From a virus, in the IMG/VR virus record IMGVR_UViG_3300048924_000326, positions 1-46,154 of that record: a DNA stretch of 46,154 bases; one strand, 5' to 3'. Of this stretch, positions 1 to 46,154 are shown piece by piece; within the stretch, counting starts at the first letter, position 1; every line of letters begins with the position of its first letter. The translations under genes were made by a program, and so were the position numbers. Under the pieces are notes generated by a model that was not told where the DNA came from, did not search any database, and saw only the letters and a list, made by a program, of their open reading frames with translations.

Positions 1-1061
1 GTCGTCTTGTGGCCGAGCAGCTTGGCGATGTACGCCGGGTTCTCGCCCTGGCTCAGCAGTTGGCTCGCGAACGTGTGCCGCATCTGGTACGGATTGCGAT
101 AGCTGGCCATGGCCTTCTTGCAGGTGCGCTGCCACAGCCGCAGCAGCGACTGGTCCGTCCATTCCTTGTCGTTGCGCGGGTTCATGAAGACCCGGCCACC
201 AGCTTTCTCGGTGCGTTGCCGTTGATCCTCAAGTGCCTGGCGGGCGGCAAGAAGCAGCGGGATGGTGCGCACGCCGGCACGTGTCTTCGTGCCTTTTTCC
301 TCGCCCTCGACGACTGCCCTGTGGACGCGCACAGTCCCGGCCTGCAGATCGATGTCGGCCCAGGTCAGCGCGATCAACTCGCTCGTTCTGACACCCGTGT
401 ATGCCCAGAACTGAAACGCCGCCCGCTCGGCGCCGGTCATGCTGACCAGCAGCGGCACCAACTCTTCCACGCTGTACGGCTGCGGCTCGTAATCCGTGTG
501 GAGCGTGTCCCGCGGCAGGATCCGCGACAGCTTCAGTCGGTCGAGCGGGTTGAAGTCGATCACCTCGTCTGCCAGTGCTTCTGACAAGGCGTTGCGCAGC
601 GGAAGAAGCAGGTTGCTCATGCGCTTGCGAGTGACCTTCTGCAGTGCGATCCACTCGCGCAGCGTGCCCGTGCTCAAGGCCTGGACCTGCAGGTGCCCGA
701 ACTGCGGGATCAGGATGTTGTCGATGGCCATTCGGTAGCCGCGCCAGGTGCTGGGCTGCAGCGATGCCTTCGAGCGTTCGCGGTATCCCTCCAGCAGCTG
801 CTTGATGGTCGAGTCCTTGCCCTTCGCCGAGCCATGGCCGAACACCCGGCACTTCGCTGAAGAAGGGAAGTAGTCGTTGTACCGGAACGTCCCGTGTTCG
901 ATCTTGCGCAAGATCTCGCCGCGCAGTCGCTCGGCATAGCGCAGGTTCTCGCGTGTGCCGGGCAGATCCAGCGTCTCGCGACATTGCACCCCCTGGAAGC
1001 TGAAGGCGACCCGTATGACCTCTTTGCGTTTGCGCTTGAGGACCGTGATCCCCTGGCTCAC
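1..1061 (-). CDS. int: Phage tyrosine-recombinase integrase (3' end outside window)
   Basis: Site-specific recombinase that would insert and excise the prophage. Read on the minus strand from a GTG start at 1061, which overlaps the stop of the upstream excisionase-like gene (GTGA). The N-terminus has the short basic arm-binding domain typical of phage integrases (RKRKEVIRVAFSFQG). A SAM-like core-binding segment follows (STWRGYRMAIDNILIPQFG). The catalytic domain shows the Arg box (YTGVRTSELIALTW) and the His box (YQMRHTFASQLLSQG), then LGHK close to the window edge. The nucleophilic Tyr lies just beyond base 1, so about 353 residues are visible. The gene is last in a minus-strand cluster, as expected for an integrase next to its attachment site, which should lie to the left of this window. 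Confidence 0.95.
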   Translation of the reverse strand, partial: MSQGITVLKRKRKEVIRVAFSFQGVQCRETLDLPGTRENLRYAERLRGEILRKIEHGTFRYNDYFPSSAKCRVFGHGSAKGKDSTIKQLLEGYRERSKASLQPSTWRGYRMAIDNILIPQFGHLQVQALSTGTLREWIALQKVTRKRMSNLLLPLRNALSEALADEVIDFNPLDRLKLSRILPRDTLHTDYEPQPYSVEELVPLLVSMTGAERAAFQFWAYTGVRTSELIALTWADIDLQAGTVRVHRAVVEGEEKGTKTRAGVRTIPLLLAARQALEDQRQRTEKAGGRVFMNPRNDKEWTDQSLLRLWQRTCKKAMASYRNPYQMRHTFASQLLSQGENPAYIAKLLGHKT

Positions 1062-1288
1062 GCCTTGGCCTTGCGTTTGCTCGACACATCGGGCTTGCGA
1101 CCCGCAGCCCAGTCGTTCACTGTGCGCACGTTGACCCACGACTGCTTGCTGCCATCGGGATGACGGACATGCACGTCGCGCAGCCAGTGCCCGCTGCGCA
1201 CGCGCTTATCGACCGCGTCGGCCGTCTCGCCGAAGAGCTCGCAGTAGCGGCTCATGGGGATCCACTCCATGGCGACAACTGTACTCAT
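1058..1288 (-). CDS. xis: Excisionase-like small DNA-binding protein
   Basis: 76 residues. The sequence begins with a pattern typical of phage excisionases and winged-helix directionality factors: EWIPMSRYCELFGETADAVDKRVRSG, followed by a Trp-rich segment ending NDWAAGRKP. Such proteins bend DNA at the attachment site and drive the integrase towards excision. The gene directly precedes the integrase with a 4-base stop/start overlap, so the two are translationally coupled, the usual xis-int arrangement. The assignment rests on this motif and on position. Confidence 0.75.
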   Translation of the reverse strand: MSTVVAMEWIPMSRYCELFGETADAVDKRVRSGHWLRDVHVRHPDGSKQSWVNVRTVNDWAAGRKPDVSSKRKAKA

Positions 1289-1491
1289 CGCTTCGCGTCC
1301 TCGGCCATGACGGCGCGCACGATGGCATTGCGCAGGCCCACCCGAGCGGTTCTGGGCAATGTCTCCCAGAGAGTCGGGTGCTCGGTGTCGATGTGCTCCA
1401 TCACGGTGAACGCCACCATGTCGGCGTCGATGGTGCCCTGGGGCTTGGGCACCAGGCGCAGCGCGGGCTTGCGAGTAGCGGTGGTGCTCAC
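1285..1491 (-). CDS. Hypothetical phage protein, 68 aa
   Basis: Small protein overlapping the excisionase start by 4 bases (ATGA) and itself starting inside the end of the 364-residue gene upstream. Basic N-terminus (TTATRKPALRLVPKPQG), then an acidic to neutral helical segment. No family recognised. It is supported mainly by the tight chain of stop/start overlaps that runs through this early minus-strand operon. Confidence 0.6.
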   Translation of the reverse strand: MSTTATRKPALRLVPKPQGTIDADMVAFTVMEHIDTEHPTLWETLPRTARVGLRNAIVRAVMAEDAKR

Positions 1492-2582
1492 AGCAGGGCC
1501 CCCACGTTGTCGTCGAGCAGTTGCTTGGCCAGCACCAGGAGTGTGTGAGCGCCTTCGGCTACCGGGTCGCGCTGATCGTTGATGAAGATGCTCAACACCT
1601 CGATTGCCTCATGGAGGGCTCCGCTGGCTTCTTCGCATGCACGCGTGGTCGCGTGGTCTTGTACTGCGGCAACCTTTGCCTTTGCGAGGGTAGTCAGCGT
1701 GAGCGCGCCATAGGCGGCGCCGCTGTTGAGCTCGTGCATTCTGCTGTCGAGAATGGCCTGAGCTTCAGTCACTCGGCAATGCGCATCGAAAGCGAACTCG
1801 GCGGAGTAGGGGGACAGCAGCGCGTCGCCCTCCGCGCTGGCGGCATCGCTCATGCTCTGTGTGCCGTCTTCTCCCGGATCTCTGGCACGCGTCTCGGCAA
1901 AGGTCAAATTGGTGAAGTAGTTGCCATCAAAGCTCTCGCTGCTGCCAATCATCTGGGACAGCACCGATGCGAATCCCGCGCGCAGTTCCGGGTGGTCGAT
2001 GATGTCGAGCAGATGGTCGTAAACGAAATTGTTCTGCGCAATGCCGGGATCGCGGTAACGCCGATAGCATTCCTTCTCGCCAGTGAGCGCGCTCCCCTTA
2101 TGGATCATCTTGATCGCGATGTCGCGGCCACGCTCGAAATCATGAGGCAGTCCGCCTTCCGGTAAGGCGCGCACTGCGTCATTCACTGGATCAAGCGCGG
2201 TCTGAGCGGCATCGAGTAGCGCAAATGCTTCGCCGAGTGAGTGCTGCAGGACCGTGCCTTCGGCAAGCTTGATGGCACCCTGGAGGCACGCCAGCACCGG
2301 GAACAGCGCGGTGTAGAGGCGCTTGACGTCCGCTTGGGTCAGGTCTTCGCGATGGATGATCGCGATTGGGTTGCACAGAACGGAGTGGTTGAGGTGGTCG
2401 AGCAGCACATCGAGCGGCTCGCCGCGTTCTGCAGCGTCGTAGACCGCCTCGAGCTTTTCGTCAGCCGCCCTGATCCACGAGCGAATGTCGGCGATGCCGA
2501 TCTTCGGCTGCTGGACGACGACGGCGCTCTTCGCTGCTTTCGGCTTTGCCTTGGCGCGGGACTTGTCGAGGACGGCGTTCAT
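1488..2582 (-). CDS. Hypothetical phage protein, 364 aa
   Basis: Starts at ATG 2582 (MNAVLDKSRAKAKPK), which overlaps the stop of the 116-residue gene by 4 bases. An in-frame upstream extension exists but would run through that gene and is unlikely. The first 25 residues are Lys/Ala-rich. The rest is mostly helical, acidic and Ala/Leu-rich with no transmembrane segment and no recognised catalytic motif. It lies in a chain of five overlapping early genes. Function unknown; a structural or regulatory role in the lysogenic operon cannot be told from the sequence. Confidence 0.7.
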   Translation of the reverse strand: MNAVLDKSRAKAKPKAAKSAVVVQQPKIGIADIRSWIRAADEKLEAVYDAAERGEPLDVLLDHLNHSVLCNPIAIIHREDLTQADVKRLYTALFPVLACLQGAIKLAEGTVLQHSLGEAFALLDAAQTALDPVNDAVRALPEGGLPHDFERGRDIAIKMIHKGSALTGEKECYRRYRDPGIAQNNFVYDHLLDIIDHPELRAGFASVLSQMIGSSESFDGNYFTNLTFAETRARDPGEDGTQSMSDAASAEGDALLSPYSAEFAFDAHCRVTEAQAILDSRMHELNSGAAYGALTLTTLAKAKVAAVQDHATTRACEEASGALHEAIEVLSIFINDQRDPVAEGAHTLLVLAKQLLDDNVGALL

Positions 2583-2929
2583 GCTCGCACCTCGTTGGCT
2601 GCGTCGCGGGCTTCCCGGTATTGCGCGAAGAGCTGCTCGCCAGCTTCGCCGACCTCGCGGGCGAGCCGCATGATGACGCCGCCGAGCAGAGGTAGAGCGT
2701 CGTCGGTGAGCTCGTAGCCGCTGAAGCGGCCCTCGGCCGATTTCTCGACAGCAGACAAGCAGATCGCGCACGACGCGAGGGCTTGTATTTCGCTCGACCG
2801 CATCGTGATCACATCGATGGCCGACGAGTCGAACTCGATGGCGTCCTGGCTGCGAACAGCCGGACGAACGGGGGAGGGCGATTGCTCGCCGGTTGCGCCG
2901 ACTTGTGGGCGCGTGCTAACCTTGGACAT
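2579..2929 (-). CDS. Hypothetical phage protein, 116 aa
   Basis: First gene of the coupled minus-strand group that ends with the integrase. The ATG at 2929 is preceded by AAGGAACC, a reasonable ribosome binding site. Residues from about 35 on form a helical domain with a Cys-Ala-Ile-Cys pair, then a Gly-rich turn and a second amphipathic helix. No family recognised. Its leader (CCCTAGCAAGGAACC) resembles the leader of the antirepressor gene at 3701, which suggests duplication of a short regulatory segment. Confidence 0.65.
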   Translation of the reverse strand: MSKVSTRPQVGATGEQSPSPVRPAVRSQDAIEFDSSAIDVITMRSSEIQALASCAICLSAVEKSAEGRFSGYELTDDALPLLGGVIMRLAREVGEAGEQLFAQYREARDAANEVRA

Positions 2930-2963
2930 GATTCAGGTTCCTTGCTAGGGTTCTCGGGTCACA

Positions 2964-2995
2964 GAAGCCCCAACGGTTGCCGCCGTCGGGGCTTC
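2964..2995. terminator. Stem-loop between antirepressor and downstream genes
   Basis: GAAGCCCC (2964-2971) pairs with GGGGCTTC (2988-2995), with a 16-base loop that can itself pair in part. T residues follow only on the plus side (CCTTTT at 2997-3002). As a terminator for the minus-strand antirepressor it would lack a U-tract, so attenuation or a plus-strand terminator is equally possible. Confidence 0.5.
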
Positions 2996-3008
2996 GCCTT
3001 TTGTGGGT

Positions 3009-3701
3009 TTAGTTCGTGGTCGCAGGTGCCAGCACCTCCTGCAGGATGGACTCGTGGTAGCTGTGCACGGTGCCGAACCGCGGGTCACGCACGTCGCCGA
3101 TGACCAAGCCTTTTTCGCGCGACAGCGCCGCGCACTTCCGGCCGAGATTCGCCGCCGTGCGAGCATCCACAGGACGCCCGATCAGGTTGGAGTAGCCGAG
3201 GACGGTGAAATGCTTGTTCTCGGGCTGCGTGCGGGCCTCGATGACCGCCACGTTCTCCTGCAGCCGAGCAAGCTCCGTGGCTTGTCGAGCCTGCTCTTGC
3301 TCAAGTGCATCCTGGCGCACAAGCGCGTCGATCAGCGCGGCGGTGCGCGCGTCGCGGACAGCCGGGGCCGCTGCGGACTTCACGCGGCGCTCGCACTCCA
3401 GGAAGTACTCGCGCACCTCGCGCCCCTTGGGCGTGCCCGAGAGCATGCCGATATGCTTGCCGGCCTCGACGGTGAAGTGGTATTCGGTGCTCCACTTCGC
3501 GCCGCTTGCGAGCTGCTCCCCCTTCTGGGTGAGCAGCACGAAGTCGCGGTTTTTTTCGAAGTGGGCGCGCTTGATCTGGGCCTTGGCCCACGACGTGTAG
3601 TCCTTGCCGACGCCGAGCTCGCGATGCAACTCGCGGCCGTTGATGGTGGGAGTGAGTTCGTCGCCGACTTGGCGCGAGTTGATGGCGATGTTGATGGTCA
3701 C
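3009..3701 (-). CDS. ant: Phage antirepressor (AntA/AntB type)
   Basis: 230 residues from a GTG start with AGGA about 9 bases upstream. Residues 20-105 carry the AntA/AntB signature: NGRELHRELGVGKDYTSWAKAQIKRAHFEKNRDFVLL, then YHFTVEAGKHIGMLSGTPKGREVREYFLECER. Residues 105-160 form a coiled-coil-like helix (EQEQARQATELARLQENV). The C-terminal 70 residues form a second small domain (FTVLGYSNLIGRPVDARTAANLGRKCAALS) of the sort that confers partner specificity in antirepressors. Known antirepressors of this class bind and inactivate phage repressors. The neighbouring RHH genes look like an Arc/Mnt-style control circuit over this gene, as in phage P22 immI. Which repressor it acts on is inferred, not shown. 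Confidence 0.85.
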   Translation of the reverse strand: MTINIAINSRQVGDELTPTINGRELHRELGVGKDYTSWAKAQIKRAHFEKNRDFVLLTQKGEQLASGAKWSTEYHFTVEAGKHIGMLSGTPKGREVREYFLECERRVKSAAAPAVRDARTAALIDALVRQDALEQEQARQATELARLQENVAVIEARTQPENKHFTVLGYSNLIGRPVDARTAANLGRKCAALSREKGLVIGDVRDPRFGTVHSYHESILQEVLAPATTN

Positions 3702-3717
3702 TGCTAGGGTTCCTGGG

Positions 3718-3891
3718 TTACTTGCCGGGTTGCCGAACCGCGAGTTGCCGCTCGCGGGATTCTTCGAGGCGCACTGTGATTTCTGCGGTGAGGCTTCGTC
3801 TTGCGATGCTGGCCTGCTTGTGCAGCCAGTCCTTCAACGGCGCGGGGAGCCGCAGCTTGAGCTGTCCCGCATCCTTATCTGTCGTCTTCAC
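3718..3891 (-). CDS. Arc-family ribbon-helix-helix repressor
   Basis: 57 residues. The core GQLKLRLPAPLKDWLHKQASIARRSLTAEITVRLEESRE is a typical Arc/MetJ RHH domain: a basic beta strand, then two helices with the conserved Ser-Leu-x-Ala-Glu turn. I chose the GTG at 3891 because it has AGAAAGG upstream and because longer starts at 3921 or 3957 would place operator copies inside the gene. It is divergent from the RHH gene at 4008 and lies directly upstream of the antirepressor. By analogy with Arc of P22 it probably represses antirepressor transcription. Confidence 0.8.
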   Translation of the reverse strand: MKTTDKDAGQLKLRLPAPLKDWLHKQASIARRSLTAEITVRLEESRERQLAVRQPGK

Positions 3892-3906
3892 ACTTGGCCT
3901 TTCTGA

Positions 3907-3994
3907 ACCACCGTGGTCCATTTTGTGTAATGTAAACCACCGTGGTCCATATTTCAATAGTCGATTGGATGGAGGGCCTTTGCACCACCGTGGT
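3907..3994. promoter_or_regulatory. Three ACCACCGTGGT operators between divergent RHH genes
   Basis: The 11-base near-palindrome ACCACCGTGGT (arms ACCAC and GTGGT around a single base) occurs exactly three times: 3907-3917, 3936-3946 and 3984-3994. The region is the divergent promoter of two RHH genes, and the first copy sits just upstream of the chosen start of the left gene. RHH repressors bind short palindromes of this kind as tandem dimers, so these are very likely their operators. A further exact copy at 45308-45318 lies inside a coding region. Confidence 0.8.
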
Positions 3995-4007
3995 CTAAGA
4001 TATACCG

Positions 4008-4340
4008 ATGGCCAGAGCAGACCCGCAAATGAAAATTCGCCTTCCGGAGGCGTTGAAGGAAAAGATCGAAGCAGCTGCGAAGGAGTCGGGGCGCACGCTG
4101 AATGCCGAAGTTGTTGGCCGACTTGAGTCGAGTTTCGGCTTCAACATGAATGACGTCGCGAAGAAGGAGGCGCTGCTGAAGTTGGTAAACGATGCGATCG
4201 ATGAGCGCATAGAGCAAGAATTCGCTCGCAAAAAGCTCGAGAAGCCAGACATGGCTGAAGAGTTCGCCGCGCGTGCGGAGGGGATTAAGGCGATCCAGCC
4301 TGCGCAGCTTGGGGCACAAAAACCTAGGTCTAAGCCCTGA
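4008..4340 (+). CDS. Arc-like ribbon-helix-helix DNA-binding protein
   Basis: 110 residues. Residues 7-46 form an RHH domain (MKIRLPEALKEKIEAAAKESGRTLNAEVVGRLESS), with the beta-strand residues Met-Lys-Ile-Arg that contact DNA. The C-terminal half is charged and helical (KLVNDAIDERIEQEFARKKLEKP), probably for oligomerisation. The gene is divergent from the smaller RHH gene, and its ATG lies 13 bases after the third operator copy, so autoregulation is likely. The pair recalls the Arc/Mnt pair of P22-like immunity regions. Confidence 0.8.
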   Translation: MARADPQMKIRLPEALKEKIEAAAKESGRTLNAEVVGRLESSFGFNMNDVAKKEALLKLVNDAIDERIEQEFARKKLEKPDMAEEFAARAEGIKAIQPAQLGAQKPRSKP

Positions 4341-4421
4341 CCTAAAGAACACCTCTGAGTCGAGCGCAGCGCTCCGCCGACGGTGTCCCGTCCTGATCAT
4401 GTGCATGGTTGATCTCCCTGC

Positions 4422-4619
4422 TTAGAGGGAAGCGATCAGCTTATCGATGTCGGAGGCTCGCCAGGCGCTGGTGCGTGGGCCGAGCTTGATCGCGGCGGGG
4501 TAGCGTCCAGACTTCACGCCCTTCCACCAGGAAGCCCGACCGACGGGGACTTTGGTGAGGACATCGGGCAGACGCAGCAGTCTGTCGGGTGGAGGAGTGG
4601 GATCACTGTCACGGGTCAT
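4422..4619 (-). CDS. AlpA-family transcriptional regulator / excisionase-like
   Basis: 65 residues from ATG 4619, which has GAGAAAG 6 bases upstream. Much longer in-frame readings exist but look spurious. The sequence LLRLPDVLTKVPVGRASWWKGVKSGRYPAAIKLGPRTSAWRASDIDKLIASL is a standard AlpA/MerR-like winged helix: the conserved Arg-Leu-x-x-Val, Ser-x-x-Trp, Gly-x-Tyr-Pro and the final Trp-Arg-x-x-Asp-Ile are all present. These proteins act as activators of excision or as recombination directionality factors. With the xis-like gene at 1058 this is a second candidate directionality factor in the window. Confidence 0.85.
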   Translation of the reverse strand: MTRDSDPTPPPDRLLRLPDVLTKVPVGRASWWKGVKSGRYPAAIKLGPRTSAWRASDIDKLIASL

Positions 4620-4721
4620 AGGTGCTTTCTCAAGTAAGCGGCCAACAATTTCCCGGACCCGGTTAAACTTTTCCTCGTCTCCCCAGACGGGTGCCAGTTC
4701 TTTCGAGTTCGGGTGCTCAAG

Positions 4722-4760
4722 AGGGCCGCTTGCATCAACCGCCTGCGGCCCTTGCTTTTT
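4722..4760 (+). terminator. Rho-independent terminator, plus strand
   Basis: AGGGCCGC (4722-4729) pairs perfectly with GCGGCCCT (4745-4752), followed by TGCTTTTTT. It lies upstream of and antisense to the alpA leader, and would stop plus-strand transcription that has read through from the RHH gene at 4008. Confidence 0.7.
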
Positions 4761-5080
4761 TGGGTGACGGCAATGCCGTTTGGGCAGCCAGTAGTCCAAA
4801 TTGGTCCTGAGAATGCTAACGGGTGCAAACCTTCTCCTTCGCGGACCAAGCTGTAAATAAACGGTGATCTTCCAGTGCAATCGACTGGAAAACTCAGGCG
4901 CAGAAAAAGAAAGGCCGCCCAATGGCCGTTTTGCTGCATCGCACAGACGATGTGGACGATTAGGTTGCTTGGCTGTTGGCCGATAGGGGATCGCTCTGTA
5001 GAGGGATTGCCGCGGTGCATCCGATGTGCTGCGGTATGGGGCAACTGTGCGGGCGCGGCGGATTTCCCGCCAGAACTGGC
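4761..5080. other. Intergenic region without a convincing gene
   Basis: About 320 bases between the terminator and the DUF6387-like gene. Several overlapping open frames exist on both strands, but none has a ribosome binding site or a protein-like composition. It probably holds the promoter of alpA, read leftwards, and marks the junction between the phage core genes and the cargo region. Confidence 0.5.
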
Positions 5081-5998
5081 TTAGTCCGTATTGCCGCCCG
5101 GAGCAGGTGCTGTTTGGTTCTTCTCCGTCTCAGGATCGGCGAACCAAGAAGCCGGAACCCAGTTTCCGACTTTTCGTTCCATGTCTCCAACGGCTTGAGA
5201 TCTCAAGAAGGCACAGAAGTCCTCGGTGACCAGTTTGTGCGCCAGGGGCGCAACGACTTTTCGTACTCTGTCGGACAGCACGACCTCAAATTCATCGGGA
5301 AAGAGCGCCAGCCCCATCACCTGATGACTAATTGTTCGACGATGCGCCCGAGCCCACAGCATCAGGTCAAGGTAGGGCAGCACTTTGAAGCGAGCCCACT
5401 CTTGTAGATCGGGCAGGGAGATGCGACGTTTCGGGACGTCGATCCCTCGCCGACGCTTGGTTTCTACGAGCCAGTTGGCGAAATCGCTTATCAACTGCTC
5501 TTCAGAGGCGTGTAGGTTCACCTTAACGAACGTATCCCCTTCGTCATCGATCCCCATGGATTCAAGTGCCGACCACACGGGATCGCGCACCGATTGAACT
5601 GCACTCTTGTCGCGAGCTTCTCCAGAGATATACCGCTCGAAGACCTTGGCATAGGTTTGCCCTCTTGGATCATCTTCAGCGGCATTTCCTCCGAGATCAA
5701 AGTGACAACCGAACACGTCAGCAACACTCTGATCTTTTACTTGATGGCCTTCGACTTGCTTAGTCAAGCCGCCTTTCCAGTAAGCCTTGCTAACCACCTC
5801 CGGGATCAGGGGGGTTGTCAACAAGTAGGCTGCAGCAGCCTCCTGCTCAGACTGATCACCTCCCCAATTCCATCGCAATGCGCGGAACTCAAGATTCACC
5901 AACCATTCCTGAATATGAAAGTGGCTTGCGTCTTCGTACCGAGCAAGGGCAAATGCAGGCGGTAAGTCCGCGATCCGCGTGACAGTCGTCTTTTTCAT
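5081..5998 (-). CDS. DUF6387-like hypothetical protein
   Basis: 305 residues. The opening KKTTVTRIADLPPAFALARYEDASHFHIQEW resembles the start of DUF6387-type proteins, which are common in prophages and integrative elements and have no known activity. Other visible features are LPDLQEWARFKVLPYLDLMLWAR and GLALFPDE near the C-terminus. No signal peptide, membrane segment or nuclease motif was seen. The gene stands alone at the left border of the cargo region. The family match is from memory and should be treated as tentative; the protein itself is clearly coding. Confidence 0.7.
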   Translation of the reverse strand: MKKTTVTRIADLPPAFALARYEDASHFHIQEWLVNLEFRALRWNWGGDQSEQEAAAAYLLTTPLIPEVVSKAYWKGGLTKQVEGHQVKDQSVADVFGCHFDLGGNAAEDDPRGQTYAKVFERYISGEARDKSAVQSVRDPVWSALESMGIDDEGDTFVKVNLHASEEQLISDFANWLVETKRRRGIDVPKRRISLPDLQEWARFKVLPYLDLMLWARAHRRTISHQVMGLALFPDEFEVVLSDRVRKVVAPLAHKLVTEDFCAFLRSQAVGDMERKVGNWVPASWFADPETEKNQTAPAPGGNTD

Positions 5999-6205
5999 GC
6001 GGTCACTACTAACGCGCGCGAACGCTGATGGGAGAGGTGCGAAGAATCACACCCGTGATATTGCCATCAACACGAGGGAAGGGGGCGAAAATTCAAGGCT
6101 GCGTACCGGGCTCGCAGCTACGCGCCACCGGAGAAACCCATAGCGACAGAGCGCGCAAATCGGCCACACTGCTAAGAGCGACAGCTTGATCGCGAGGAGA
6201 CGCGG

Positions 6206-6412
6206 GTGAAGTTCGAACTCTACAAGTCTGCCCAAAACAGTCAGTGGTATTGGCGGATGATCGCTGACAACGGCCGCACTATCGCCATCGGAGGCGAGGG
6301 CTATCAAAACCGCAACGACGCTGTTGGTGGCCTTCAGTTGGTCCGTGCCAATGCGGCCAGCGCGATTTGCTATGAGCAGCGCCCGGACGGCACATGGTTC
6401 ATCTCATCGTGA
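6206..6412 (+). CDS. YegP-like (DUF1508) small protein
   Basis: 68 residues from GTG 6206, with GAGGAGA 6 bases before it. The sequence MKFELYKSAQNSQWYWRMIADNGRTIAIGGEGYQNRNDAVGGL matches the DUF1508/YegP fold: one beta-beta-beta-alpha unit with the conserved Phe-Glu-x-Tyr, Trp-x-x-Arg and Gly-Tyr-x-x-Arg-x-x-Ala positions. Many family members carry two such units; this one has a single copy. The role of the family is unknown. Confidence 0.8.
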   Translation: MKFELYKSAQNSQWYWRMIADNGRTIAIGGEGYQNRNDAVGGLQLVRANAASAICYEQRPDGTWFISS

Positions 6413-6429
6413 CCGAGATCTGAGCCAAC

Positions 6430-6918
6430 ATGGTTGGATCTACCCCGAAGAGCTTGGACGACGCAGTCCTTCAACTGTTTCACCTACTGGGCGTCGCACC
6501 GAGCGATGCGCGCTGGTTGGAGTTCACGGCGCCTTATGGCTTCGCACCGGAGATCGCTCAATGCCACATAAACGTCTGGGCTCATTGGAAGCGAAATCCA
6601 GGCGGTGGCGCTGTTGCCGGGTGGGTAATCTGGCAAGCGAAATCGGCAAGCTTCGTCGAAGCCGAGTTCCATTCAGTTTGGCGTGCCCCTAAAGGAAGTC
6701 TGGTCGATGTAACGCCGAGGAAGGATGGCGAGCAGTATGTTCTGTTCGTACCGGACCCTCTCAGAACGATCATATTCTTCGAGCACCTGGGCCAGCCAGC
6801 GATCCATACGTTTGAGAACGTTCGGCTGTCAGCCGGCAAAGTCATCACTGGAATAGCGCCGATCGCCCGCATACTTACCTCAGACCTTCTGCGATCAGAA
6901 GGCTTAGTACCAGCTTAG
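6430..6918 (+). CDS. Conserved hypothetical protein, 162 aa
   Basis: Starts 17 bases after the YegP-like gene and probably shares its transcript. A conserved-looking core reads CHINVWAHWKRNPGGG, GWVIWQ, then EAEFHSVWRAPKGSLVDVTP. The ordered Cys, His and Trp residues could bind a metal or form an active site. I recall such cores in uncharacterised proteins annotated only as hypothetical. No signal peptide or membrane segment. Function not recognised. Confidence 0.7.
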   Translation: MVGSTPKSLDDAVLQLFHLLGVAPSDARWLEFTAPYGFAPEIAQCHINVWAHWKRNPGGGAVAGWVIWQAKSASFVEAEFHSVWRAPKGSLVDVTPRKDGEQYVLFVPDPLRTIIFFEHLGQPAIHTFENVRLSAGKVITGIAPIARILTSDLLRSEGLVPA

Positions 6919-6955
6919 AAATTGCCGTCTAGCGCAACCAGTCTTACTGATAAAA

Positions 6956-7537
6956 ATGCCCCCAACTCATCGCGAAATCGTCGCGCACTTTAAGAAATGG
7001 AGCCCTCGCCAGATCGAGATCACTCACTACGCTGAGTTTGGCGTATCTGAGGCCAGCATTGCCCGAGCCGTACTCTCGGAAGATTCCGATGGAAAAAGAA
7101 ACAGCCACCAGTGGAGGATTCCTAAACTGGTCTTAGATCGGGCAAAGCGAAAGCTGCTTAGTGAAGCCAACGCCATCCTCCAATGTACGGATTTCGAGGC
7201 GCTGTACACGTCGATTGACGCACTCATACGGCCGATTCCTGGCGTCGGCGAGTTGTTGATTTATGACACGGCTCAACGCCTTTGTCTTGCCATGGATCTG
7301 CCGGAACCTGAGGTCGTTTACTTACATGCGGGAACCCGCGAGGGAGCGCGATGTCTTGGGGTGCGCGGACGCACAGCAGTCATTCAGGCATTGCCGAAAG
7401 AGTATCGACGCCTTTCCTCGTTTGAACTTGAAGACCTTTTCTGCAACTACAAACGGCACCTTGCTGGTGAGGCACTTCCCGATGGTCCTTTGAGAAGAAA
7501 AGCGCCACGGCGCCGCAGACTTCCGGGGCGGATCTGA
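6956..7537 (+). CDS. Hypothetical protein with helix-hairpin-helix-like motif, 193 aa
   Basis: The N-terminal third looks like a helix-turn-helix (PRQIEITHYAEFGVSEASIARAVLSE). The centre has IRPIPGVGELLIYDTAQRLC, a Gly-Val-Gly loop that resembles helix-hairpin-helix DNA-binding turns. After that comes LSSFELEDLFCNYKRHL and a very basic C-terminal tail (RRKAPRRRRLPGR). This suggests nucleic-acid binding, but no catalytic residues could be named. It follows the previous gene by 37 bases in the same direction. Confidence 0.6.
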   Translation: MPPTHREIVAHFKKWSPRQIEITHYAEFGVSEASIARAVLSEDSDGKRNSHQWRIPKLVLDRAKRKLLSEANAILQCTDFEALYTSIDALIRPIPGVGELLIYDTAQRLCLAMDLPEPEVVYLHAGTREGARCLGVRGRTAVIQALPKEYRRLSSFELEDLFCNYKRHLAGEALPDGPLRRKAPRRRRLPGRI

Positions 7538-7576
7538 TCGTCAGTACCGAAAACTCCTTGGAGAGTTCCCGTAGCG

Positions 7577-8116
7577 ATGGCAACGCCGAGGACTCAAAAT
7601 CCCCCCGCCACCAAGGCATTCAGCCCCGCGCATTTCGGCATACTCGACCTGACAGCCCACCGTCTCATGCTGATCGAAGCCGCAAAACAGTTCCACGCGC
7701 TCCACGTCGAGCCCAGGATCGGCGCCCCCGTAGGCGCCAGCGCGACGGAAGTTGAGGCGCTCGAACGCAAGCTGGGTTTCCAACTGCCCCAGGCCTACAG
7801 GGACTACCTGCTTTGGATGGGCCGGGACTGCGACGGTATCTTTCGCGGCTCTGCCTGGTTCATCGACTGCATCTTCTCGAATCACGGGATGCTTCGGGAA
7901 CTGCTCGAAGAGGAGGAAGTCGAGTGCCAGCTGAAGGACTCCCATATCGTCTTCTTCTCGCACCATGGCTACATGGCGGCCTGGTTCGACGCTGAGTCCG
8001 CGGACCCGGATCCTGAGTGCTGGTTCATGACCGATGGATTGAGCGAGCCTCGGCTCACAGGGCGGTTCTTCGAGGCGCTGTTGAACGACATGAAGGGGCT
8101 CGCAGGCGCGCTATGA
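7577..8116 (+). CDS. SMI1/KNR4 (SUKH) family protein, probable immunity protein
   Basis: 179 residues. The core from about residue 55 is a SUKH domain: GASATEVEALERKLGFQLPQAYRDYLLWMGRDCDGIF, with later FFSHHGYMAAWFDAES. SUKH proteins mostly act as immunity proteins against contact-dependent or secreted nuclease toxins; no toxin gene is visible here. The start is uncertain: an internal ATG at 7667 (MLIEAAKQFHAL) fits the family start better. The first 30 codons of the long form overlap a 14-base tRNA-like motif (7592-7605), which suggests the N-terminus was made by an insertion junction. Confidence 0.8.
   Translation: MATPRTQNPPATKAFSPAHFGILDLTAHRLMLIEAAKQFHALHVEPRIGAPVGASATEVEALERKLGFQLPQAYRDYLLWMGRDCDGIFRGSAWFIDCIFSNHGMLRELLEEEEVECQLKDSHIVFFSHHGYMAAWFDAESADPDPECWFMTDGLSEPRLTGRFFEALLNDMKGLAGAL
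7592..7605 (+). repeat. 14-base tRNA-Leu-like motif, also at 45677-45690
   Basis: ACTCAAAATCCCCC occurs here and again at 45677-45690, where it continues into a tRNA-like T-arm. It equals the anticodon loop (anticodon CAA) and 3' anticodon stem of tRNA-Leu genes. Here it lies inside the N-terminal codons of the SUKH gene. It may be a relic of an attachment core; chance is possible at this length within a 46-kb window, though unlikely. Confidence 0.4.
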
Positions 8117-8136
8117 CCCGCAGGTACATTTAGGCC

Positions 8137-8460
8137 ATGGGACTAGACGCACAAGTAATCGGCATCGGGCCGTTCTCGCAGGATGTCGCTGAGTCGCTCG
8201 AGTACGGTGCCCAGCGTTACGCGGAAGTCGAACCTGGCGCGACAGTCGTCACCACGGTGTTTCTGGCGGCGACAAGCTCGGAGAGCTACGACCTTGCGGA
8301 GGCGTTCGGCGTTGGCGCGTTCGAAATGGGGAAGCACCATCTGGATGCGCAAAGGGTCAGCATCGAGAAGCTGCGAAGCTTGTGCGATGAGCGGGAGATC
8401 TCTGACTTCCTGAACCTCCGGGAGCACGGGTTCGAGTTCTACTACATGCCGAACGCGTAG
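8137..8460 (+). CDS. Hypothetical protein, 107 aa, immunity-like context
   Basis: Starts 20 bases after the SUKH gene. Sequence opens MGLDAQVIGIGPFSQDVAESLEYG and ends FLNLREHGFEFYYMPN, an alternating alpha/beta pattern as seen in small cytosolic immunity proteins. No family recognised with certainty. The close spacing suggests co-transcription with the SUKH gene. Confidence 0.65.
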   Translation: MGLDAQVIGIGPFSQDVAESLEYGAQRYAEVEPGATVVTTVFLAATSSESYDLAEAFGVGAFEMGKHHLDAQRVSIEKLRSLCDEREISDFLNLREHGFEFYYMPNA

Positions 8461-8515
8461 CCCTTCGACGAGCACGCTGGCATCGCGCCAGGACCTGCCT
8501 AACCACTTGCGGTGC

Positions 8516-9286
8516 CTAGTCTGCCGGGGGCTGGACGACCGAAGTACCGCCCTTATGGGGAAATGGTACGTAGCCTTGCGCCGGGGCAGGAAGCTGCTCT
8601 ACGCACTCGATGGAACACGCATTGACCAACAGCGGAAGAATGTCGGTGGCAACGTTGAGCGACAGCCATCGCTGATGAACCTCGCCGCGGCTCTCAAGGA
8701 GACGGTCGCAAACGCTGCATCGCGCAGGAATCAGAGCTTCCACCACTGGGTCTAGCTCAGGGAATGTTGGTCTGTACTTGTAGTTTCCATAGAGCGCTCG
8801 CGTACTGACAGTGCTTGATTTCAGGTGCCGGCATCGCGTTATCTCGTAGGGGAACCAGTGCAACCCATACGAGGTGTAAGGAACGAACTGTTCCAGGCTC
8901 TCCATCTCTCCGATCTCAGGTGGAATGCGGAGCAGGCTGCTGCGATACAGATTGAGCTTCTTGACGTGCTTCAGCTTGGCGATCGATGGTGGCAATGTGA
9001 TGACCTGGCCCCACAGCTCAGCGCCGAGAATCTCTTTGGGAGAGAACGTTTCCCTGCGATCGCGAGCCGCGTCTTCGATCAATTCCAACAGTGCGAGCCA
9101 CCCAGGCAATGAGGTGTCTTGGGGTTCGAGATGAAGATGTGTTTCTGGCCAGGGCGGTTGGCGTCCTTCCTCGATTGCATCGTAGATCGCATCCCATGCC
9201 TCATCGGGCGGGTACATCTCGCATGAATGAATAGTCAACACGTCCTCCCAAGCCGCTTTGCGCGCTGCAATCGCATTCTCGTCCAA
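8516..9286 (-). CDS. Leucine-rich-repeat-like protein, 256 aa
   Basis: The middle of the protein has LRR-type units: ELWGQVITLPPSIAKLKHVKKLNLYRSSLLRIPPEIGEMESLEQF, with the L-x-x-L-N-L and LRxIPPEIG spacing of bacterial LRR proteins. Downstream is a CxxC pair (ARCSVCDRLL) and a later Cys (NACSIEC), perhaps a zinc site. It is in the opposite orientation to the SUKH genes. A binding role is likely; the ligand is unknown. The 3' end overlaps no other gene. Confidence 0.75.
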   Translation of the reverse strand: MDENAIAARKAAWEDVLTIHSCEMYPPDEAWDAIYDAIEEGRQPPWPETHLHLEPQDTSLPGWLALLELIEDAARDRRETFSPKEILGAELWGQVITLPPSIAKLKHVKKLNLYRSSLLRIPPEIGEMESLEQFVPYTSYGLHWFPYEITRCRHLKSSTVSTRALYGNYKYRPTFPELDPVVEALIPARCSVCDRLLESRGEVHQRWLSLNVATDILPLLVNACSIECVEQLPAPAQGYVPFPHKGGTSVVQPPAD

Positions 9287-9307
9287 TCGAGTGCGGCTCG
9301 TTGCTGT

Positions 9308-9697
9308 TCAGGCTTGCCTAGCCTCGCCAAAGATCTCCCCAAACCTCTGGAAGATCCAACGGCCCTTGATGTGCGCGTAAACCGCCGTGAACTCGTTGTT
9401 GACGCCGCGCGACCAGAAGTGCAGGCCGAGCCGCCCGCGATACAGGATGATTTGCGCCAGATCGGCGTCGATCTCCCCGAGTGCATCGACCATCTCATCG
9501 ACCTGCGGTAGCACGGCCTCCAGCGTTGGCACGACCTGGCGTTCAAGCTCTTCTTGATCGATGGCATACACCTGGACCGTGACCTCGTTGGCCGTTCCAC
9601 GGAACAGGTCGGAGTTGAACTCCACGCGCCCCTCGGAATCAGGCTGGTCATCAGCTTGGTGGAAGCCTTGATGTCGAAGTTCGGTGAGGTAGTCCAT
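9308..9697 (-). CDS. Hypothetical protein, 129 aa (DUF6985/DUF2004-like)
   Basis: Reads upstream of and towards the LRR-like gene, with a gap of about 20 bases, so the two probably form one transcript. The segment EIDADLAQIILYRGRLGLHFWSRGVNNEFTAVYA resembles small proteins often found in polyimmunity loci (DUF6985 or DUF2004 types). That family call is tentative. No membrane segment. Confidence 0.6.
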   Translation of the reverse strand: MDYLTELRHQGFHQADDQPDSEGRVEFNSDLFRGTANEVTVQVYAIDQEELERQVVPTLEAVLPQVDEMVDALGEIDADLAQIILYRGRLGLHFWSRGVNNEFTAVYAHIKGRWIFQRFGEIFGEARQA

Positions 9698-9734
9698 GTG
9701 ATGGAGGTGCGCTGATGCCGCTAGCTGCGGGAGT

Positions 9735-9787
9735 CTAGCCCTCAGCTGCGAAGGCGCGCCGGTTCGATGCCGGCCCCCAGTGTGAGG
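9735..9787 (+). other. Degenerate tRNA-Leu/Ser-like 3' half
   Basis: The segment CGCCGGTTCGATGCCGGCC holds a perfect 5-bp T-stem (9758-9762 with 9770-9774) around the canonical loop TTCGATG. Upstream GGGAGTCTAGCCCTC and a short GC-rich arm resemble an anticodon arm and a class II variable arm. The acceptor end is not paired and CCA is absent, so it is not a working tRNA. It could be a fossil attachment site left by an earlier insertion. Confidence 0.5.
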
Positions 9788-9926
9788 ACCGAGTCGGATT
9801 TATCGATGCCTTTAGTCTGTCGTCTACGCTGTTGTGGGCAACGCGGCGAAATATTCCGATAAATGCCTCAGCGGACACTATGATCACAACCGAAATTGCT
9901 CTCATGATCTAGTGGAGGACAGGGAT

Positions 9927-10838
9927 ATGTACAGCTTGCTAATGACGGCGGCCGCGAATGCTTGGAACAACCCAACGTATGTGATGCCGACAGCACGCTT
10001 TCTTGAGCACACTATCCCAGCCGTCGCATCGAAGTTCGAGGCGTTGAGTCCTGAAATCATTCAAGAACTCAAAAATCTACCAACGCTCTTTGCTTATGAG
10101 AGTTTTGTCGGTGAGCCAGCTCGCGTCGGGCGGATTGTGGAAATTCGACAGCGCCAAGCTGGTCTGCATTTCACGTTTTCGCTTGACCCGCTTGTACCTC
10201 CAATTACTGCGGATCGACTTGAGCAACTCGCATTTGACTTAGACATCGACGCGACCGGCTATGAGTTCATGCGCACGCACTGGGCAATCAAGGATGTAGA
10301 CCTCGGTAGCGTGCTCATACGTGCGGGGGTTATTGCCAATGCTTCTTTGCAGCCTCAACCGCCACCTCCAAAAGTGTTCATCGCATACTCATGGGACTCT
10401 CCTGAGCATCTACAGTGGGTTGCTGGGCTGGCTGCAGCGTTGCGCCAACGAGGCATCGATGCAATTCTCGATCAATGGCATGTGCGACCCGGCCAAGATG
10501 TGGCCGCTTTCATGAACAGTGCTATTCGTGAAGCTGACAGGGTGTTGGTGATCTGCACAGAAGCGTATGTCCAGAAGGCGAATGATCGAACTGGCGGCGT
10601 TGGTTATGAGTACGTTGTTGCGACTGGAGAATTGATGGCCAACCTTGGGTCTTCTAAGTTCATCCCCGTGATTCGTCAGACCTCGATACCATATGTTTTG
10701 CCTGCTGAGTTGCGGTCGCGGCTGTACTTCAATCTGAGCGACAGTCGCAGCCAAGCTGGAGACTTTGATGCTTTAGCAAAGGAACTGCATGGAATTCGCG
10801 TGTCTGTTCCTCCGATTGGTGTGAATCCTTATCTTTGA
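9927..10838 (+). CDS. SEFIR/TIR-like domain protein, candidate defence sensor
   Basis: 303 residues from ATG 9927, which has GGAGG 8 bases upstream; a longer frame exists but lacks this site. Residues 1-140 form an unnamed domain (PEIIQELKNLPTLFAYE, then MRTHWAIKDVDLGSVLIRAG). A Pro-rich linker (QPQPPPPK) leads to a SEFIR domain at about 149-280: KVFIAYSWDSPEHLQWVAGLAAALRQRGIDAILDQW, then ADRVLVICTEAYV and YEYVVATGELM. SEFIR is the bacterial relative of TIR; some members hydrolyse NAD or make nucleotide signals. Glu228 in the last motif is a candidate catalytic residue. It lies 3 kb from a TIR gene and upstream of a SLATT-like gene, which supports a defence role. Activity is inferred. Confidence 0.85.
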   Translation: MYSLLMTAAANAWNNPTYVMPTARFLEHTIPAVASKFEALSPEIIQELKNLPTLFAYESFVGEPARVGRIVEIRQRQAGLHFTFSLDPLVPPITADRLEQLAFDLDIDATGYEFMRTHWAIKDVDLGSVLIRAGVIANASLQPQPPPPKVFIAYSWDSPEHLQWVAGLAAALRQRGIDAILDQWHVRPGQDVAAFMNSAIREADRVLVICTEAYVQKANDRTGGVGYEYVVATGELMANLGSSKFIPVIRQTSIPYVLPAELRSRLYFNLSDSRSQAGDFDALAKELHGIRVSVPPIGVNPYL

Positions 10839-10952
10839 CTGATCAATGAAGACGGACAGTGCGCTCCTCAGTTCATTGAACGCTGAGGTGCTAATGGTGG
10901 GAGTTCTCGCCTTTTAATTTGCCCCGAAAACCCCCAGCGTGTTTGTATCGCG

Positions 10953-11180
10953 ATGGGGCTCAAAATTCCAACCAAAAGCTGCGCTAGTTCGATTCAGCCC
11001 GGGCATGTGGCTAACGATGCAGAAGCCTTGCGATCATCTTCGCGCATCGTCTTTTGGTGTGAACAGGTCCATACTCTGTTCGTCACGTTTGAAATTGGGC
11101 AGATCGGACAACCGCAAGGGGCTCCGGCGTCCACCAAGCGAGTTGGCAATCTTCAACTTCAACACTGCCTGATTCCATGA
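10953..11180 (+). CDS. Uncertain small ORF upstream of proline-run ORF
   Basis: 75 codons, stop TGA at 11178-11180 overlapping the ATG of the proline-run ORF (ATGA). No ribosome binding site was seen, and other frames over the same stretch are open too, including a minus-strand one. It is listed because of the overlap only. If it is not real, 10839-11176 is a non-coding gap of about 340 bases between the SEFIR and SLATT-like genes. Confidence 0.25.
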   Translation: MGLKIPTKSCASSIQPGHVANDAEALRSSSRIVFWCEQVHTLFVTFEIGQIGQPQGAPASTKRVGNLQLQHCLIP

Positions 11181-11275
11181 GTGAACCTGTTTTCCGGAGC
11201 CATCGTCCGCCACGTCCGATGCCCCCGCCGCCTCCACCACCACCTCCTCCTCCACCTCCTCCACCTTCTAGGTAG
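11177..11275 (+). CDS. Micro-ORF with 15 consecutive prolines
   Basis: 32 codons. It opens MSEPVFRSHRPPRPM; codons 16-30 are all proline, written with mixed CCA, CCT, CCC and CCG; it ends Ser-Arg. It ends 20 bases before the SLATT-like gene. A run of prolines stalls ribosomes unless EF-P acts, so this could be a leader peptide that couples translation to the downstream membrane protein; it might also be a small partner protein. There is no clear ribosome binding site, so its expression is unproven. Confidence 0.4.
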   Translation: MSEPVFRSHRPPRPMPPPPPPPPPPPPPPPSR

Positions 11276-11295
11276 GTGAGGTAGCATCTCTAGCT

Positions 11296-11769
11296 ATGGC
11301 TGACGGAAAGAGTATCGACCAGTTGCGTAGCGAAGCCCGCTATGCGGAGAGGCTGTGCCAGCGCACAGCTAGGTTGTATCGGCGTATCCAGACGCTCGGA
11401 ACGTTTTTGAGCATCTTGGGCGGAAGCGGTACGCTGGCTGCGCTAGTCAAGGATGTGCCAGCATGGTTGCCAACAGGGGGCGCCATCCTGCTTGCAGTTT
11501 GTGGCGCGGCTTTGATTGCGATACGTCCTGGTGACAAGGCTGCGGCGAATGAGTCGGACATGAAGCGCTACAGTGCGCTACTGGCGAGTAGCCAGGGCAT
11601 GAGCGAAGCAGAGTTCTATCGAGCGCTTGAAGTCGCTCGACAGTCTGACGCGGCTGAAGTGGAGCCATTGAGAAATGTTGCCTACAACGACGTTGTTTGC
11701 GAGATTGGTGCCAAGGAGGCGGTGGTGCCCCTCTCGCCGACGGAGCGCTTGCTGGCTGTCGTAGCCTAG
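11296..11769 (+). CDS. SLATT-like two-transmembrane protein, candidate effector
   Basis: 157 residues. An N-terminal amphipathic helix (SEARYAERLCQRTARLYRRIQTL) is followed by two hydrophobic segments at about 33-50 (TFLSILGGSGTLAALV) and 58-76 (LPTGGAILLAVCGAALIAI), then a cytosolic helical tail with YSALLASSQGMSEAEFYRAL. This layout, helix then a two-TM hairpin then helix, is that of SLATT proteins, which are thought to form pores in nucleotide-signal-dependent defence systems. The gene follows the SEFIR gene in the same direction. Family assignment is by architecture, so an unrelated small membrane protein is possible. Confidence 0.75.
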   Translation: MADGKSIDQLRSEARYAERLCQRTARLYRRIQTLGTFLSILGGSGTLAALVKDVPAWLPTGGAILLAVCGAALIAIRPGDKAAANESDMKRYSALLASSQGMSEAEFYRALEVARQSDAAEVEPLRNVAYNDVVCEIGAKEAVVPLSPTERLLAVVA

Positions 11770-11808
11770 TAGTCCGGCTGCTGCTTCATTGATGGCAACC
11801 TAGAACGG

Positions 11809-12786
11809 CTAGACACGACCATTCGAAATGAGATTCCAGTAGTGGGCTCCTAAAGCCGTGAGCTTGCATGATTTGGAATTCATCGCCGCGAAGTACATAT
11901 GATCTTCACCTACTGGCTTAACCAAGTTCAGCCGGACGAGTTGTTGTAGCACCGCGAATTTGGCCGTATTGATCGGGTCAGGCGCGATGCCGTGATTTGG
12001 AGCTGGCGGCTGTGGTTCAAAGCTGGGGTCGAGCTTAAATTCAACACTCGGCTGATTGAAGTATTCGACGATTTTTCTTAGATTTTCTCGCTGTATCGGC
12101 GGCTCTACACTTCGCAACGACGTAAAGCGCTTGATATTTGTCTTGAATACCGGGCGTTGATCCCATTCTCCAAGCGATTGGTCGATGTGCGCATAAATGC
12201 TGCCAGGAGTTATATCGCCCAATAGGTTTGCAGCGCCTCCATTCAAGGCATCAACAAAAAGCGTTGTGAAAACCCCGGAGCCATTTTTTTCTGTCGCGTA
12301 TTCGTCTTGCCCGGATGCGGTAAGAATAGTCATTCCTTCGCTTAGGATGGATTTATCTTCGAATAAGCTTGGATTTCCCGCTTTTCCTGAGTGGCAGCTA
12401 TCTAAAACTATTACCTTGTTTTTTGCTTTCGAATTGAAGGCAATCTGAAGTAAATCGGTTAAAGGAAGCCCTTCATCTCCTTCATTTGCATCTGAGGTGA
12501 GTAAATATCCACCCGTTGCTTCGATGTGACCGTGCCCCGCAAAATAGAAGAGAGCAATTTCACTGTCCCCCTTAAATAGCTCGCTGATGCAGTCTTTTAA
12601 TGCTTTTCGGCTGATTTTGCTTTTTTCGTCAGTTGCAGTAAGTAATTTTGCGTCAAAATTCGGGCTGCCGTCTGAATGGCGCTGGAGTACCTGATTCACC
12701 GCGTGTGCATCATTTACGCATCCGAATAATTGCGCGCTAGGGGCGTCGTAATAGTCAATGCCGACGACAAGGGCTTTGCGGCTCAT
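11809..12786 (-). CDS. Caspase-family (C14) protease, probable type IV Thoeris effector
   Basis: 325 residues. Residues 1-215 form a caspase-like fold: RKALVVGIDYYDAP, then LFYFAGHGHIEATGGYLL with catalytic His85, and KVIVLDSCHSGKAG with catalytic Cys131; the following segment SEGMTILTASGQDEYATE is typical of bacterial metacaspase-like enzymes. The C-terminal 110 residues (after a Pro-rich linker, EPQPPAPNHG) may form a small winged-helix-like domain. The start overlaps the stop of the TIR gene by 4 bases (ATGA), so both are made together. In the described type IV Thoeris system a TIR-made cyclic ADP-ribose isomer activates such a protease, which then degrades cell proteins. Lower GC than the phage genes suggests separate acquisition. 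Confidence 0.9.
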   Translation of the reverse strand: MSRKALVVGIDYYDAPSAQLFGCVNDAHAVNQVLQRHSDGSPNFDAKLLTATDEKSKISRKALKDCISELFKGDSEIALFYFAGHGHIEATGGYLLTSDANEGDEGLPLTDLLQIAFNSKAKNKVIVLDSCHSGKAGNPSLFEDKSILSEGMTILTASGQDEYATEKNGSGVFTTLFVDALNGGAANLLGDITPGSIYAHIDQSLGEWDQRPVFKTNIKRFTSLRSVEPPIQRENLRKIVEYFNQPSVEFKLDPSFEPQPPAPNHGIAPDPINTAKFAVLQQLVRLNLVKPVGEDHMYFAAMNSKSCKLTALGAHYWNLISNGRV

Positions 12787-13199
12787 GATGATTTATTCTT
12801 GCCTTCACCCATAACCTGCGTGATGGCACTGCTAATTTTCGCCCAATTCCATTCGACTACCCGTGACCTTGGCAGACCAGTTGGTAAGGTACTGCTTGTT
12901 CCCGCCCCATCAACATACACTCCAAAAATTGGTACATTTTGAGAGTTTGCCATGTTAATTTCTTTGACTACGCCCGTTGCGGTGCTCATGCTCTTCCCAC
13001 ATAAGACAATGAGCATATTGGTTTTTGCGATCTTGGCTTTGATCAAGGCTTCCCACTCGGCTTGTGGGAGTGGCTCTTTTGACGACCAGTCTTGAATTGA
13101 AAAAGGTATGATAGATAAGTAGGTTTGGCCCGCAAAAAGAGTTTTTTCGGTGAAATTATTATCTGCGTCGAAACTAATAAATGCACGGGGATCTGCCAT
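12783..13199 (-). CDS. ThsB-like TIR domain protein (MTH538 type), type IV Thoeris sensor
   Basis: 138 residues from ATG 13199, preceded by GGAGGT at the right distance; a longer form to 13229 is less likely. It is a single TIR-like domain: RAFISFDADNN at the start, then NMLIVLCGKSMSTATGVVKEINMANSQNVPIFGVYVDG. Glu80 in VVKEINMA is where the catalytic Glu of TIR NADases is expected. The plan matches the short ThsB proteins of Thoeris, which make cyclic ADP-ribose signals when they sense phage. It forms a two-gene operon with the caspase-like gene. Base composition is low in GC. That it senses phage is inferred. Confidence 0.85.
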   Translation of the reverse strand: MADPRAFISFDADNNFTEKTLFAGQTYLSIIPFSIQDWSSKEPLPQAEWEALIKAKIAKTNMLIVLCGKSMSTATGVVKEINMANSQNVPIFGVYVDGAGTSSTLPTGLPRSRVVEWNWAKISSAITQVMGEGKNKSS

Positions 13200-13273
13200 C
13201 TGTCTACCTCCGGTTAATGAAGGAAGCATCGTACTCTGCTACGTTGGTGTTGGGCGCAAAATGTGAATTTCAA

Positions 13274-13293
13274 ATATCCCATAAATATGGGGT
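13274..13293. repeat. 20-base palindromic motif, near-copy at 22627-22646
   Basis: The core CCCATA-AA-TATGGG is a perfect 6-bp inverted repeat. Of 20 bases, 18 match the copy at 22627-22646. It sits 75 bases upstream of the TIR start, where the promoter of the TIR/caspase operon is expected, so it may be an operator. Confidence 0.5.
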
Positions 13294-13399
13294 GAAATTG
13301 TCTAGCCTGTTGGAGTGAGGTACTGTTGAACATAGTTGCAGTCATCACGACCGAAAAGCCCGTGTTCAAGCTTTCTAAAGATTCGCGCTAGAAAAGCGC

Positions 13400-14176
13400 A
13401 TGCCTAAACCTCGCGGCCGTCGCCACCCTCTGTTTCTCCGGCTGACCAAGCCGATTGATCCTGTCTACCCAGATGCCGTGACGCCCGTTGCCTGGGACGA
13501 CAATGAGTCGCTTGGTGAAGTGGAGGGCGTTGTCTACATCGTCACTCGCCAGTGCGCGCAGATGCGAACCTGGGCGCGGCAGCTACGCAAGCTGCACGCG
13601 GCCGATGAGACCTACAAGACGGAGGAGGGGCTTAGCCCGCTCAGCGGCGCTCCTCTACGAGAGGCGAACCTGCGCGAGCTCGGGACCCGCCTTGATCTCT
13701 ACTCGGGACATGGCGGCGAAATCCTCTCCGTGCAGTCGGCCGTGCGTGCATACGTGACCACCGACCTGCTGGCGGTCGTGACTGACCGCGCCGGCGGTGA
13801 TGCTGTCGGCTTCGTATCTTTCAGCCTGCAGTGGGTCGTCGATGCCTTCGCGGGAGCGGGTGAGAAAGTCGAACTGGAGATTGAGCTCGACCAGGCGTGG
13901 ATCGCACCGGCCTTTCGTCGGCGGCGCTGGGGCGAGACCGCGGTGATCGCGATAGCCTTCGCCACCAAACGGCATGTCCAGCACATCCAAGCGACGACGC
14001 GGTGGCCACGCGAGTTCTGCGTGAAGCTGGAGGTGGCGGTATGCGCTGACCTCTACAGCACGAGCGGTGAGGCGCTGCTCGCGAAATGCGCCGAGTACGT
14101 GTCGTTCCAGTTCTGCTTCGAACCTGAGCCGCAGCGACTGGCGGTATCGGAAATCGTGCTGGATGGGCGGTGGTAG
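13400..14176 (+). CDS. Hypothetical protein, 258 aa
   Basis: Follows a bare 200-base region and is divergent from the TIR/caspase operon. High GC, unlike its left neighbours. A segment near residue 170 (DQAWIAPAFRRRRWGETAVIAIAFATKRHV) recalls the acetyl-CoA loop of GNAT acetyltransferases, but the rest of that fold is not evident. The N-terminus is basic (PKPRGRRHPLFLRL). Function not recognised. Confidence 0.7.
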   Translation: MPKPRGRRHPLFLRLTKPIDPVYPDAVTPVAWDDNESLGEVEGVVYIVTRQCAQMRTWARQLRKLHAADETYKTEEGLSPLSGAPLREANLRELGTRLDLYSGHGGEILSVQSAVRAYVTTDLLAVVTDRAGGDAVGFVSFSLQWVVDAFAGAGEKVELEIELDQAWIAPAFRRRRWGETAVIAIAFATKRHVQHIQATTRWPREFCVKLEVAVCADLYSTSGEALLAKCAEYVSFQFCFEPEPQRLAVSEIVLDGRW

Positions 14177-14213
14177 GTCCCCGCAATGATGCCGAGTCAG
14201 GGCAGCCGATATA

Positions 14214-14663
14214 GTGGCGTTGATTCCTCTCCAGAACGTTGCCATGGATCTTTCAGTCTCCACATTTGTCTTCGGCTCCGTCCTCAGCATCGTAGGCCTA
14301 TCGGTATCGATTGCGGCGCTAGATGAGGCAAAACGTCAATGGCTTTTCAGCCTCTGGGCGCGATGGGCAGGACGGGCCTTTATCGGCATCATGATCGTGA
14401 ACTCGGTGCTTGGTATTTTTTTATTTTGGTGGCTGAAGGGAGTGCCCGGACGAGGAGAGGTGCTCATGCTTGTGGTTCATGTGGTCAACCTCTTAAGTGC
14501 GGCGTTCATCATCTTCATGTCGGCGCTGGAAAGTGCGCTAGACGCAAGGAATGCGAAGCGAACGAAGCTGGAGGAAACAGTCAAGAAACTCGAAGAGCAG
14601 ATCACCGCGCTGACTTCGTTCAAAGCGATGCCCATGCCACTTGATAGCGGCAAGCGTCTCTGA
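14214..14663 (+). CDS. Membrane protein with C-terminal coiled coil, 149 aa
   Basis: Three hydrophobic segments are seen: STFVFGSVLSIVGLSVSIAAL, RAFIGIMIVNSVLGIFLFWWL and VLMLVVHVVNLLSAAFIIFM. A charged coiled coil follows (KLEETVKKLEEQITAL). The start is not certain: GTG 14214 gives 149 residues, and ATG 14244 (MDLSVSTFVFG) gives 139. The role is unknown; the layout would suit superinfection exclusion or an inner-membrane effector. Confidence 0.65.
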   Translation: MALIPLQNVAMDLSVSTFVFGSVLSIVGLSVSIAALDEAKRQWLFSLWARWAGRAFIGIMIVNSVLGIFLFWWLKGVPGRGEVLMLVVHVVNLLSAAFIIFMSALESALDARNAKRTKLEETVKKLEEQITALTSFKAMPMPLDSGKRL

Positions 14664-14747
14664 TAGCTTCAGTTGCCCGGACTCCCCTTCGGGCTCTCGT
14701 GTTCAACCTGGTCTTACCGGCGTCCTTGAGCACAACAATCGATGAAT

Positions 14748-15425
14748 TCACTGGGCACTTGGTGCAGGCGCTCTCAGGTATACGGAGTTAAAGACTGGCG
14801 CCAGGATCAGCCGGCGCATTTGGTCTGGTTTCGCGGGGCCGATATTGAGCTTTATTTCAGTCCATGCGCCCGACGGGAAATCGGTCGCCAATTCGAACTT
14901 CTTCTCCTGCAGTGAGTTGAAGGTCTGAGGGTTGTTCCAGTCGACTTCTACTCCCCATTTCACCGTGCCGCTAACCCCTGACAATCGGGCCGTGGTTGGG
15001 TTGCCGATTAAGAATCTGAGGCTGTACCCATCAAGGTAAGGCTCAACCTTCTGAAGCTTGACCAGCAGCGTGCCGATTGGACTCAGCACCTGGGAATATC
15101 CAGCGGCATCGCGTGGATCGAATTCGACGGACTCTTGGGGCCCACGGATTCTGGTGCGGATCGTGTCCAGACGGTGCTCAGTCACTCGCGCACTAAGCTC
15201 GTCTACGCGCTGATTGAGCGCTTTCACGTCGTTCGTCAAATCGGGGGGAGGTGGAGTAGTGGCCTGTCGATCGCATCCTGCCAGCAGCAGGATTGCGATT
15301 AATGCAATTGCACCTCCTTTAGAGGCAGCTCCCAATCCGTGCGCTTCGGAGTGAGTTCGCACATGAGGCAACAGGCTGAACCTAGTAGGCTGACGCCAGC
15401 GGCAATCCTCGGTCTGAACATTCAT
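14748..15425 (-). CDS. DUF3251-like lipoprotein
   Basis: 225 residues from ATG 15425, which has GGAGG upstream. A lipobox LLLAGC puts the lipidated Cys at residue 51, an unusually long leader; a TTG at 15335 would give a normal-length signal peptide. After it come a Pro-rich linker and a coiled coil (DLTNDVKALNQRVDELSARVTEH), then a beta-rich domain (GYSLRFLIGNPTTARLSGVSGTVKWG) that matches DUF3251/YajI-like lipoproteins. Such surface lipoproteins are common lysogenic-conversion cargo. It is convergent with the membrane protein gene at 14214. Confidence 0.8.
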   Translation of the reverse strand: MNVQTEDCRWRQPTRFSLLPHVRTHSEAHGLGAASKGGAIALIAILLLAGCDRQATTPPPPDLTNDVKALNQRVDELSARVTEHRLDTIRTRIRGPQESVEFDPRDAAGYSQVLSPIGTLLVKLQKVEPYLDGYSLRFLIGNPTTARLSGVSGTVKWGVEVDWNNPQTFNSLQEKKFELATDFPSGAWTEIKLNIGPAKPDQMRRLILAPVFNSVYLRAPAPSAQ

Positions 15426-15498
15426 ACTGACCTGCCTCCTGTATTGCTACCCGCAATCGTAGCTGCGAGTTAGAGGCGGTTCATACGCAAGAACCCTG

Positions 15499-15921
15499 CT
15501 ACTCGTCCTTGCTGGGGAAGAACCGCTCGATGTCCGCAACGGTCTGCTCGATGAGTGCCGGGTCCTCTGGATGCTCGACCAGATCGACCAGCAAGTTCGC
15601 CAAATTCTTTCGAAGAGTCGGCCGCTGTTGAGCGGCGATCTCGGCCAGGTACTCCACCAGCGCCCGCACTGACGGCTCCGCATCGGCGCCCACCAGCTTG
15701 AGCGAGGCGCGCTCCGTCCTGGGGCCTTTCCCCGTCTCCAGCCACTCAGGCGAGACACGTAGCGCCTTTGCGATGGACACGAGCTCCCGCGGGCGCTGTC
15801 TGAAGCCCGATTCGATGTTCCCGATCGAGCTTTGGGACACGCCCACTTCTTCCGCCAGTTGCACCTGGCTCCAGCCCAGTTCTTGCCGGACTGCCTTGAC
15901 TCGTTCTGCGATTGTCTTCAC
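15499..15921 (-). CDS. cI: Phage repressor, XRE-family HTH (cI-like)
   Basis: 140 residues from GTG 15921 with GGGAG upstream. Residues 3-60 form an XRE helix-turn-helix: IAERVKAVRQELGWSQVQLAEEVGVSQSSIGNIESG. The C-terminal part has a conserved helical segment (SVRALVEYLAEIAAQQ, then VADIERFF). There is no S24 peptidase domain, so RecA-driven self-cleavage is not expected; inactivation may instead depend on the antirepressor at 3009. It is divergent from the Cro-like gene at 16000, a standard lambdoid switch. Confidence 0.9.
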   Translation of the reverse strand: MKTIAERVKAVRQELGWSQVQLAEEVGVSQSSIGNIESGFRQRPRELVSIAKALRVSPEWLETGKGPRTERASLKLVGADAEPSVRALVEYLAEIAAQQRPTLRKNLANLLVDLVEHPEDPALIEQTVADIERFFPSKDE

Positions 15922-15952
15922 GAACGAAATTCTCCCACAGCTTTTAAATTCG

Positions 15953-15983
15953 ATCGTGTTAGGATGTGGGCTTCTATCGTGTT
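15953..15983. promoter_or_regulatory. Candidate operators in the repressor/Cro divergent region
   Basis: Direct repeats of ATCGTGTT at 15953-15960 and 15976-15983, 23 bases apart (about two helical turns), in the 78-base gap between the divergent repressor and Cro starts. They are candidate binding sites for either regulator. The pattern is short, so this rests on position. Confidence 0.45.
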
Positions 15984-15999
15984 CGAGCAAGGAGTTGTC

Positions 16000-16233
16000 A
16001 TGGAAGCGTTCCTGAAGGCCGTTGAGATTGCAGGGAGCCGGCTGAAGCTGGCCGAGCTGATCGGTGTTGGTTGCTCTACCCCCGGGATGTGGGTATTTCG
16101 AAAGAAGGTGCCGGCAGAGCACTGCCCCGCAATCGAGCGGGAAACGGGCGTGCTCTGCGAAGACCTCCGCCCGGATGTGCCGTGGGAGGTGCTGCGCAAC
16201 TCGAAGCGCCGCTCGCGCAAGGCAACTGCCTGA
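16000..16233 (+). CDS. cro: Cro/YdaS-like antitoxin-type DNA-binding protein
   Basis: 77 residues from ATG 16000 with AAGGAG 6 bases upstream. The sequence AVEIAGSRLKLAELIGVGCSTPGMWVFRKKVPAEHCPAIERETGVLCEDLRPDV is typical of YdaS-type Cro proteins: the GVxxxxxxxW recognition helix, then VPAEHCPAIERETGV. It opens the rightward early operon. Its stop overlaps the next ORF (TGATG). Confidence 0.9.
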   Translation: MEAFLKAVEIAGSRLKLAELIGVGCSTPGMWVFRKKVPAEHCPAIERETGVLCEDLRPDVPWEVLRNSKRRSRKATA

Positions 16234-16610
16234 TGTCCGCCGTTCATCGTTTGTCCGTGCGCGGTGCAGCACGGCCTCTCGGTGTGACGTCGACCTCCTG
16301 TGCGGCGAATCGCACATCCACGTCGCCATCGAGCCACCGAATGACCAGCCTGCTGGTGCGCAGCATCACCCGTGCCGGGGCTCGTCCTGTTGGATCGGCA
16401 TTGGTACTCAGCGTTGTCCGCGTGCTGTTGTGGATGAGGTCCGGATCGTTGGTTGCGGCTGGCATGGCGTGGGGTGTGTTCATGGCTACGCAGTCTCGGC
16501 ACAGGAGCCTGGAAGCACCAGCAAGACGGGCTGCAGGTTCTTGCACCGGCCGCAACCGAATGCACGGTGCTGGAACCTGGTGCACGTCGCTGCAGGGAGC
16601 TGCAACGTGA
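16233..16610 (+). CDS. Uncertain ORF between Cro and CII, 125 aa
   Basis: Linked to both neighbours by overlaps: TGATG with the Cro gene and GTGA with the CII gene. It has a mildly hydrophobic middle (GSALVLSVVRVLLWM). The composition is Arg/Ser-rich and not strongly protein-like, and the minus strand and the third frame are open here as well. It is kept because of the double overlap. If it is not real, the CII gene has a 370-base leader. Confidence 0.4.
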   Translation: MSAVHRLSVRGAARPLGVTSTSCAANRTSTSPSSHRMTSLLVRSITRAGARPVGSALVLSVVRVLLWMRSGSLVAAGMAWGVFMATQSRHRSLEAPARRAAGSCTGRNRMHGAGTWCTSLQGAAT

Positions 16611-16906
16611 CCGTCGAGCCTCCCGAAGATCGCGCGCGCAAGATCGTCTCGAGCATCCTCAAGGCGACCCAGCGGGATGCCTCGCAGACGGCGATTGCCG
16701 CAGCCATGGGCGTGAGCGAGTCCACCGTCTCTCGTCTGCTCAGTGATCACCTAGACAAGCTGGCGCTGGTGATGGCCCATGCCGGCCTGCGCGTCGTCGG
16801 CCAGGACATGCGGTGCTTCCCACCCGACTACGTCGATGCACTGCTGCTGATGGCCAAGCAGCATCTGAGCGCCGTGCAGACCGTTCGCACCTTGGAGTGG
16901 GACTGA
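16607..16906 (+). CDS. cII: CII-family transcriptional activator
   Basis: 99 residues from GTG 16607, with AGGGAG 7 bases upstream. Residues 7-45 (EDRARKIVSSILKATQRDASQTAIAAAMGVSESTVSRLLSDHLDKLALVMAHAGL) match the lambda CII pattern: an N-terminal helix, then the HTH with Gly-Val-Ser-Glu-Ser-x-Val-Ser-Arg, then a leucine-rich oligomerisation helix. CII activates the lysogenic promoters. The position after Cro supports this. Confidence 0.85.
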   Translation: MTVEPPEDRARKIVSSILKATQRDASQTAIAAAMGVSESTVSRLLSDHLDKLALVMAHAGLRVVGQDMRCFPPDYVDALLLMAKQHLSAVQTVRTLEWD

Positions 16907-17031
16907 TGCGCGCGCCGATCAATCGCGTGATCTACGTCGCGCACTTTCTCTACTACCTGCGCGTGCACCGGTCCTGGTCGAGCGCCCTGTGGTGCATGGC
17001 GCATGAAGGCCGTGCATGGAGCCAGCAATGA
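16906..17031 (+). CDS. Hypothetical phage protein, 41 aa
   Basis: Starts at an ATG overlapping the CII stop (TGATG) and ends overlapping the next start (ATGA). The sequence (NRVIYVAHFLYYLRVHRSWSSALWCMAHEGRAW) has an aromatic hydrophobic helix. It is a typical very small early phage protein, and it is supported by the overlaps at both ends. Confidence 0.6.
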   Translation: MRAPINRVIYVAHFLYYLRVHRSWSSALWCMAHEGRAWSQQ

Positions 17032-17327
17032 ACTACCAGCAGCACCCGCTCTCGCCCGTTTTGCCCAATCGATCGCAGGATGAACTGACGTCTATCGAGA
17101 ACTGCGAGGGCCTGGTCCAGATCACCGCTGACGAAATGGGCGCGATCTGCGCTTCTCCGTGGTTCAAGAGCAAGAACGCGGGCCATCGCGCTCTGATCGT
17201 AGTCAGTCATTGCGAATGGACTGCCGCCGGTAGCAATCAGCACGTTCATATTTCTGATTCGCGATCGTCTCGGGCCGCGGCGCGAGCTGCGAAAGAGCTA
17301 GTCGTGAAGGCCGTATCGCATGCTTGA
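17028..17327 (+). CDS. Hypothetical phage protein, 99 aa
   Basis: Starts at ATG 17028, overlapping the previous stop, and overlaps the ParB-like gene by 8 bases. It contains LTSIENCEGLVQITADEMGAI and later AARAAKELVVKAV. No family recognised. Part of the early replication operon. Confidence 0.65.
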   Translation: MNYQQHPLSPVLPNRSQDELTSIENCEGLVQITADEMGAICASPWFKSKNAGHRALIVVSHCEWTAAGSNQHVHISDSRSSRAAARAAKELVVKAVSHA

Positions 17328-18186
17328 TCTCGATCTGATCCGCATCGATGGAGGCACGCAGTCGCGTGTCGAGCTCAATCAAGAGACCGTTGCAGAGTAC
17401 TGCGAGGCGTACAAGGCCGGAGCCAACATGCCGCCCGTCATCGTGTTCTACGACGGCACCGACCGCTGGCTTGCCGATGGGTTCCATCGCTACTTTGGTG
17501 CGAAGGCCGCAGGGCTCACACAGATCTACGAGAACATCACGCCCGGCACGTTGCGTGATGCCGTGCTCTACAGCCTCAGGGCCAATGCCACTCATGGCCT
17601 GAAGCGCTCGAACGCAGACAAGCGCAAGGCAGTCGAGACGATGCTGAAGGATGGGGAGTGGGCAGCCTGGAGCGACCGGAAGATCGCCGAGGTGTGTGGG
17701 GTTGGCAACCAGCTTGTCGGCGACGTGCGGCGGGCTATCTGTGTGAATCACACAGATGCGCCGGTTACCCGGAAAGTCGAGCGGAATGGCACAAGCTACG
17801 AGCAGAAGATCGCCTCTTCTGCTGCGCCCAAGCCAGCGAAGTTCCAGGGCAAGCCGAAGAAGGTGCTTGCAACCAAGTGGATCGCTGCAGAAATCAAGGC
17901 GGCTGAGTCGAAGAAGGAAGCAGAGAGCGCCGACGCGCGTGTGGAGTCGCTGCAGCAGGAAGTTCTGGCGCTGCGGGAAACGCTCGCGGCAGCTCAGGAT
18001 GACATCGTGTCGATGGCCCAGGTGCTCGACGCCGGCGATCAACTTGTCGCAGCAATCGCCGAAGCGAAGTCTGCTCGTGATCTCGCACGAGGGCTTCAGC
18101 AGCGCATCAACAGCATGATGACCGAGATCGCCGATCTGAAGCGCTCGGTGAAGTACTGGGAAAAGAAAGCGGGGCAGCCCGCATGA
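17320..18186 (+). CDS. ParB-like nuclease-domain phage replication protein
   Basis: 288 residues. The first 60 residues match a ParB N-terminal domain: IRIDGGTQSRVELNQETVAEYCEAYKAGA, then DGFHRYFGAKAAG, in which Asp53, Gly54, His56 and Arg57 form the ParB box. A helix-turn-helix follows (SDRKIAEVCGVGNQLVGDVRRAI). The C-terminal third is a long coiled coil (SADARVESLQQEVLALRETLAAAQ). Such proteins bind origin DNA or partition sites; here it is the first gene of the replication set with the helicase and primase. Its exact role is not known. The stop overlaps the helicase start by 4 bases. Confidence 0.85.
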   Translation: MLDLDLIRIDGGTQSRVELNQETVAEYCEAYKAGANMPPVIVFYDGTDRWLADGFHRYFGAKAAGLTQIYENITPGTLRDAVLYSLRANATHGLKRSNADKRKAVETMLKDGEWAAWSDRKIAEVCGVGNQLVGDVRRAICVNHTDAPVTRKVERNGTSYEQKIASSAAPKPAKFQGKPKKVLATKWIAAEIKAAESKKEAESADARVESLQQEVLALRETLAAAQDDIVSMAQVLDAGDQLVAAIAEAKSARDLARGLQQRINSMMTEIADLKRSVKYWEKKAGQPA

Positions 18187-19730
18187 GCGATCTGTTCCAC
18201 GGCGGTGACGGCACCACGTTCCCGACGCCTCGCGTGTTCCAGCGCGACGCCTTGATCGGCATTCGCGAAGGCATTGAAGGTGGCCACAAGAACCAGATGC
18301 TCATGGCGCCCACCGGTGCGGGGAAGACCTACCTCGGACTGCGGATCGCCCATAAGGCTCTGAAGCAGGGCAAGCGAGCAACGTTCCTCTGCGACCGGAT
18401 CACGCTGATCGACCAGACGTGCAAGCGCGCATTCGACTACGGCCTCGGCGATCACGGCGTCATTCAGGGCGATCACTTCCGTCAGGACTGGAGCAAGCCC
18501 TTCCAGATCGCCAGCGTGCAGACCGTCGAGTCGCGTGGCTGGCCGAAGACTGACGTGCTGATCGTCGATGAGGCGCACACCCAGCGCGACACCTGGGTGA
18601 AGTTCGCGATGGAGAGCGAGGCCCGGGTCATTGGCTTGTCGGCGACGCCGTTCTCGCGGGGCTTGGGCAAGATCTTCACCAATCTCGTCAGCCCGACGAC
18701 GATGCACGAGCTCACCGAGGCCGGCGTGCTGGTGCAGATGCGCGTGTTGTCTTGCCGCCGCCCCGACATGGCCGGCGCAAAGGTCAACAGCTTCGGCGAG
18801 TGGCAGTCCGCTGAGGCCTCGGAGCGCGGCATGGAGATCATCGGCGACGTGGTGGCTGAGTGGATGCGCCACGGCGAAGGCCGCAAGACCATCGTGTTCG
18901 GCGCATCGATCGCGCACTGCGAAGAGCTTTGCCGCCAGTTCAACGAGGCCGGCATTTTCTCGGCCACCTTCACCAATGACACGCTCAAGCCCGAGCGTGA
19001 CCAACTGATCGCGGAATTCGAGAAGCCCGATTCGTCGATTCGTGTGCTGATCTCCGTCGAGGCGCTGGCCAAGGGCTTCGACGTGCAGGACGTGGGCTGC
19101 GTGGTGGACTGCCGTCCGCTGCGCAAGAGCCTTTCCACGGCGATTCAGATGTGGGGCCGCGGCCTTCGCTCATCGCCTGAAACCGGCAAGGCCGACTGCA
19201 TCCTGCTGGACCACAGCGGCAACATCACCCGCTTCGCCGAGGACTTCACCGACATCTTCTTCAATGGTTTGGCATCGCTCGACATGGGCGAGGTGCTCGA
19301 CAAGCAGGTGCGCCAGGACGGCAAAGAGGAGCGGGAGCGAACTGGTTGCCCCAGTTGTGGCTACAAGCCATTTCGGCAGCGCTGCATGTCCTGCGGCTTC
19401 GAGATCGTCGCGCAGTCGCTGGTGACGCACGAAGCTGGCGAGATGCAGGAGATCTTCCTCGGGAAATCGAAGTTCGACGGAACCAAGGTCGATCTCTGGA
19501 ACCAGCTCTGCACGTTCGCGCGCGAAACCCCGTGGGTGAAGTCGAAGACTGGTTACCCCTATATGCAGTTCAAGGAGATCACGGGCGATGCACCGCCGTC
19601 TTCCTGGCGAGCTGAGACGGCACCCGTGGTGGATGTGTCCGCCGCACTCATCAAGCGTCTGAAGGGCAAGCGCCAGAGCCACCACATCGCAGCAGCCGCA
19701 ATGCGCCGGAAAGAGGCTGCGACAGCATGA
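18183..19730 (+). CDS. DEAD/DEAH-box (SF2) helicase
   Basis: 515 residues. Walker A at 42-49 (APTGAGKT), the Ile-Val-Asp-Glu-Ala-His DEAH box at 127-132, motif III (GLSATPFSRGLGK), and the C-terminal RecA domain with ISVEALAKGFDV and MWGRGLRSS. A four-Cys zinc finger (CPSCGYKPFRQRCMSCG) lies at about 390-406. The C-terminal 100 residues continue with a Trp-rich segment. It is the replicative or recombination helicase of the phage, lying between the ParB-like and primase genes and overlapping both by 4 bases. Confidence 0.95.
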   Translation: MSDLFHGGDGTTFPTPRVFQRDALIGIREGIEGGHKNQMLMAPTGAGKTYLGLRIAHKALKQGKRATFLCDRITLIDQTCKRAFDYGLGDHGVIQGDHFRQDWSKPFQIASVQTVESRGWPKTDVLIVDEAHTQRDTWVKFAMESEARVIGLSATPFSRGLGKIFTNLVSPTTMHELTEAGVLVQMRVLSCRRPDMAGAKVNSFGEWQSAEASERGMEIIGDVVAEWMRHGEGRKTIVFGASIAHCEELCRQFNEAGIFSATFTNDTLKPERDQLIAEFEKPDSSIRVLISVEALAKGFDVQDVGCVVDCRPLRKSLSTAIQMWGRGLRSSPETGKADCILLDHSGNITRFAEDFTDIFFNGLASLDMGEVLDKQVRQDGKEERERTGCPSCGYKPFRQRCMSCGFEIVAQSLVTHEAGEMQEIFLGKSKFDGTKVDLWNQLCTFARETPWVKSKTGYPYMQFKEITGDAPPSSWRAETAPVVDVSAALIKRLKGKRQSHHIAAAAMRRKEAATA

Positions 19731-20617
19731 GCCACTTCATCGAGTTCGCGCGCGCGCACGGTGTCGAGATCGACCCCGCCAAGCTGCATCGCAGCGACAA
19801 GATCCAGCGGTGCGGAACGACTGAGAAGCCGCGCAGCAAGAACGGCGCCTATCTCTGGGATGGCCAGAGCGGCTGGGTGTACGCGTGGGATGCCGATGCC
19901 CAGGTCCACTGGTACAACGATCCTGACGCGAAGCCTTTTACTGAAGAGGACAAGAAGGCCTGGCGAGCACGCCGTGAGGCCCTCAGGGCTGCGACAGAGC
20001 AGGGCTATGCGGCAGCTGCCCGGAAGGCAGCAGAGTTGCTCTCCCTCGCCAAGCCTGGCCCGCACGACTACCTCTACCGCCAGGGCCTGCCGAATGCTCA
20101 AGGGCTGTGCTTGCCCGACGGTGGCCTGTTGGTGCCGATGCGCGATTTCAGCACCAACGAGCTTCGAGGCGTTCAGATCATCCGTTGGACCGACAGCGAA
20201 AGCGAGCCCGGCGTCAATCGTTGGCGCAAGAAGATGTCTTACGGCATGCAGGCGCGCGGGGCAGTGCTGCGCTTGGGCCCACGTGCAAGGGAGCAGATCT
20301 TCTGCGAAGGCTACGCAACGGGCCTGTCGATCGAACTGGCGGTGCGGCAGATGCGCCTCAACGCCACGGTGCTGGTCTGCTTCAGCGACTCGAACCTAGT
20401 GCACGTCGCAAGCCTGCTGAAGGCCGGCAAGCGCTACGTGTTCGCCGACAACGACAAGAGCGGGGCAGGGGAGCGAGCAGCCAAGGAAACCGGCCTGCCG
20501 TACTGCATGAGTCCTGTGCTCGGTGAGGACGCCAACGACATGCACAAGCGTGCGGGGCTGCTGCCCTTGTGCGCGCTGCTGATGCGAGCCCGCCAGCAGG
20601 AGACGACCTTGCCGTAG
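19727..20617 (+). CDS. Toprim-domain primase
   Basis: 296 residues. A Toprim core is visible: FCEGYATGLSIELAVRQM, then VLVCFSDSNLVHVA, FADNDKSGAGERAAKETG and GEDANDMHKRAG. The conserved Glu, Asp-x-Asp-x-x-Gly and later Glu-Asp positions bind the catalytic metal. The N-terminus has RCGTTEKPRSKNGAYLWDG, a short zinc-less version of a primase entry domain. Together with the helicase it forms the replication module. The overlap at its start is 4 bases. Confidence 0.9.
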   Translation: MSHFIEFARAHGVEIDPAKLHRSDKIQRCGTTEKPRSKNGAYLWDGQSGWVYAWDADAQVHWYNDPDAKPFTEEDKKAWRARREALRAATEQGYAAAARKAAELLSLAKPGPHDYLYRQGLPNAQGLCLPDGGLLVPMRDFSTNELRGVQIIRWTDSESEPGVNRWRKKMSYGMQARGAVLRLGPRAREQIFCEGYATGLSIELAVRQMRLNATVLVCFSDSNLVHVASLLKAGKRYVFADNDKSGAGERAAKETGLPYCMSPVLGEDANDMHKRAGLLPLCALLMRARQQETTLP

Positions 20618-20876
20618 CACCAACTCAATCAAGCACCTTGCTGGTCGGAGCACCTATAACGGCAGCAGCAAGGGAAGAGCGGGGAACTGTGAGGAAGTTC
20701 TGAGACACCCCGGCAGGCGGCGAAGGCAGCACCTGTGAACGAGAAGGCTACCGGGTCATGCAACGCGACGGGTCAGTCGGTTCATGTGAAGGCCCCCTCT
20801 AAGGAGGCTGGGTCTGTCCGCTCGGGATCAGTCTGTACTTGTAGAGGCAGTGTCTTAGTTAACAGGAGGTTCCCCA
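20618..20876 (+). other. Non-coding region with stem-loop before the late-regulator genes
   Basis: CCTTGCTG (20636-20643) pairs with CAGCAAGG (20666-20673) with a 22-base loop; no T-run follows. A frame is open through much of this gap but has no ribosome binding site. Further on, CCCTCTAAGGAGG is a small hairpin. No gene is called here; an origin or antitermination site is possible. Confidence 0.4.
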
Positions 20877-21131
20877 ATGAGCATGAAGGAATTCGAGCAG
20901 TACCTGAAGGCGTCGGACTTCTTCGCCGACACCATGAATGCGCACCGAGCGGCCACGGCCGAGGTGATTGCAGGCTTCGCCGGCCTGCTCAAAAAGCGAG
21001 GCCAACTCACGGACGCCGAGATGAAGGAGTTGCTGCGCCGCATGGAGGACGCAACGGGACGGCCGTCGATCGACAGCAGCAGGCGCAATCTGGCAGCGCG
21101 GATCGGCGACAGCCTGAAAGGCCGCGCATGA
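20877..21131 (+). CDS. Hypothetical phage protein, 84 aa
   Basis: The ATG at 20877 has AGGAGG 8 bases before it, the strongest ribosome binding site in the early region. All-helical: MSMKEFEQYLKASDFFADTMNAHRAATAEVIAGFAGLLKK, then DAEMKELLRRMEDATG. It overlaps the next gene by 4 bases (ATGA). No family recognised. Confidence 0.7.
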   Translation: MSMKEFEQYLKASDFFADTMNAHRAATAEVIAGFAGLLKKRGQLTDAEMKELLRRMEDATGRPSIDSSRRNLAARIGDSLKGRA

Positions 21132-21670
21132 ACGTGATCGAGCGCTACGCCAGCGCAGTTCGTTCGACGAACCTGGAGATCAGCGAGCGCACGACCCGAT
21201 CAGACTCGGACGTGCTGGGAGCGATGGGCCTCGCTGCCCGTGAGTTCCCCTTGGCTGTGGCGCTGCAGCGGCTGTTCCTGGGCGACAGTACCGCGGCGCG
21301 CGAGCTGGTTGAGATCCTGGCCGACGACGCCTGGCGGCAGGCGAGGGCGATGAAGGTGAAGCTCAACCGCGTGCAGGCCTACGACCTGGCGCAGGGCTGC
21401 GTCGCCTGGCACCGGAACCCGACCTGCGAAAACTGCGGCGGTCACGGTGCGACAGTCATCCCGGGCAGCACAACGCTGGGTGTGAAGTGCAAGCCCTGCA
21501 AGGGCACCGGCCGCACTTCGTTGGCGAAGCTGTTCAAGGAGCACGCCGAGGTCGCCGACTGGCTCGTTGCCCACATGGAGAAGCACCAGGCGATGGCCGG
21601 GCCGGAGGCGATGAAGCAGATCGCGGGGTATCTGGATCTGAAGATCGCTGCAGCCGAGGCTGCAAAGTAA
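21128..21670 (+). CDS. Zinc-motif protein, candidate late-gene antiterminator (Q-like)
   Basis: 180 residues. After a helical N-terminus comes a zinc-ribbon-like pair of motifs: CENCGGHGA and, 20 residues later, CKPCKGTGR, which match the CxxCxGxG spacing of DnaJ-type zinc fingers. It is the last gene of the early operon, directly before a promoter and a structured leader (21677-21782). In lambdoid phages this place is held by antiterminator Q, and many Q-like proteins carry such zinc motifs. The Q role is inferred from position and the motif. Confidence 0.65.
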   Translation: MNVIERYASAVRSTNLEISERTTRSDSDVLGAMGLAAREFPLAVALQRLFLGDSTAARELVEILADDAWRQARAMKVKLNRVQAYDLAQGCVAWHRNPTCENCGGHGATVIPGSTTLGVKCKPCKGTGRTSLAKLFKEHAEVADWLVAHMEKHQAMAGPEAMKQIAGYLDLKIAAAEAAK

Positions 21671-21676
21671 AAACAA

Positions 21677-21706
21677 TTTACACAGCCGCCGTTTCCGCTT
21701 TAAAAT
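21677..21706 (+). promoter_or_regulatory. Candidate late promoter (pR'-like)
   Basis: TTTACA (21677-21682) and TAAAAT (21701-21706), spaced by 18 bases, match sigma-70 consensus well (TTGACA, TATAAT). It lies 7 bases after the stop of the zinc-motif gene and before a structured leader with no following plus-strand gene nearby, as in lambda pR'. Confidence 0.6.
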
Positions 21707-21723
21707 GGCGTGGCCTGTACAAA

Positions 21724-21782
21724 TCCCGGGTGAGCCGGGAACAATAAGAGCAGCTCATCCGTTGATGGCGGAGCTTTCTCTT
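21724..21782 (+). ncRNA. Structured leader RNA with two stem-loops
   Basis: First hairpin: TCCCGG (21724-21729) with CCGGGA (21735-21740). Second: AAGAG and AGCTC (21746-21756) pair with GAGCT and CTCTT (21771-21782), an extended two-part stem. Together with the promoter at 21677 this could be a short early-terminated transcript like lambda 6S, on which the antiterminator would act. There is no T-run directly after the second stem, so a plain terminator is less likely. Confidence 0.5.
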
Positions 21783-21851
21783 CAGATTAGTGGTTGCCCC
21801 CACATCTGATGGCATTTAAGGCTCGACCTCGCTTGTGCCGAGTTTCACGCT

Positions 21852-22424
21852 CTAGCGCAAGTTGAGCGTTTGTGTCTGAGAAAAGCAGATCACTTTGGCG
21901 GGCATGTTCTTTTGCTCTGACCATCGCCACTTGAACTCGGGGTTCTCTTGATCGTTTAAGCGCAGAGTCAACGCCGCGCCGCAGCCTCCGTAGTCACCGT
22001 TCTGGATGATGATCTCGATCTTGTTCGCTCCTCGATGAAGTTCTTTCTTGACATCGAAGGGTTCAGGCGTCTGTCCATATGCAACTCTGGCTATCTCCTT
22101 GTTGTTGACGCTCACGATCATGAGGTCGTCCACCGCCGATACCGCAAGCTCGGCAGTATCCAGATCGGAGAATCGACTCGGCCAAACTGGTGGGTGAGTT
22201 GTGAGCCATCCAGCATGAATTCCTAAAGCTAGTCCGGCAAGGAAGACGAATGCGCCTGGTCCTTTTAGACGAGGAATGCCGCTGTGCTCAATGGGCTGGG
22301 AAAGCCTGAACTCCAGACCAAAGGCGCCGAGTTTTTCCACAGTGAATGCTCGACTTAGGGCGAGGAGCAGCAATCCCGTTGCTGTAATAGTTGCCGCTAA
22401 CCAAGCTGCTTGCGCGCCGCTCAT
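21852..22424 (-). CDS. Membrane-anchored accessory protein, 190 aa
   Basis: Two hydrophobic segments at the N-terminus (AAWLAATITATGLLLLALS and GAFVFLAGLALGIHAGW), then an extracytoplasmic domain with a jelly-roll-like end (ANKIEIIIQNGDYGGCGAALTLRLN). It is antisense to the late operon, as is usual for a moron. No family recognised. Confidence 0.7.
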   Translation of the reverse strand: MSGAQAAWLAATITATGLLLLALSRAFTVEKLGAFGLEFRLSQPIEHSGIPRLKGPGAFVFLAGLALGIHAGWLTTHPPVWPSRFSDLDTAELAVSAVDDLMIVSVNNKEIARVAYGQTPEPFDVKKELHRGANKIEIIIQNGDYGGCGAALTLRLNDQENPEFKWRWSEQKNMPAKVICFSQTQTLNLR

Positions 22425-22626
22425 AGAAGAGGCTCCTCGTTTTCCTGCCGAAAAACTGTAGGCATGCGATGGGCAGAGTCTTGCCGCGCCTCAAGGCCGT
22501 TCCAGATCACGACTCCCTTGTCGCCGGCTCAGCGAGGCTCAAGATACGCAACTGCGCTCATCGAACGGTGGATTGCTTCATTCCCCATTGTCGTGGCCGT
22601 TATAGTGACCTTCGGAAACATTCCGC

Positions 22627-22646
22627 ATATCCCATGAATATGGGGG
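22627..22646. repeat. 20-base palindromic motif, near-copy of 13274-13293
   Basis: The core CCCAT-GAAT-ATGGG is an inverted repeat with 5-bp arms. It matches 18 of 20 bases at 13274-13293. It lies 70 bases before the truncated HNH copy, in a stretch without a gene. Confidence 0.5.
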
Positions 22647-22719
22647 GCAGTGCTTCTTCGATGAGGCACCCAAACCTGTCGAGACGCTCAGGAGCCCACA
22701 TGCACATCACCGTGGAGTA

Positions 22720-22833
22720 ATGACACTCGCAACCCTGAAGCCCAGACTCACTATGTCCAGCCTGACCCGCACTCCAGTGCTGCAGACTAGGCGGCACGAG
22801 GTCGCTACTTCACGCTGTCGTACATGTCCTTGA
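22720..22833 (+). pseudogene. Truncated second copy of the HNH endonuclease gene
   Basis: The frame begins ATGACACTCGCAACCCTGAAG and encodes MTLATLKPRLTMSSLTRTPVLQTRR, clearly related to the start of the intact HNH gene at 24769 (MALTTLKPRLLAASLNRTPVLQTK). By eye about three quarters of the bases are identical to position 22795; after that the sequence is unrelated and soon hits a stop. The catalytic HNH part is absent. It is a remnant left by insertion of the accessory genes that follow. Confidence 0.8.
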
Positions 22834-23035
22834 CGCGCTTTACATTTTTGTTGTGACCTTCGCGGTTTTGTTCAGAAGTTCCGCCGGTCGTGACAGTGGT
22901 CGTTCCGCCAGACGTGCTGATGGTCGTGACCTGACCATCCGGGCCCTTGACCGTGGTAACCAGCGGAGCACTGGCCGCTTCGAGCGAAACCGACAGCAGC
23001 AAGGCGGCGAGAAGACCGTTGATTGTTGACTTCAT
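22805..23035 (-). CDS. Small secreted protein with signal peptide, 76 aa
   Basis: From ATG 23035, preceded by GGGGGA at proper distance. The signal peptide (MKSTINGLLAALLLSVSLEAASA) is followed by a Thr/Gly-rich repeat (VTTVKGPDGQVTTISTSGGTTTVTTGG) and a charged tail (NKNVKRVKDMYDSVK). A periplasmic location is likely. No function recognised. The stop lies at the junction where the HNH remnant ends. Confidence 0.65.
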   Translation of the reverse strand: MKSTINGLLAALLLSVSLEAASAPLVTTVKGPDGQVTTISTSGGTTTVTTGGTSEQNREGHNKNVKRVKDMYDSVK

Positions 23036-23245
23036 GTGTTCCCCCATGGTGATCTAGTTTGAAAGCTGGGCGCTCGGGCGGATGCTATCTACAGGCAGTT
23101 GAAGGCAGCATCCCCTTTTCGAAGGATGGCGCTGAGTTTCGATTGGTGTTGATCCGCAGGCTCAGATCGCAGATGCAAGCCCCGTGTCATTCATTTTGTG
23201 GTCCGGAGCCGGGCGAGAATCTCATCTTCCAATTGAGGAGGCGAG

Positions 23246-23404
23246 ATGCCGGAAGTACTGACCGCAATGATTGGCTTAGCCGTCGGGTTAATGATCGTCG
23301 CCTGCTTCTGGCACAACCGCGCCGCCCGGTATCTCGGGCTTCTCGTGCTGTTCGCCGCATTCATGAGCCGATTTTCGTGGTGGCGCACGTTGCTTGGCGC
23401 GTAG
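23246..23404 (+). CDS. Small membrane protein, 52 aa
   Basis: ATG 23246 has GAGGAGG 5 bases upstream. Two hydrophobic stretches (LTAMIGLAVGLMIVACFW and YLGLLVLFAAFM) end in a basic, aromatic C-terminus (SRFSWWRTLLGA). Too short for most gene finders. No family recognised; it may act as a holin-like or superinfection-related peptide. Confidence 0.5.
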   Translation: MPEVLTAMIGLAVGLMIVACFWHNRAARYLGLLVLFAAFMSRFSWWRTLLGA

Positions 23405-23636
23405 CCGCAATTTGCGTATACTGAATTTTGAGTTCGCGTGCTGTTGGGCGCGCCGAACTTAGCTCTCTGCCGAACACCTGCCGTCGCTATGACGTTGCCC
23501 GCCAATCTTGGTGGAAGCATTCGTATCGAAGGTGTTCAAGTTTATGGTTCAAGTACCAAGGCTAACCAGAGAGGTCACTCTACCCTTGAGGCAATTAACC
23601 GTTCCGACTGTTTACCCCCCTACAAGGAGAGATGCC

Positions 23637-23765
23637 ATGCGCATTGCCAAATGGAAGGGCGACAAGTTCTTCCGCGTCAACAAGGTCGTGAGTTTTGCGG
23701 GACTCGAAGGTCACTGGAAAGTGATCAAAGTAGAGCCTGAATCGATCACCGTCAAGAGAGTTTAG
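23637..23765 (+). CDS. Hypothetical protein, 42 aa
   Basis: ATG 23637 has AAGGAGA 6 bases upstream. Basic small protein: MRIAKWKGDKFFRVNKVVSF, then EGHWKVIKVEPESITVKRV. It ends 5 bases before a strong terminator, which supports expression as a short transcript. A beta-rich SH3-like fold is possible. No family recognised. Confidence 0.55.
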   Translation: MRIAKWKGDKFFRVNKVVSFAGLEGHWKVIKVEPESITVKRV

Positions 23766-23770
23766 TTTTA

Positions 23771-23793
23771 AGCCACCTTCACGGTGGCTTTTT
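23771..23793 (+). terminator. Rho-independent terminator
   Basis: AGCCACC (23771-23777) pairs with GGTGGCT (23783-23789) with a 5-base loop, then TTTTT. It ends the short gene at 23637. Confidence 0.85.
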
Positions 23794-23810
23794 CGTTTTC
23801 AGCTATGTAG

Positions 23811-23860
23811 TGAGTTGGGTTCATATCTCAGAAGTCGCTCGTTCGAATCAAGCTGTCCGC
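23811..23860 (+). other. Degenerate tRNA-like segment with CAT anticodon arm
   Basis: An anticodon arm can be drawn (stem 23815-23819 with 23827-23831, loop TTCATAT with CAT anticodon), followed by a T-arm (23837-23841 with 23849-23853, loop TTCGAAT) that has one mismatch. The acceptor and D-arm do not pair. It resembles the 3' part of a Met/Ile tRNA and is probably a relic, not a working tRNA. Confidence 0.3.
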
Positions 23861-23978
23861 GCGGCTTAAGCGCATTTGCTACAGGCAAACAGTGGGTTTC
23901 TTCGCGATTGCACCCCCCTTCATTGGGGTGAACCGGATCCGGAACACCGGAACCGGCACACCAATCGGACGGATGTTC

Positions 23979-24287
23979 TTAGTTGTTGTTGATGATCTCG
24001 ATCTGATTTTCGATTTCAGTTTGGACTGCACTGGCCTTGCCCTGGAAATTGACAGTTCCATTCTTGAAAACGTTGACGATCAAGCCGTCTGGGAATGTCA
24101 CCTTCACCGTCCCGATGGCGGTTTCTTGGCTAAAGACCGCTTTAGGGTAGGAATTCGAAATATGTTTTTTTAGGCGCTCTGGGTCGCCGCAAGAAATTGC
24201 CACTTGATCCTCCGGTAATGTGATGTAAAAACTCCACCCATATCTTAAGTTAAGTTTTCCCAACTCCGTACATTCGTGTCTTTCCAC
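23979..24287 (-). CDS. Hypothetical protein, 102 aa
   Basis: Low-GC gene on the minus strand. The C-terminal half reads VTFPDGLIVNVFKNGTVNFQGK, then IENQIEIINN, which recalls the TBP-like fold seen in RNase HIII N-domains and RnlA-type toxins. The fold call is a guess. Probably acquired separately, by its composition. Confidence 0.6.
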   Translation of the reverse strand: MERHECTELGKLNLRYGWSFYITLPEDQVAISCGDPERLKKHISNSYPKAVFSQETAIGTVKVTFPDGLIVNVFKNGTVNFQGKASAVQTEIENQIEIINNN

Positions 24288-24319
24288 GGTGTTCCTCGAT
24301 CAGATTGCTCTTGATCCTT

Positions 24320-24340
24320 GCCCGCCTCTTGCGGGCTTTC
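24320..24340 (+). terminator. Rho-independent terminator
   Basis: GCCCGC (24320-24325) pairs with GCGGGC (24331-24336) with loop CTCTT, followed by TTTCTTTTT. It ends plus-strand transcription through the accessory block. Confidence 0.8.
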
Positions 24341-24394
24341 TTTTTGTGAGGTGAGGGATGCGAGATCTTTATGCGAGCCTAGTGCTTTGGCTCA

Positions 24395-24631
24395 TCAGCC
24401 CGGCTCTTGCTCTTCGGGATCGTCGCTCCAGCGCTGCCCGGGCGAACCTTGGGCAAATGCACGAATACGTCGGGCAACTGATTCGAGGTGAGCGTCCGCA
24501 ACAGGCACAGGCGCCGCTTCAATGCCAACCGCCAGACGGTCCAGTTCCTGGACCGCAGCAGGATTCCGTTTGACGAGGACTGCCAAGGTTAATTCGATAG
24601 CCTGCAGCCTCGCTTCCAGGTCGCTGTCCAT
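24395..24631 (-). CDS. Hypothetical protein, 78 aa
   Basis: From ATG 24631, with GAGGAGA 7 bases upstream; the longer frame is unlikely. Helical: MDSDLEARLQAIELTLAVLVKRNP, then HLESVARRIRAFAQGSP. Acidic end. No family recognised. It is antisense to the late operon. Confidence 0.6.
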   Translation of the reverse strand: MDSDLEARLQAIELTLAVLVKRNPAAVQELDRLAVGIEAAPVPVADAHLESVARRIRAFAQGSPGQRWSDDPEEQEPG

Positions 24632-24768
24632 ATCCGCTCTCCTCATCGATGACCGTGTAGGAGCTAGCATCGTAATGGGAGTGGCGGCGGCATTACAGGG
24701 GCAGGACGACTGGTGACGATAGCCAATGCGCATGGACGCTGAGGACGGATTCGTTTCGCGTGGAATAC

Positions 24769-25089
24769 ATGGCGCTCACAACTCTCAAGCCCAGGCTCTT
24801 GGCCGCCAGTCTTAACCGGACTCCAGTGCTGCAGACCAAGGCCGGCACAGTGGAGCGCCAGCGTGGGCGGGTATGGATGGCGACCCGAGAGCGTGTAGCG
24901 CTTGCCCACGGCTACCGCTGCGCCCAATGCGGCGCCGTCTGGGTATCGAGTCGGGATCACATCGACCACATCGTCGAGTTGGCAGACGGCGGCACCAACG
25001 ACGACAGCAACCTGCAGCCTCTGTGCGATGTCCCATGCCACAAGGCCAAGACAGACGCAGAGGCGAGAGCAAGGGCAAGAGGCTACTGA
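24769..25089 (+). CDS. HNH endonuclease
   Basis: 106 residues from ATG 24769. The HNH core reads YRCAQCGAVWVSSRDHIDHIVELADGGTNDDSNLQPLCDVPCHKAKT: two zinc-binding Cys pairs, the catalytic His-x-x-His and the Asn-x-x-Leu-Cys-x-x-Cys-His. HNH proteins next to the terminase are needed for DNA packaging in HK97-like phages. It opens the packaging module. A truncated copy lies at 22720. Confidence 0.9.
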   Translation: MALTTLKPRLLAASLNRTPVLQTKAGTVERQRGRVWMATRERVALAHGYRCAQCGAVWVSSRDHIDHIVELADGGTNDDSNLQPLCDVPCHKAKTDAEARARARGY

Positions 25090-25238
25090 GGTCGAGATCG
25101 TGCAGCCACGGCCCGCCTGATGCGGCGCAGGGGCGGCGACGAGGGGGAGGGGGCATCGAAAGCCTGCCGACCCGATGTGCCGGAAACCACCAGGTTCCTC
25201 ACGCGCAAAACACGCCCCGGAATCAAAAGGAAAATCAA

Positions 25239-25517
25239 ATGGCAGGTGTCAAAGGACGCAGCGGTGGTGCCCGTCCGGGCGCCGGCCGCAAGCCGAAAAC
25301 CGTGGACCCGGCAACCACCGAAGACTCGAAAGAGTTCCTGACGATGGCTATGCAAGGTCTTTTGGACCCGAGCCCGGCTCAGTTGAAGGCCGCAATCGCG
25401 TTGCTGGGCGTCCAGCATGCCAAGAAGACTGAAGCGCCAAAGCCGGCGGTGCCTGAGCGCCCCGCTGGTGGCAAGTACGCGGTGCGGCAGGGCCCGCGCC
25501 TGGTCGCGAGCAAGTAA
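25239..25517 (+). CDS. Terminase small subunit (TerS-like)
   Basis: 92 residues from ATG 25239 (AAAAGG upstream). The N-terminus KGRSGGARPGAGRKPKTVDP is the Gly/Arg/Pro-rich segment common in small terminase and phage DNA-binding proteins. Then comes EFLTMAMQGLLDPSPAQLKAAIALLGVQH, a helical segment. It is directly before TerL, 4 bases away. It is shorter than most TerS proteins, so another terminase-linked role remains possible. Confidence 0.75.
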   Translation: MAGVKGRSGGARPGAGRKPKTVDPATTEDSKEFLTMAMQGLLDPSPAQLKAAIALLGVQHAKKTEAPKPAVPERPAGGKYAVRQGPRLVASK

Positions 25518-25520
25518 CTC

Positions 25521-27269
25521 GTGGAGTGGTCAACCGCCTGCGTCGATTGGGAACGCAGGATCGTGGCGCGCGAGAGCCTCATCACCTCGCCGCCGCTCTT
25601 CAAGGCGCAAGCGGATGAGGCCTGGGATGTTTTCGGCGGCCTGGTCCTGGTGGATGTGGCTGGTCAGCCGACCATGCGCGAAGCCTGCCTGCCTTGGGTG
25701 AAGGATTGGGTACGCGCGATCTTCGGATCCTATGACGCCGACCAAGGGCGCCGGCTGATCAACGAGTTCTTCTTCATGGTCAGCAAGAAGAACATGAAAT
25801 CGACCGCTGCGGCGGGGATCATGCTGACGGCGCTGGTGTTGAACTGGCGCCCGTCGGCGGAACTGCTGATCCTGTCGCCAACCAAGGAGATCGCGGACAA
25901 CAGCTACAAGCCGATCCGCGACATGATCAAGGCCGACGACGACTTGGCGGCCATGCTGAAGGTGCAGGACTACTTCCGCACCATCACCCACCGCGACAAC
26001 GCGGCGACGCTGAAGGTGGTTGCCGCAGACAGTGACACGGTTTCGGGCAAGAAGGCCTCGTTCGTCTTCGTTGACGAGCTGCACGAGTTCGGCAAGCAGG
26101 CCAAGGCCTCGAACATGCTGCTGGAGGCCACGGGTGGTCTGACATCGCGGCCCGATGGGTTCGTGATCTACGCCACCACACAGTCGGCCGAGCCGCCGGC
26201 CGGAGTGTTCAAGGACAAACTGAGCTACGCGCGAAAAGTGCGCGACGGGCTCATCAAGGATCCGCGCTTCCTGCCGGTGATCTACGAGTTCCCGCAGTCC
26301 ATGCTGGATGCGGGAGCGCACAAGGATCTGGCGAACGCCTACGTGACGAACCCGAACTGGGGCGCGTCGGTGGACATCGCGCGCATCACGCAGTTGCACA
26401 GCCAGGCGCTGGAGGGCGGCGAGAAGGACTTCAAGGAGTTCCTGGCCAAGCACCTGAACGTCGAGATCGGCATGAACCTGCGGTCTGACCGCTGGGCGGG
26501 TGCCGATTTCTGGGTGCCGCGGGCCGAGGTGCCCGGGTTGACGCTCGAGCAACTGCTCGACGAGTGCGAAGTGGTGGACATGGGAATCGACGGCGGTGGC
26601 CTGGATGACTTGCTGGGCGCCGCGGTCGCAGGACGGCGCAGGAAGGCTGAAGAGTTCCTCATCCCGGAGCACTTCGACGAAGAAACGAAAGCCGTTGTCC
26701 CAGCGAAGACTGTTCTGCGCAAGCGTTGGCTTTTATGGACCCGTGCATGGGCACATCCCTCGGTCCTCGAACGGCGCAAGGAGATTGCTCCACGCCTGCA
26801 GGACTTCGCCAAGGACGGCGACCTGATCCTGGTGAGCGCGATCGGTGAAGACGTGGCGGGAGTGGCTGATGTTGCCGCTCAGTGCGAGGCATCGGGTCTG
26901 CTGGACAAGATCGGCTGCGACCCGGCGGGGCTGGGCGGCATCCTGGATGCCCTTGTGGAGGCTGAGGTGCCTGACGAGAAGGTGATCGGCATCAGCCAGG
27001 GCTGGAAGATGACCGGCGCGATCAAGACGACCGAACGAAAACTCGCCGAGGGCGCGCTGATCCATGGCGGTCAGCCCCTGATGGCTTGGTCGGTCGGCAA
27101 CGCGAAGGTCGAGCCGAAGGGCAACGCCATCGTGATCACGAAGCAGGCCTCTGGCACCGCAAAGATCGACCCGCTGATGGCCACCTTCAACGCAGTGACG
27201 CTTCTGTCGCTCAACCCCGAGGCGCGAGGCAACTCCGTCTACGAAACCCGGGGCATCCGCTTCCTGTAA
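25521..27269 (+). CDS. terL: Terminase large subunit, HK97-like
   Basis: 582 residues from GTG 25521. The ATPase domain has a Walker A-like SKKNMKST (88-95), the deviant form of this family, and a Walker B FVFVDE (181-186), followed by coupling motif IYATTQSAE. The nuclease domain follows with DMGIDGGGLDDLLG (Asp ligands) and DKIGCDPAGLG. It drives DNA into the capsid and cuts it. It follows TerS and precedes the portal, the normal order. Confidence 0.95.
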   Translation: MEWSTACVDWERRIVARESLITSPPLFKAQADEAWDVFGGLVLVDVAGQPTMREACLPWVKDWVRAIFGSYDADQGRRLINEFFFMVSKKNMKSTAAAGIMLTALVLNWRPSAELLILSPTKEIADNSYKPIRDMIKADDDLAAMLKVQDYFRTITHRDNAATLKVVAADSDTVSGKKASFVFVDELHEFGKQAKASNMLLEATGGLTSRPDGFVIYATTQSAEPPAGVFKDKLSYARKVRDGLIKDPRFLPVIYEFPQSMLDAGAHKDLANAYVTNPNWGASVDIARITQLHSQALEGGEKDFKEFLAKHLNVEIGMNLRSDRWAGADFWVPRAEVPGLTLEQLLDECEVVDMGIDGGGLDDLLGAAVAGRRRKAEEFLIPEHFDEETKAVVPAKTVLRKRWLLWTRAWAHPSVLERRKEIAPRLQDFAKDGDLILVSAIGEDVAGVADVAAQCEASGLLDKIGCDPAGLGGILDALVEAEVPDEKVIGISQGWKMTGAIKTTERKLAEGALIHGGQPLMAWSVGNAKVEPKGNAIVITKQASGTAKIDPLMATFNAVTLLSLNPEARGNSVYETRGIRFL

Positions 27270-27280
27270 GGACCGACTGA

Positions 27281-28555
27281 ATGAAGATTCTCGACTTCTT
27301 CCGGCACTCGAATGCGTCGGAGGTGCAGTCGCGTCCGCGCGCGGAGGACTCGCAGGGGCATCAGTTCAGCGGCCTCGACGATCCGGCGCTGTTGGAGTAC
27401 ATCCGCGGCGGAACCACGGCCGGCGTGGATACGGCCCGTGACCGCAGCCTTCGGAACATGGCGGTGCTGCGTTGCGTGACGCTGATCTCCGAATCGATCG
27501 GCATGCTGCCGGTGAATCTGCAGAGCAGCGACGACAAGAAGCAGGTGCAAAGCGACAACCCGGCGCACCGGCTGCTGAAATACAAGCCGAACGATTGGCA
27601 GACGCCCATCGAGTTCAAGAGCCTCTTGCAACTGCGGGCCCTGCTCGACGGACAGTCCTTCGCGCGCGTGATCTGGTCGGGCAGCCGGCCGATCCGCTTG
27701 ATCCCGATGGATCGTGGTTCGACCAAGCCGCGTCTGAATGGCGCTTGGCAGATGCAGTACGACTACACGACGCCGGACGGCAATCAGATCACCCTGCCGG
27801 CGAAAGAGGTGTTCCACCTGCGCGATCTCTCGCTCGACGGGATCAACGGCATCTCGCGTGTCAAGCTGGGTCGCGATGCGTTGGAGCTGGCCGAGCAGGC
27901 GGAACGCGCGGCGTCGCGGACGTTCAAGACCGGTGTCATGGCGGGCGGTGCCATCGAAGTTCCGAAGGAGCTTTCCGAGAACGCCTACAACCGGATGAAG
28001 TCGTCGCTCGACACCGACTACACGGGCGCGGAGAACGCCGGCCGCTGGATGCTGCTGGAGGAGAGCGCGAAGGCCAACAAGTTCGCCAGCACGGCATCCG
28101 AGTCGCAGCAGATCGAGAACCGGAACCACCAGATCGAGGAAGCCGCGCGCATGTACGGCGTGCCCAGGCCCCTTCTGATGATGGATGACACGAGCTGGGG
28201 CAGCGGCATCCAGCAGTTAGCGATCTTCTTCATCCAGTACGGGCTATCGCATTGGTTCGTGTCCTGGGAGCCGGCAGCCGCACGCTGCCTTCTTCCCGAG
28301 GAGCAACTCGGACGCCTGCAATACAAGTTCAACGAAGGCGCGCTGCTGCGCGGCACGCTGGCCGACCAGGCTGCCTTCTTCTCCAAGGCGCTCGGTGCCG
28401 GCGGCCAAGCGCCCTGGATGTCGCAGAACGAGGTGCGTGAGCTGTCCGACCTCCCGAAATCTGCCGACCCGCAAACCGACGCACTGCGCAACCCGATGAC
28501 CCAGCCGGGCAAGCCGGTATCAAGGAACAACGATGAGCCTCCTGAACCTGCCTGA
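27281..28555 (+). CDS. Portal protein, HK97 family
   Basis: 424 residues. The N-terminus and core follow HK97 portal proteins: VLRCVTLISESIGMLPVNLQ, then VFHLRDLSLDGINGISRVKLGRDAL, and SESQQIENRNHQIEEAARMYGVPRPLLMMDDTSWGSGIQQLAIFF, the conserved GVPxxLL and WGSG stretch. A dodecamer of this protein forms the DNA entry channel. The C-terminus overlaps the protease gene by 23 bases in another frame. Confidence 0.95.
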   Translation: MKILDFFRHSNASEVQSRPRAEDSQGHQFSGLDDPALLEYIRGGTTAGVDTARDRSLRNMAVLRCVTLISESIGMLPVNLQSSDDKKQVQSDNPAHRLLKYKPNDWQTPIEFKSLLQLRALLDGQSFARVIWSGSRPIRLIPMDRGSTKPRLNGAWQMQYDYTTPDGNQITLPAKEVFHLRDLSLDGINGISRVKLGRDALELAEQAERAASRTFKTGVMAGGAIEVPKELSENAYNRMKSSLDTDYTGAENAGRWMLLEESAKANKFASTASESQQIENRNHQIEEAARMYGVPRPLLMMDDTSWGSGIQQLAIFFIQYGLSHWFVSWEPAAARCLLPEEQLGRLQYKFNEGALLRGTLADQAAFFSKALGAGGQAPWMSQNEVRELSDLPKSADPQTDALRNPMTQPGKPVSRNNDEPPEPA

Positions 28556-29369
28556 GATCCGGGCCGATCACCGCCTGGGCGTCGCACAGTTCGACGTTCG
28601 CCCTGATGCGCTCGAGCGCTGGCAGCCGGAGGTGCGCGCCGCAGTGGAAGGCGAGGCCTCCATCTCCATCTACGACGCCATCGGTGAGTCGTGGGATGGG
28701 CAGGGCTTCACGGCCAAGCGCATGAGCGCGGCACTGCGCAGCATTGGCGCCCGGGACGTGACGGTCAACGTCAATTCGCCCGGCGGCGACTTCTTCGAGG
28801 GTGTCGCCATCTACAACATGCTGCGCGAGCACAAGGCCAAGGTCACGGTGCGCGTGATGGGCCTTGCTGCTTCGGCGGCGTCCGTGATCGCGATGGCCGG
28901 CGACGAGATCCTGATGGGTGACGGCGCGTTCCTGATGGTTCACAACGCATGGGCCGTCGCCATCGGCAACCGCCACGATATGGCCGACGCAGCCGCACGG
29001 CTGGCACCGTTCGACGACGCGATGGCGCAGGTCTATGCCTCGCGCACCGGCCTGTCGAAGGCCGAGACCGCCACTTTGATGGACAAGGAAACCTGGATCA
29101 GCGCGGCGCAAGCGGTCGATGACGGCTTTGCCACTGGCCTGATCGAGCGTTCCGACATCACTCAAGACACCAAGGCGCAGGGCGGCAAGAAAGCCCTCGC
29201 GCTGATCGAAGCGTCGATGGCGCGTGCGGGGCATTCCCGAACCGCTCGCCGTGATGCCTTCAAGTCCCTTTTCACTGGCACGCCGGGCGCTGCCTCTGAA
29301 GCCGCCATGCCGGGCGCTGGCGAAACCGCAGCTTTGCTGCTTTCTCTCACCAACTCCCTCAAGGTCTAA
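28533..29369 (+). CDS. ClpP-like head maturation protease
   Basis: 278 residues. A ClpP-type serine protease: NSPGGDFFEGVAIYNML, then GLAASAASVIAMAG with Ser114, LMVHNAWA with His137, and an Asp near 161. It cuts the scaffold part of the capsid protein after assembly. The start lies inside the portal gene. The C-terminal 60 residues are variable and Ala-rich. Confidence 0.95.
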   Translation: MSLLNLPEIRADHRLGVAQFDVRPDALERWQPEVRAAVEGEASISIYDAIGESWDGQGFTAKRMSAALRSIGARDVTVNVNSPGGDFFEGVAIYNMLREHKAKVTVRVMGLAASAASVIAMAGDEILMGDGAFLMVHNAWAVAIGNRHDMADAAARLAPFDDAMAQVYASRTGLSKAETATLMDKETWISAAQAVDDGFATGLIERSDITQDTKAQGGKKALALIEASMARAGHSRTARRDAFKSLFTGTPGAASEAAMPGAGETAALLLSLTNSLKV

Positions 29370-29371
29370 CC

Positions 29372-30706
29372 ATGAAACGCACTCTCATTTCTCTCGCGGC
29401 TGTTGCCGCGCTCTCCGTCCTGGCCGCCGGTGCTGCCTATGCGTCCGCCGTCGATGCAGTCGCTGCCAAGGCTTCCGCGAATCCCGTCCCGCGCGGCCTC
29501 ATTGCCGTTCGCGCAGACGGTGGCCCTCCAGGTGACATCAAGGCCACGGTCGAAGCACTCAACAGGGCCTTCGCCACCTTCAAGGAGGAGCACACCAAGC
29601 AGCTCGAAGACATCAAGAAGGGCAACGCCGATGCGCTGCAGGCCCTGAAAGTCGAGAACATCAACGCGGACATCGCCCGCTTGCAGAGGGAGGTTGACGA
29701 CACCAATGTGAAGTTGGCAGCGGCCCAGATGGGCGCAGGGGCCGGCGGCAAGGCCGTGGCGGATGTCGAGTACACCGGTGCGTTCCGCGCGCACTTCAAG
29801 AAGGGCGATGTCCAGGCGGCGCTCAACAAGGGCGCGGACGGCGAAGGCGGCTACCTCGCCCCGGTGGAGTGGGATCGCACCATCACCGACAAGCTCGTGC
29901 TCGTCTCTTCGATGCGTCAGCTGGCCACCGTGCAGCCGGTGTCGGGGGCTGGCCTGACCAAGCTGTTCAACCTGGGCGGCACCGCATCGGGTTGGGTTGG
30001 CGAAACCGCGGCGCGTCCGCAGACTGCTACCGGCACCTTCGCTTCGCTCGGCTTCGGCTGGGGCGAGATCTATGCGAACCCGGCGGCCACCCAGCAGATC
30101 CTCGACGACTCGGCCATCAACCTCGAAGCCTGGCTCGCGGGTGAGGTGGAGACTGAGTTCTCCAAGCAGGAGGGCGCTGCATTCTTCTCCGGCGACGGCA
30201 CGAACAAGCCGTTCGGCATCCTCACCTACGTCACCGGCGGCGCCAACGCAGCGAAGCATCCCTTCGGCGCGATCAAGACCGTGAACAGCGGCGCAGCGGC
30301 TGCGATCACCTCGGACGGGATCGTTGACCTCATCTACGACCTGCCTTCGGCATTCACCGCGAACGCTGGATTTGCGATGAATCGCAAGTCGCAGGGCACG
30401 ATCCGCAAGCTGAAAGACGGTCAGGGCAACTACCTCTGGCAGCCGTCCTATGTGGCAGGCCAGCCTGCCACCCTGGCCGGCTTCCCGATCACCGAGGTGC
30501 CGGACATGCCCGACATCGCCGCCAATTCGGTGCCGGCCCTGTTCGGTGACTTCAAGCGCACCTATACGGTGTACGACCGTGTCGGCGTGCGCGTCCTGCG
30601 CGACCCGTTCACTGCGAAGCCCTACGTGCTGTTCTACACGACCAAGCGTGTTGGTGGCGGCGTTCACAACCCGGAGCCGATGCGCGCGCTGAAGATCTCG
30701 GCGTAA
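29372..30706 (+). CDS. Major capsid protein, HK97 family
   Basis: 444 residues. The capsid body begins near residue 133 (EYTGAFRAHFKKGD), with GEGGYLAPVEWDRTITDKL, and later AINLEAWLAGEVETEFSKQEGAAFFSGDG and TEVPDMPDI, all typical. Residues 55-120 form the coiled-coil delta domain that the protease removes (TVEALNRAFATFKEEH). Residues 1-26 are odd: MKRTLISLAAVAALSVLAAG, ending AYASA, which looks exactly like a Sec signal peptide with an AxA cleavage site. If the start is right, this is unusual for a cytosolic protein; it would be removed with the delta domain. Confidence 0.95.
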   Translation: MKRTLISLAAVAALSVLAAGAAYASAVDAVAAKASANPVPRGLIAVRADGGPPGDIKATVEALNRAFATFKEEHTKQLEDIKKGNADALQALKVENINADIARLQREVDDTNVKLAAAQMGAGAGGKAVADVEYTGAFRAHFKKGDVQAALNKGADGEGGYLAPVEWDRTITDKLVLVSSMRQLATVQPVSGAGLTKLFNLGGTASGWVGETAARPQTATGTFASLGFGWGEIYANPAATQQILDDSAINLEAWLAGEVETEFSKQEGAAFFSGDGTNKPFGILTYVTGGANAAKHPFGAIKTVNSGAAAAITSDGIVDLIYDLPSAFTANAGFAMNRKSQGTIRKLKDGQGNYLWQPSYVAGQPATLAGFPITEVPDMPDIAANSVPALFGDFKRTYTVYDRVGVRVLRDPFTAKPYVLFYTTKRVGGGVHNPEPMRALKISA

Positions 30707-30719
30707 GCAGGGGGACACC

Positions 30720-30884
30720 ATGAAACTAAGCAAACCGTTCAAGGGTGTCCCCGACGGGGAGATTTACCCGGTCGAGTATCAGGCGGGCGACGAATGTCCG
30801 CCGGAACTCGAAGCTGGTGCGCGTGAGCTCGACGCCTTGGAGCAGGGCGACGATAAGCAGCCCAAGGCGAAGGGCAAGGGCTGA
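30720..30884 (+). CDS. Small hypothetical protein, 54 aa
   Basis: ATG 30720 with GGGGG upstream; it starts 13 bases after the capsid gene. MKLSKPFKGVPDGEIYPVEYQAGDECPPELEAGARELDALE, then a Lys-rich tail. It resembles the small protein found after the capsid gene in many siphoviruses; its role is not clear. It ends 2 bases before the connector gene. Confidence 0.75.
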   Translation: MKLSKPFKGVPDGEIYPVEYQAGDECPPELEAGARELDALEQGDDKQPKAKGKG

Positions 30885-30886
30885 CC

Positions 30887-31366
30887 ATGCCCGTCATCAC
30901 GCTCGATCAGGCTCGTGCGCACCTGCGCGTGGGTGCAACGTACCCGCAGGAGCAGATCGGGCCGTACATGGCGGGCGCGGAAGACCATGCCTCGCAGTAT
31001 CTGAACCGAGTCATCTACGCCGATGCCGATGCGATGAACACCGCAATCGAGGCGCTGCCCGCAGCGTTGACCGCCGCACGCGTCGCCTACGAAGAGGCCA
31101 TCGCTGCGGCGGCGCTGATCGAGAACGCCAGCGATCGCCGCGACGCCGTGGACATCGCGGAGTCGCTGCTTCGTGCGACCCGGGCAGGCACGGCGCGGGC
31201 GCTCAATGGCGTCGTCGTCAATCCGAGCATCATCTCGGCGGTGCTGCTGATCCTGGGGCATCTGTTCGAAAGCCGGGAAGACGTGGTGATCGCCGCGACC
31301 GCGGTTGAACTCCCGCAGGGCGCTCGCGCGCTGCTTCGCCCCTACCGCCGGGTGATGATGCCGTGA
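30887..31366 (+). CDS. Head-tail connector protein (gp6-like)
   Basis: 159 residues. MPVITLDQARAHLRVGA and HASQYLNRVIY match the gp6/DnaT-like connector family, with the C-terminal VELPQGARALLRPYRR motif. It is the ring that attaches to the portal. It overlaps the next gene by 4 bases. Confidence 0.85.
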   Translation: MPVITLDQARAHLRVGATYPQEQIGPYMAGAEDHASQYLNRVIYADADAMNTAIEALPAALTAARVAYEEAIAAAALIENASDRRDAVDIAESLLRATRAGTARALNGVVVNPSIISAVLLILGHLFESREDVVIAATAVELPQGARALLRPYRRVMMP

Positions 31367-31692
31367 GAGCCGGCACGCTCAAGGACTGGATCACCATCCA
31401 GCAGGCCGGCACGGTGCAGGACGAACTCGGTCAGCCGATTCCTGGGTGGCCTGTGCTCGATTCGGTGTGGGCGGACATACGCTTTCTGTCGGGGCTCGAA
31501 TCCGCGCGCGCAGATTCGCCCGTGAGCATCGTCAAGGCCAGCATTCGCATCCGCCGGCGCATGGACGTGCTCGCGAGCATGCGTGTCGTGGACGACGAAG
31601 GCCGGATCTACGACATCAAGGCCGTCCTGCCGAACAAGCAAAGCCGCCAGTACATCGACCTGGTCTGCGAGACGGGTGCCAACAATGGCTAA
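31363..31692 (+). CDS. Head closure / head-tail joining protein
   Basis: 109 residues from a GTG overlapping the connector stop. RAGTLKDWITIQQAGTVQDELGQPIPGW, then VWADIRFLSGLES and ASMRVVDDEGRIYDIKAV, match the SPP1 gp16-like adaptor family, which plugs the head and forms the tail interface. Confidence 0.85.
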   Translation: MRAGTLKDWITIQQAGTVQDELGQPIPGWPVLDSVWADIRFLSGLESARADSPVSIVKASIRIRRRMDVLASMRVVDDEGRIYDIKAVLPNKQSRQYIDLVCETGANNG

Positions 31693-32164
31693 CGGTCGAG
31701 GCAACCCAAACGGGGGTGCTTTTCACATCGGCTTCGACACGTCAGGCGCCGATGCATGGCTGGACGGCATCCAGCGAGCCACAGAGGAATCGATTCGCCC
31801 CGCTGCCCAAGCAGGGGCCGAAGAACTCTACCTTGAAGCCCGACTGAGGGTGCCGCAGTCCGCGGAGCCGCATTACTTCTACGGCAAGAACAGCAAGTCA
31901 ACGGGAGTCCGCTACTACTTCGAGCCCGGCAGCCTGCGCAACGCGATCTACCAGGTCTATTCGAAGGACAACAGCGGAAAGGCGAGGGCGACGTATCACA
32001 TTGCGTGGAATCACCAGAAGGTGCCTTATGGCTTCATGGTCGAGTTCGGTACGAGCCGGGCTCCGGCACACCCGTTTCTGCGCCCGGCCTACGCGGCGCG
32101 TCGTGACTTCGCGATGGAAGTGGCTCGAGCCTATCTAGTCCAGGAAGTGAAGAAGGCGATATGA
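31685..32164 (+). CDS. HK97 gp10-like tail-head connector
   Basis: 159 residues from ATG 31685, overlapping the previous gene by 8 bases; a longer frame exists but the ATG here is at the normal place. The HK97 gp10 core is FGTSRAPAHPFLRPAYAARRD near the C-terminus, with EELYLEARLRVPQSA and an internal Lys/Ser-rich insert. It lies in the usual order before the DUF3168 gene. Confidence 0.85.
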   Translation: MANGRGNPNGGAFHIGFDTSGADAWLDGIQRATEESIRPAAQAGAEELYLEARLRVPQSAEPHYFYGKNSKSTGVRYYFEPGSLRNAIYQVYSKDNSGKARATYHIAWNHQKVPYGFMVEFGTSRAPAHPFLRPAYAARRDFAMEVARAYLVQEVKKAI

Positions 32165-32517
32165 CGGTCGAGGCAGATCTTCACAACGTGCTCGCCGCCC
32201 TGGTTGACGGCCGTGCATATCCCGATGTCGCGCCGGAAGACGCCGTGACGCCCTACATCGTGTACCAGCAGGTCGGCGGCACACCGATCGCATTCGTCGA
32301 GCGCGCCTTGCCTTCGAGGAAGAACGGTCGTTTTCAGGCTGCAGTGTGGGCCGCGACGCGCAAGGAAGCCGCAGCAATCGGCCTGCAGATCGAGAACGCG
32401 ATGCTGCTCGCAACCGAATTCCAGGTCGAGGTCGTCGGCGGCCAGATCGCCGACTACGACTCCGAGACAAAGCTGCGCGGCTCGCGCCAGGACTTCAGCA
32501 TCTGGTCCGACCGATAG
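32161..32517 (+). CDS. Tail terminator / DUF3168 protein
   Basis: 118 residues. MTVEADLHNVLAALVDGRAYPDVAPEDAVTPYIVYQQVGG, with FQAAVWAATRKEAAAIGLQIE, follows the DUF3168 family, the tail terminator that caps the tail tube in siphoviruses. It overlaps gp10 by 4 bases. Confidence 0.9.
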   Translation: MTVEADLHNVLAALVDGRAYPDVAPEDAVTPYIVYQQVGGTPIAFVERALPSRKNGRFQAAVWAATRKEAAAIGLQIENAMLLATEFQVEVVGGQIADYDSETKLRGSRQDFSIWSDR

Positions 32518-32538
32518 ACCGCAACCTTTTCCAACCCG

Positions 32539-32562
32539 GCCCGCCTCGCAGCGGGCTTTTTT
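32539..32562 (+). terminator. Hairpin with T-run before the tail tube gene
   Basis: GCCCGC (32539-32544) pairs with GCGGGC (32551-32556), followed by TTTTTT. It lies inside the late operon, so it should be read through by the antiterminator or lower downstream expression partially. Confidence 0.75.
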
Positions 32563-32624
32563 CTGCCCGCTCCGGGCTCTGCAACCACCGGCATCGCCCG
32601 GATTTCCTCTGAAAGGCCATCACC

Positions 32625-33272
32625 ATGAGTGCATCGCTCCCTAACGGCACGATCTTCTCGCTCGCCGCCAGCTACGCCGCTGCGATTCCGTTCACCATCT
32701 TGAGCAATGCCGCGCCCCCGCAGGCGACAGCAACTGCCCACGGCCTGACCAACGGCGACATCCTGGAGGTGACCTCGGGCTGGCCGCTGCTGAATGACCG
32801 TCCCGCACGCGTCGCCGGTTCGACCGCGAACACCTTCAACCTCGAAGGCCACGACTCCACTGATCTGACGCGCTTCCCTGCGGGCAGTGGCCTTGGCTCG
32901 GTGCGCAAGGTACTGACCTGGCAACAGATCTCGCAGGTGATGCAGAACGCATCGTCCGGCGGCGAACAGCAGTCGGTCGAGTGGGTCTACCTGGAAGACG
33001 GCATCGAGCGCAGCAAGAACACCTTCAGGAAGGCCAAGGTGCTGACGCTCACGCTCGCCGACGACGCCGCGCAGGCCTGGAACGCCGTGCTGCTGGCCGC
33101 CGACCAGGACGGCAAGAACCGCATCCTGCGCGCCCAACTGCCGAGCGGTGGTTCGATCTACTACAACGTCAATGTCGGTTTCGACCCCGAGCCGAAGCTG
33201 GATGCCAACCAGATCATGACCGTGACTGCGACCTTCCGCAGCCAAGGCCGCTTCATCCGCTACGCGAGCTGA
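32625..33272 (+). CDS. Tail tube protein
   Basis: 215 residues. LPNGTIFSLAASYAAAIPFTILSNAAPPQATATAHGLTNGDILEVTSGWPLL, then FRKAKVLTLTLADDAAQAWNAVLLAADQDGKNRILRAQLPSGG, and MTVTATFRSQGRFIRY. The second part matches the tail-tube family. It is made in many copies; the terminator upstream and the long leader suit high, separately tuned expression. Confidence 0.85.
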   Translation: MSASLPNGTIFSLAASYAAAIPFTILSNAAPPQATATAHGLTNGDILEVTSGWPLLNDRPARVAGSTANTFNLEGHDSTDLTRFPAGSGLGSVRKVLTWQQISQVMQNASSGGEQQSVEWVYLEDGIERSKNTFRKAKVLTLTLADDAAQAWNAVLLAADQDGKNRILRAQLPSGGSIYYNVNVGFDPEPKLDANQIMTVTATFRSQGRFIRYAS

Positions 33273-33273
33273 T

Positions 33274-33585
33274 ATGGCACGAATCAGTCTCAACCCCAAC
33301 CCGACCTTCAAGGCGATGGTCGAGATCTGCCGGCCTGGCCTCGAAGCCGAGAAGGTCGAAATCACGTTCAAGCATCGCACCCGCGATGAAATGGACGAGT
33401 TCATCAAGCAGATGGCCGAGATGTCGATCGAAGACCAGGTGATGGCCGTGGCCACCGGCTGGGAACTGGTCGATCCGTTCAACCTGGAGAACGTGAAGCT
33501 GCTCGCGCAGAACTACATCACGGCGCCCATGGCGATCCGCGACAAGTACATCAGCGAGCTCATCAAGGCCAAAGAAAAAAACTGA
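33274..33585 (+). CDS. Tail assembly chaperone, upstream product (gpG-like)
   Basis: 103 residues. RISLNPNPTFKAMVEICRPGLEAEKVEITFKHRTRDEMDEFIKQMAEMSIEDQVMAVATGW resembles the TAC family chaperone. It starts 1 base after the tail tube stop and lies before the tape measure gene, the place of lambda gpG. The end carries a slippery site (see 33576) that yields the longer form. Confidence 0.85.
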   Translation: MARISLNPNPTFKAMVEICRPGLEAEKVEITFKHRTRDEMDEFIKQMAEMSIEDQVMAVATGWELVDPFNLENVKLLAQNYITAPMAIRDKYISELIKAKEKN

Positions 33586-33899
33586 TCGAGCTGGCCAGGG
33601 CCATCTACACGCCCGACCCGACGCCGTATGAAGCGGCCGAGCTCGGGCTGACGGTAGAGGAGGCCAGCTTTTCGGTGGAATGTTGGCCCGAGCACCAGGC
33701 TGCCCTGTCGGTTTTCTACAAGCTGACCACCCAGTGGCGCACCGGCTTTGCCGGCGCAACTGGGCTGGACTATGGAGCGCTGCCGACGGTCTTCCGGCTG
33801 GCTGGCGTGCCTCGGGCGGACTGGGCGGCTCTCTTCGAAGACATCCGCGTCATGGAGCGCGGAGCGCTTCACTACATGCGCGAGCGGAACTCGCAATAG
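33274..33899 (+). CDS. Tail assembly chaperone, -1 frameshift product (gpGT-like)
   Basis: Made by -1 slippage at 33576-33582, giving about 208 residues. After the slip the reading is LIELARAIYTPDPTPYEAAELGLTVEEASFSVECWPEH, and it ends MRERNSQ at 33899. The downstream part (DUF1799-like) has no good start of its own before ATG 33675. In lambda the gpG:gpGT ratio sets tail length. That this works at a defined rate here is inferred. Confidence 0.85.
33576..33582 (+). promoter_or_regulatory. Slippery heptamer for -1 frameshifting
   Basis: A-AAA-AAC, the canonical X-XXY-YYZ heptamer, sits in frame just before the TGA stop of the chaperone gene. Reading in the -1 frame continues open to 33899, as expected for a programmed frameshift. 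Confidence 0.85.
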
Positions 33900-33925
33900 C
33901 CACCTTCGGGTGGCTTCTCTTTTTC
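33898..33925 (+). terminator. Hairpin between the chaperone and tape-measure genes
   Basis: AGCCACC (33898-33904) pairs with GGTGGCT (33909-33915) around loop TTCG, followed by TCTCTTTTT. The stop codon of the frameshift product lies in the first arm. It may be an attenuator within the late operon. Confidence 0.7.
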
Positions 33926-33935
33926 TGGGATACCG

Positions 33936-36794
33936 ATGGCCGATCTAACCGCACAGATGGTGTTCACGGCCGACGCGTCAGGCGTTGAGGCCGGTGTTGG
34001 CCAGGCCAAGCGCTCGCTCGCCGATCTGGGCGTGACCGCTGCCAAGGAAGGCAAGAAGGCGGCCGAGGGCGTTGCTGCCATTGGCGAAGGAAGCCAGCAG
34101 GCTGCGGCCAAGGTCGACACCAATACCAGGAACCTGATCAGCTCCATCCAGCGAGCGACCGCCGCGGCTGAGGCTGGCAAGAAGTCGGGTTCAGAGTTCT
34201 ACGCTGCGCTGGCCAACCAGCGGGGTGTCAGCACCGAGGTGCTGAAGCCATACCTGGCGCAACTCGATCAGGCGCTCGCCAAGCAGAAGGCTGCCCAGGA
34301 GGCGTTGAACGCGACGGCGCCGGCACTCGGCAGGGTAGGCGTGTCGGCCGCGCAAACCGCCGCCGCGCTTCGTGGCGTGCCGGCGCAGTTCACCGACATC
34401 GTCACCAGCCTGCAGGGCGGTCAAGCGCCGTTGACGGTGTTCCTGCAGCAGGGTGGCCAGCTGAAGGACATGTTCGGCGGCATCGGGCCCGCAGCCAAGG
34501 CTCTTGGTGGCTATGTGCTTGGGCTCATCAATCCGTTCACTGTGGCTGCAGCCGCCGCCGGGGCATTGGCGCTGGCCTACTACCAGGGCAGCCAGGAGGC
34601 AATTGCGTACAACAGGGCGCTGATCCTCACGGGCAACTACGCGGGGCAGACTGCAGGGCAGTTGCAGGAGATGGCCAAGGAGGTGGCCGGCACCACCAGC
34701 ACGCAGGGCAAGGCGGCCGAGGCGCTTGCAGCACTGGCAAGTACTGGTCGCGTGACGGGCGATGCCCTGAAGCAGGCAGCCGAGGCCGTCGTGGGGGTGA
34801 ACCGCGTTCTGGGGACTTCGGTCAAGGACGCGGTCGATCAGTACATCAAGCTCGGCGATGAGCCCACGAAGGCGTCGGCCAAGCTGAACGAGTCGATGCA
34901 CTACCTGACCCAATCGACCTATGAGCGGATCAAGGCGCTGGAGGATCAGGGGCGCAAGGAAGAGGCGGCGGCTCTGGCTCAGTCAAGCTATGCGTCTGCG
35001 ATGAAGCAGCGCACCGGCCAGGTGACCGAGAACCTCGGCAGCATCGAGCGCGCGTGGAAAGCCGTGACGCTCGCCGCCAGCCAGGGCTGGGACGCGATCC
35101 TCGGCGTCGGGCGCAGCGCCACGATGCAGGTGCAGCTCGCGGAAGTGCAGCGCAAGATCACTGAGGCGCAGAAAGCGTCCAGCGGCAACAGCGTCACCGC
35201 GTCGTTCTACGAACCGCTGCTGAAGCGCCTCAATACGCAGCAGGCTGTGATGCAGGCCGCTATCGGCTTCGAGAACGGGTTCGCGAAGATGGCCTCCGAG
35301 CGCGCCAAGGCGGAACAGGCAGGTGCCGATGCGACCGACGATGTCAACAAGTGGCAGGACAAGGCCAAGGGCGTCGATGCGGTCACGCGCGAACTGAAGA
35401 AGTACCGCGACGGGCTGGAGGCCATCCGAAAGGTCAACCCGGGCAGCGAACTGCTGACGCCCGATGCGATCAAGGCGGGCGAGGCGGCGATTCGGAAGGA
35501 GTTCGCTGGCAGCAAGGGGCCGAAGGAGAAGGCCTTCCAGGACGATGCGGCCACCAAGATGCTGGAGACCCTGCGGCAGACGGAAGCGGCACTGAAGGAT
35601 CAGCTCGACGGCGAGCTCAAGATCACCGATACGCAGAAGAAGCAGGTCGAGTTCCAGCAACTGATCGCTGATCTCAAGGGCAAGAAGATCCTCACAGCGG
35701 AGCAGCAGAGCCTGCTTGCGAACAAGGATGCGATCGAAGAGCAGCTCAAGAAGAATGTCGCGCTGTCCAACCAGCTCGAGTTCGAAAAGAAGATTGCCGA
35801 GATCACCAAGAAATCGGCCGAGGACGCGAAGCAGTTCCGCCAGCAGATGGACGCAATAAACGTGTCGATCGCTGGCGGCCAGGAGTCCCGGAATGAACAG
35901 AGCGACCGCAGTCTGGCTGCGTTCGGCCTTGGTGATCGGACCAGGCAGGAAGTCGAGGCGCAGCGCTCGATTCGGGGAGAGTTTCAGCGCTATCTGACCA
36001 GCGCTAACAAGGAGGCAGGCAAGACCGGTCAGCTTGGTTCGCCGGCATACCAGGAAGAAGTCGCACGCATCAAGAAGGCGCTCGACGACGCGCTGGCAGC
36101 GCAGTCCAACTACTTCGATGCACTGAGGTCCAAAGAGACAGATTGGCAGAACGGCGCCACGACAGCGCTTGCCAACTACACAGACGCGATTCGCAACGTC
36201 GCTGCCACGACCGAGCGCGCATTCGCGGACGGATTCAAGGGGGCCGAGGATGCGCTGGTGCAGTTCGTGACCACCGGCAAGCTCAGCGTCAGCAGCCTGG
36301 CGAACTCCATCGTTGCCGATCTTGCACGCATCGCGGTTCAGCAGACCATCACCGGGCCACTGGCAAAGGGGCTGCTCGGTGCTCTGAACGGGTCGGGGGG
36401 TGGATCGGCACTCAGTGGAGACGCCGGCTACCTCAATCAGATCGGTCTCTCCGGAACTTCGGGCCTTGCGATCACAGGGGGCGGCCTGGACTGGAGCAAG
36501 CTCCTCGGCGGCGTCGGTGGATGGTTCAGCGGCTTGAAGTTTGCAGAGGGTGGCGTGCCACCAGTTGGCAAAGCAAGCCTGGTTGGCGAGAACGGCGTCG
36601 AGATGTTCGTGCCGAGTGTGCCGGGAACCATCATCCCGAATCATGCGCTCGGTGCAGGTGGCGGAACCACCGTCTACAACCTCACGGTTGGCGATGTGGC
36701 GACGAAGAGCATGGTCGTTGAAGCCATGCAGACCGTGCAACGGCAGACGGCTGCGCGGTACGGACGAAGCCGTGGCTACGGAGGCGACGCATGA
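33936..36794 (+). CDS. Tail length tape-measure protein
   Basis: 952 residues. The start MADLTAQMVFTADASGVEAGVGQAKRSLADLG, then long helical regions with Ala/Lys/Gln-rich repeats and hydrophobic segments near residue 195 (YVLGLINPFTVAAAAAGALALAY). The C-terminus has the lambdoid ending FAEGGVPPVGKASLVGENGVEMFVPSVPGTIIPNH. It sets the length of a non-contractile tail; by rough rule (0.15 nm per residue) the tail would be near 140 nm. The order, after the frameshifted chaperone, supports this. Confidence 0.95.
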   Translation: MADLTAQMVFTADASGVEAGVGQAKRSLADLGVTAAKEGKKAAEGVAAIGEGSQQAAAKVDTNTRNLISSIQRATAAAEAGKKSGSEFYAALANQRGVSTEVLKPYLAQLDQALAKQKAAQEALNATAPALGRVGVSAAQTAAALRGVPAQFTDIVTSLQGGQAPLTVFLQQGGQLKDMFGGIGPAAKALGGYVLGLINPFTVAAAAAGALALAYYQGSQEAIAYNRALILTGNYAGQTAGQLQEMAKEVAGTTSTQGKAAEALAALASTGRVTGDALKQAAEAVVGVNRVLGTSVKDAVDQYIKLGDEPTKASAKLNESMHYLTQSTYERIKALEDQGRKEEAAALAQSSYASAMKQRTGQVTENLGSIERAWKAVTLAASQGWDAILGVGRSATMQVQLAEVQRKITEAQKASSGNSVTASFYEPLLKRLNTQQAVMQAAIGFENGFAKMASERAKAEQAGADATDDVNKWQDKAKGVDAVTRELKKYRDGLEAIRKVNPGSELLTPDAIKAGEAAIRKEFAGSKGPKEKAFQDDAATKMLETLRQTEAALKDQLDGELKITDTQKKQVEFQQLIADLKGKKILTAEQQSLLANKDAIEEQLKKNVALSNQLEFEKKIAEITKKSAEDAKQFRQQMDAINVSIAGGQESRNEQSDRSLAAFGLGDRTRQEVEAQRSIRGEFQRYLTSANKEAGKTGQLGSPAYQEEVARIKKALDDALAAQSNYFDALRSKETDWQNGATTALANYTDAIRNVAATTERAFADGFKGAEDALVQFVTTGKLSVSSLANSIVADLARIAVQQTITGPLAKGLLGALNGSGGGSALSGDAGYLNQIGLSGTSGLAITGGGLDWSKLLGGVGGWFSGLKFAEGGVPPVGKASLVGENGVEMFVPSVPGTIIPNHALGAGGGTTVYNLTVGDVATKSMVVEAMQTVQRQTAARYGRSRGYGGDA

Positions 36795-37387
36795 CACTTA
36801 TTGCGCTTCCGAGCAGCTTCAGGCCTGAATCGTTCTCGATGCGGCTGGCCACGATGCAGAGTGCATTCTCGGCACCTTTCGGTGGCAGCGAACAGGTGAT
36901 CGATCACCAGAACGATCGGTGGGAAGCGACGGCGAATCTGCCACGAGGACCACAAGAGCTGGTTGCCAGTCGTGAGGCATTCGTCAACGCGATGCGTGGT
37001 CAAACCAATACGGTCGCCCTGTATCACTTCGGCCGACCGGTTCCGCTTGGAACCATGCGTGGCACTCCAACGACGCTCTCATTTCCAGCAGCCAGGGGCA
37101 CTGACCTGGTCGTCATTCAGTCGATCGTTGGAGCCACGCTGCTGGCAGGCGACATGATCGGAATCAACGGTCTTTTGCTGCAGGTACGTCAGGATTGCCC
37201 AGCCGATGGCAGCGGCGCCATCTATGCCTATCTGGCCAATCGCTTGCGCGCCGACATTCCTCTGGGAAGTCCTGTTGTTTGGAATCGCCCGACGGCGCCA
37301 TTCCGGCTGATCTCGAAGCCGTCGTTTCTCTACGCGGCGGGCTATGCAGAGGGTGCCTCTCTGGATTTCGTGGAGGCCATCGTATGA
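36791..37387 (+). CDS. Distal tail / tail-tip protein
   Basis: 198 residues. It starts with an ATG overlapping the tape-measure stop. The N-terminus is ALPSSFRPESFSMRLATMQSAFSAPFGGSEQVIDHQNDRWEA, with a beta-rich remainder. Similar proteins follow the tape measure in lambda-like phages and form the tail tip. Family not named precisely. Confidence 0.7.
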   Translation: MTLIALPSSFRPESFSMRLATMQSAFSAPFGGSEQVIDHQNDRWEATANLPRGPQELVASREAFVNAMRGQTNTVALYHFGRPVPLGTMRGTPTTLSFPAARGTDLVVIQSIVGATLLAGDMIGINGLLLQVRQDCPADGSGAIYAYLANRLRADIPLGSPVVWNRPTAPFRLISKPSFLYAAGYAEGASLDFVEAIV

Positions 37388-37962
37388 GATCCCTCTCGGT
37401 GGGCACCATTGCGGCCCTAAGTGCGCCGGTGTTGCGGATCGTCCAACTGGTACTCATGCAGTTCCCAAGCGTGACTGTGGCTCTGGCTTCGTCGAATTTC
37501 GACGTGGTCTATGGCGGGGTCACCTATCGAGGCGCAGCTGGACTGGGCACCATCAGCCCAATCGATGATTCGCCTGGAGAAATCAAGGGGCTTCAGCTGC
37601 AAATGTCGGGGGTTTCGTCCGAATACCTGGCACTTGCGCTGGCTGATTCCCCAGAGGTTCAGGGCGCCCCCATCGCGATCCGGCTCGCCATCTTGAGCGA
37701 GGCCGGCGCGGTGCTCGAAGCGCCGATCGACTGGACCGGCTACGCCGACACCATGCCGATCGAGGAGGACGCAGAAACCTGCACCATCACGCTGACGGCT
37801 GAAAGCTCCGCTGTCGATCTTCTGCACGGCAATGCACTGACCACGAGTAACGCGGACCAGCAGTTCCTCTACCCCGGTGATCGGGCCTTCGAGTACCTGG
37901 TCTCTCAGGCCAATGTGCCAATTGTCTGGCCGACGAAGCAGTACTACATAGCGAGCCGCTGA
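37384..37962 (+). CDS. Tail-tip protein, DUF2163-like
   Basis: 192 residues from ATG 37384 (ATGA overlap). VTVALASSNFDVVYGGVTYRGAAGLGTISPIDDSPGEIKGLQLQMSGVSSEYLALAL, then GYADTMPIEEDAETCTITLTAESSAVDLL. The pattern resembles gene transfer agent DUF2163 proteins of the tail tip, but the match is tentative. Confidence 0.7.
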   Translation: MRSLSVGTIAALSAPVLRIVQLVLMQFPSVTVALASSNFDVVYGGVTYRGAAGLGTISPIDDSPGEIKGLQLQMSGVSSEYLALALADSPEVQGAPIAIRLAILSEAGAVLEAPIDWTGYADTMPIEEDAETCTITLTAESSAVDLLHGNALTTSNADQQFLYPGDRAFEYLVSQANVPIVWPTKQYYIASR

Positions 37963-38357
37963 TGAGACTTCCTGACTGGCAGATGCGCTTTTCCGACTTC
38001 GGCAAGGCGCGCGCAAGCATGCCCTTTTCGTGGGGCTCGAACGATTGCTGCACATTCGCCGCGGGCGCGGTGCAGGCGATCACTGGCCAGAACCCGATGG
38101 CCTTGGTTGCGCCCTACAAGACCGAGTTCGCAGCCGCGCGTCTGATGAAGGAAGGCGGTGGCCTGCAGCAGATTGCAGCCTCGCTCTTGGGCCAACCCGT
38201 GGCGCCCACCATGGCGGCCGTTGGCGACGTGGTGCTGGTCATCAACGAAGGGCGCGAGATGCTTGGTATCTGCAACGGCGTCAACCTCATGGCGCCCGGC
38301 GAGTCGGGCATGGTGGCCCTCGGCATGGATGCTGCCCTCGCGGTCTGGAAGATCTGA
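37962..38357 (+). CDS. DUF6950 / NlpC-P60-like tail protein
   Basis: 131 residues. FSWGSNDCCTFAAGAVQAITGQNPMALV places a Cys at the spot of the NlpC/P60 nucleophile, followed by a segment (AAVGDVVLVINEGREMLGICNGVNLMAPGESGMVALG) that holds the His-containing part in relatives, though here no clear catalytic His is seen. Such proteins lie before the gpJ-like protein in many siphoviruses and may help the phage through the peptidoglycan. The missing His could mean loss of activity. It overlaps the next gene by one base (stop TGA/ATG). Confidence 0.75.
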   Translation: MRLPDWQMRFSDFGKARASMPFSWGSNDCCTFAAGAVQAITGQNPMALVAPYKTEFAAARLMKEGGGLQQIAASLLGQPVAPTMAAVGDVVLVINEGREMLGICNGVNLMAPGESGMVALGMDAALAVWKI

Positions 38358-41300
38358 TGCCACAGGCTATTGCATACGGAATCGCGGCGATTCTGGGGAC
38401 GGGTGTGACCACTGGTGTGCTAGTGGCCGCCTATGCCATCACACTGGTTGGAACGCTCGCACTCAGCAGCTACCAGAAGCGCAAGGCCGAGCGTGCTGCA
38501 CGGTCCCAATTCGATGCAGCCCAGGTTGACCGCTTGGCCAATGTGCCCGGGACTGTGGTCCAGCGAGAGCTTGTTCTCGGGCGTGTGCGCAAGGGCGGCC
38601 ACGTCTTCTTCAAGACCAGTATCGGGCAGTACAAGGAACTGTTCGTTATGTGCGTTGCCCTGGCGGAGCACGAAATCGACGCTGTAGAGCAGGTCTATCT
38701 CAACGATCAGCCAGTCGACATCAATGAAGTAGGACAGGTCACGACGGCGCCCTACGGCCAGGCCGCCAACATCAGTACGACCGAAACATTGACCGGCGCG
38801 ACTACTGCTCTCAGCAGGACGCCGATTGCCGATTCGGTCAAGGTGACACGCGAGTTCTTCGGCGGGATCGGCGTGACGGAGGTGACTGCATTCACGGTCT
38901 CTGGGAACGTCGTGACGATCACCGAAGATCTCATAGCTGGGCAGATCTACAAGGCTTACTTCCAGTACTCTGGCTTTAATTCCTTCGTTCGGATCCTGAA
39001 GCACCTTGGATCGCCCGACCAGCCGGCAGACGGCGAACTCATGGCCATGCTGCCGGGCGTTTGGACTGCTGATCATCGGGCCCGTGGCGTGGCCTACTTG
39101 ACTTGCCATTTCGCCTACAACGACGGTGCTTTGCCATCGGGGATTCCGACGGTCACCGCGCGCATTCGAGGCGCCAAGGTATACGACCCACGCGCCGGCG
39201 CGATTGCCTGGTCGGCCAACCCCGCTCTGATGATGCGTCACGTCATGACCCATCCGCAGTTCGGCAAGCGCACGAGCATCACTGCGGCAGAGGACGCGCG
39301 CATCATCGCCGCGGCCAATGCCTGCGAGACCTTCATCGACTACGGCGATGGTGGTGGCTCAGTCCCGATCTTCAGGGCGGCGACAGTCATTCCATTCGGC
39401 ACGGCGGCGCGCGATGTGTTCGATGATCTGGCGCAGGCGATGGGTGGGGAGTGGGCCTACGCGGCCGGTGAGTACTTCGTGCGGGCCGGCGTCTATCAAC
39501 TGCCCGTGATGAGCCTCGAGGAGCGCGACCTCGCAACGGTACAGCGCAGCAACGACGGTTCGGTGTCTCAGAACTCCACCACGATTTCCCCTCACCGGGC
39601 ACGAAACGACAAGTTCAACACCGTGGCGATCCGGATCTGGGACGAGGTTGCCAACTTCATCGAGACGCCGATCACTCCATTCCGGGCCGATGCGTTGGTG
39701 GCGGCCGACGGCGCCGAGCTCTCGCAGGAAGTGACGATGCCTGCCGTGTTTCGGGCGGCGCAGGCGTATCACATCGCCGGCATCATGCTGCGCGACAGCC
39801 GGGACCCTCTGACCGTCACGCTGTCGTTCAAGATGAAGGCATACCCGCTAGAGATCTTCGACGGAGTGACGCTCACGATCCCTCGGTATGGTTGGTCGGG
39901 CAAAGAGTTCCGGGTGATGTCCCGCACGTTCATCCCTGATGGTCGCGTGCAGCTCACGCTGAAGGAAACCACGGCCGCTATCTTTGCCTACGGTGCGGGT
40001 TTCGTTCCCGGCGGCTACGCACCAAACACCGGACTGCCGAAGCCATGGGACATCAGTCCGCCGACGATTCTTTCGATCAGCAGTGGCGAGGGCGAACTGG
40101 TCGTGCAGAGCGATGGCACTGTCGTCAACGGTGTGCGAGTGACATGGGCCCCGATCCAGGACGCCTCGATCATCAACGGCGGGTCTGTGGAAGTGCAGTA
40201 CCGCGTGCTGCCCGACGGGGCGTGGATAAGCGCGTCCGTGCCTGGGGACGCCGACGAGGTCAAGCTCCTGGGCATCGACGACAGCGCGCTGACTCTGATT
40301 CGTGCGCGCACCAAGAACGGCATCACATCGAGCGACTGGGGTGTGCAGCTCCTGCACCAGGTGATCGGCAAGACCGAGCCACCACCGAACATCGAGAACC
40401 TCTCCATCTCGGGGAGCGTGCTGTCGTGGAGCCTACCTCGCCGCGTACCCGACCTGGCCGGCTTCGTCTTCCGGTTCCACTACGGGCAGAACCTCGACTG
40501 GAATAGCGCCGTACCTCTGCACACCGGCGTCGTGACCGAGAGCCCCTACGATCTGGTGACGCGACCGGGCGGCGTGGTCACGGTGATGGGCAAGGCTATC
40601 GACACCACGGGGAACATGTCGCTGGCCACGGCCAACATCGTGATGAACCTGGGCGATCCGCCGATCGCGAACGTGATCGAGGAGTGGGATTTCAGGGCGC
40701 TAGGTTGGCCGGCCGCGGCAGGTGAGCAAAGCGGCTGGGAACTGGTCTCGGGGGACCCGACGGCCGACCCGCTCGACTCCTTCTACGGATCCGACAACCA
40801 GAGCTTCTACGGTGCGGACAACGATCCGTTCTATGACGAGGAGGCCTACGGTGAGATGGTCTATGTGACCACCGAGGTTTCGATCAACTCCGCGTTGGCC
40901 GGATCCATCATGACGCTGGCCGCGCAGACGCAAGGCATCGATCTTCGGATCGAGTACAGGCTGGCCGGGCCCGGCACCTTCTACGGCGGAGACAACGATT
41001 CGTTCTTCGGTCCCGACTCGGAGCCCTTCTACGGACCGCCAGGAGGTTGGCTGCCGTGGCCTGGCCAGCTCGTCGCGGCCAACGACGTGTACCAGTTCCG
41101 AGTGACCATCGGAGCCGGGACCACGCGGGGGATCCTGCAGCAGTTGGTTCTGACCATCGACGCCCCAGACATCGAAGAGGTGGTTGCTGATCTTCCAGTC
41201 GCCGCCGGTGGCACAGCTATCCCCTACGCGAAACCGTTCACGGTCATCAAGGCGATCATCGCCACGCTGCAGGCCAATGGCAGCGGTGCGGTCACTGTCG

Positions 41301-41404
41301 AGATAACGAAGACCAGTTCACTCGCACCTGTCATTCGGGCATTCAACGCGGCCCACACCTCGGTTTCCGGGGCCACTGTCGACCTCGTCATCAAGGGCTA
41401 CTAG
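38357..41404 (+). CDS. Tail tip attachment protein (gpJ-like), 1015 aa
   Basis: ATG 38357 overlaps the previous stop (TGATG). The N-terminus has a hydrophobic part (AAILGTGVTTGVLVAAYAITLVGTLAL), followed by PGTVVQRELVLGRVRKGGHVFFK and a long beta-rich body with DPRAGAIAWSANPALMMRHVMTHPQFG. Then two fibronectin-like segments (VRVTWAPI, LSWSLPRRVPDLAGFVFRFHYG). Near the end are two groups of FYG repeats at 40781-40852 and 40979-41041. It makes the host-recognising tip. Confidence 0.9.
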   Translation: MPQAIAYGIAAILGTGVTTGVLVAAYAITLVGTLALSSYQKRKAERAARSQFDAAQVDRLANVPGTVVQRELVLGRVRKGGHVFFKTSIGQYKELFVMCVALAEHEIDAVEQVYLNDQPVDINEVGQVTTAPYGQAANISTTETLTGATTALSRTPIADSVKVTREFFGGIGVTEVTAFTVSGNVVTITEDLIAGQIYKAYFQYSGFNSFVRILKHLGSPDQPADGELMAMLPGVWTADHRARGVAYLTCHFAYNDGALPSGIPTVTARIRGAKVYDPRAGAIAWSANPALMMRHVMTHPQFGKRTSITAAEDARIIAAANACETFIDYGDGGGSVPIFRAATVIPFGTAARDVFDDLAQAMGGEWAYAAGEYFVRAGVYQLPVMSLEERDLATVQRSNDGSVSQNSTTISPHRARNDKFNTVAIRIWDEVANFIETPITPFRADALVAADGAELSQEVTMPAVFRAAQAYHIAGIMLRDSRDPLTVTLSFKMKAYPLEIFDGVTLTIPRYGWSGKEFRVMSRTFIPDGRVQLTLKETTAAIFAYGAGFVPGGYAPNTGLPKPWDISPPTILSISSGEGELVVQSDGTVVNGVRVTWAPIQDASIINGGSVEVQYRVLPDGAWISASVPGDADEVKLLGIDDSALTLIRARTKNGITSSDWGVQLLHQVIGKTEPPPNIENLSISGSVLSWSLPRRVPDLAGFVFRFHYGQNLDWNSAVPLHTGVVTESPYDLVTRPGGVVTVMGKAIDTTGNMSLATANIVMNLGDPPIANVIEEWDFRALGWPAAAGEQSGWELVSGDPTADPLDSFYGSDNQSFYGADNDPFYDEEAYGEMVYVTTEVSINSALAGSIMTLAAQTQGIDLRIEYRLAGPGTFYGGDNDSFFGPDSEPFYGPPGGWLPWPGQLVAANDVYQFRVTIGAGTTRGILQQLVLTIDAPDIEEVVADLPVAAGGTAIPYAKPFTVIKAIIATLQANGSGAVTVEITKTSSLAPVIRAFNAAHTSVSGATVDLVIKGY

Positions 41405-41429
41405 TCCGCTTTCCCCAATCATCAAAACG

Positions 41430-41450
41430 GCCCGCCGCGTGCGGGCTTTT
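41430..41450 (+). terminator. Hairpin with T-run after the tail-tip gene
   Basis: GCCCGC (41430-41435) pairs with GCGGGC (41441-41446) with loop CGCGT; TTTTCTTC follows. It lies between the tail-tip and fibre genes. Confidence 0.75.
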
Positions 41451-41473
41451 CTTCGTGCATCGAAAGGACAGAA

Positions 41474-42130
41474 ATGCCAGCAGCACCTCTACGAGCGGAA
41501 ATCTCCGACGACTTTCCTCGGCCCAGCAACGCAGAGGCCCGGGTCGGCTTCGGCAAGCTGTGGGACTGGGCCACCGGCTTGCTCGGTATCAGTGGTAGCG
41601 CCAGCGATGCGCGCGCGGCGCTGGGGGCGCAACTGGAGCCCGGCGTCATTGGCTACACCGCAGCTTCCACGCCTCCGCCTGGCTGGCTGAAGCGCAACGG
41701 TGCGGCCGTCTCGCGAACCACCTACGCGGCGCTGTTCACTGCCATCGGTACGACCTACGGCGCCGGCGATGGGTCAACAACCTTCAACCTTCCTGAGGGG
41801 CGAGGCGAATTTGATCGCGGTTGGGATGATGGTCGCGGTGTCGATACCGGACGGGTGCGCGGCTCGGCGCAAGGACAACAAACCCCCGATCACTACCACC
41901 CGATGCCGATCGGATGGGATGCAGGGACGTTCGCATTCATGTGGAACGACGGCAGCGGAACTCCGGTGTTCGGGTCTGACGTGAGCGTCGTCGGTGGCGC
42001 GACGATAGGTAGCAAGTCGACCGGCAATACAACGATCACCGGCCGATTTGCTCGCACCAACACAAAAGCGGGTGAAACCGGCGTAAATGCACCGCGCAAC
42101 GTCGCCTATCTCCCAATCATCAAGTACTAA
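41474..42130 (+). CDS. Tail fibre protein with collar domain
   Basis: 218 residues. After a short N-terminal segment, the collar domain reads VIGYTAASTPPPGWLKRNGAAVSRTTYAALFTAIGTTYGAGDGSTTFNLPEGRGEFDRGWDDGRGVD. The C-terminal part, with TGNTTITGRF and VNAPRNVAYLPIIKY, is the typical final strand. It acts in host binding; it is short for a fibre and may attach to the gpJ-like tip. Confidence 0.9.
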   Translation: MPAAPLRAEISDDFPRPSNAEARVGFGKLWDWATGLLGISGSASDARAALGAQLEPGVIGYTAASTPPPGWLKRNGAAVSRTTYAALFTAIGTTYGAGDGSTTFNLPEGRGEFDRGWDDGRGVDTGRVRGSAQGQQTPDHYHPMPIGWDAGTFAFMWNDGSGTPVFGSDVSVVGGATIGSKSTGNTTITGRFARTNTKAGETGVNAPRNVAYLPIIKY

Positions 42131-42138
42131 GGATCGTC

Positions 42139-42660
42139 ATGAGCAAGACTGTTTTCTCTTTCGACCCCAACACCCGCGCGTACATTGGCGCGATCGAGCT
42201 CGACGACGGCGACCTGTCTCCACTCGAATCTACAGAAGACGCGCCGGTGTACCTGATCCCCGGCAACTGCCTCGAAGCCGAGCCGCCATCTCCACTGGAA
42301 GGCCAGTGGCCATTTGCCGTCGATGGCCAGTGGAGCTTGCGAGAGCTGCCTGGAGAGCCAGAGCCGGAGCCTCACTCGGAGCCAACATTCGAAGAGAGGC
42401 AAGCGGCTCTCCTGGCTGCCGTGGACGCCAAGTTGAACGCTGCGGCACGGGCGAAGCGCTACGACAGCATCCAGTCAGCGGCCTTGCGCGCGGGCTATCC
42501 AGGGCCGTTTCACGCCGAGGGCCTGGCTTTCGCGACGTGGATGGATACGGTCTATGCCAGGTGCTACGAAGTGCTGGCGCAGGTGGAGTCCGGCGAGCAG
42601 GAAGAGCCCAGCGAGGCGGAGTTGCTCGCGATGCTGCCCGAGTTGCTGTTGCCGACGTGA
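42139..42660 (+). CDS. Tail fibre assembly chaperone-like protein
   Basis: 173 residues. SKTVFSFDPNTRAYIGAIELDDGDLSPLESTEDAPVYLIPGNCL, then LLAAVDAKLNAAARAKRYDSIQSAALRAGYPGPFHAEGLAFATWMDTVYARCYEVL. The second part matches the DUF4376-like or gp38-type assembly proteins that sit after a fibre gene. The start is 8 bases after the fibre gene stop. Confidence 0.85.
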   Translation: MSKTVFSFDPNTRAYIGAIELDDGDLSPLESTEDAPVYLIPGNCLEAEPPSPLEGQWPFAVDGQWSLRELPGEPEPEPHSEPTFEERQAALLAAVDAKLNAAARAKRYDSIQSAALRAGYPGPFHAEGLAFATWMDTVYARCYEVLAQVESGEQEEPSEAELLAMLPELLLPT

Positions 42661-42680
42661 AGAACCAAGCATCACCACAA

Positions 42681-42698
42681 CCCGCCTCGGCGGGTTTT
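42681..42698 (+). terminator. Hairpin with T-run before the lysis genes
   Basis: CCCGCC (42681-42686) pairs with GGCGGG (42689-42694) with a 2-base loop, then TTTT. The loop is tight, so the closing pair may open. Confidence 0.65.
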
Positions 42699-42718
42699 CT
42701 TTTGCTGAAGAGGATGGC

Positions 42719-43033
42719 ATGAAAAAAGACCTGAGTGACATCGTGACCAATGACCCGACGGCAACAGACTTCGGCGAGCTCACCGGACGCGTTGGCAACC
42801 TTGAAGAAGGCTTCGGCACGTTCAAGGCCGAGCTAGCCGACAACACGGCGGCGACGAAGCGGATCGAGGCGAACACCTCCGACCTGGTGGAGGCGTTTGC
42901 GAACCTGAAGGGCGCTTTCAAGGTGCTCAATTGGATCGGCAAGTTCGCCCGACCACTTGGCTACATTGCGGGCGCCGTTGCTGCAGTCGTCAGCCTCTAC
43001 ACCGCCTTCAAGGCTGGGACAACCGTCAAATGA
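42719..43033 (+). CDS. Putative holin or holin-associated membrane protein
   Basis: 104 residues. The N-terminal 60 residues are soluble and coiled-coil-like (LTGRVGNLEEGFGTFKAELADNTAATKRIEANT). One hydrophobic segment lies near the C-terminus (YIAGAVAAVVSLYTAFKAG). It overlaps the lysozyme gene by 4 bases (ATGA). In phages, a holin normally precedes the lysozyme. With one transmembrane helix it fits a class III holin or pinholin; this is an inference. Confidence 0.7.
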   Translation: MKKDLSDIVTNDPTATDFGELTGRVGNLEEGFGTFKAELADNTAATKRIEANTSDLVEAFANLKGAFKVLNWIGKFARPLGYIAGAVAAVVSLYTAFKAGTTVK

Positions 43034-43590
43034 GCGCCAGGACCAAACTGATCAGCACCATCGTCGTCGCTGGTGCAACCCTCGTTGCCGGCAGCCCGTA
43101 TCTGATGGGCTTCCTGCAGAAGTGGGAGAGCGGCAAGGCCCGAGTTCTGGTGGTCTACGCCGACAAGTTGGCCGGCGGCCTGCCCACCGTCTGTAACGGG
43201 CTCACCAAGCACGTCACCTCCACACCGATCGTTGTGGGCGAGCGGTGGAGCGACGAGAAGTGCGAGGCTGAAGAGCGCGCTGCAGTCGTCGATGTGCAGC
43301 AACGTCTGGCGCCGTGCTTCAAGCGCCCGCCATCGCAAGCTGTCTTCGACATGGCGACATCGCATGCCTGGAACCTTGGGCCGACCGCGACCTGCAGCAG
43401 CGGGGCCATGGCGGCATGGAACCGCGGGCAATGGGCCTTGGGCTGCCAGCGTCTGGCGCGCGGCGACGATGGTTCGTTCGTCTGGTCGTACACCTGCAAG
43501 GCGGTGAGCGGGCAGCGCCAGTGCACCTTTGTGCAGGGCCTGGCCAATCGTCGAGCCGATGAGGCCCAGACCTGCAGCGGGGCTCGGTGA
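43030..43590 (+). CDS. Endolysin, glycoside hydrolase family 24 lysozyme, SAR type
   Basis: 186 residues. The N-terminus RTKLISTIVVAGATLVAGSPYLMGF is a weakly hydrophobic signal-anchor-release segment. The catalytic region is WESGKARVLVVYADKLAGGLPTVCNGLTKH, where the Glu, Asp and Thr positions of T4/P21 lysozymes appear as WE, YAD and LPT, with an extra three residues between Glu and Asp and two between Asp and Thr relative to P21. It degrades peptidoglycan. The C-terminal part is Cys-rich. Confidence 0.85.
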   Translation: MSARTKLISTIVVAGATLVAGSPYLMGFLQKWESGKARVLVVYADKLAGGLPTVCNGLTKHVTSTPIVVGERWSDEKCEAEERAAVVDVQQRLAPCFKRPPSQAVFDMATSHAWNLGPTATCSSGAMAAWNRGQWALGCQRLARGDDGSFVWSYTCKAVSGQRQCTFVQGLANRRADEAQTCSGAR

Positions 43591-44141
43591 TGTTGCCCGA
43601 CCTCAAAACCCCGCTGCTCTGGGTTCTCAGCCTGGGCCTTGTGGCTGCGCTGGCCACGGCCGGCATTGAGCGCACGCGCGCTGCCGAGGCGCGGGCGGAT
43701 CTGGCCTCGGAGAAGGCCGATCGCGCCAAAGAAAACACGGCGCGCGCACTGGCCGCGCTGGCCGATCTGCAGCGCATCGTGGCGCTGATGGCCAGTCACG
43801 CCCAGACCCAACAGGAGAACGTCAATGCTTTCGAAAACCGCCTCAAGACTTTGGATGATCGCCGGCGCACTGTTACTGCTGAGCGTGACCGGTTGCGCAA
43901 GCAATACGACGATTTCGCCGCCCGTGATCGGGACCAAGCCACAAGCGACCCCGCTGCCTGCCAGCGTGTTGCAGATCGATCCGCAGTCCTCGCAGCCATG
44001 GCTGCACGAAGTCGAGAGCTTCTTGAAGGAGGCCGACTCGTTGTTGAAGGGCGAGACAACGAGGTGCAGCTTCTGCTCGACACGGTGAGCAATGATCGCG
44101 TGCTGTTCGCGCCGCCAGCACTCCCTACTGCATCGCCATAG
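43587..44141 (+). CDS. Inner-membrane spanin (Rz-like)
   Basis: 184 residues. One N-terminal transmembrane helix (LLWVLSLGLVAALATAGI) and a long periplasmic coiled coil (ARADLASEKADRAKENTARALAALADL, then ENRLKTLDDRRRTVTAERDRLRKQYD). The C-terminus is Cys-free except for one pair. Overlaps the lysozyme stop by 4 bases. The embedded Rz1 gene lies inside it in another frame. Confidence 0.9.
   Translation: MMLPDLKTPLLWVLSLGLVAALATAGIERTRAAEARADLASEKADRAKENTARALAALADLQRIVALMASHAQTQQENVNAFENRLKTLDDRRRTVTAERDRLRKQYDDFAARDRDQATSDPAACQRVADRSAVLAAMAARSRELLEGGRLVVEGRDNEVQLLLDTVSNDRVLFAPPALPTASP
43825..44088 (+). CDS. Outer-membrane spanin lipoprotein (Rz1-like), embedded in Rz
   Basis: 87 residues in the +1 frame inside the Rz gene. 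The signal has a lipobox (LLLLSVTGC, Cys24), followed by a Pro-rich stretch (SPPVIGTKPQATPLPASV) and a charged end. Embedded, lipidated and Pro-rich is the classic Rz1 plan. It bridges to Rz and fuses the membranes at lysis. Confidence 0.9.
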   Translation: MLSKTASRLWMIAGALLLLSVTGCASNTTISPPVIGTKPQATPLPASVLQIDPQSSQPWLHEVESFLKEADSLLKGETTRCSFCSTR

Positions 44142-44222
44142 ATCACTTACGACCGGAACACCGGGACTTCGCCACCACAATGCAACTCTTCCGAGTGCTT
44201 GAACGCGGCGAACTGAGCAAAA

Positions 44223-44447
44223 TCACGAAGCCGGCTTCCCCGGTTTCAATCCGTCCGCGTCGTCTTCGCTCGGTGCGGGGGGAAATGCTTCGGTTGAGTA
44301 GGGCCAAGCGCTAGGGTCAATGGCGTAGCCGTACAGCTGACGCCGTTCATTTGAAGCCAATGGGTCTGCACGGATCAGCTCGTGAACAGTGAGTATGCGA
44401 ATGGTCTGCGGTGGCATTCCTTCAGCATGCCTTGATACTTTGTGCAA
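44223..44447 (-). CDS. Hypothetical protein, 74 aa
   Basis: Minus-strand ORF convergent with the lysis operon. TIRILTVHELIRADPLASNERRQLYGYAIDPSAWPYSTEAFPP has a plausible composition. The start is not clear: ATG 44447 lacks a ribosome binding site and ATG 44417 has one too near. Low support. Confidence 0.45.
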   Translation of the reverse strand: MHKVSRHAEGMPPQTIRILTVHELIRADPLASNERRQLYGYAIDPSAWPYSTEAFPPAPSEDDADGLKPGKPAS

Positions 44448-44533
44448 ATATTGGCGTCAGGGCAGGAGCTTGCTGACCATCACCTTCAGCGCTTCCTCGG
44501 TCGTATGAGGCCAAGAAGACGGGAGGCACAGGC

Positions 44534-45103
44534 ATGCGGACGTTCGAACTCTTACTTTTGATAATCTGCGCCGCTGCAACAGGATGCGCTTCGGCGCCCA
44601 CGCAGCCTAAGTCCGCAGTCGAGGCCTATCGGCGCTTCCTGCTGGACACAGAAACTCCATTTCCAGCGCGAGCTGAAAGGCATCTAGGCCTGAAGGCTGA
44701 AATCGACCCGGAGACGCTTGGAGAGCCACGTTTCGCGCGGCTGGGACCATCCCAGGGAAACAATGCCTTTCAGTACGCCTCGATCGACCCTATCGGACGC
44801 TCATCCCAAGTCACTCCGCGCCGGTTTGTCGCACGGATGACTGCCAAGTTCGATTACTCAGTTGTCTGCGTCAGACGCGCTGATCTGGCAGTGCTGGGGC
44901 CGATCTATCCAGGCAACCCCATCTTCGTACATGGTTCGACTACCCCGTTTCTCAGGCTCGACCCAACGCCCGATTACGTCTATTTCTCTGCGCCGACCGG
45001 ACCCTTCAACATTGAGCTCGTGACTTTTAGTGGAGACTGCCTAGTGACGATGGTGCATGACATCTCAATGGTGCTTCCAACGGCCAGGATTGGAGCAGAG
45101 TAG
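44534..45103 (+). CDS. Lipoprotein, 189 aa, probable lysogenic conversion cargo
   Basis: ATG 44534 with GGGAGG upstream. The signal peptide (FELLLLIICAAATGC) has a lipobox with Cys18. The rest is beta-rich (RRFVARMTAKFDYSVVCVRR, FSAPTGPFNIELVTFSGDCLV). No family recognised. Located next to lysis genes where prophages often carry morons. Confidence 0.75.
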   Translation: MRTFELLLLIICAAATGCASAPTQPKSAVEAYRRFLLDTETPFPARAERHLGLKAEIDPETLGEPRFARLGPSQGNNAFQYASIDPIGRSSQVTPRRFVARMTAKFDYSVVCVRRADLAVLGPIYPGNPIFVHGSTTPFLRLDPTPDYVYFSAPTGPFNIELVTFSGDCLVTMVHDISMVLPTARIGAE

Positions 45104-45214
45104 AGGCGGGTAGAGGCCCCTGGCGCCCGAGCCTGCCAAGGGGGAGGCCAAAGTGACAGCCCCCTTCAAAGGGGGGCGAGAACGACAGGAGTTTGCCGGC
45201 GGAACGACGGTCTT

Positions 45215-45520
45215 TCAGCCTTCGTTGCGGGACCGACGTTCGCTGCTAGCCCGCTCTTGCTGAAGCCCGGGAGGCTCTCCCCCAAACCACATCCACTGTG
45301 GATCTGTACCACCGTGGTTTAGTCCGAAAAGACGCCACTGCTGTCCTACAACGATGGCGACTGCCGCCAGTGCGAGAACTATCAGCATGGCGCCCCCCGC
45401 ATATGCGAGTACCTTGACAGTAGGAACGGTGGGATAGAGGTCGGCTCCCGCAACTGCGAAGAGTCCTGCAATCGCGATACACGCAATCGAAGCTTTGGCC
45501 ACCAGTAATTTGGCGTTCAT
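45215..45520 (-). CDS. Small membrane protein, 101 aa
   Basis: ATG 45520 has AGGGGAG upstream. Two hydrophobic segments (LVAKASIACIAIAGLFAVAGA, AGGAMLIVLALAAVAIVVG), then a hydrophilic tail with a Trp-rich patch (NHGGTDPQWMWFGGEPPG). The ACCACCGTGGT motif in it (45308-45318) codes for part of this tail. No function recognised. Confidence 0.65.
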   Translation of the reverse strand: MNAKLLVAKASIACIAIAGLFAVAGADLYPTVPTVKVLAYAGGAMLIVLALAAVAIVVGQQWRLFGLNHGGTDPQWMWFGGEPPGLQQERASSERRSRNEG

Positions 45521-45676
45521 ACGGCTCCCCTTGATGTCAGCTGAAATGATGCATCAACAATTTGCACGAGGCAATCCCTCGCGCTCGTGGGGTGGCTCCT
45601 CCGCATCGGGCGACAGCAAGCCGAGCAGATGCGCGTGCTCACCAAGTTACTAGCCGCGATGAGCCTCTCGACGAGA

Positions 45677-45730
45677 ACTCAAAATCCCCCACCGAAATGT
45701 GTGCAGGTTCGATTCCGGCCCCGGGGGCAC
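45677..45730 (+). other. Degenerate tRNA-Leu-like 3' half, possible attachment remnant
   Basis: ACTCAAAATCCCCC (anticodon loop with CAA and its 3' stem) is followed by a T-arm GCAGGTTCGATTCCGGC with one mismatched pair (position A:G), then CCCGGGG and GCAC. The upstream half of a tRNA is absent, and there is no CCA. It is what a prophage attachment site in a tRNA-Leu gene leaves behind, though imperfect. The first 14 bases recur at 7592. No gene is called in 45521-46040; the segment holds only this fragment, a terminator and a second T-arm. Confidence 0.55.
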
Positions 45731-45745
45731 TTCGTGGCAGGCATG

Positions 45746-45767
45746 AAAAAGCCCGCACGAGGCGGGC
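45746..45767 (-). terminator. Rho-independent terminator, minus strand
   Basis: GCCCGC (45751-45756) pairs with GCGGGC (45762-45767) and AAAAA precedes on the plus strand, so the U-tract is on the minus strand. It would stop transcription from the right, for example from the partial gene at 46041. Confidence 0.75.
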
Positions 45768-45965
45768 AAGGGTAGCCCTAAGGAGGGAGGAGGAAGAAAA
45801 CAGCGGGCTACCGAAGTGAATTCTATTGTATTAATTTCTGGCCAGGGCCACATCTTTGGTGCCCTCGCCGCATTTTGGTGCGAAGCAGGTTTCACTCACT
45901 TCTCACACGAATCGAGGCCCTGAATCCGAAGCCCGCATGGATAAAGGCCTAGCGGGCGATTCTTC

Positions 45966-45992
45966 GAGGGTTCAAATCCCCTCAGCTTCACC
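45966..45992 (+). other. Second tRNA/tmRNA-like T-arm remnant
   Basis: GAGGGTTCAAATCCCCTCAG, followed by CTTCACCGA, looks like the T-arm and acceptor end of a tRNA or tmRNA, but the stem has two weak pairs and CCA is changed. Possibly another fossil integration site. Confidence 0.35.
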
Positions 45993-46040
45993 GAAGGCGA
46001 TCCCCGCTGAGACGTTCCCTGCGTTATCAGGCTCCGGGAC

Positions 46041-46154
46041 TCAGTAGCACTGAAACAAAACACCCTGCTCCGCAGGCGCCTTGCCAAGCCAGCGCGGCGT
46101 CTTGCTTCGCGCGTCGCAATAGTCCGAGGCTTGAACGTAGGTCATGGCACGCAG
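46041..46154 (-). CDS. Partial ORF at the right edge (C-terminus only)
   Basis: On the minus strand 37 codons before a TGA are open to the window edge; the protein ends TYVQASDYCDARSKTPRWLG, then FQCY. A hairpin terminator at 45746 faces it. It may be a host gene beyond the prophage end. No family recognised from such a short piece. Confidence 0.4.
   Translation of the reverse strand: MRAMTYVQASDYCDARSKTPRWLGKAPAEQGVLFQCY

What the first reader, a model, noticed from the sequence alone, without database searches (positions are those of the whole stretch)
13274..13293. Shared palindrome upstream of the TIR/caspase operon and 9 kb away
ATATCCCATAAATATGGGGT here matches ATATCCCATGAATATGGGGG at 22627 in 18 of 20 bases. 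Both copies are inverted repeats, both lie in gene-free stretches of accessory regions, and this one lies where the defence operon promoter is expected. A common regulator or a shared insertion mark could link two separate cargo regions of the prophage.
Basis: seen in the sequence. Interest (0 to 1): 0.55.

Follow-up and report, generated by a model that had tools for sequence, protein, structure and literature searches.

The report
Host regulator sites in prophage cargo
Two near-identical DNA palindromes in a bacterial virus's cargo regions, one just upstream of an anti-virus defence operon, look like docking sites for a conserved regulator of the bacterial host, so the host may decide when the virus-carried defence genes are switched on.

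Summary
The two palindromes are real. An 18/20 palindrome pair anywhere in the window is weak evidence (14% of shuffles); both copies being intergenic is not (0.2%). They are not the phage repressor's operator or an insertion mark.

Best reading: operators of a conserved host NarL/FixJ response regulator (RR). The motif TCCCATR-WW-YATGGGR has NarL 7-2-7 geometry. In 399 genomes of the family of Variovorax boronicumulans it occurs at 30 places (control 0), 10 of them beside orthologues of this RR. The RR is in 68 of 101 genomes of that genus; in 29 of 29 readable promoters examined a TCCCATGAA half-site lies upstream at a near-constant distance. Copies elsewhere sit in phase (steps of about 10 bp) with -10 hexamers. 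A sister prophage (96.6% DNA identity) has the site at the same cargo edge.

Copy 1 lies 78 bp upstream of a TIR-caspase (type IV Thoeris-like) operon. Copy 2 lies between a leftward membrane-protein gene and an HNH-gene remnant.

Weak points: copy 1 alone scores poorly on a matrix from the genus RR sites, nine TIR-caspase relatives lack the palindrome, and binding is untested.

The parts
13274..13293 (.). Palindrome copy 1 (core CCCATAAATATGGG, 13278-13291): proposed operator of a host NarL-type response regulator, 78 bp from core to the TIR start codon
   Evidence: identical core in the promoter of the response-regulator gene of L229
22627..22646 (.). Palindrome copy 2 (core CCCATGAATATGGG, 22631-22644): proposed operator; best match in the window to the matrix of response-regulator promoters
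   Evidence: 18.3; 12 of 1000 shuffles reach it
12783..13199 (-). TIR protein (ThsB_TIR), start codon at 13199 with GGAGG ribosome site
11809..12786 (-). Caspase-like protease (Peptidase_C14), overlaps the TIR gene by 4 bp; type IV Thoeris-like pair
13228..13233 (-). Possible -10 (TACGAT) for the TIR operon, ending 50 bp after palindrome copy 1; inferred
22602..22607 (-). Possible -10 (CACTAT) for leftward transcription, ending 29 bp after palindrome copy 2; inferred
21852..22424 (-). Leftward cargo gene, membrane protein with a weak galactose-binding-like domain match (below Pfam cut-off); candidate target of copy 2
22720..22798 (+). 5' remnant (duplicate) of the HNH endonuclease gene at the right edge of hotspot 2; its ATG is 75 bp after copy 2
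23108..23129 (-). Degenerate operator-like site, second-best matrix match in the window, 61-73 bp upstream of cargo gene 22805-23047; tentative
   Evidence: 13.2
22805..23047 (-). Small secreted cargo protein; its homologue in the sister prophage (55% identity) has the palindrome 56 bp upstream
13344..13372 (+). Conserved 29-bp element at the edge of cargo hotspot 1: the real recombination edge, 52 bp right of copy 1's core

Best explanation
The palindromes are operators of a host-encoded NarL/FixJ-family response regulator that forms a two-component system with a HisKA_3, 7TMR-DISM-like histidine kinase in the genus of Variovorax boronicumulans and its family. The phosphorylated regulator is proposed to bind the 7-2-7 inverted heptamers TCCCATR-AA-YATGGGG as a dimer and to activate sigma-70 promoters whose -10 ends about 29, 40 or 50 bp further on (helical steps). 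In the prophage, copy 1 would put the TIR-caspase operon, and copy 2 the leftward cargo gene (ancestrally the cargo/HNH slot), under that host system. Shown by computation: the motif, its link to the response-regulator gene, its place in a sister prophage, its spacing to -10 hexamers at other copies. Inferred: binding, activation rather than repression, the -10s of the two window copies, the signal sensed.
For: Family search: TCCCATRWWYATGGGR at 30 places in 23 of 399 genomes, control 0; 10 of the 30 lie beside orthologues of one NarL/FixJ response regulator, Response_reg + GerE in the two tested, closest solved relatives ChrA, VraR, DevR, NarL. Found from the protein side: orthologue in 68 of 101 genomes of the genus, and 29 of 29 readable loci (of 30 fetched) carry TCCCATGAA plus a degenerate second half upstream of its start, 1-4 mismatches against 4-7 for two control patterns. 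Matrix from those sites: copy 2 is the best place in the window, 12 of 1000 shuffles. Genus search: 31 places in 23 of 101 genomes, control 2; 8 of them 73-76 bp before a conserved 41-aa gene, close to the 78 bp of the TIR gene. -10 spacing: 11 of 32 TANNNT hexamers end at 29-30 bp and 6 at 40-41; 17 of 21 correctly anchored regulator promoters have TATGCT ending at 40; copy 2 has CACTAT at 29, copy 1 TACGAT at 50. Sister prophage in G861 (96.6% over 7.2 kb) has the palindrome between a homologous cargo gene and the HNH gene. 7-2-7 geometry as in NarL (PMC4549865 passages).
Against: Copy 1 scores only 7.4 on the matrix from the genus regulator sites; 832 of 1000 shuffles have a place as good. 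Nine TIR-caspase relatives lack the palindrome. The stretches held of the closest IMG/VR relatives have no full copy. 17 of the 31 genus places look coding or unclear on my reading. The family pattern was modelled on the window copies and genus hits, so only the gene it sits beside, not the match itself, is independent evidence. 33 of 101 genus genomes lack a match to the regulator at E 1e-55. The -10s of the window copies are weak single hexamers.
Confidence: 0.62

Rival explanations
1. The palindromes are 7-2-7 sites of a different LuxR/NarL-type regulator (a paralogue, or one carried by a mobile element) that shares the same half-site, and the link to this regulator gene is indirect.
For: NarL-type regulators are numerous (the first look gives 43-144 candidates per genome among those listed) and can share half-sites; several small-gene operons with the site are not next to the regulator.
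Against: 10 of 30 family places and 29 of 29 readable genus promoters belong to this one orthologue group.
Confidence: 0.18
2. Copy 2 is a regulator site but copy 1 is an unrelated local palindrome (or an operator or hairpin of its own module) that resembles it by chance.
For: Copy 1 is not significant on the genus matrix; its nested hairpin with outer arms is private to it; relatives of the TIR-caspase pair lack it; a palindrome pair anywhere is found in 14% of shuffles.
Against: The same core stands in the regulator promoter of L229; both-intergenic chance 0.22%; spacing to the start codon (78 bp) is close to the 73-76 bp of the 41-aa gene promoters.
Confidence: 0.12
3. Insertion or recombination mark that delivered both cargo modules.
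For: Both copies lie within about 50-75 bp of conserved hotspot edges.
Against: The edges themselves are other sequences; the prophage stretches with the 13344 edge lack the palindrome; chromosomal copies sit in promoters.
Confidence: 0.04
4. Operator of the prophage's own repressor.
For: A phage with a CI-like XRE gene at 15.5 kb could control morons.
Against: No copy within 3 mismatches in the immunity region; the motif occurs in chromosomal promoters with no phage genes noted in the stretches read.
Confidence: 0.03

Closest known systems
E. coli NarL 7-2-7 operators (napF, yeaR, engineered narG -89 site TACCCCTAAAGGGGTA; PMC4549865, passages read)
   Same: Inverted heptamers separated by 2 bp; response regulator with receiver and GerE (LuxR-type) domains; kinase of the HisKA_3 type; activation from about -40 to -49 upstream
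   Different: Heptamer TCCCATR instead of TACCCCT; partner kinase with a 7TMR-DISM-like region instead of a nitrate sensor (NarX recalled); targets unknown or small secreted genes and prophage cargo
Type IV Thoeris (TIR + caspase-like protease; Rousset et al. 2025 as cited in PMC12847820, passages read)
   Same: Adjacent TIR and caspase genes in one operon
   Different: Here carried as prophage cargo with an operator that nine other loci of the pair or its caspase lack; chemistry untested
Locally encoded regulators of immune operons, e.g. CapK/CapS (PMC13373217, abstract and outline)
   Same: Transcriptional control of a defence operon
   Different: There the regulator is encoded next to the operon; here it would be a distant host two-component system

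Membership tests
NarL/FixJ-type 7-2-7 operator | Two inverted heptamers separated by 2 bp | tested here: met
   TCCCATA-AA-TATGGGG and TCCCATG-AA-TATGGGG (geometry compared with PMC4549865)
NarL/FixJ-type 7-2-7 operator | A receiver + GerE regulator present in the host lineage and associated with the site | tested here: met
   10 of 30 family places beside it; 68 of 101 genus genomes; domains
NarL/FixJ-type 7-2-7 operator | Site in the regulator's own promoter at a fixed position | tested here: met
   29 of 29 readable loci, half-site plus degenerate second half
NarL/FixJ-type 7-2-7 operator | Window copies placed for activation relative to a -10 | tested here: inconclusive
   Copy 2 CACTAT at 29, copy 1 TACGAT at 50; single weak hexamers
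NarL/FixJ-type 7-2-7 operator | Copy 1 matches the matrix of genus regulator sites above chance | tested here: not met
   Score 7.4; 832 of 1000 shuffles as good
NarL/FixJ-type 7-2-7 operator | Binding by the phosphorylated regulator | not testable with these tools
   needs EMSA or footprint
Type IV Thoeris | TIR (ThsB-like) gene in one operon with a caspase-like protease | tested here: met
   ThsB_TIR and Peptidase_C14, overlapping genes
Type IV Thoeris | N7-cADPR production and caspase activation | not testable with these tools
   biochemistry needed
Phage repressor operator | Copies in the immunity region | tested here: not met
   none within 3 mismatches
Insertion or recombination mark | Palindrome at module junctions in related prophages | tested here: not met
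   junction is the 13344 element; palindrome absent from those prophage stretches

The most novel reading that the evidence does not exclude
This prophage family recurrently equips its cargo slots with the operator of one conserved host two-component system, so that lysogen-protecting genes, including a suicidal TIR-caspase defence, are armed by a host-sensed signal rather than by phage-encoded or defence-encoded regulators. Besides the window and its sister prophage (L191), a further relative (G009) has operator-like sites with a -10 at offset 29 before two secreted-protein cargo genes (L112 3599, L109 13952).
Probability: 0.33. Interest if true: 0.75.

Novelty: new member of a known kind. 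Interest (0 to 1): 0.6.

Why it matters
How hosts and prophages time dangerous defence genes is largely open. If right, this gives a concrete, testable wiring: a conserved host two-component system, its operator, and prophage promoters (one of them for a TIR-caspase operon) that have captured it. It also supplies a readable promoter signature (7-2-7 site plus a -10 at 29, 40 or 50 bp) for finding the rest of the regulon.

Tried and rejected
Phage-repressor operator: no matching sites in the immunity region. Insertion mark: the real edges are other sequences. Part of the Thoeris system itself: absent from nine relatives. Terminator or hairpin: only copy 1 folds better than shuffles and neither is followed by a T-run; the terminator palindromes are others. 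Widespread phage operator: exact 19-mer 0 hits, 16-mer 13 single hits, 11 inside ORFs by a greedy ORF call that also counted window copy 2 as inside an ORF. General order-wide motif: 17 two-mismatch hits in 399 genomes, no more than the roughly 30 I estimated by hand for uniform bases. Searches for relatives of two cargo proteins found none. Near-identity DNA searches of phages and plasmids with window 1-25000 found none. A terminase search of 369 class genomes found only the genome used as centre.

Errors of mine, kept in view: the matrix was contaminated by start codons that resemble the motif (the start of the regulator gene itself); one search replaces it. In one search, 8 of 29 rows are mis-anchored in the same way, so I count 17 of 21. 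An earlier count said 30 places for the genus search; recounting the table gives 31.

Literature: the listings in the held PMC library showed, by title and start of abstract, nothing on this regulator, this motif or a host two-component system acting on prophage defence cargo in Variovorax; I claim nothing beyond those searches.

Full report
OBSERVATION. Similarity alone is not remarkable: the window has 14 such 20-mer diagonals, and a palindrome pair this alike turns up in 14-20% of shuffles. Requiring both to be intergenic drops this to 0.22% of 1823 shuffles, a post hoc but useful figure. The other matching intergenic palindromes in the window look like ordinary terminators.

SETTING. The window is an IMG/VR record of a phage with typical terminase, head, tail and replication genes. 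Copy 1 lies between a leftward TIR (ThsB_TIR) and caspase (Peptidase_C14) pair and a rightward gene. The TIR start codon with a good ribosome site is at 13199, 78 bp from the palindrome core. Comparison with relatives shows that 13344 is the sharp edge of a cargo hotspot: a 29-bp element is identical in other prophages and everything to its left differs. Copy 2 lies in a second hotspot, 75 bp before a truncated duplicate of the HNH gene's 5' end (22720) and upstream of the leftward gene 21852-22424.

HOST. A flank gene of one relative (ntrY-like; label recalled) is 87% identical to its counterpart in Variovorax boronicumulans (G004). In the same genus, genome G861 carries a sister prophage 96.6% identical over window 25263-32505 and 94.8% over 32630-37028, with the same 13344 edge. 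The window's host is therefore very probably in that genus (inference).

WHAT THE PALINDROME IS. In 101 genomes of the genus the symmetric motif CCCATRWWYATGGG occurs at 31 places in 23 genomes, against 2 for the reversed control. My reading of the neighbourhoods: 14 are promoter-like, of which 8 stand 73-76 bp before a conserved 41-aa secreted-looking protein gene, 2 before a 54-aa gene (143-144 bp), 2 are similar promoters in G830, 1 lies beside a receiver-type regulator and an export gene, and 1 is in the G861 prophage; 17 are coding or unclear. In 399 genomes of the family, TCCCATRWWYATGGGR occurs at 30 places in 23 genomes, control 0. Ten of the 30 lie beside one orthologous gene, a NarL/FixJ response regulator (Response_reg and GerE in the two tested). 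One of these (L229) has exactly the core of window copy 1. In several of the loci read the regulator is followed by a kinase-like gene; the G863 one matches HisKA_3 and, below its cut-off, 7TMR-DISM.

INDEPENDENT CHECK. The regulator's orthologue was then sought by protein: 68 of 101 genus genomes have it. Of 30 loci fetched, 29 were readable, and all 29 have TCCCATGAA plus a degenerate second half at a near-constant distance upstream, mostly 59-62 bp before the start codon (1-4 mismatches to the full palindrome; two control patterns 4-7). A matrix from these sites ranks copy 2 first in the window (18.3; 12 of 1000 shuffles reach it) and a degenerate site before cargo gene 22805-23047 second (13.2); copy 1 is third with 7.4, not significant. 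That is the main weakness for the defence operon.

PROMOTER GEOMETRY. Across 88 distinct site-directions, TANNNT hexamers end 29-30 bp (11 of 32) or 40-41 bp (6 of 32) after the palindrome, against a background of 0.30 per offset. The regulator's own promoters have TATGCT ending at 40 in 17 of 21 correctly anchored rows. Steps of 10-11 bp suggest an activator on one face of the helix, centred at about -42 and -53. Copy 2 leftward has CACTAT at 29, and its counterpart in the sister prophage has CACGAT at 29 (19 of 32 flank bases shared). Copy 1 towards the TIR gene has TACGAT at 50, one further step. Single hexamers of this kind are weak evidence. The published NarL site TACCCCTAAAGGGGTA has the same 7-2-7 layout, and napF and yeaR have such sites at -40 to -49 and -38 to -47 (PMC4549865, passages).

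IN THE PHAGE FAMILY. In the sister prophage the palindrome lies between a homologue of cargo 22805-23047 (55% identity) and the HNH gene. Another relative (G009) has operator-like sites with TAGATT at offset 29 before two secreted-looking protein genes (L112 3599, matrix 20.5; L109 13952, weaker). Nine loci with relatives of the caspase elsewhere (L083-L087, L138-L141) lack the palindrome, so the site belongs to this genomic setting, not to the defence system.

MECHANISM PROPOSED. A host signal activates the kinase, the regulator binds as a dimer, and transcription of the cargo rises. Binding, direction of effect and signal are inferred. The type IV Thoeris label rests on domain content; the biochemistry (N7-cADPR activating the caspase) is as cited in PMC12847820 (passages).

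VERDICT. Confidence is 0.62 that the palindromes are operators of this host regulator, lower for control of the TIR-caspase operon than for copy 2.

Noticed in passing
7592, 9751-9777, 45669-45725; also L006 5471 and 6511, L105 5405, L107 9385, L109 7036, L116 5713: tRNA-Leu(CAA)-like 3' fragments, starting at the anticodon stem, recur between cargo genes of hotspot 1 and near the right end of the window: possible relics of attachment sites used in cargo exchange.
   Followed up: partly
13344-13372: 29-bp element identical at the edge of hotspot 1 in 6 other IMG/VR prophage records (twice in one), with a different cargo to its left in each.
   Followed up: yes
22720-22798 and 24769-24850: Duplicated 5' end of the HNH gene, which shows that cargo was inserted within or beside it.
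   Followed up: partly
20634-20756 and 2931-2999: Rfam matches: Betaproteobacteria-1 RNA and sar antisense RNA.
   Followed up: no
3902-3960: Two copies, 29 bp apart, of AACCACCGTGGTCCAT, an operator-like palindromic repeat upstream of the left, minus-strand gene block.
   Followed up: no
9834-10838: Second TIR-type gene, a bSEFIR defence protein by PADLOC (E 3e-63), in the same hotspot.
   Followed up: no
L156 141-1516 (genome G863): A type VI retron (HTH_VI and RT_VI) stands directly upstream of a perfect copy of the palindrome, which leads to a 54-aa gene.
   Followed up: partly
L220 and L221 (genome G985, contig 20): Three full palindromes within 31 kb, all with a -10-like hexamer at offset 29, near genes other than the response regulator: a possible regulon cluster.
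   Followed up: no

Follow-up and report, generated by a model that had tools for sequence, protein, structure and literature searches.

The major capsid protein encoded in the window (the whole stretch of 46,154 nucleotides of viral DNA analysed here, an IMG/VR virus contig) begins with a signal-peptide-like segment, which appears to be a genuine, selected, recurrent and optional hydrophobic tip on the delta scaffold of an HK97-type capsid protein. The head genes of this tailed phage follow the order terminase, portal, ClpP-like head maturation protease and major capsid protein (Table 1), and the tail genes 3' of the head module include a lambda-type tape measure and a central fibre. The capsid open reading frame (ORF; 29372-30706) encodes a 444 amino acid HK97-type major capsid protein: residues 159-441 match Pfam Phage_capsid (PF05065, 6.8e-81), and the shell domain matches the RcGTA capsid at 5e-72 by sequence and, among PDB fold matches, at 3.4e-30 by fold.

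Table 1. Features of the head module and capsid gene of the window.
Feature	Position	Strand	Basis
Portal protein	27281..28555	+	PF04860 1.1e-77
ClpP-like head maturation (prohead) protease	28533..29369	+	phrog_1684 1.5e-105; Pfam CLP_protease 1.3e-28
Protease gene end with AAGG ribosome-binding site serving the leader ATG	29352..29369	+	
Signal-peptide-like leader, residues 1-26 (MKRTLISLAAVAALSVLAAGAAYASA)	29372..29449	+	Basic n-region; hydrophobic core, not amphipathic; c-region of small residues
Spacer, residues 27-39 (VDAVAAKASANPV)	29450..29488	+	Later part of predicted leader helix 5-36 (AlphaFold2)
Box PRGLIAVRAD, residues 40-49	29489..29518	+	Alignment of 80 homologues; predicted disordered
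Scaffold (delta) coiled-coil hairpin, helices 56-84 and 88-120	29537..29731	+	AlphaFold2
Third scaffold helix (132-142) and low-confidence linker to about residue 168	29765..29875	+	AlphaFold2; RcGTA alignment
HK97-fold shell domain of major capsid protein, residues 159-444	29846..30703	+	PF05065; RcGTA capsid

Features of the leader

The N-terminus of the capsid ORF reads MKRTLISLAAVAALSVLAAGAAYASAVDAVAAKASANPVPRGLIAVRADGG, the first 28 residues being MKRTLISLAAVAALSVLAAGAAYASAVD (29372-29455). The original prediction of a signal-peptide-like N-terminus with an AYASA cleavage-like site is confirmed: the leader fits the pattern of a Sec signal peptide cut by signal peptidase I (basic n-region, hydrophobic h-region of 10-15 residues, small residues at positions -3 and -1), with ASA at residues 24-26. 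The rule applied here (basic n-region, uncharged hydrophobic core and small-x-small c-region) is our own and not SignalP; it accepted nine of ten textbook E. coli signal peptides, and the thresholds between N-terminus classes are arbitrary. At a mean hydrophobicity of 0.75 and with an uncharged run of 24 residues, the leader has a hydrophobic moment of 0.05, too low for an amphipathic helix. A lipoprotein (SPII) signal was rejected for want of a lipobox Cys in the window leader. In three alphaproteobacterial capsid leaders (L115, L174, L188) a Cys does end the hydrophobic core, and some of these read as a lipobox (VGAC). Of the 81 leaders classed as hydrophobic in the tree set, 77 have a basic n-region; the AXA signal-peptidase motif is strict in 59 and loose in 75, and the c-region of some family leaders contains P, K or E.

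The leader ATG lies 2 nt past the TAA stop codon of the protease gene, with AAGG at a spacing of 7. A scan of the capsid ORF found no in-frame ATG, GTG or TTG after it before codon 104, which falls within the scaffold helices, so that initiation at residue 60 or later, a reservation attached to the original prediction, has no standard codon to use until then. The leader ATG appears to be the only plausible start of the capsid protein, except for a non-standard start or one at codon 104 or beyond, the latter removing most of the scaffold domain. In every homologue the first ATG close to the stop codon of the protease gene was taken as the start. A Shine-Dalgarno (SD) match of at least 4 bases precedes 75 of the 82 starts classed as signal-like and 146 of the 156 classed as polar, as against 19% of internal ATGs. 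Mis-calling of the homologue starts was rejected, with an SD at about 89-94% of the chosen starts per class over the 19% background.

The leader also appears to be coding sequence under protein-level purifying selection, because synonymous changes far exceed nonsynonymous ones. Between the window and its relative L018, 34 of 38 leader residues are identical at 79% DNA identity, and 20 of 35 synonymous but only 4 of 79 nonsynonymous sites have changed (P=1.8e-9; pN/pS 0.09). Pooling nine leader pairs from separate lineages gives pS 0.44, pN 0.08 and pN/pS 0.19 (P about 7e-23), with weaker ratios of 0.3-0.6 in some pairs. This selection and the recurrence of similar leaders in many related phages speak against the chance fusion that had been offered as one explanation. 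We consider it extremely improbable that the start has been misread and the protein truly begins downstream of an untranslated leader: the lack of a standard start until codon 104, the SD at the leader ATG and the selection on the leader all argue against it, and we found nothing in its support.

Box and scaffold

The spacer that follows the leader is kept in L018 and L200, with related versions in L097, L053 and L213. The box behind it has the consensus P-R-G-(I/L)-x-x-V-R-A-(D/E) and follows directly on either the leader or a short polar start. In an 80-row alignment, which excludes the leaderless class without a box, R41 and A48 are present in all 80 rows, V46 in 71 and R47 in 74. The box is the constant element, common to the leader and polar classes, and the hydrophobic segment the optional one. 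An invariant box within a variable, disordered segment is likely to be a binding or processing site for scaffold function, perhaps a protease docking or processing motif; we found no report of it in the open-licence literature.

The AlphaFold2 model of the capsid protein (80 sequences, pLDDT 75) comprises a low-confidence helix at residues 5-36 (pLDDT about 50 for the leader helix), disorder at 37-55, a coiled-coil hairpin at 56-120, a helix at 132-142, a linker and the HK97 fold. The model therefore contains a fused delta scaffold, that is, a helical coiled-coil domain of about 100 residues ahead of the shell, and the hairpin and the following helix correspond to the normal delta domain that had been noted after the leader. 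Because the mature N-terminus is expected near residue 148, by alignment to the RcGTA capsid, the leader would form the far tip of the scaffold domain, more than 100 residues ahead of that point, and would be lost together with the scaffold. The ClpP-like prohead protease would be expected to cut away delta and leader together; the proposed discarding of the leader with delta is thus in line with a position more than 100 residues upstream of the N-termini of mature relatives.

Occurrence and evolution

The survey drew on IMG/VR, GTDB genomes and phage records and comprised 266 homologous capsid genes with 209 distinct N-termini. Of these, 65 are signal-like, 25 otherwise hydrophobic and 119 polar or leaderless (an example of the polar class is MKQQSNARVPRG...). 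Absence from all homologues, which had been named as evidence against the leader, is therefore not what is observed, and the hydrophobic leader is missing in about half of the relatives, including those with capsid cores closest to the window. Shuffled sequences predict 6.0 signal-like N-termini, and none of 262 portals and proteases from the same loci is signal-like. These controls reject an artefact of GC- and Ala-rich composition. The original remark that a Sec-type leader is unexpected on a capsid protein, which acts in the cytoplasm, is upheld. The rule is also satisfied by 1 of 53 tail-terminator and 3 of 34 major-tail homologues, whose starts are less sure.

Named hosts of phages with leaders are Burkholderiaceae (9/10), some Oxalobacteraceae, Comamonadaceae, Sphingomonadaceae and Hyphomicrobiales; leaders are absent from the assignable Paracoccaceae, Roseobacteraceae, Alcaligenaceae and Lysobacterales loci. 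Leaders of different clades share a common physical grammar and not a common sequence. The sphingomonad clade L247-L263 has a different common leader, about TALAAVATVLAHPFRALL, followed by a long Pro-rich spacer and then a PRA box. The distant annotated phage capsid proteins examined (at most 45% identity) are leaderless, with the exception of Bradyrhizobium phage ppBeUSDA76-1 (L166:2342-2460), which is 33% identical and has a long annotated hydrophobic leader, MKQFVLGRGAFAVGMLALVTVAAVLVLGF.

Mapped onto a tree of 171 capsid cores (N-terminal region removed), the hydrophobic state must change 26 times, and well-supported branches force at least 17 of these changes; all trees here were quick trees or FastTree trees. 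A single ancestral leader with occasional loss is compatible even with these forced changes, as the counts do not separate gain from loss. On the 151 shared loci, the leader label changes 26 times on the core tree, 21 times each on the delta and portal trees, and 17 times on the protease tree. The window shares 92% identity with L018 in the portal, 96% in the protease, 91% in the N-terminus, 84% in delta and 73% in the core; the corresponding values for L006 are 70, 73, 43, 60 and 91%. The DNA profile shows a crossover at the delta/shell boundary, about 350-500 nt from the start of the capsid gene (29722-29871): upstream of this breakpoint the window matches L018, and its shell matches L006, L057 and L084. 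The head module of the window is thus a mosaic. Taken together, the label-change counts, this mosaic and the crossover suggest that leader, delta and protease tend to travel as one unit, and linkage alone could account for their joint movement.

Relation to known systems

HK97 gp5 has the same fused N-terminal coiled-coil scaffold (delta, mcpN), HK97-fold shell and adjacent portal and protease genes, and removal of the scaffold is expected in the window protein likewise. The window differs from HK97 in its ClpP-like protease and in having about 55 residues ahead of the coiled coil, whereas the 103-residue HK97 delta is without a hydrophobic leader. To our knowledge, the HK97 delta also has no PRGIxxVRAD box. 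The mcpN of HK97 comprises a pair of coiled-coil helices together with a third helix and a strand, an arrangement matched by the predicted window scaffold, and its coiled coils adhere to the portal (PMC10275583).

A PDB search with the full capsid protein gave no match reaching over the leader. The closest solved relative is the RcGTA major capsid protein Rcc01687 (6tb9, 6tba; E 5e-72 by sequence, 42-45% identity by fold). Its PDB sequence contains no aligned counterpart of the window leader or box and, at 398 residues, leaves little room for one; the N-termini of the RcGTA capsid are described at residues 99-106 (PMC7296036). The closest annotated phage capsid protein is gp76 of the isolated Burkholderia phage Bcep176 (YP_355412.1, 70%), whose annotated start yields MSKKLLIAVLTAALTGPVGAVPRGIISVRAE, a leader followed by a box. 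Unlike the window leader, that of Bcep176 is shorter (about 20 residues) and has no spacer ahead of the box. We found no report of a signal-like capsid leader, including for phiE125, phi1026b and Bcep176, in the open-licence literature, where four papers (PMC5567305, PMC7996906, PMC13274417, PMC10975493) deal with signal peptides or sequences only in other proteins or as methods; notice in a subscription journal is possible.

Proheads of T4 initiate on the inner membrane (PMC9958956), and the T4 system (gp20 portal, gp40, YidC) provides a precedent for membrane-linked prohead nucleation. The attachment of T4 is via the portal initiator, however, and not via a capsid-protein leader.

Function of the leader

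Our tentative proposal, which we hold at somewhat less than even confidence, is that an optional, selected leader at the scaffold tip engages the inner membrane to nucleate the procapsid and is then removed with delta by the ClpP-like protease. The signal-like segment would first engage the inner membrane, being bound or inserted and not productively exported; capsid subunits, and perhaps the portal too, would concentrate at the membrane face during procapsid nucleation; and the prohead protease would then strip leader and delta, freeing the shell. We infer that the leader acts in assembly ahead of cleavage, and the many relatives without it imply that the family can assemble capsids in its absence. 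Of the two readings that fit, a scaffold or portal contact and a membrane tether that is transient and not exported, we slightly favour the tether. Our leaning towards the membrane has two grounds: leaders that differ in sequence but share a physical grammar, together with repeated label changes, favour a generic partner such as lipid, and a basic n-region with a low hydrophobic moment points to a membrane-seeking segment, not an amphipathic packing helix. The location upstream of a coiled coil whose HK97 equivalent contacts the portal (PMC10275583) also suits a membrane role. On the other hand, a strong export signal should be detrimental when carried by an abundant capsid protein, contact with other scaffold tips or with the portal would suit a hydrophobic tip equally well, the leader helix is modelled at low confidence, and the signal-peptidase site is loosely kept.

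That last point would sit well with a hydrophobic assembly contact, a possible explanation to which we give somewhat less credence, in which leaders at the inward-facing delta tips cluster with one another, with the portal or with encapsidated protease and so stabilise the scaffold before cleavage. The leader is indeed N-terminal to the predicted hairpin, the counterpart of the portal-adhering HK97 coiled coils, and its label fits the protease tree best, but the tracking of an adjacent gene may be mere linkage. A specific interface should moreover conserve sequence, yet leaders vary widely across clades and are often absent, and the basic n-region and near-zero moment resemble a membrane signal. 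The same resemblance, with its full n/h/c grammar, the ASA at the expected place and a strict AXA in most leaders, would be explained by a functional Sec signal peptide, part of the capsid protein being exported or cut by signal peptidase I. This we regard as very unlikely, given that capsid assembly and packaging are cytoplasmic, that this phage has no need of periplasmic capsid protein and that some leaders lack the cleavage motif. It is also unlikely, if less so, that the leaders are tolerated accidents, host or phage signal sequences occasionally fused upstream of delta and harmless as delta is discarded. Repeated presence and absence, the polar and leaderless relatives and module exchange near the delta/core boundary would all be expected of such accidents, but purifying selection in many pairs and the strong enrichment over neighbouring genes would not.

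For most tailed phages outside T4, the site in the cell at which procapsids nucleate is poorly known. A broader picture, which we offer as a doubtful one, is of a broad alpha- and betaproteobacterial phage family in which a removable signal-like leader on the scaffold domain targets the major capsid protein to the inner membrane and HK97-type procapsids nucleate there, protease, leader and delta are swapped as a module, and the PRGIxxVRAD box serves in docking or processing. A selected signal-like capsid leader would be a genetically simple natural system, in which closely related capsid cores that carry the leader and others that lack it lend themselves to direct comparison.
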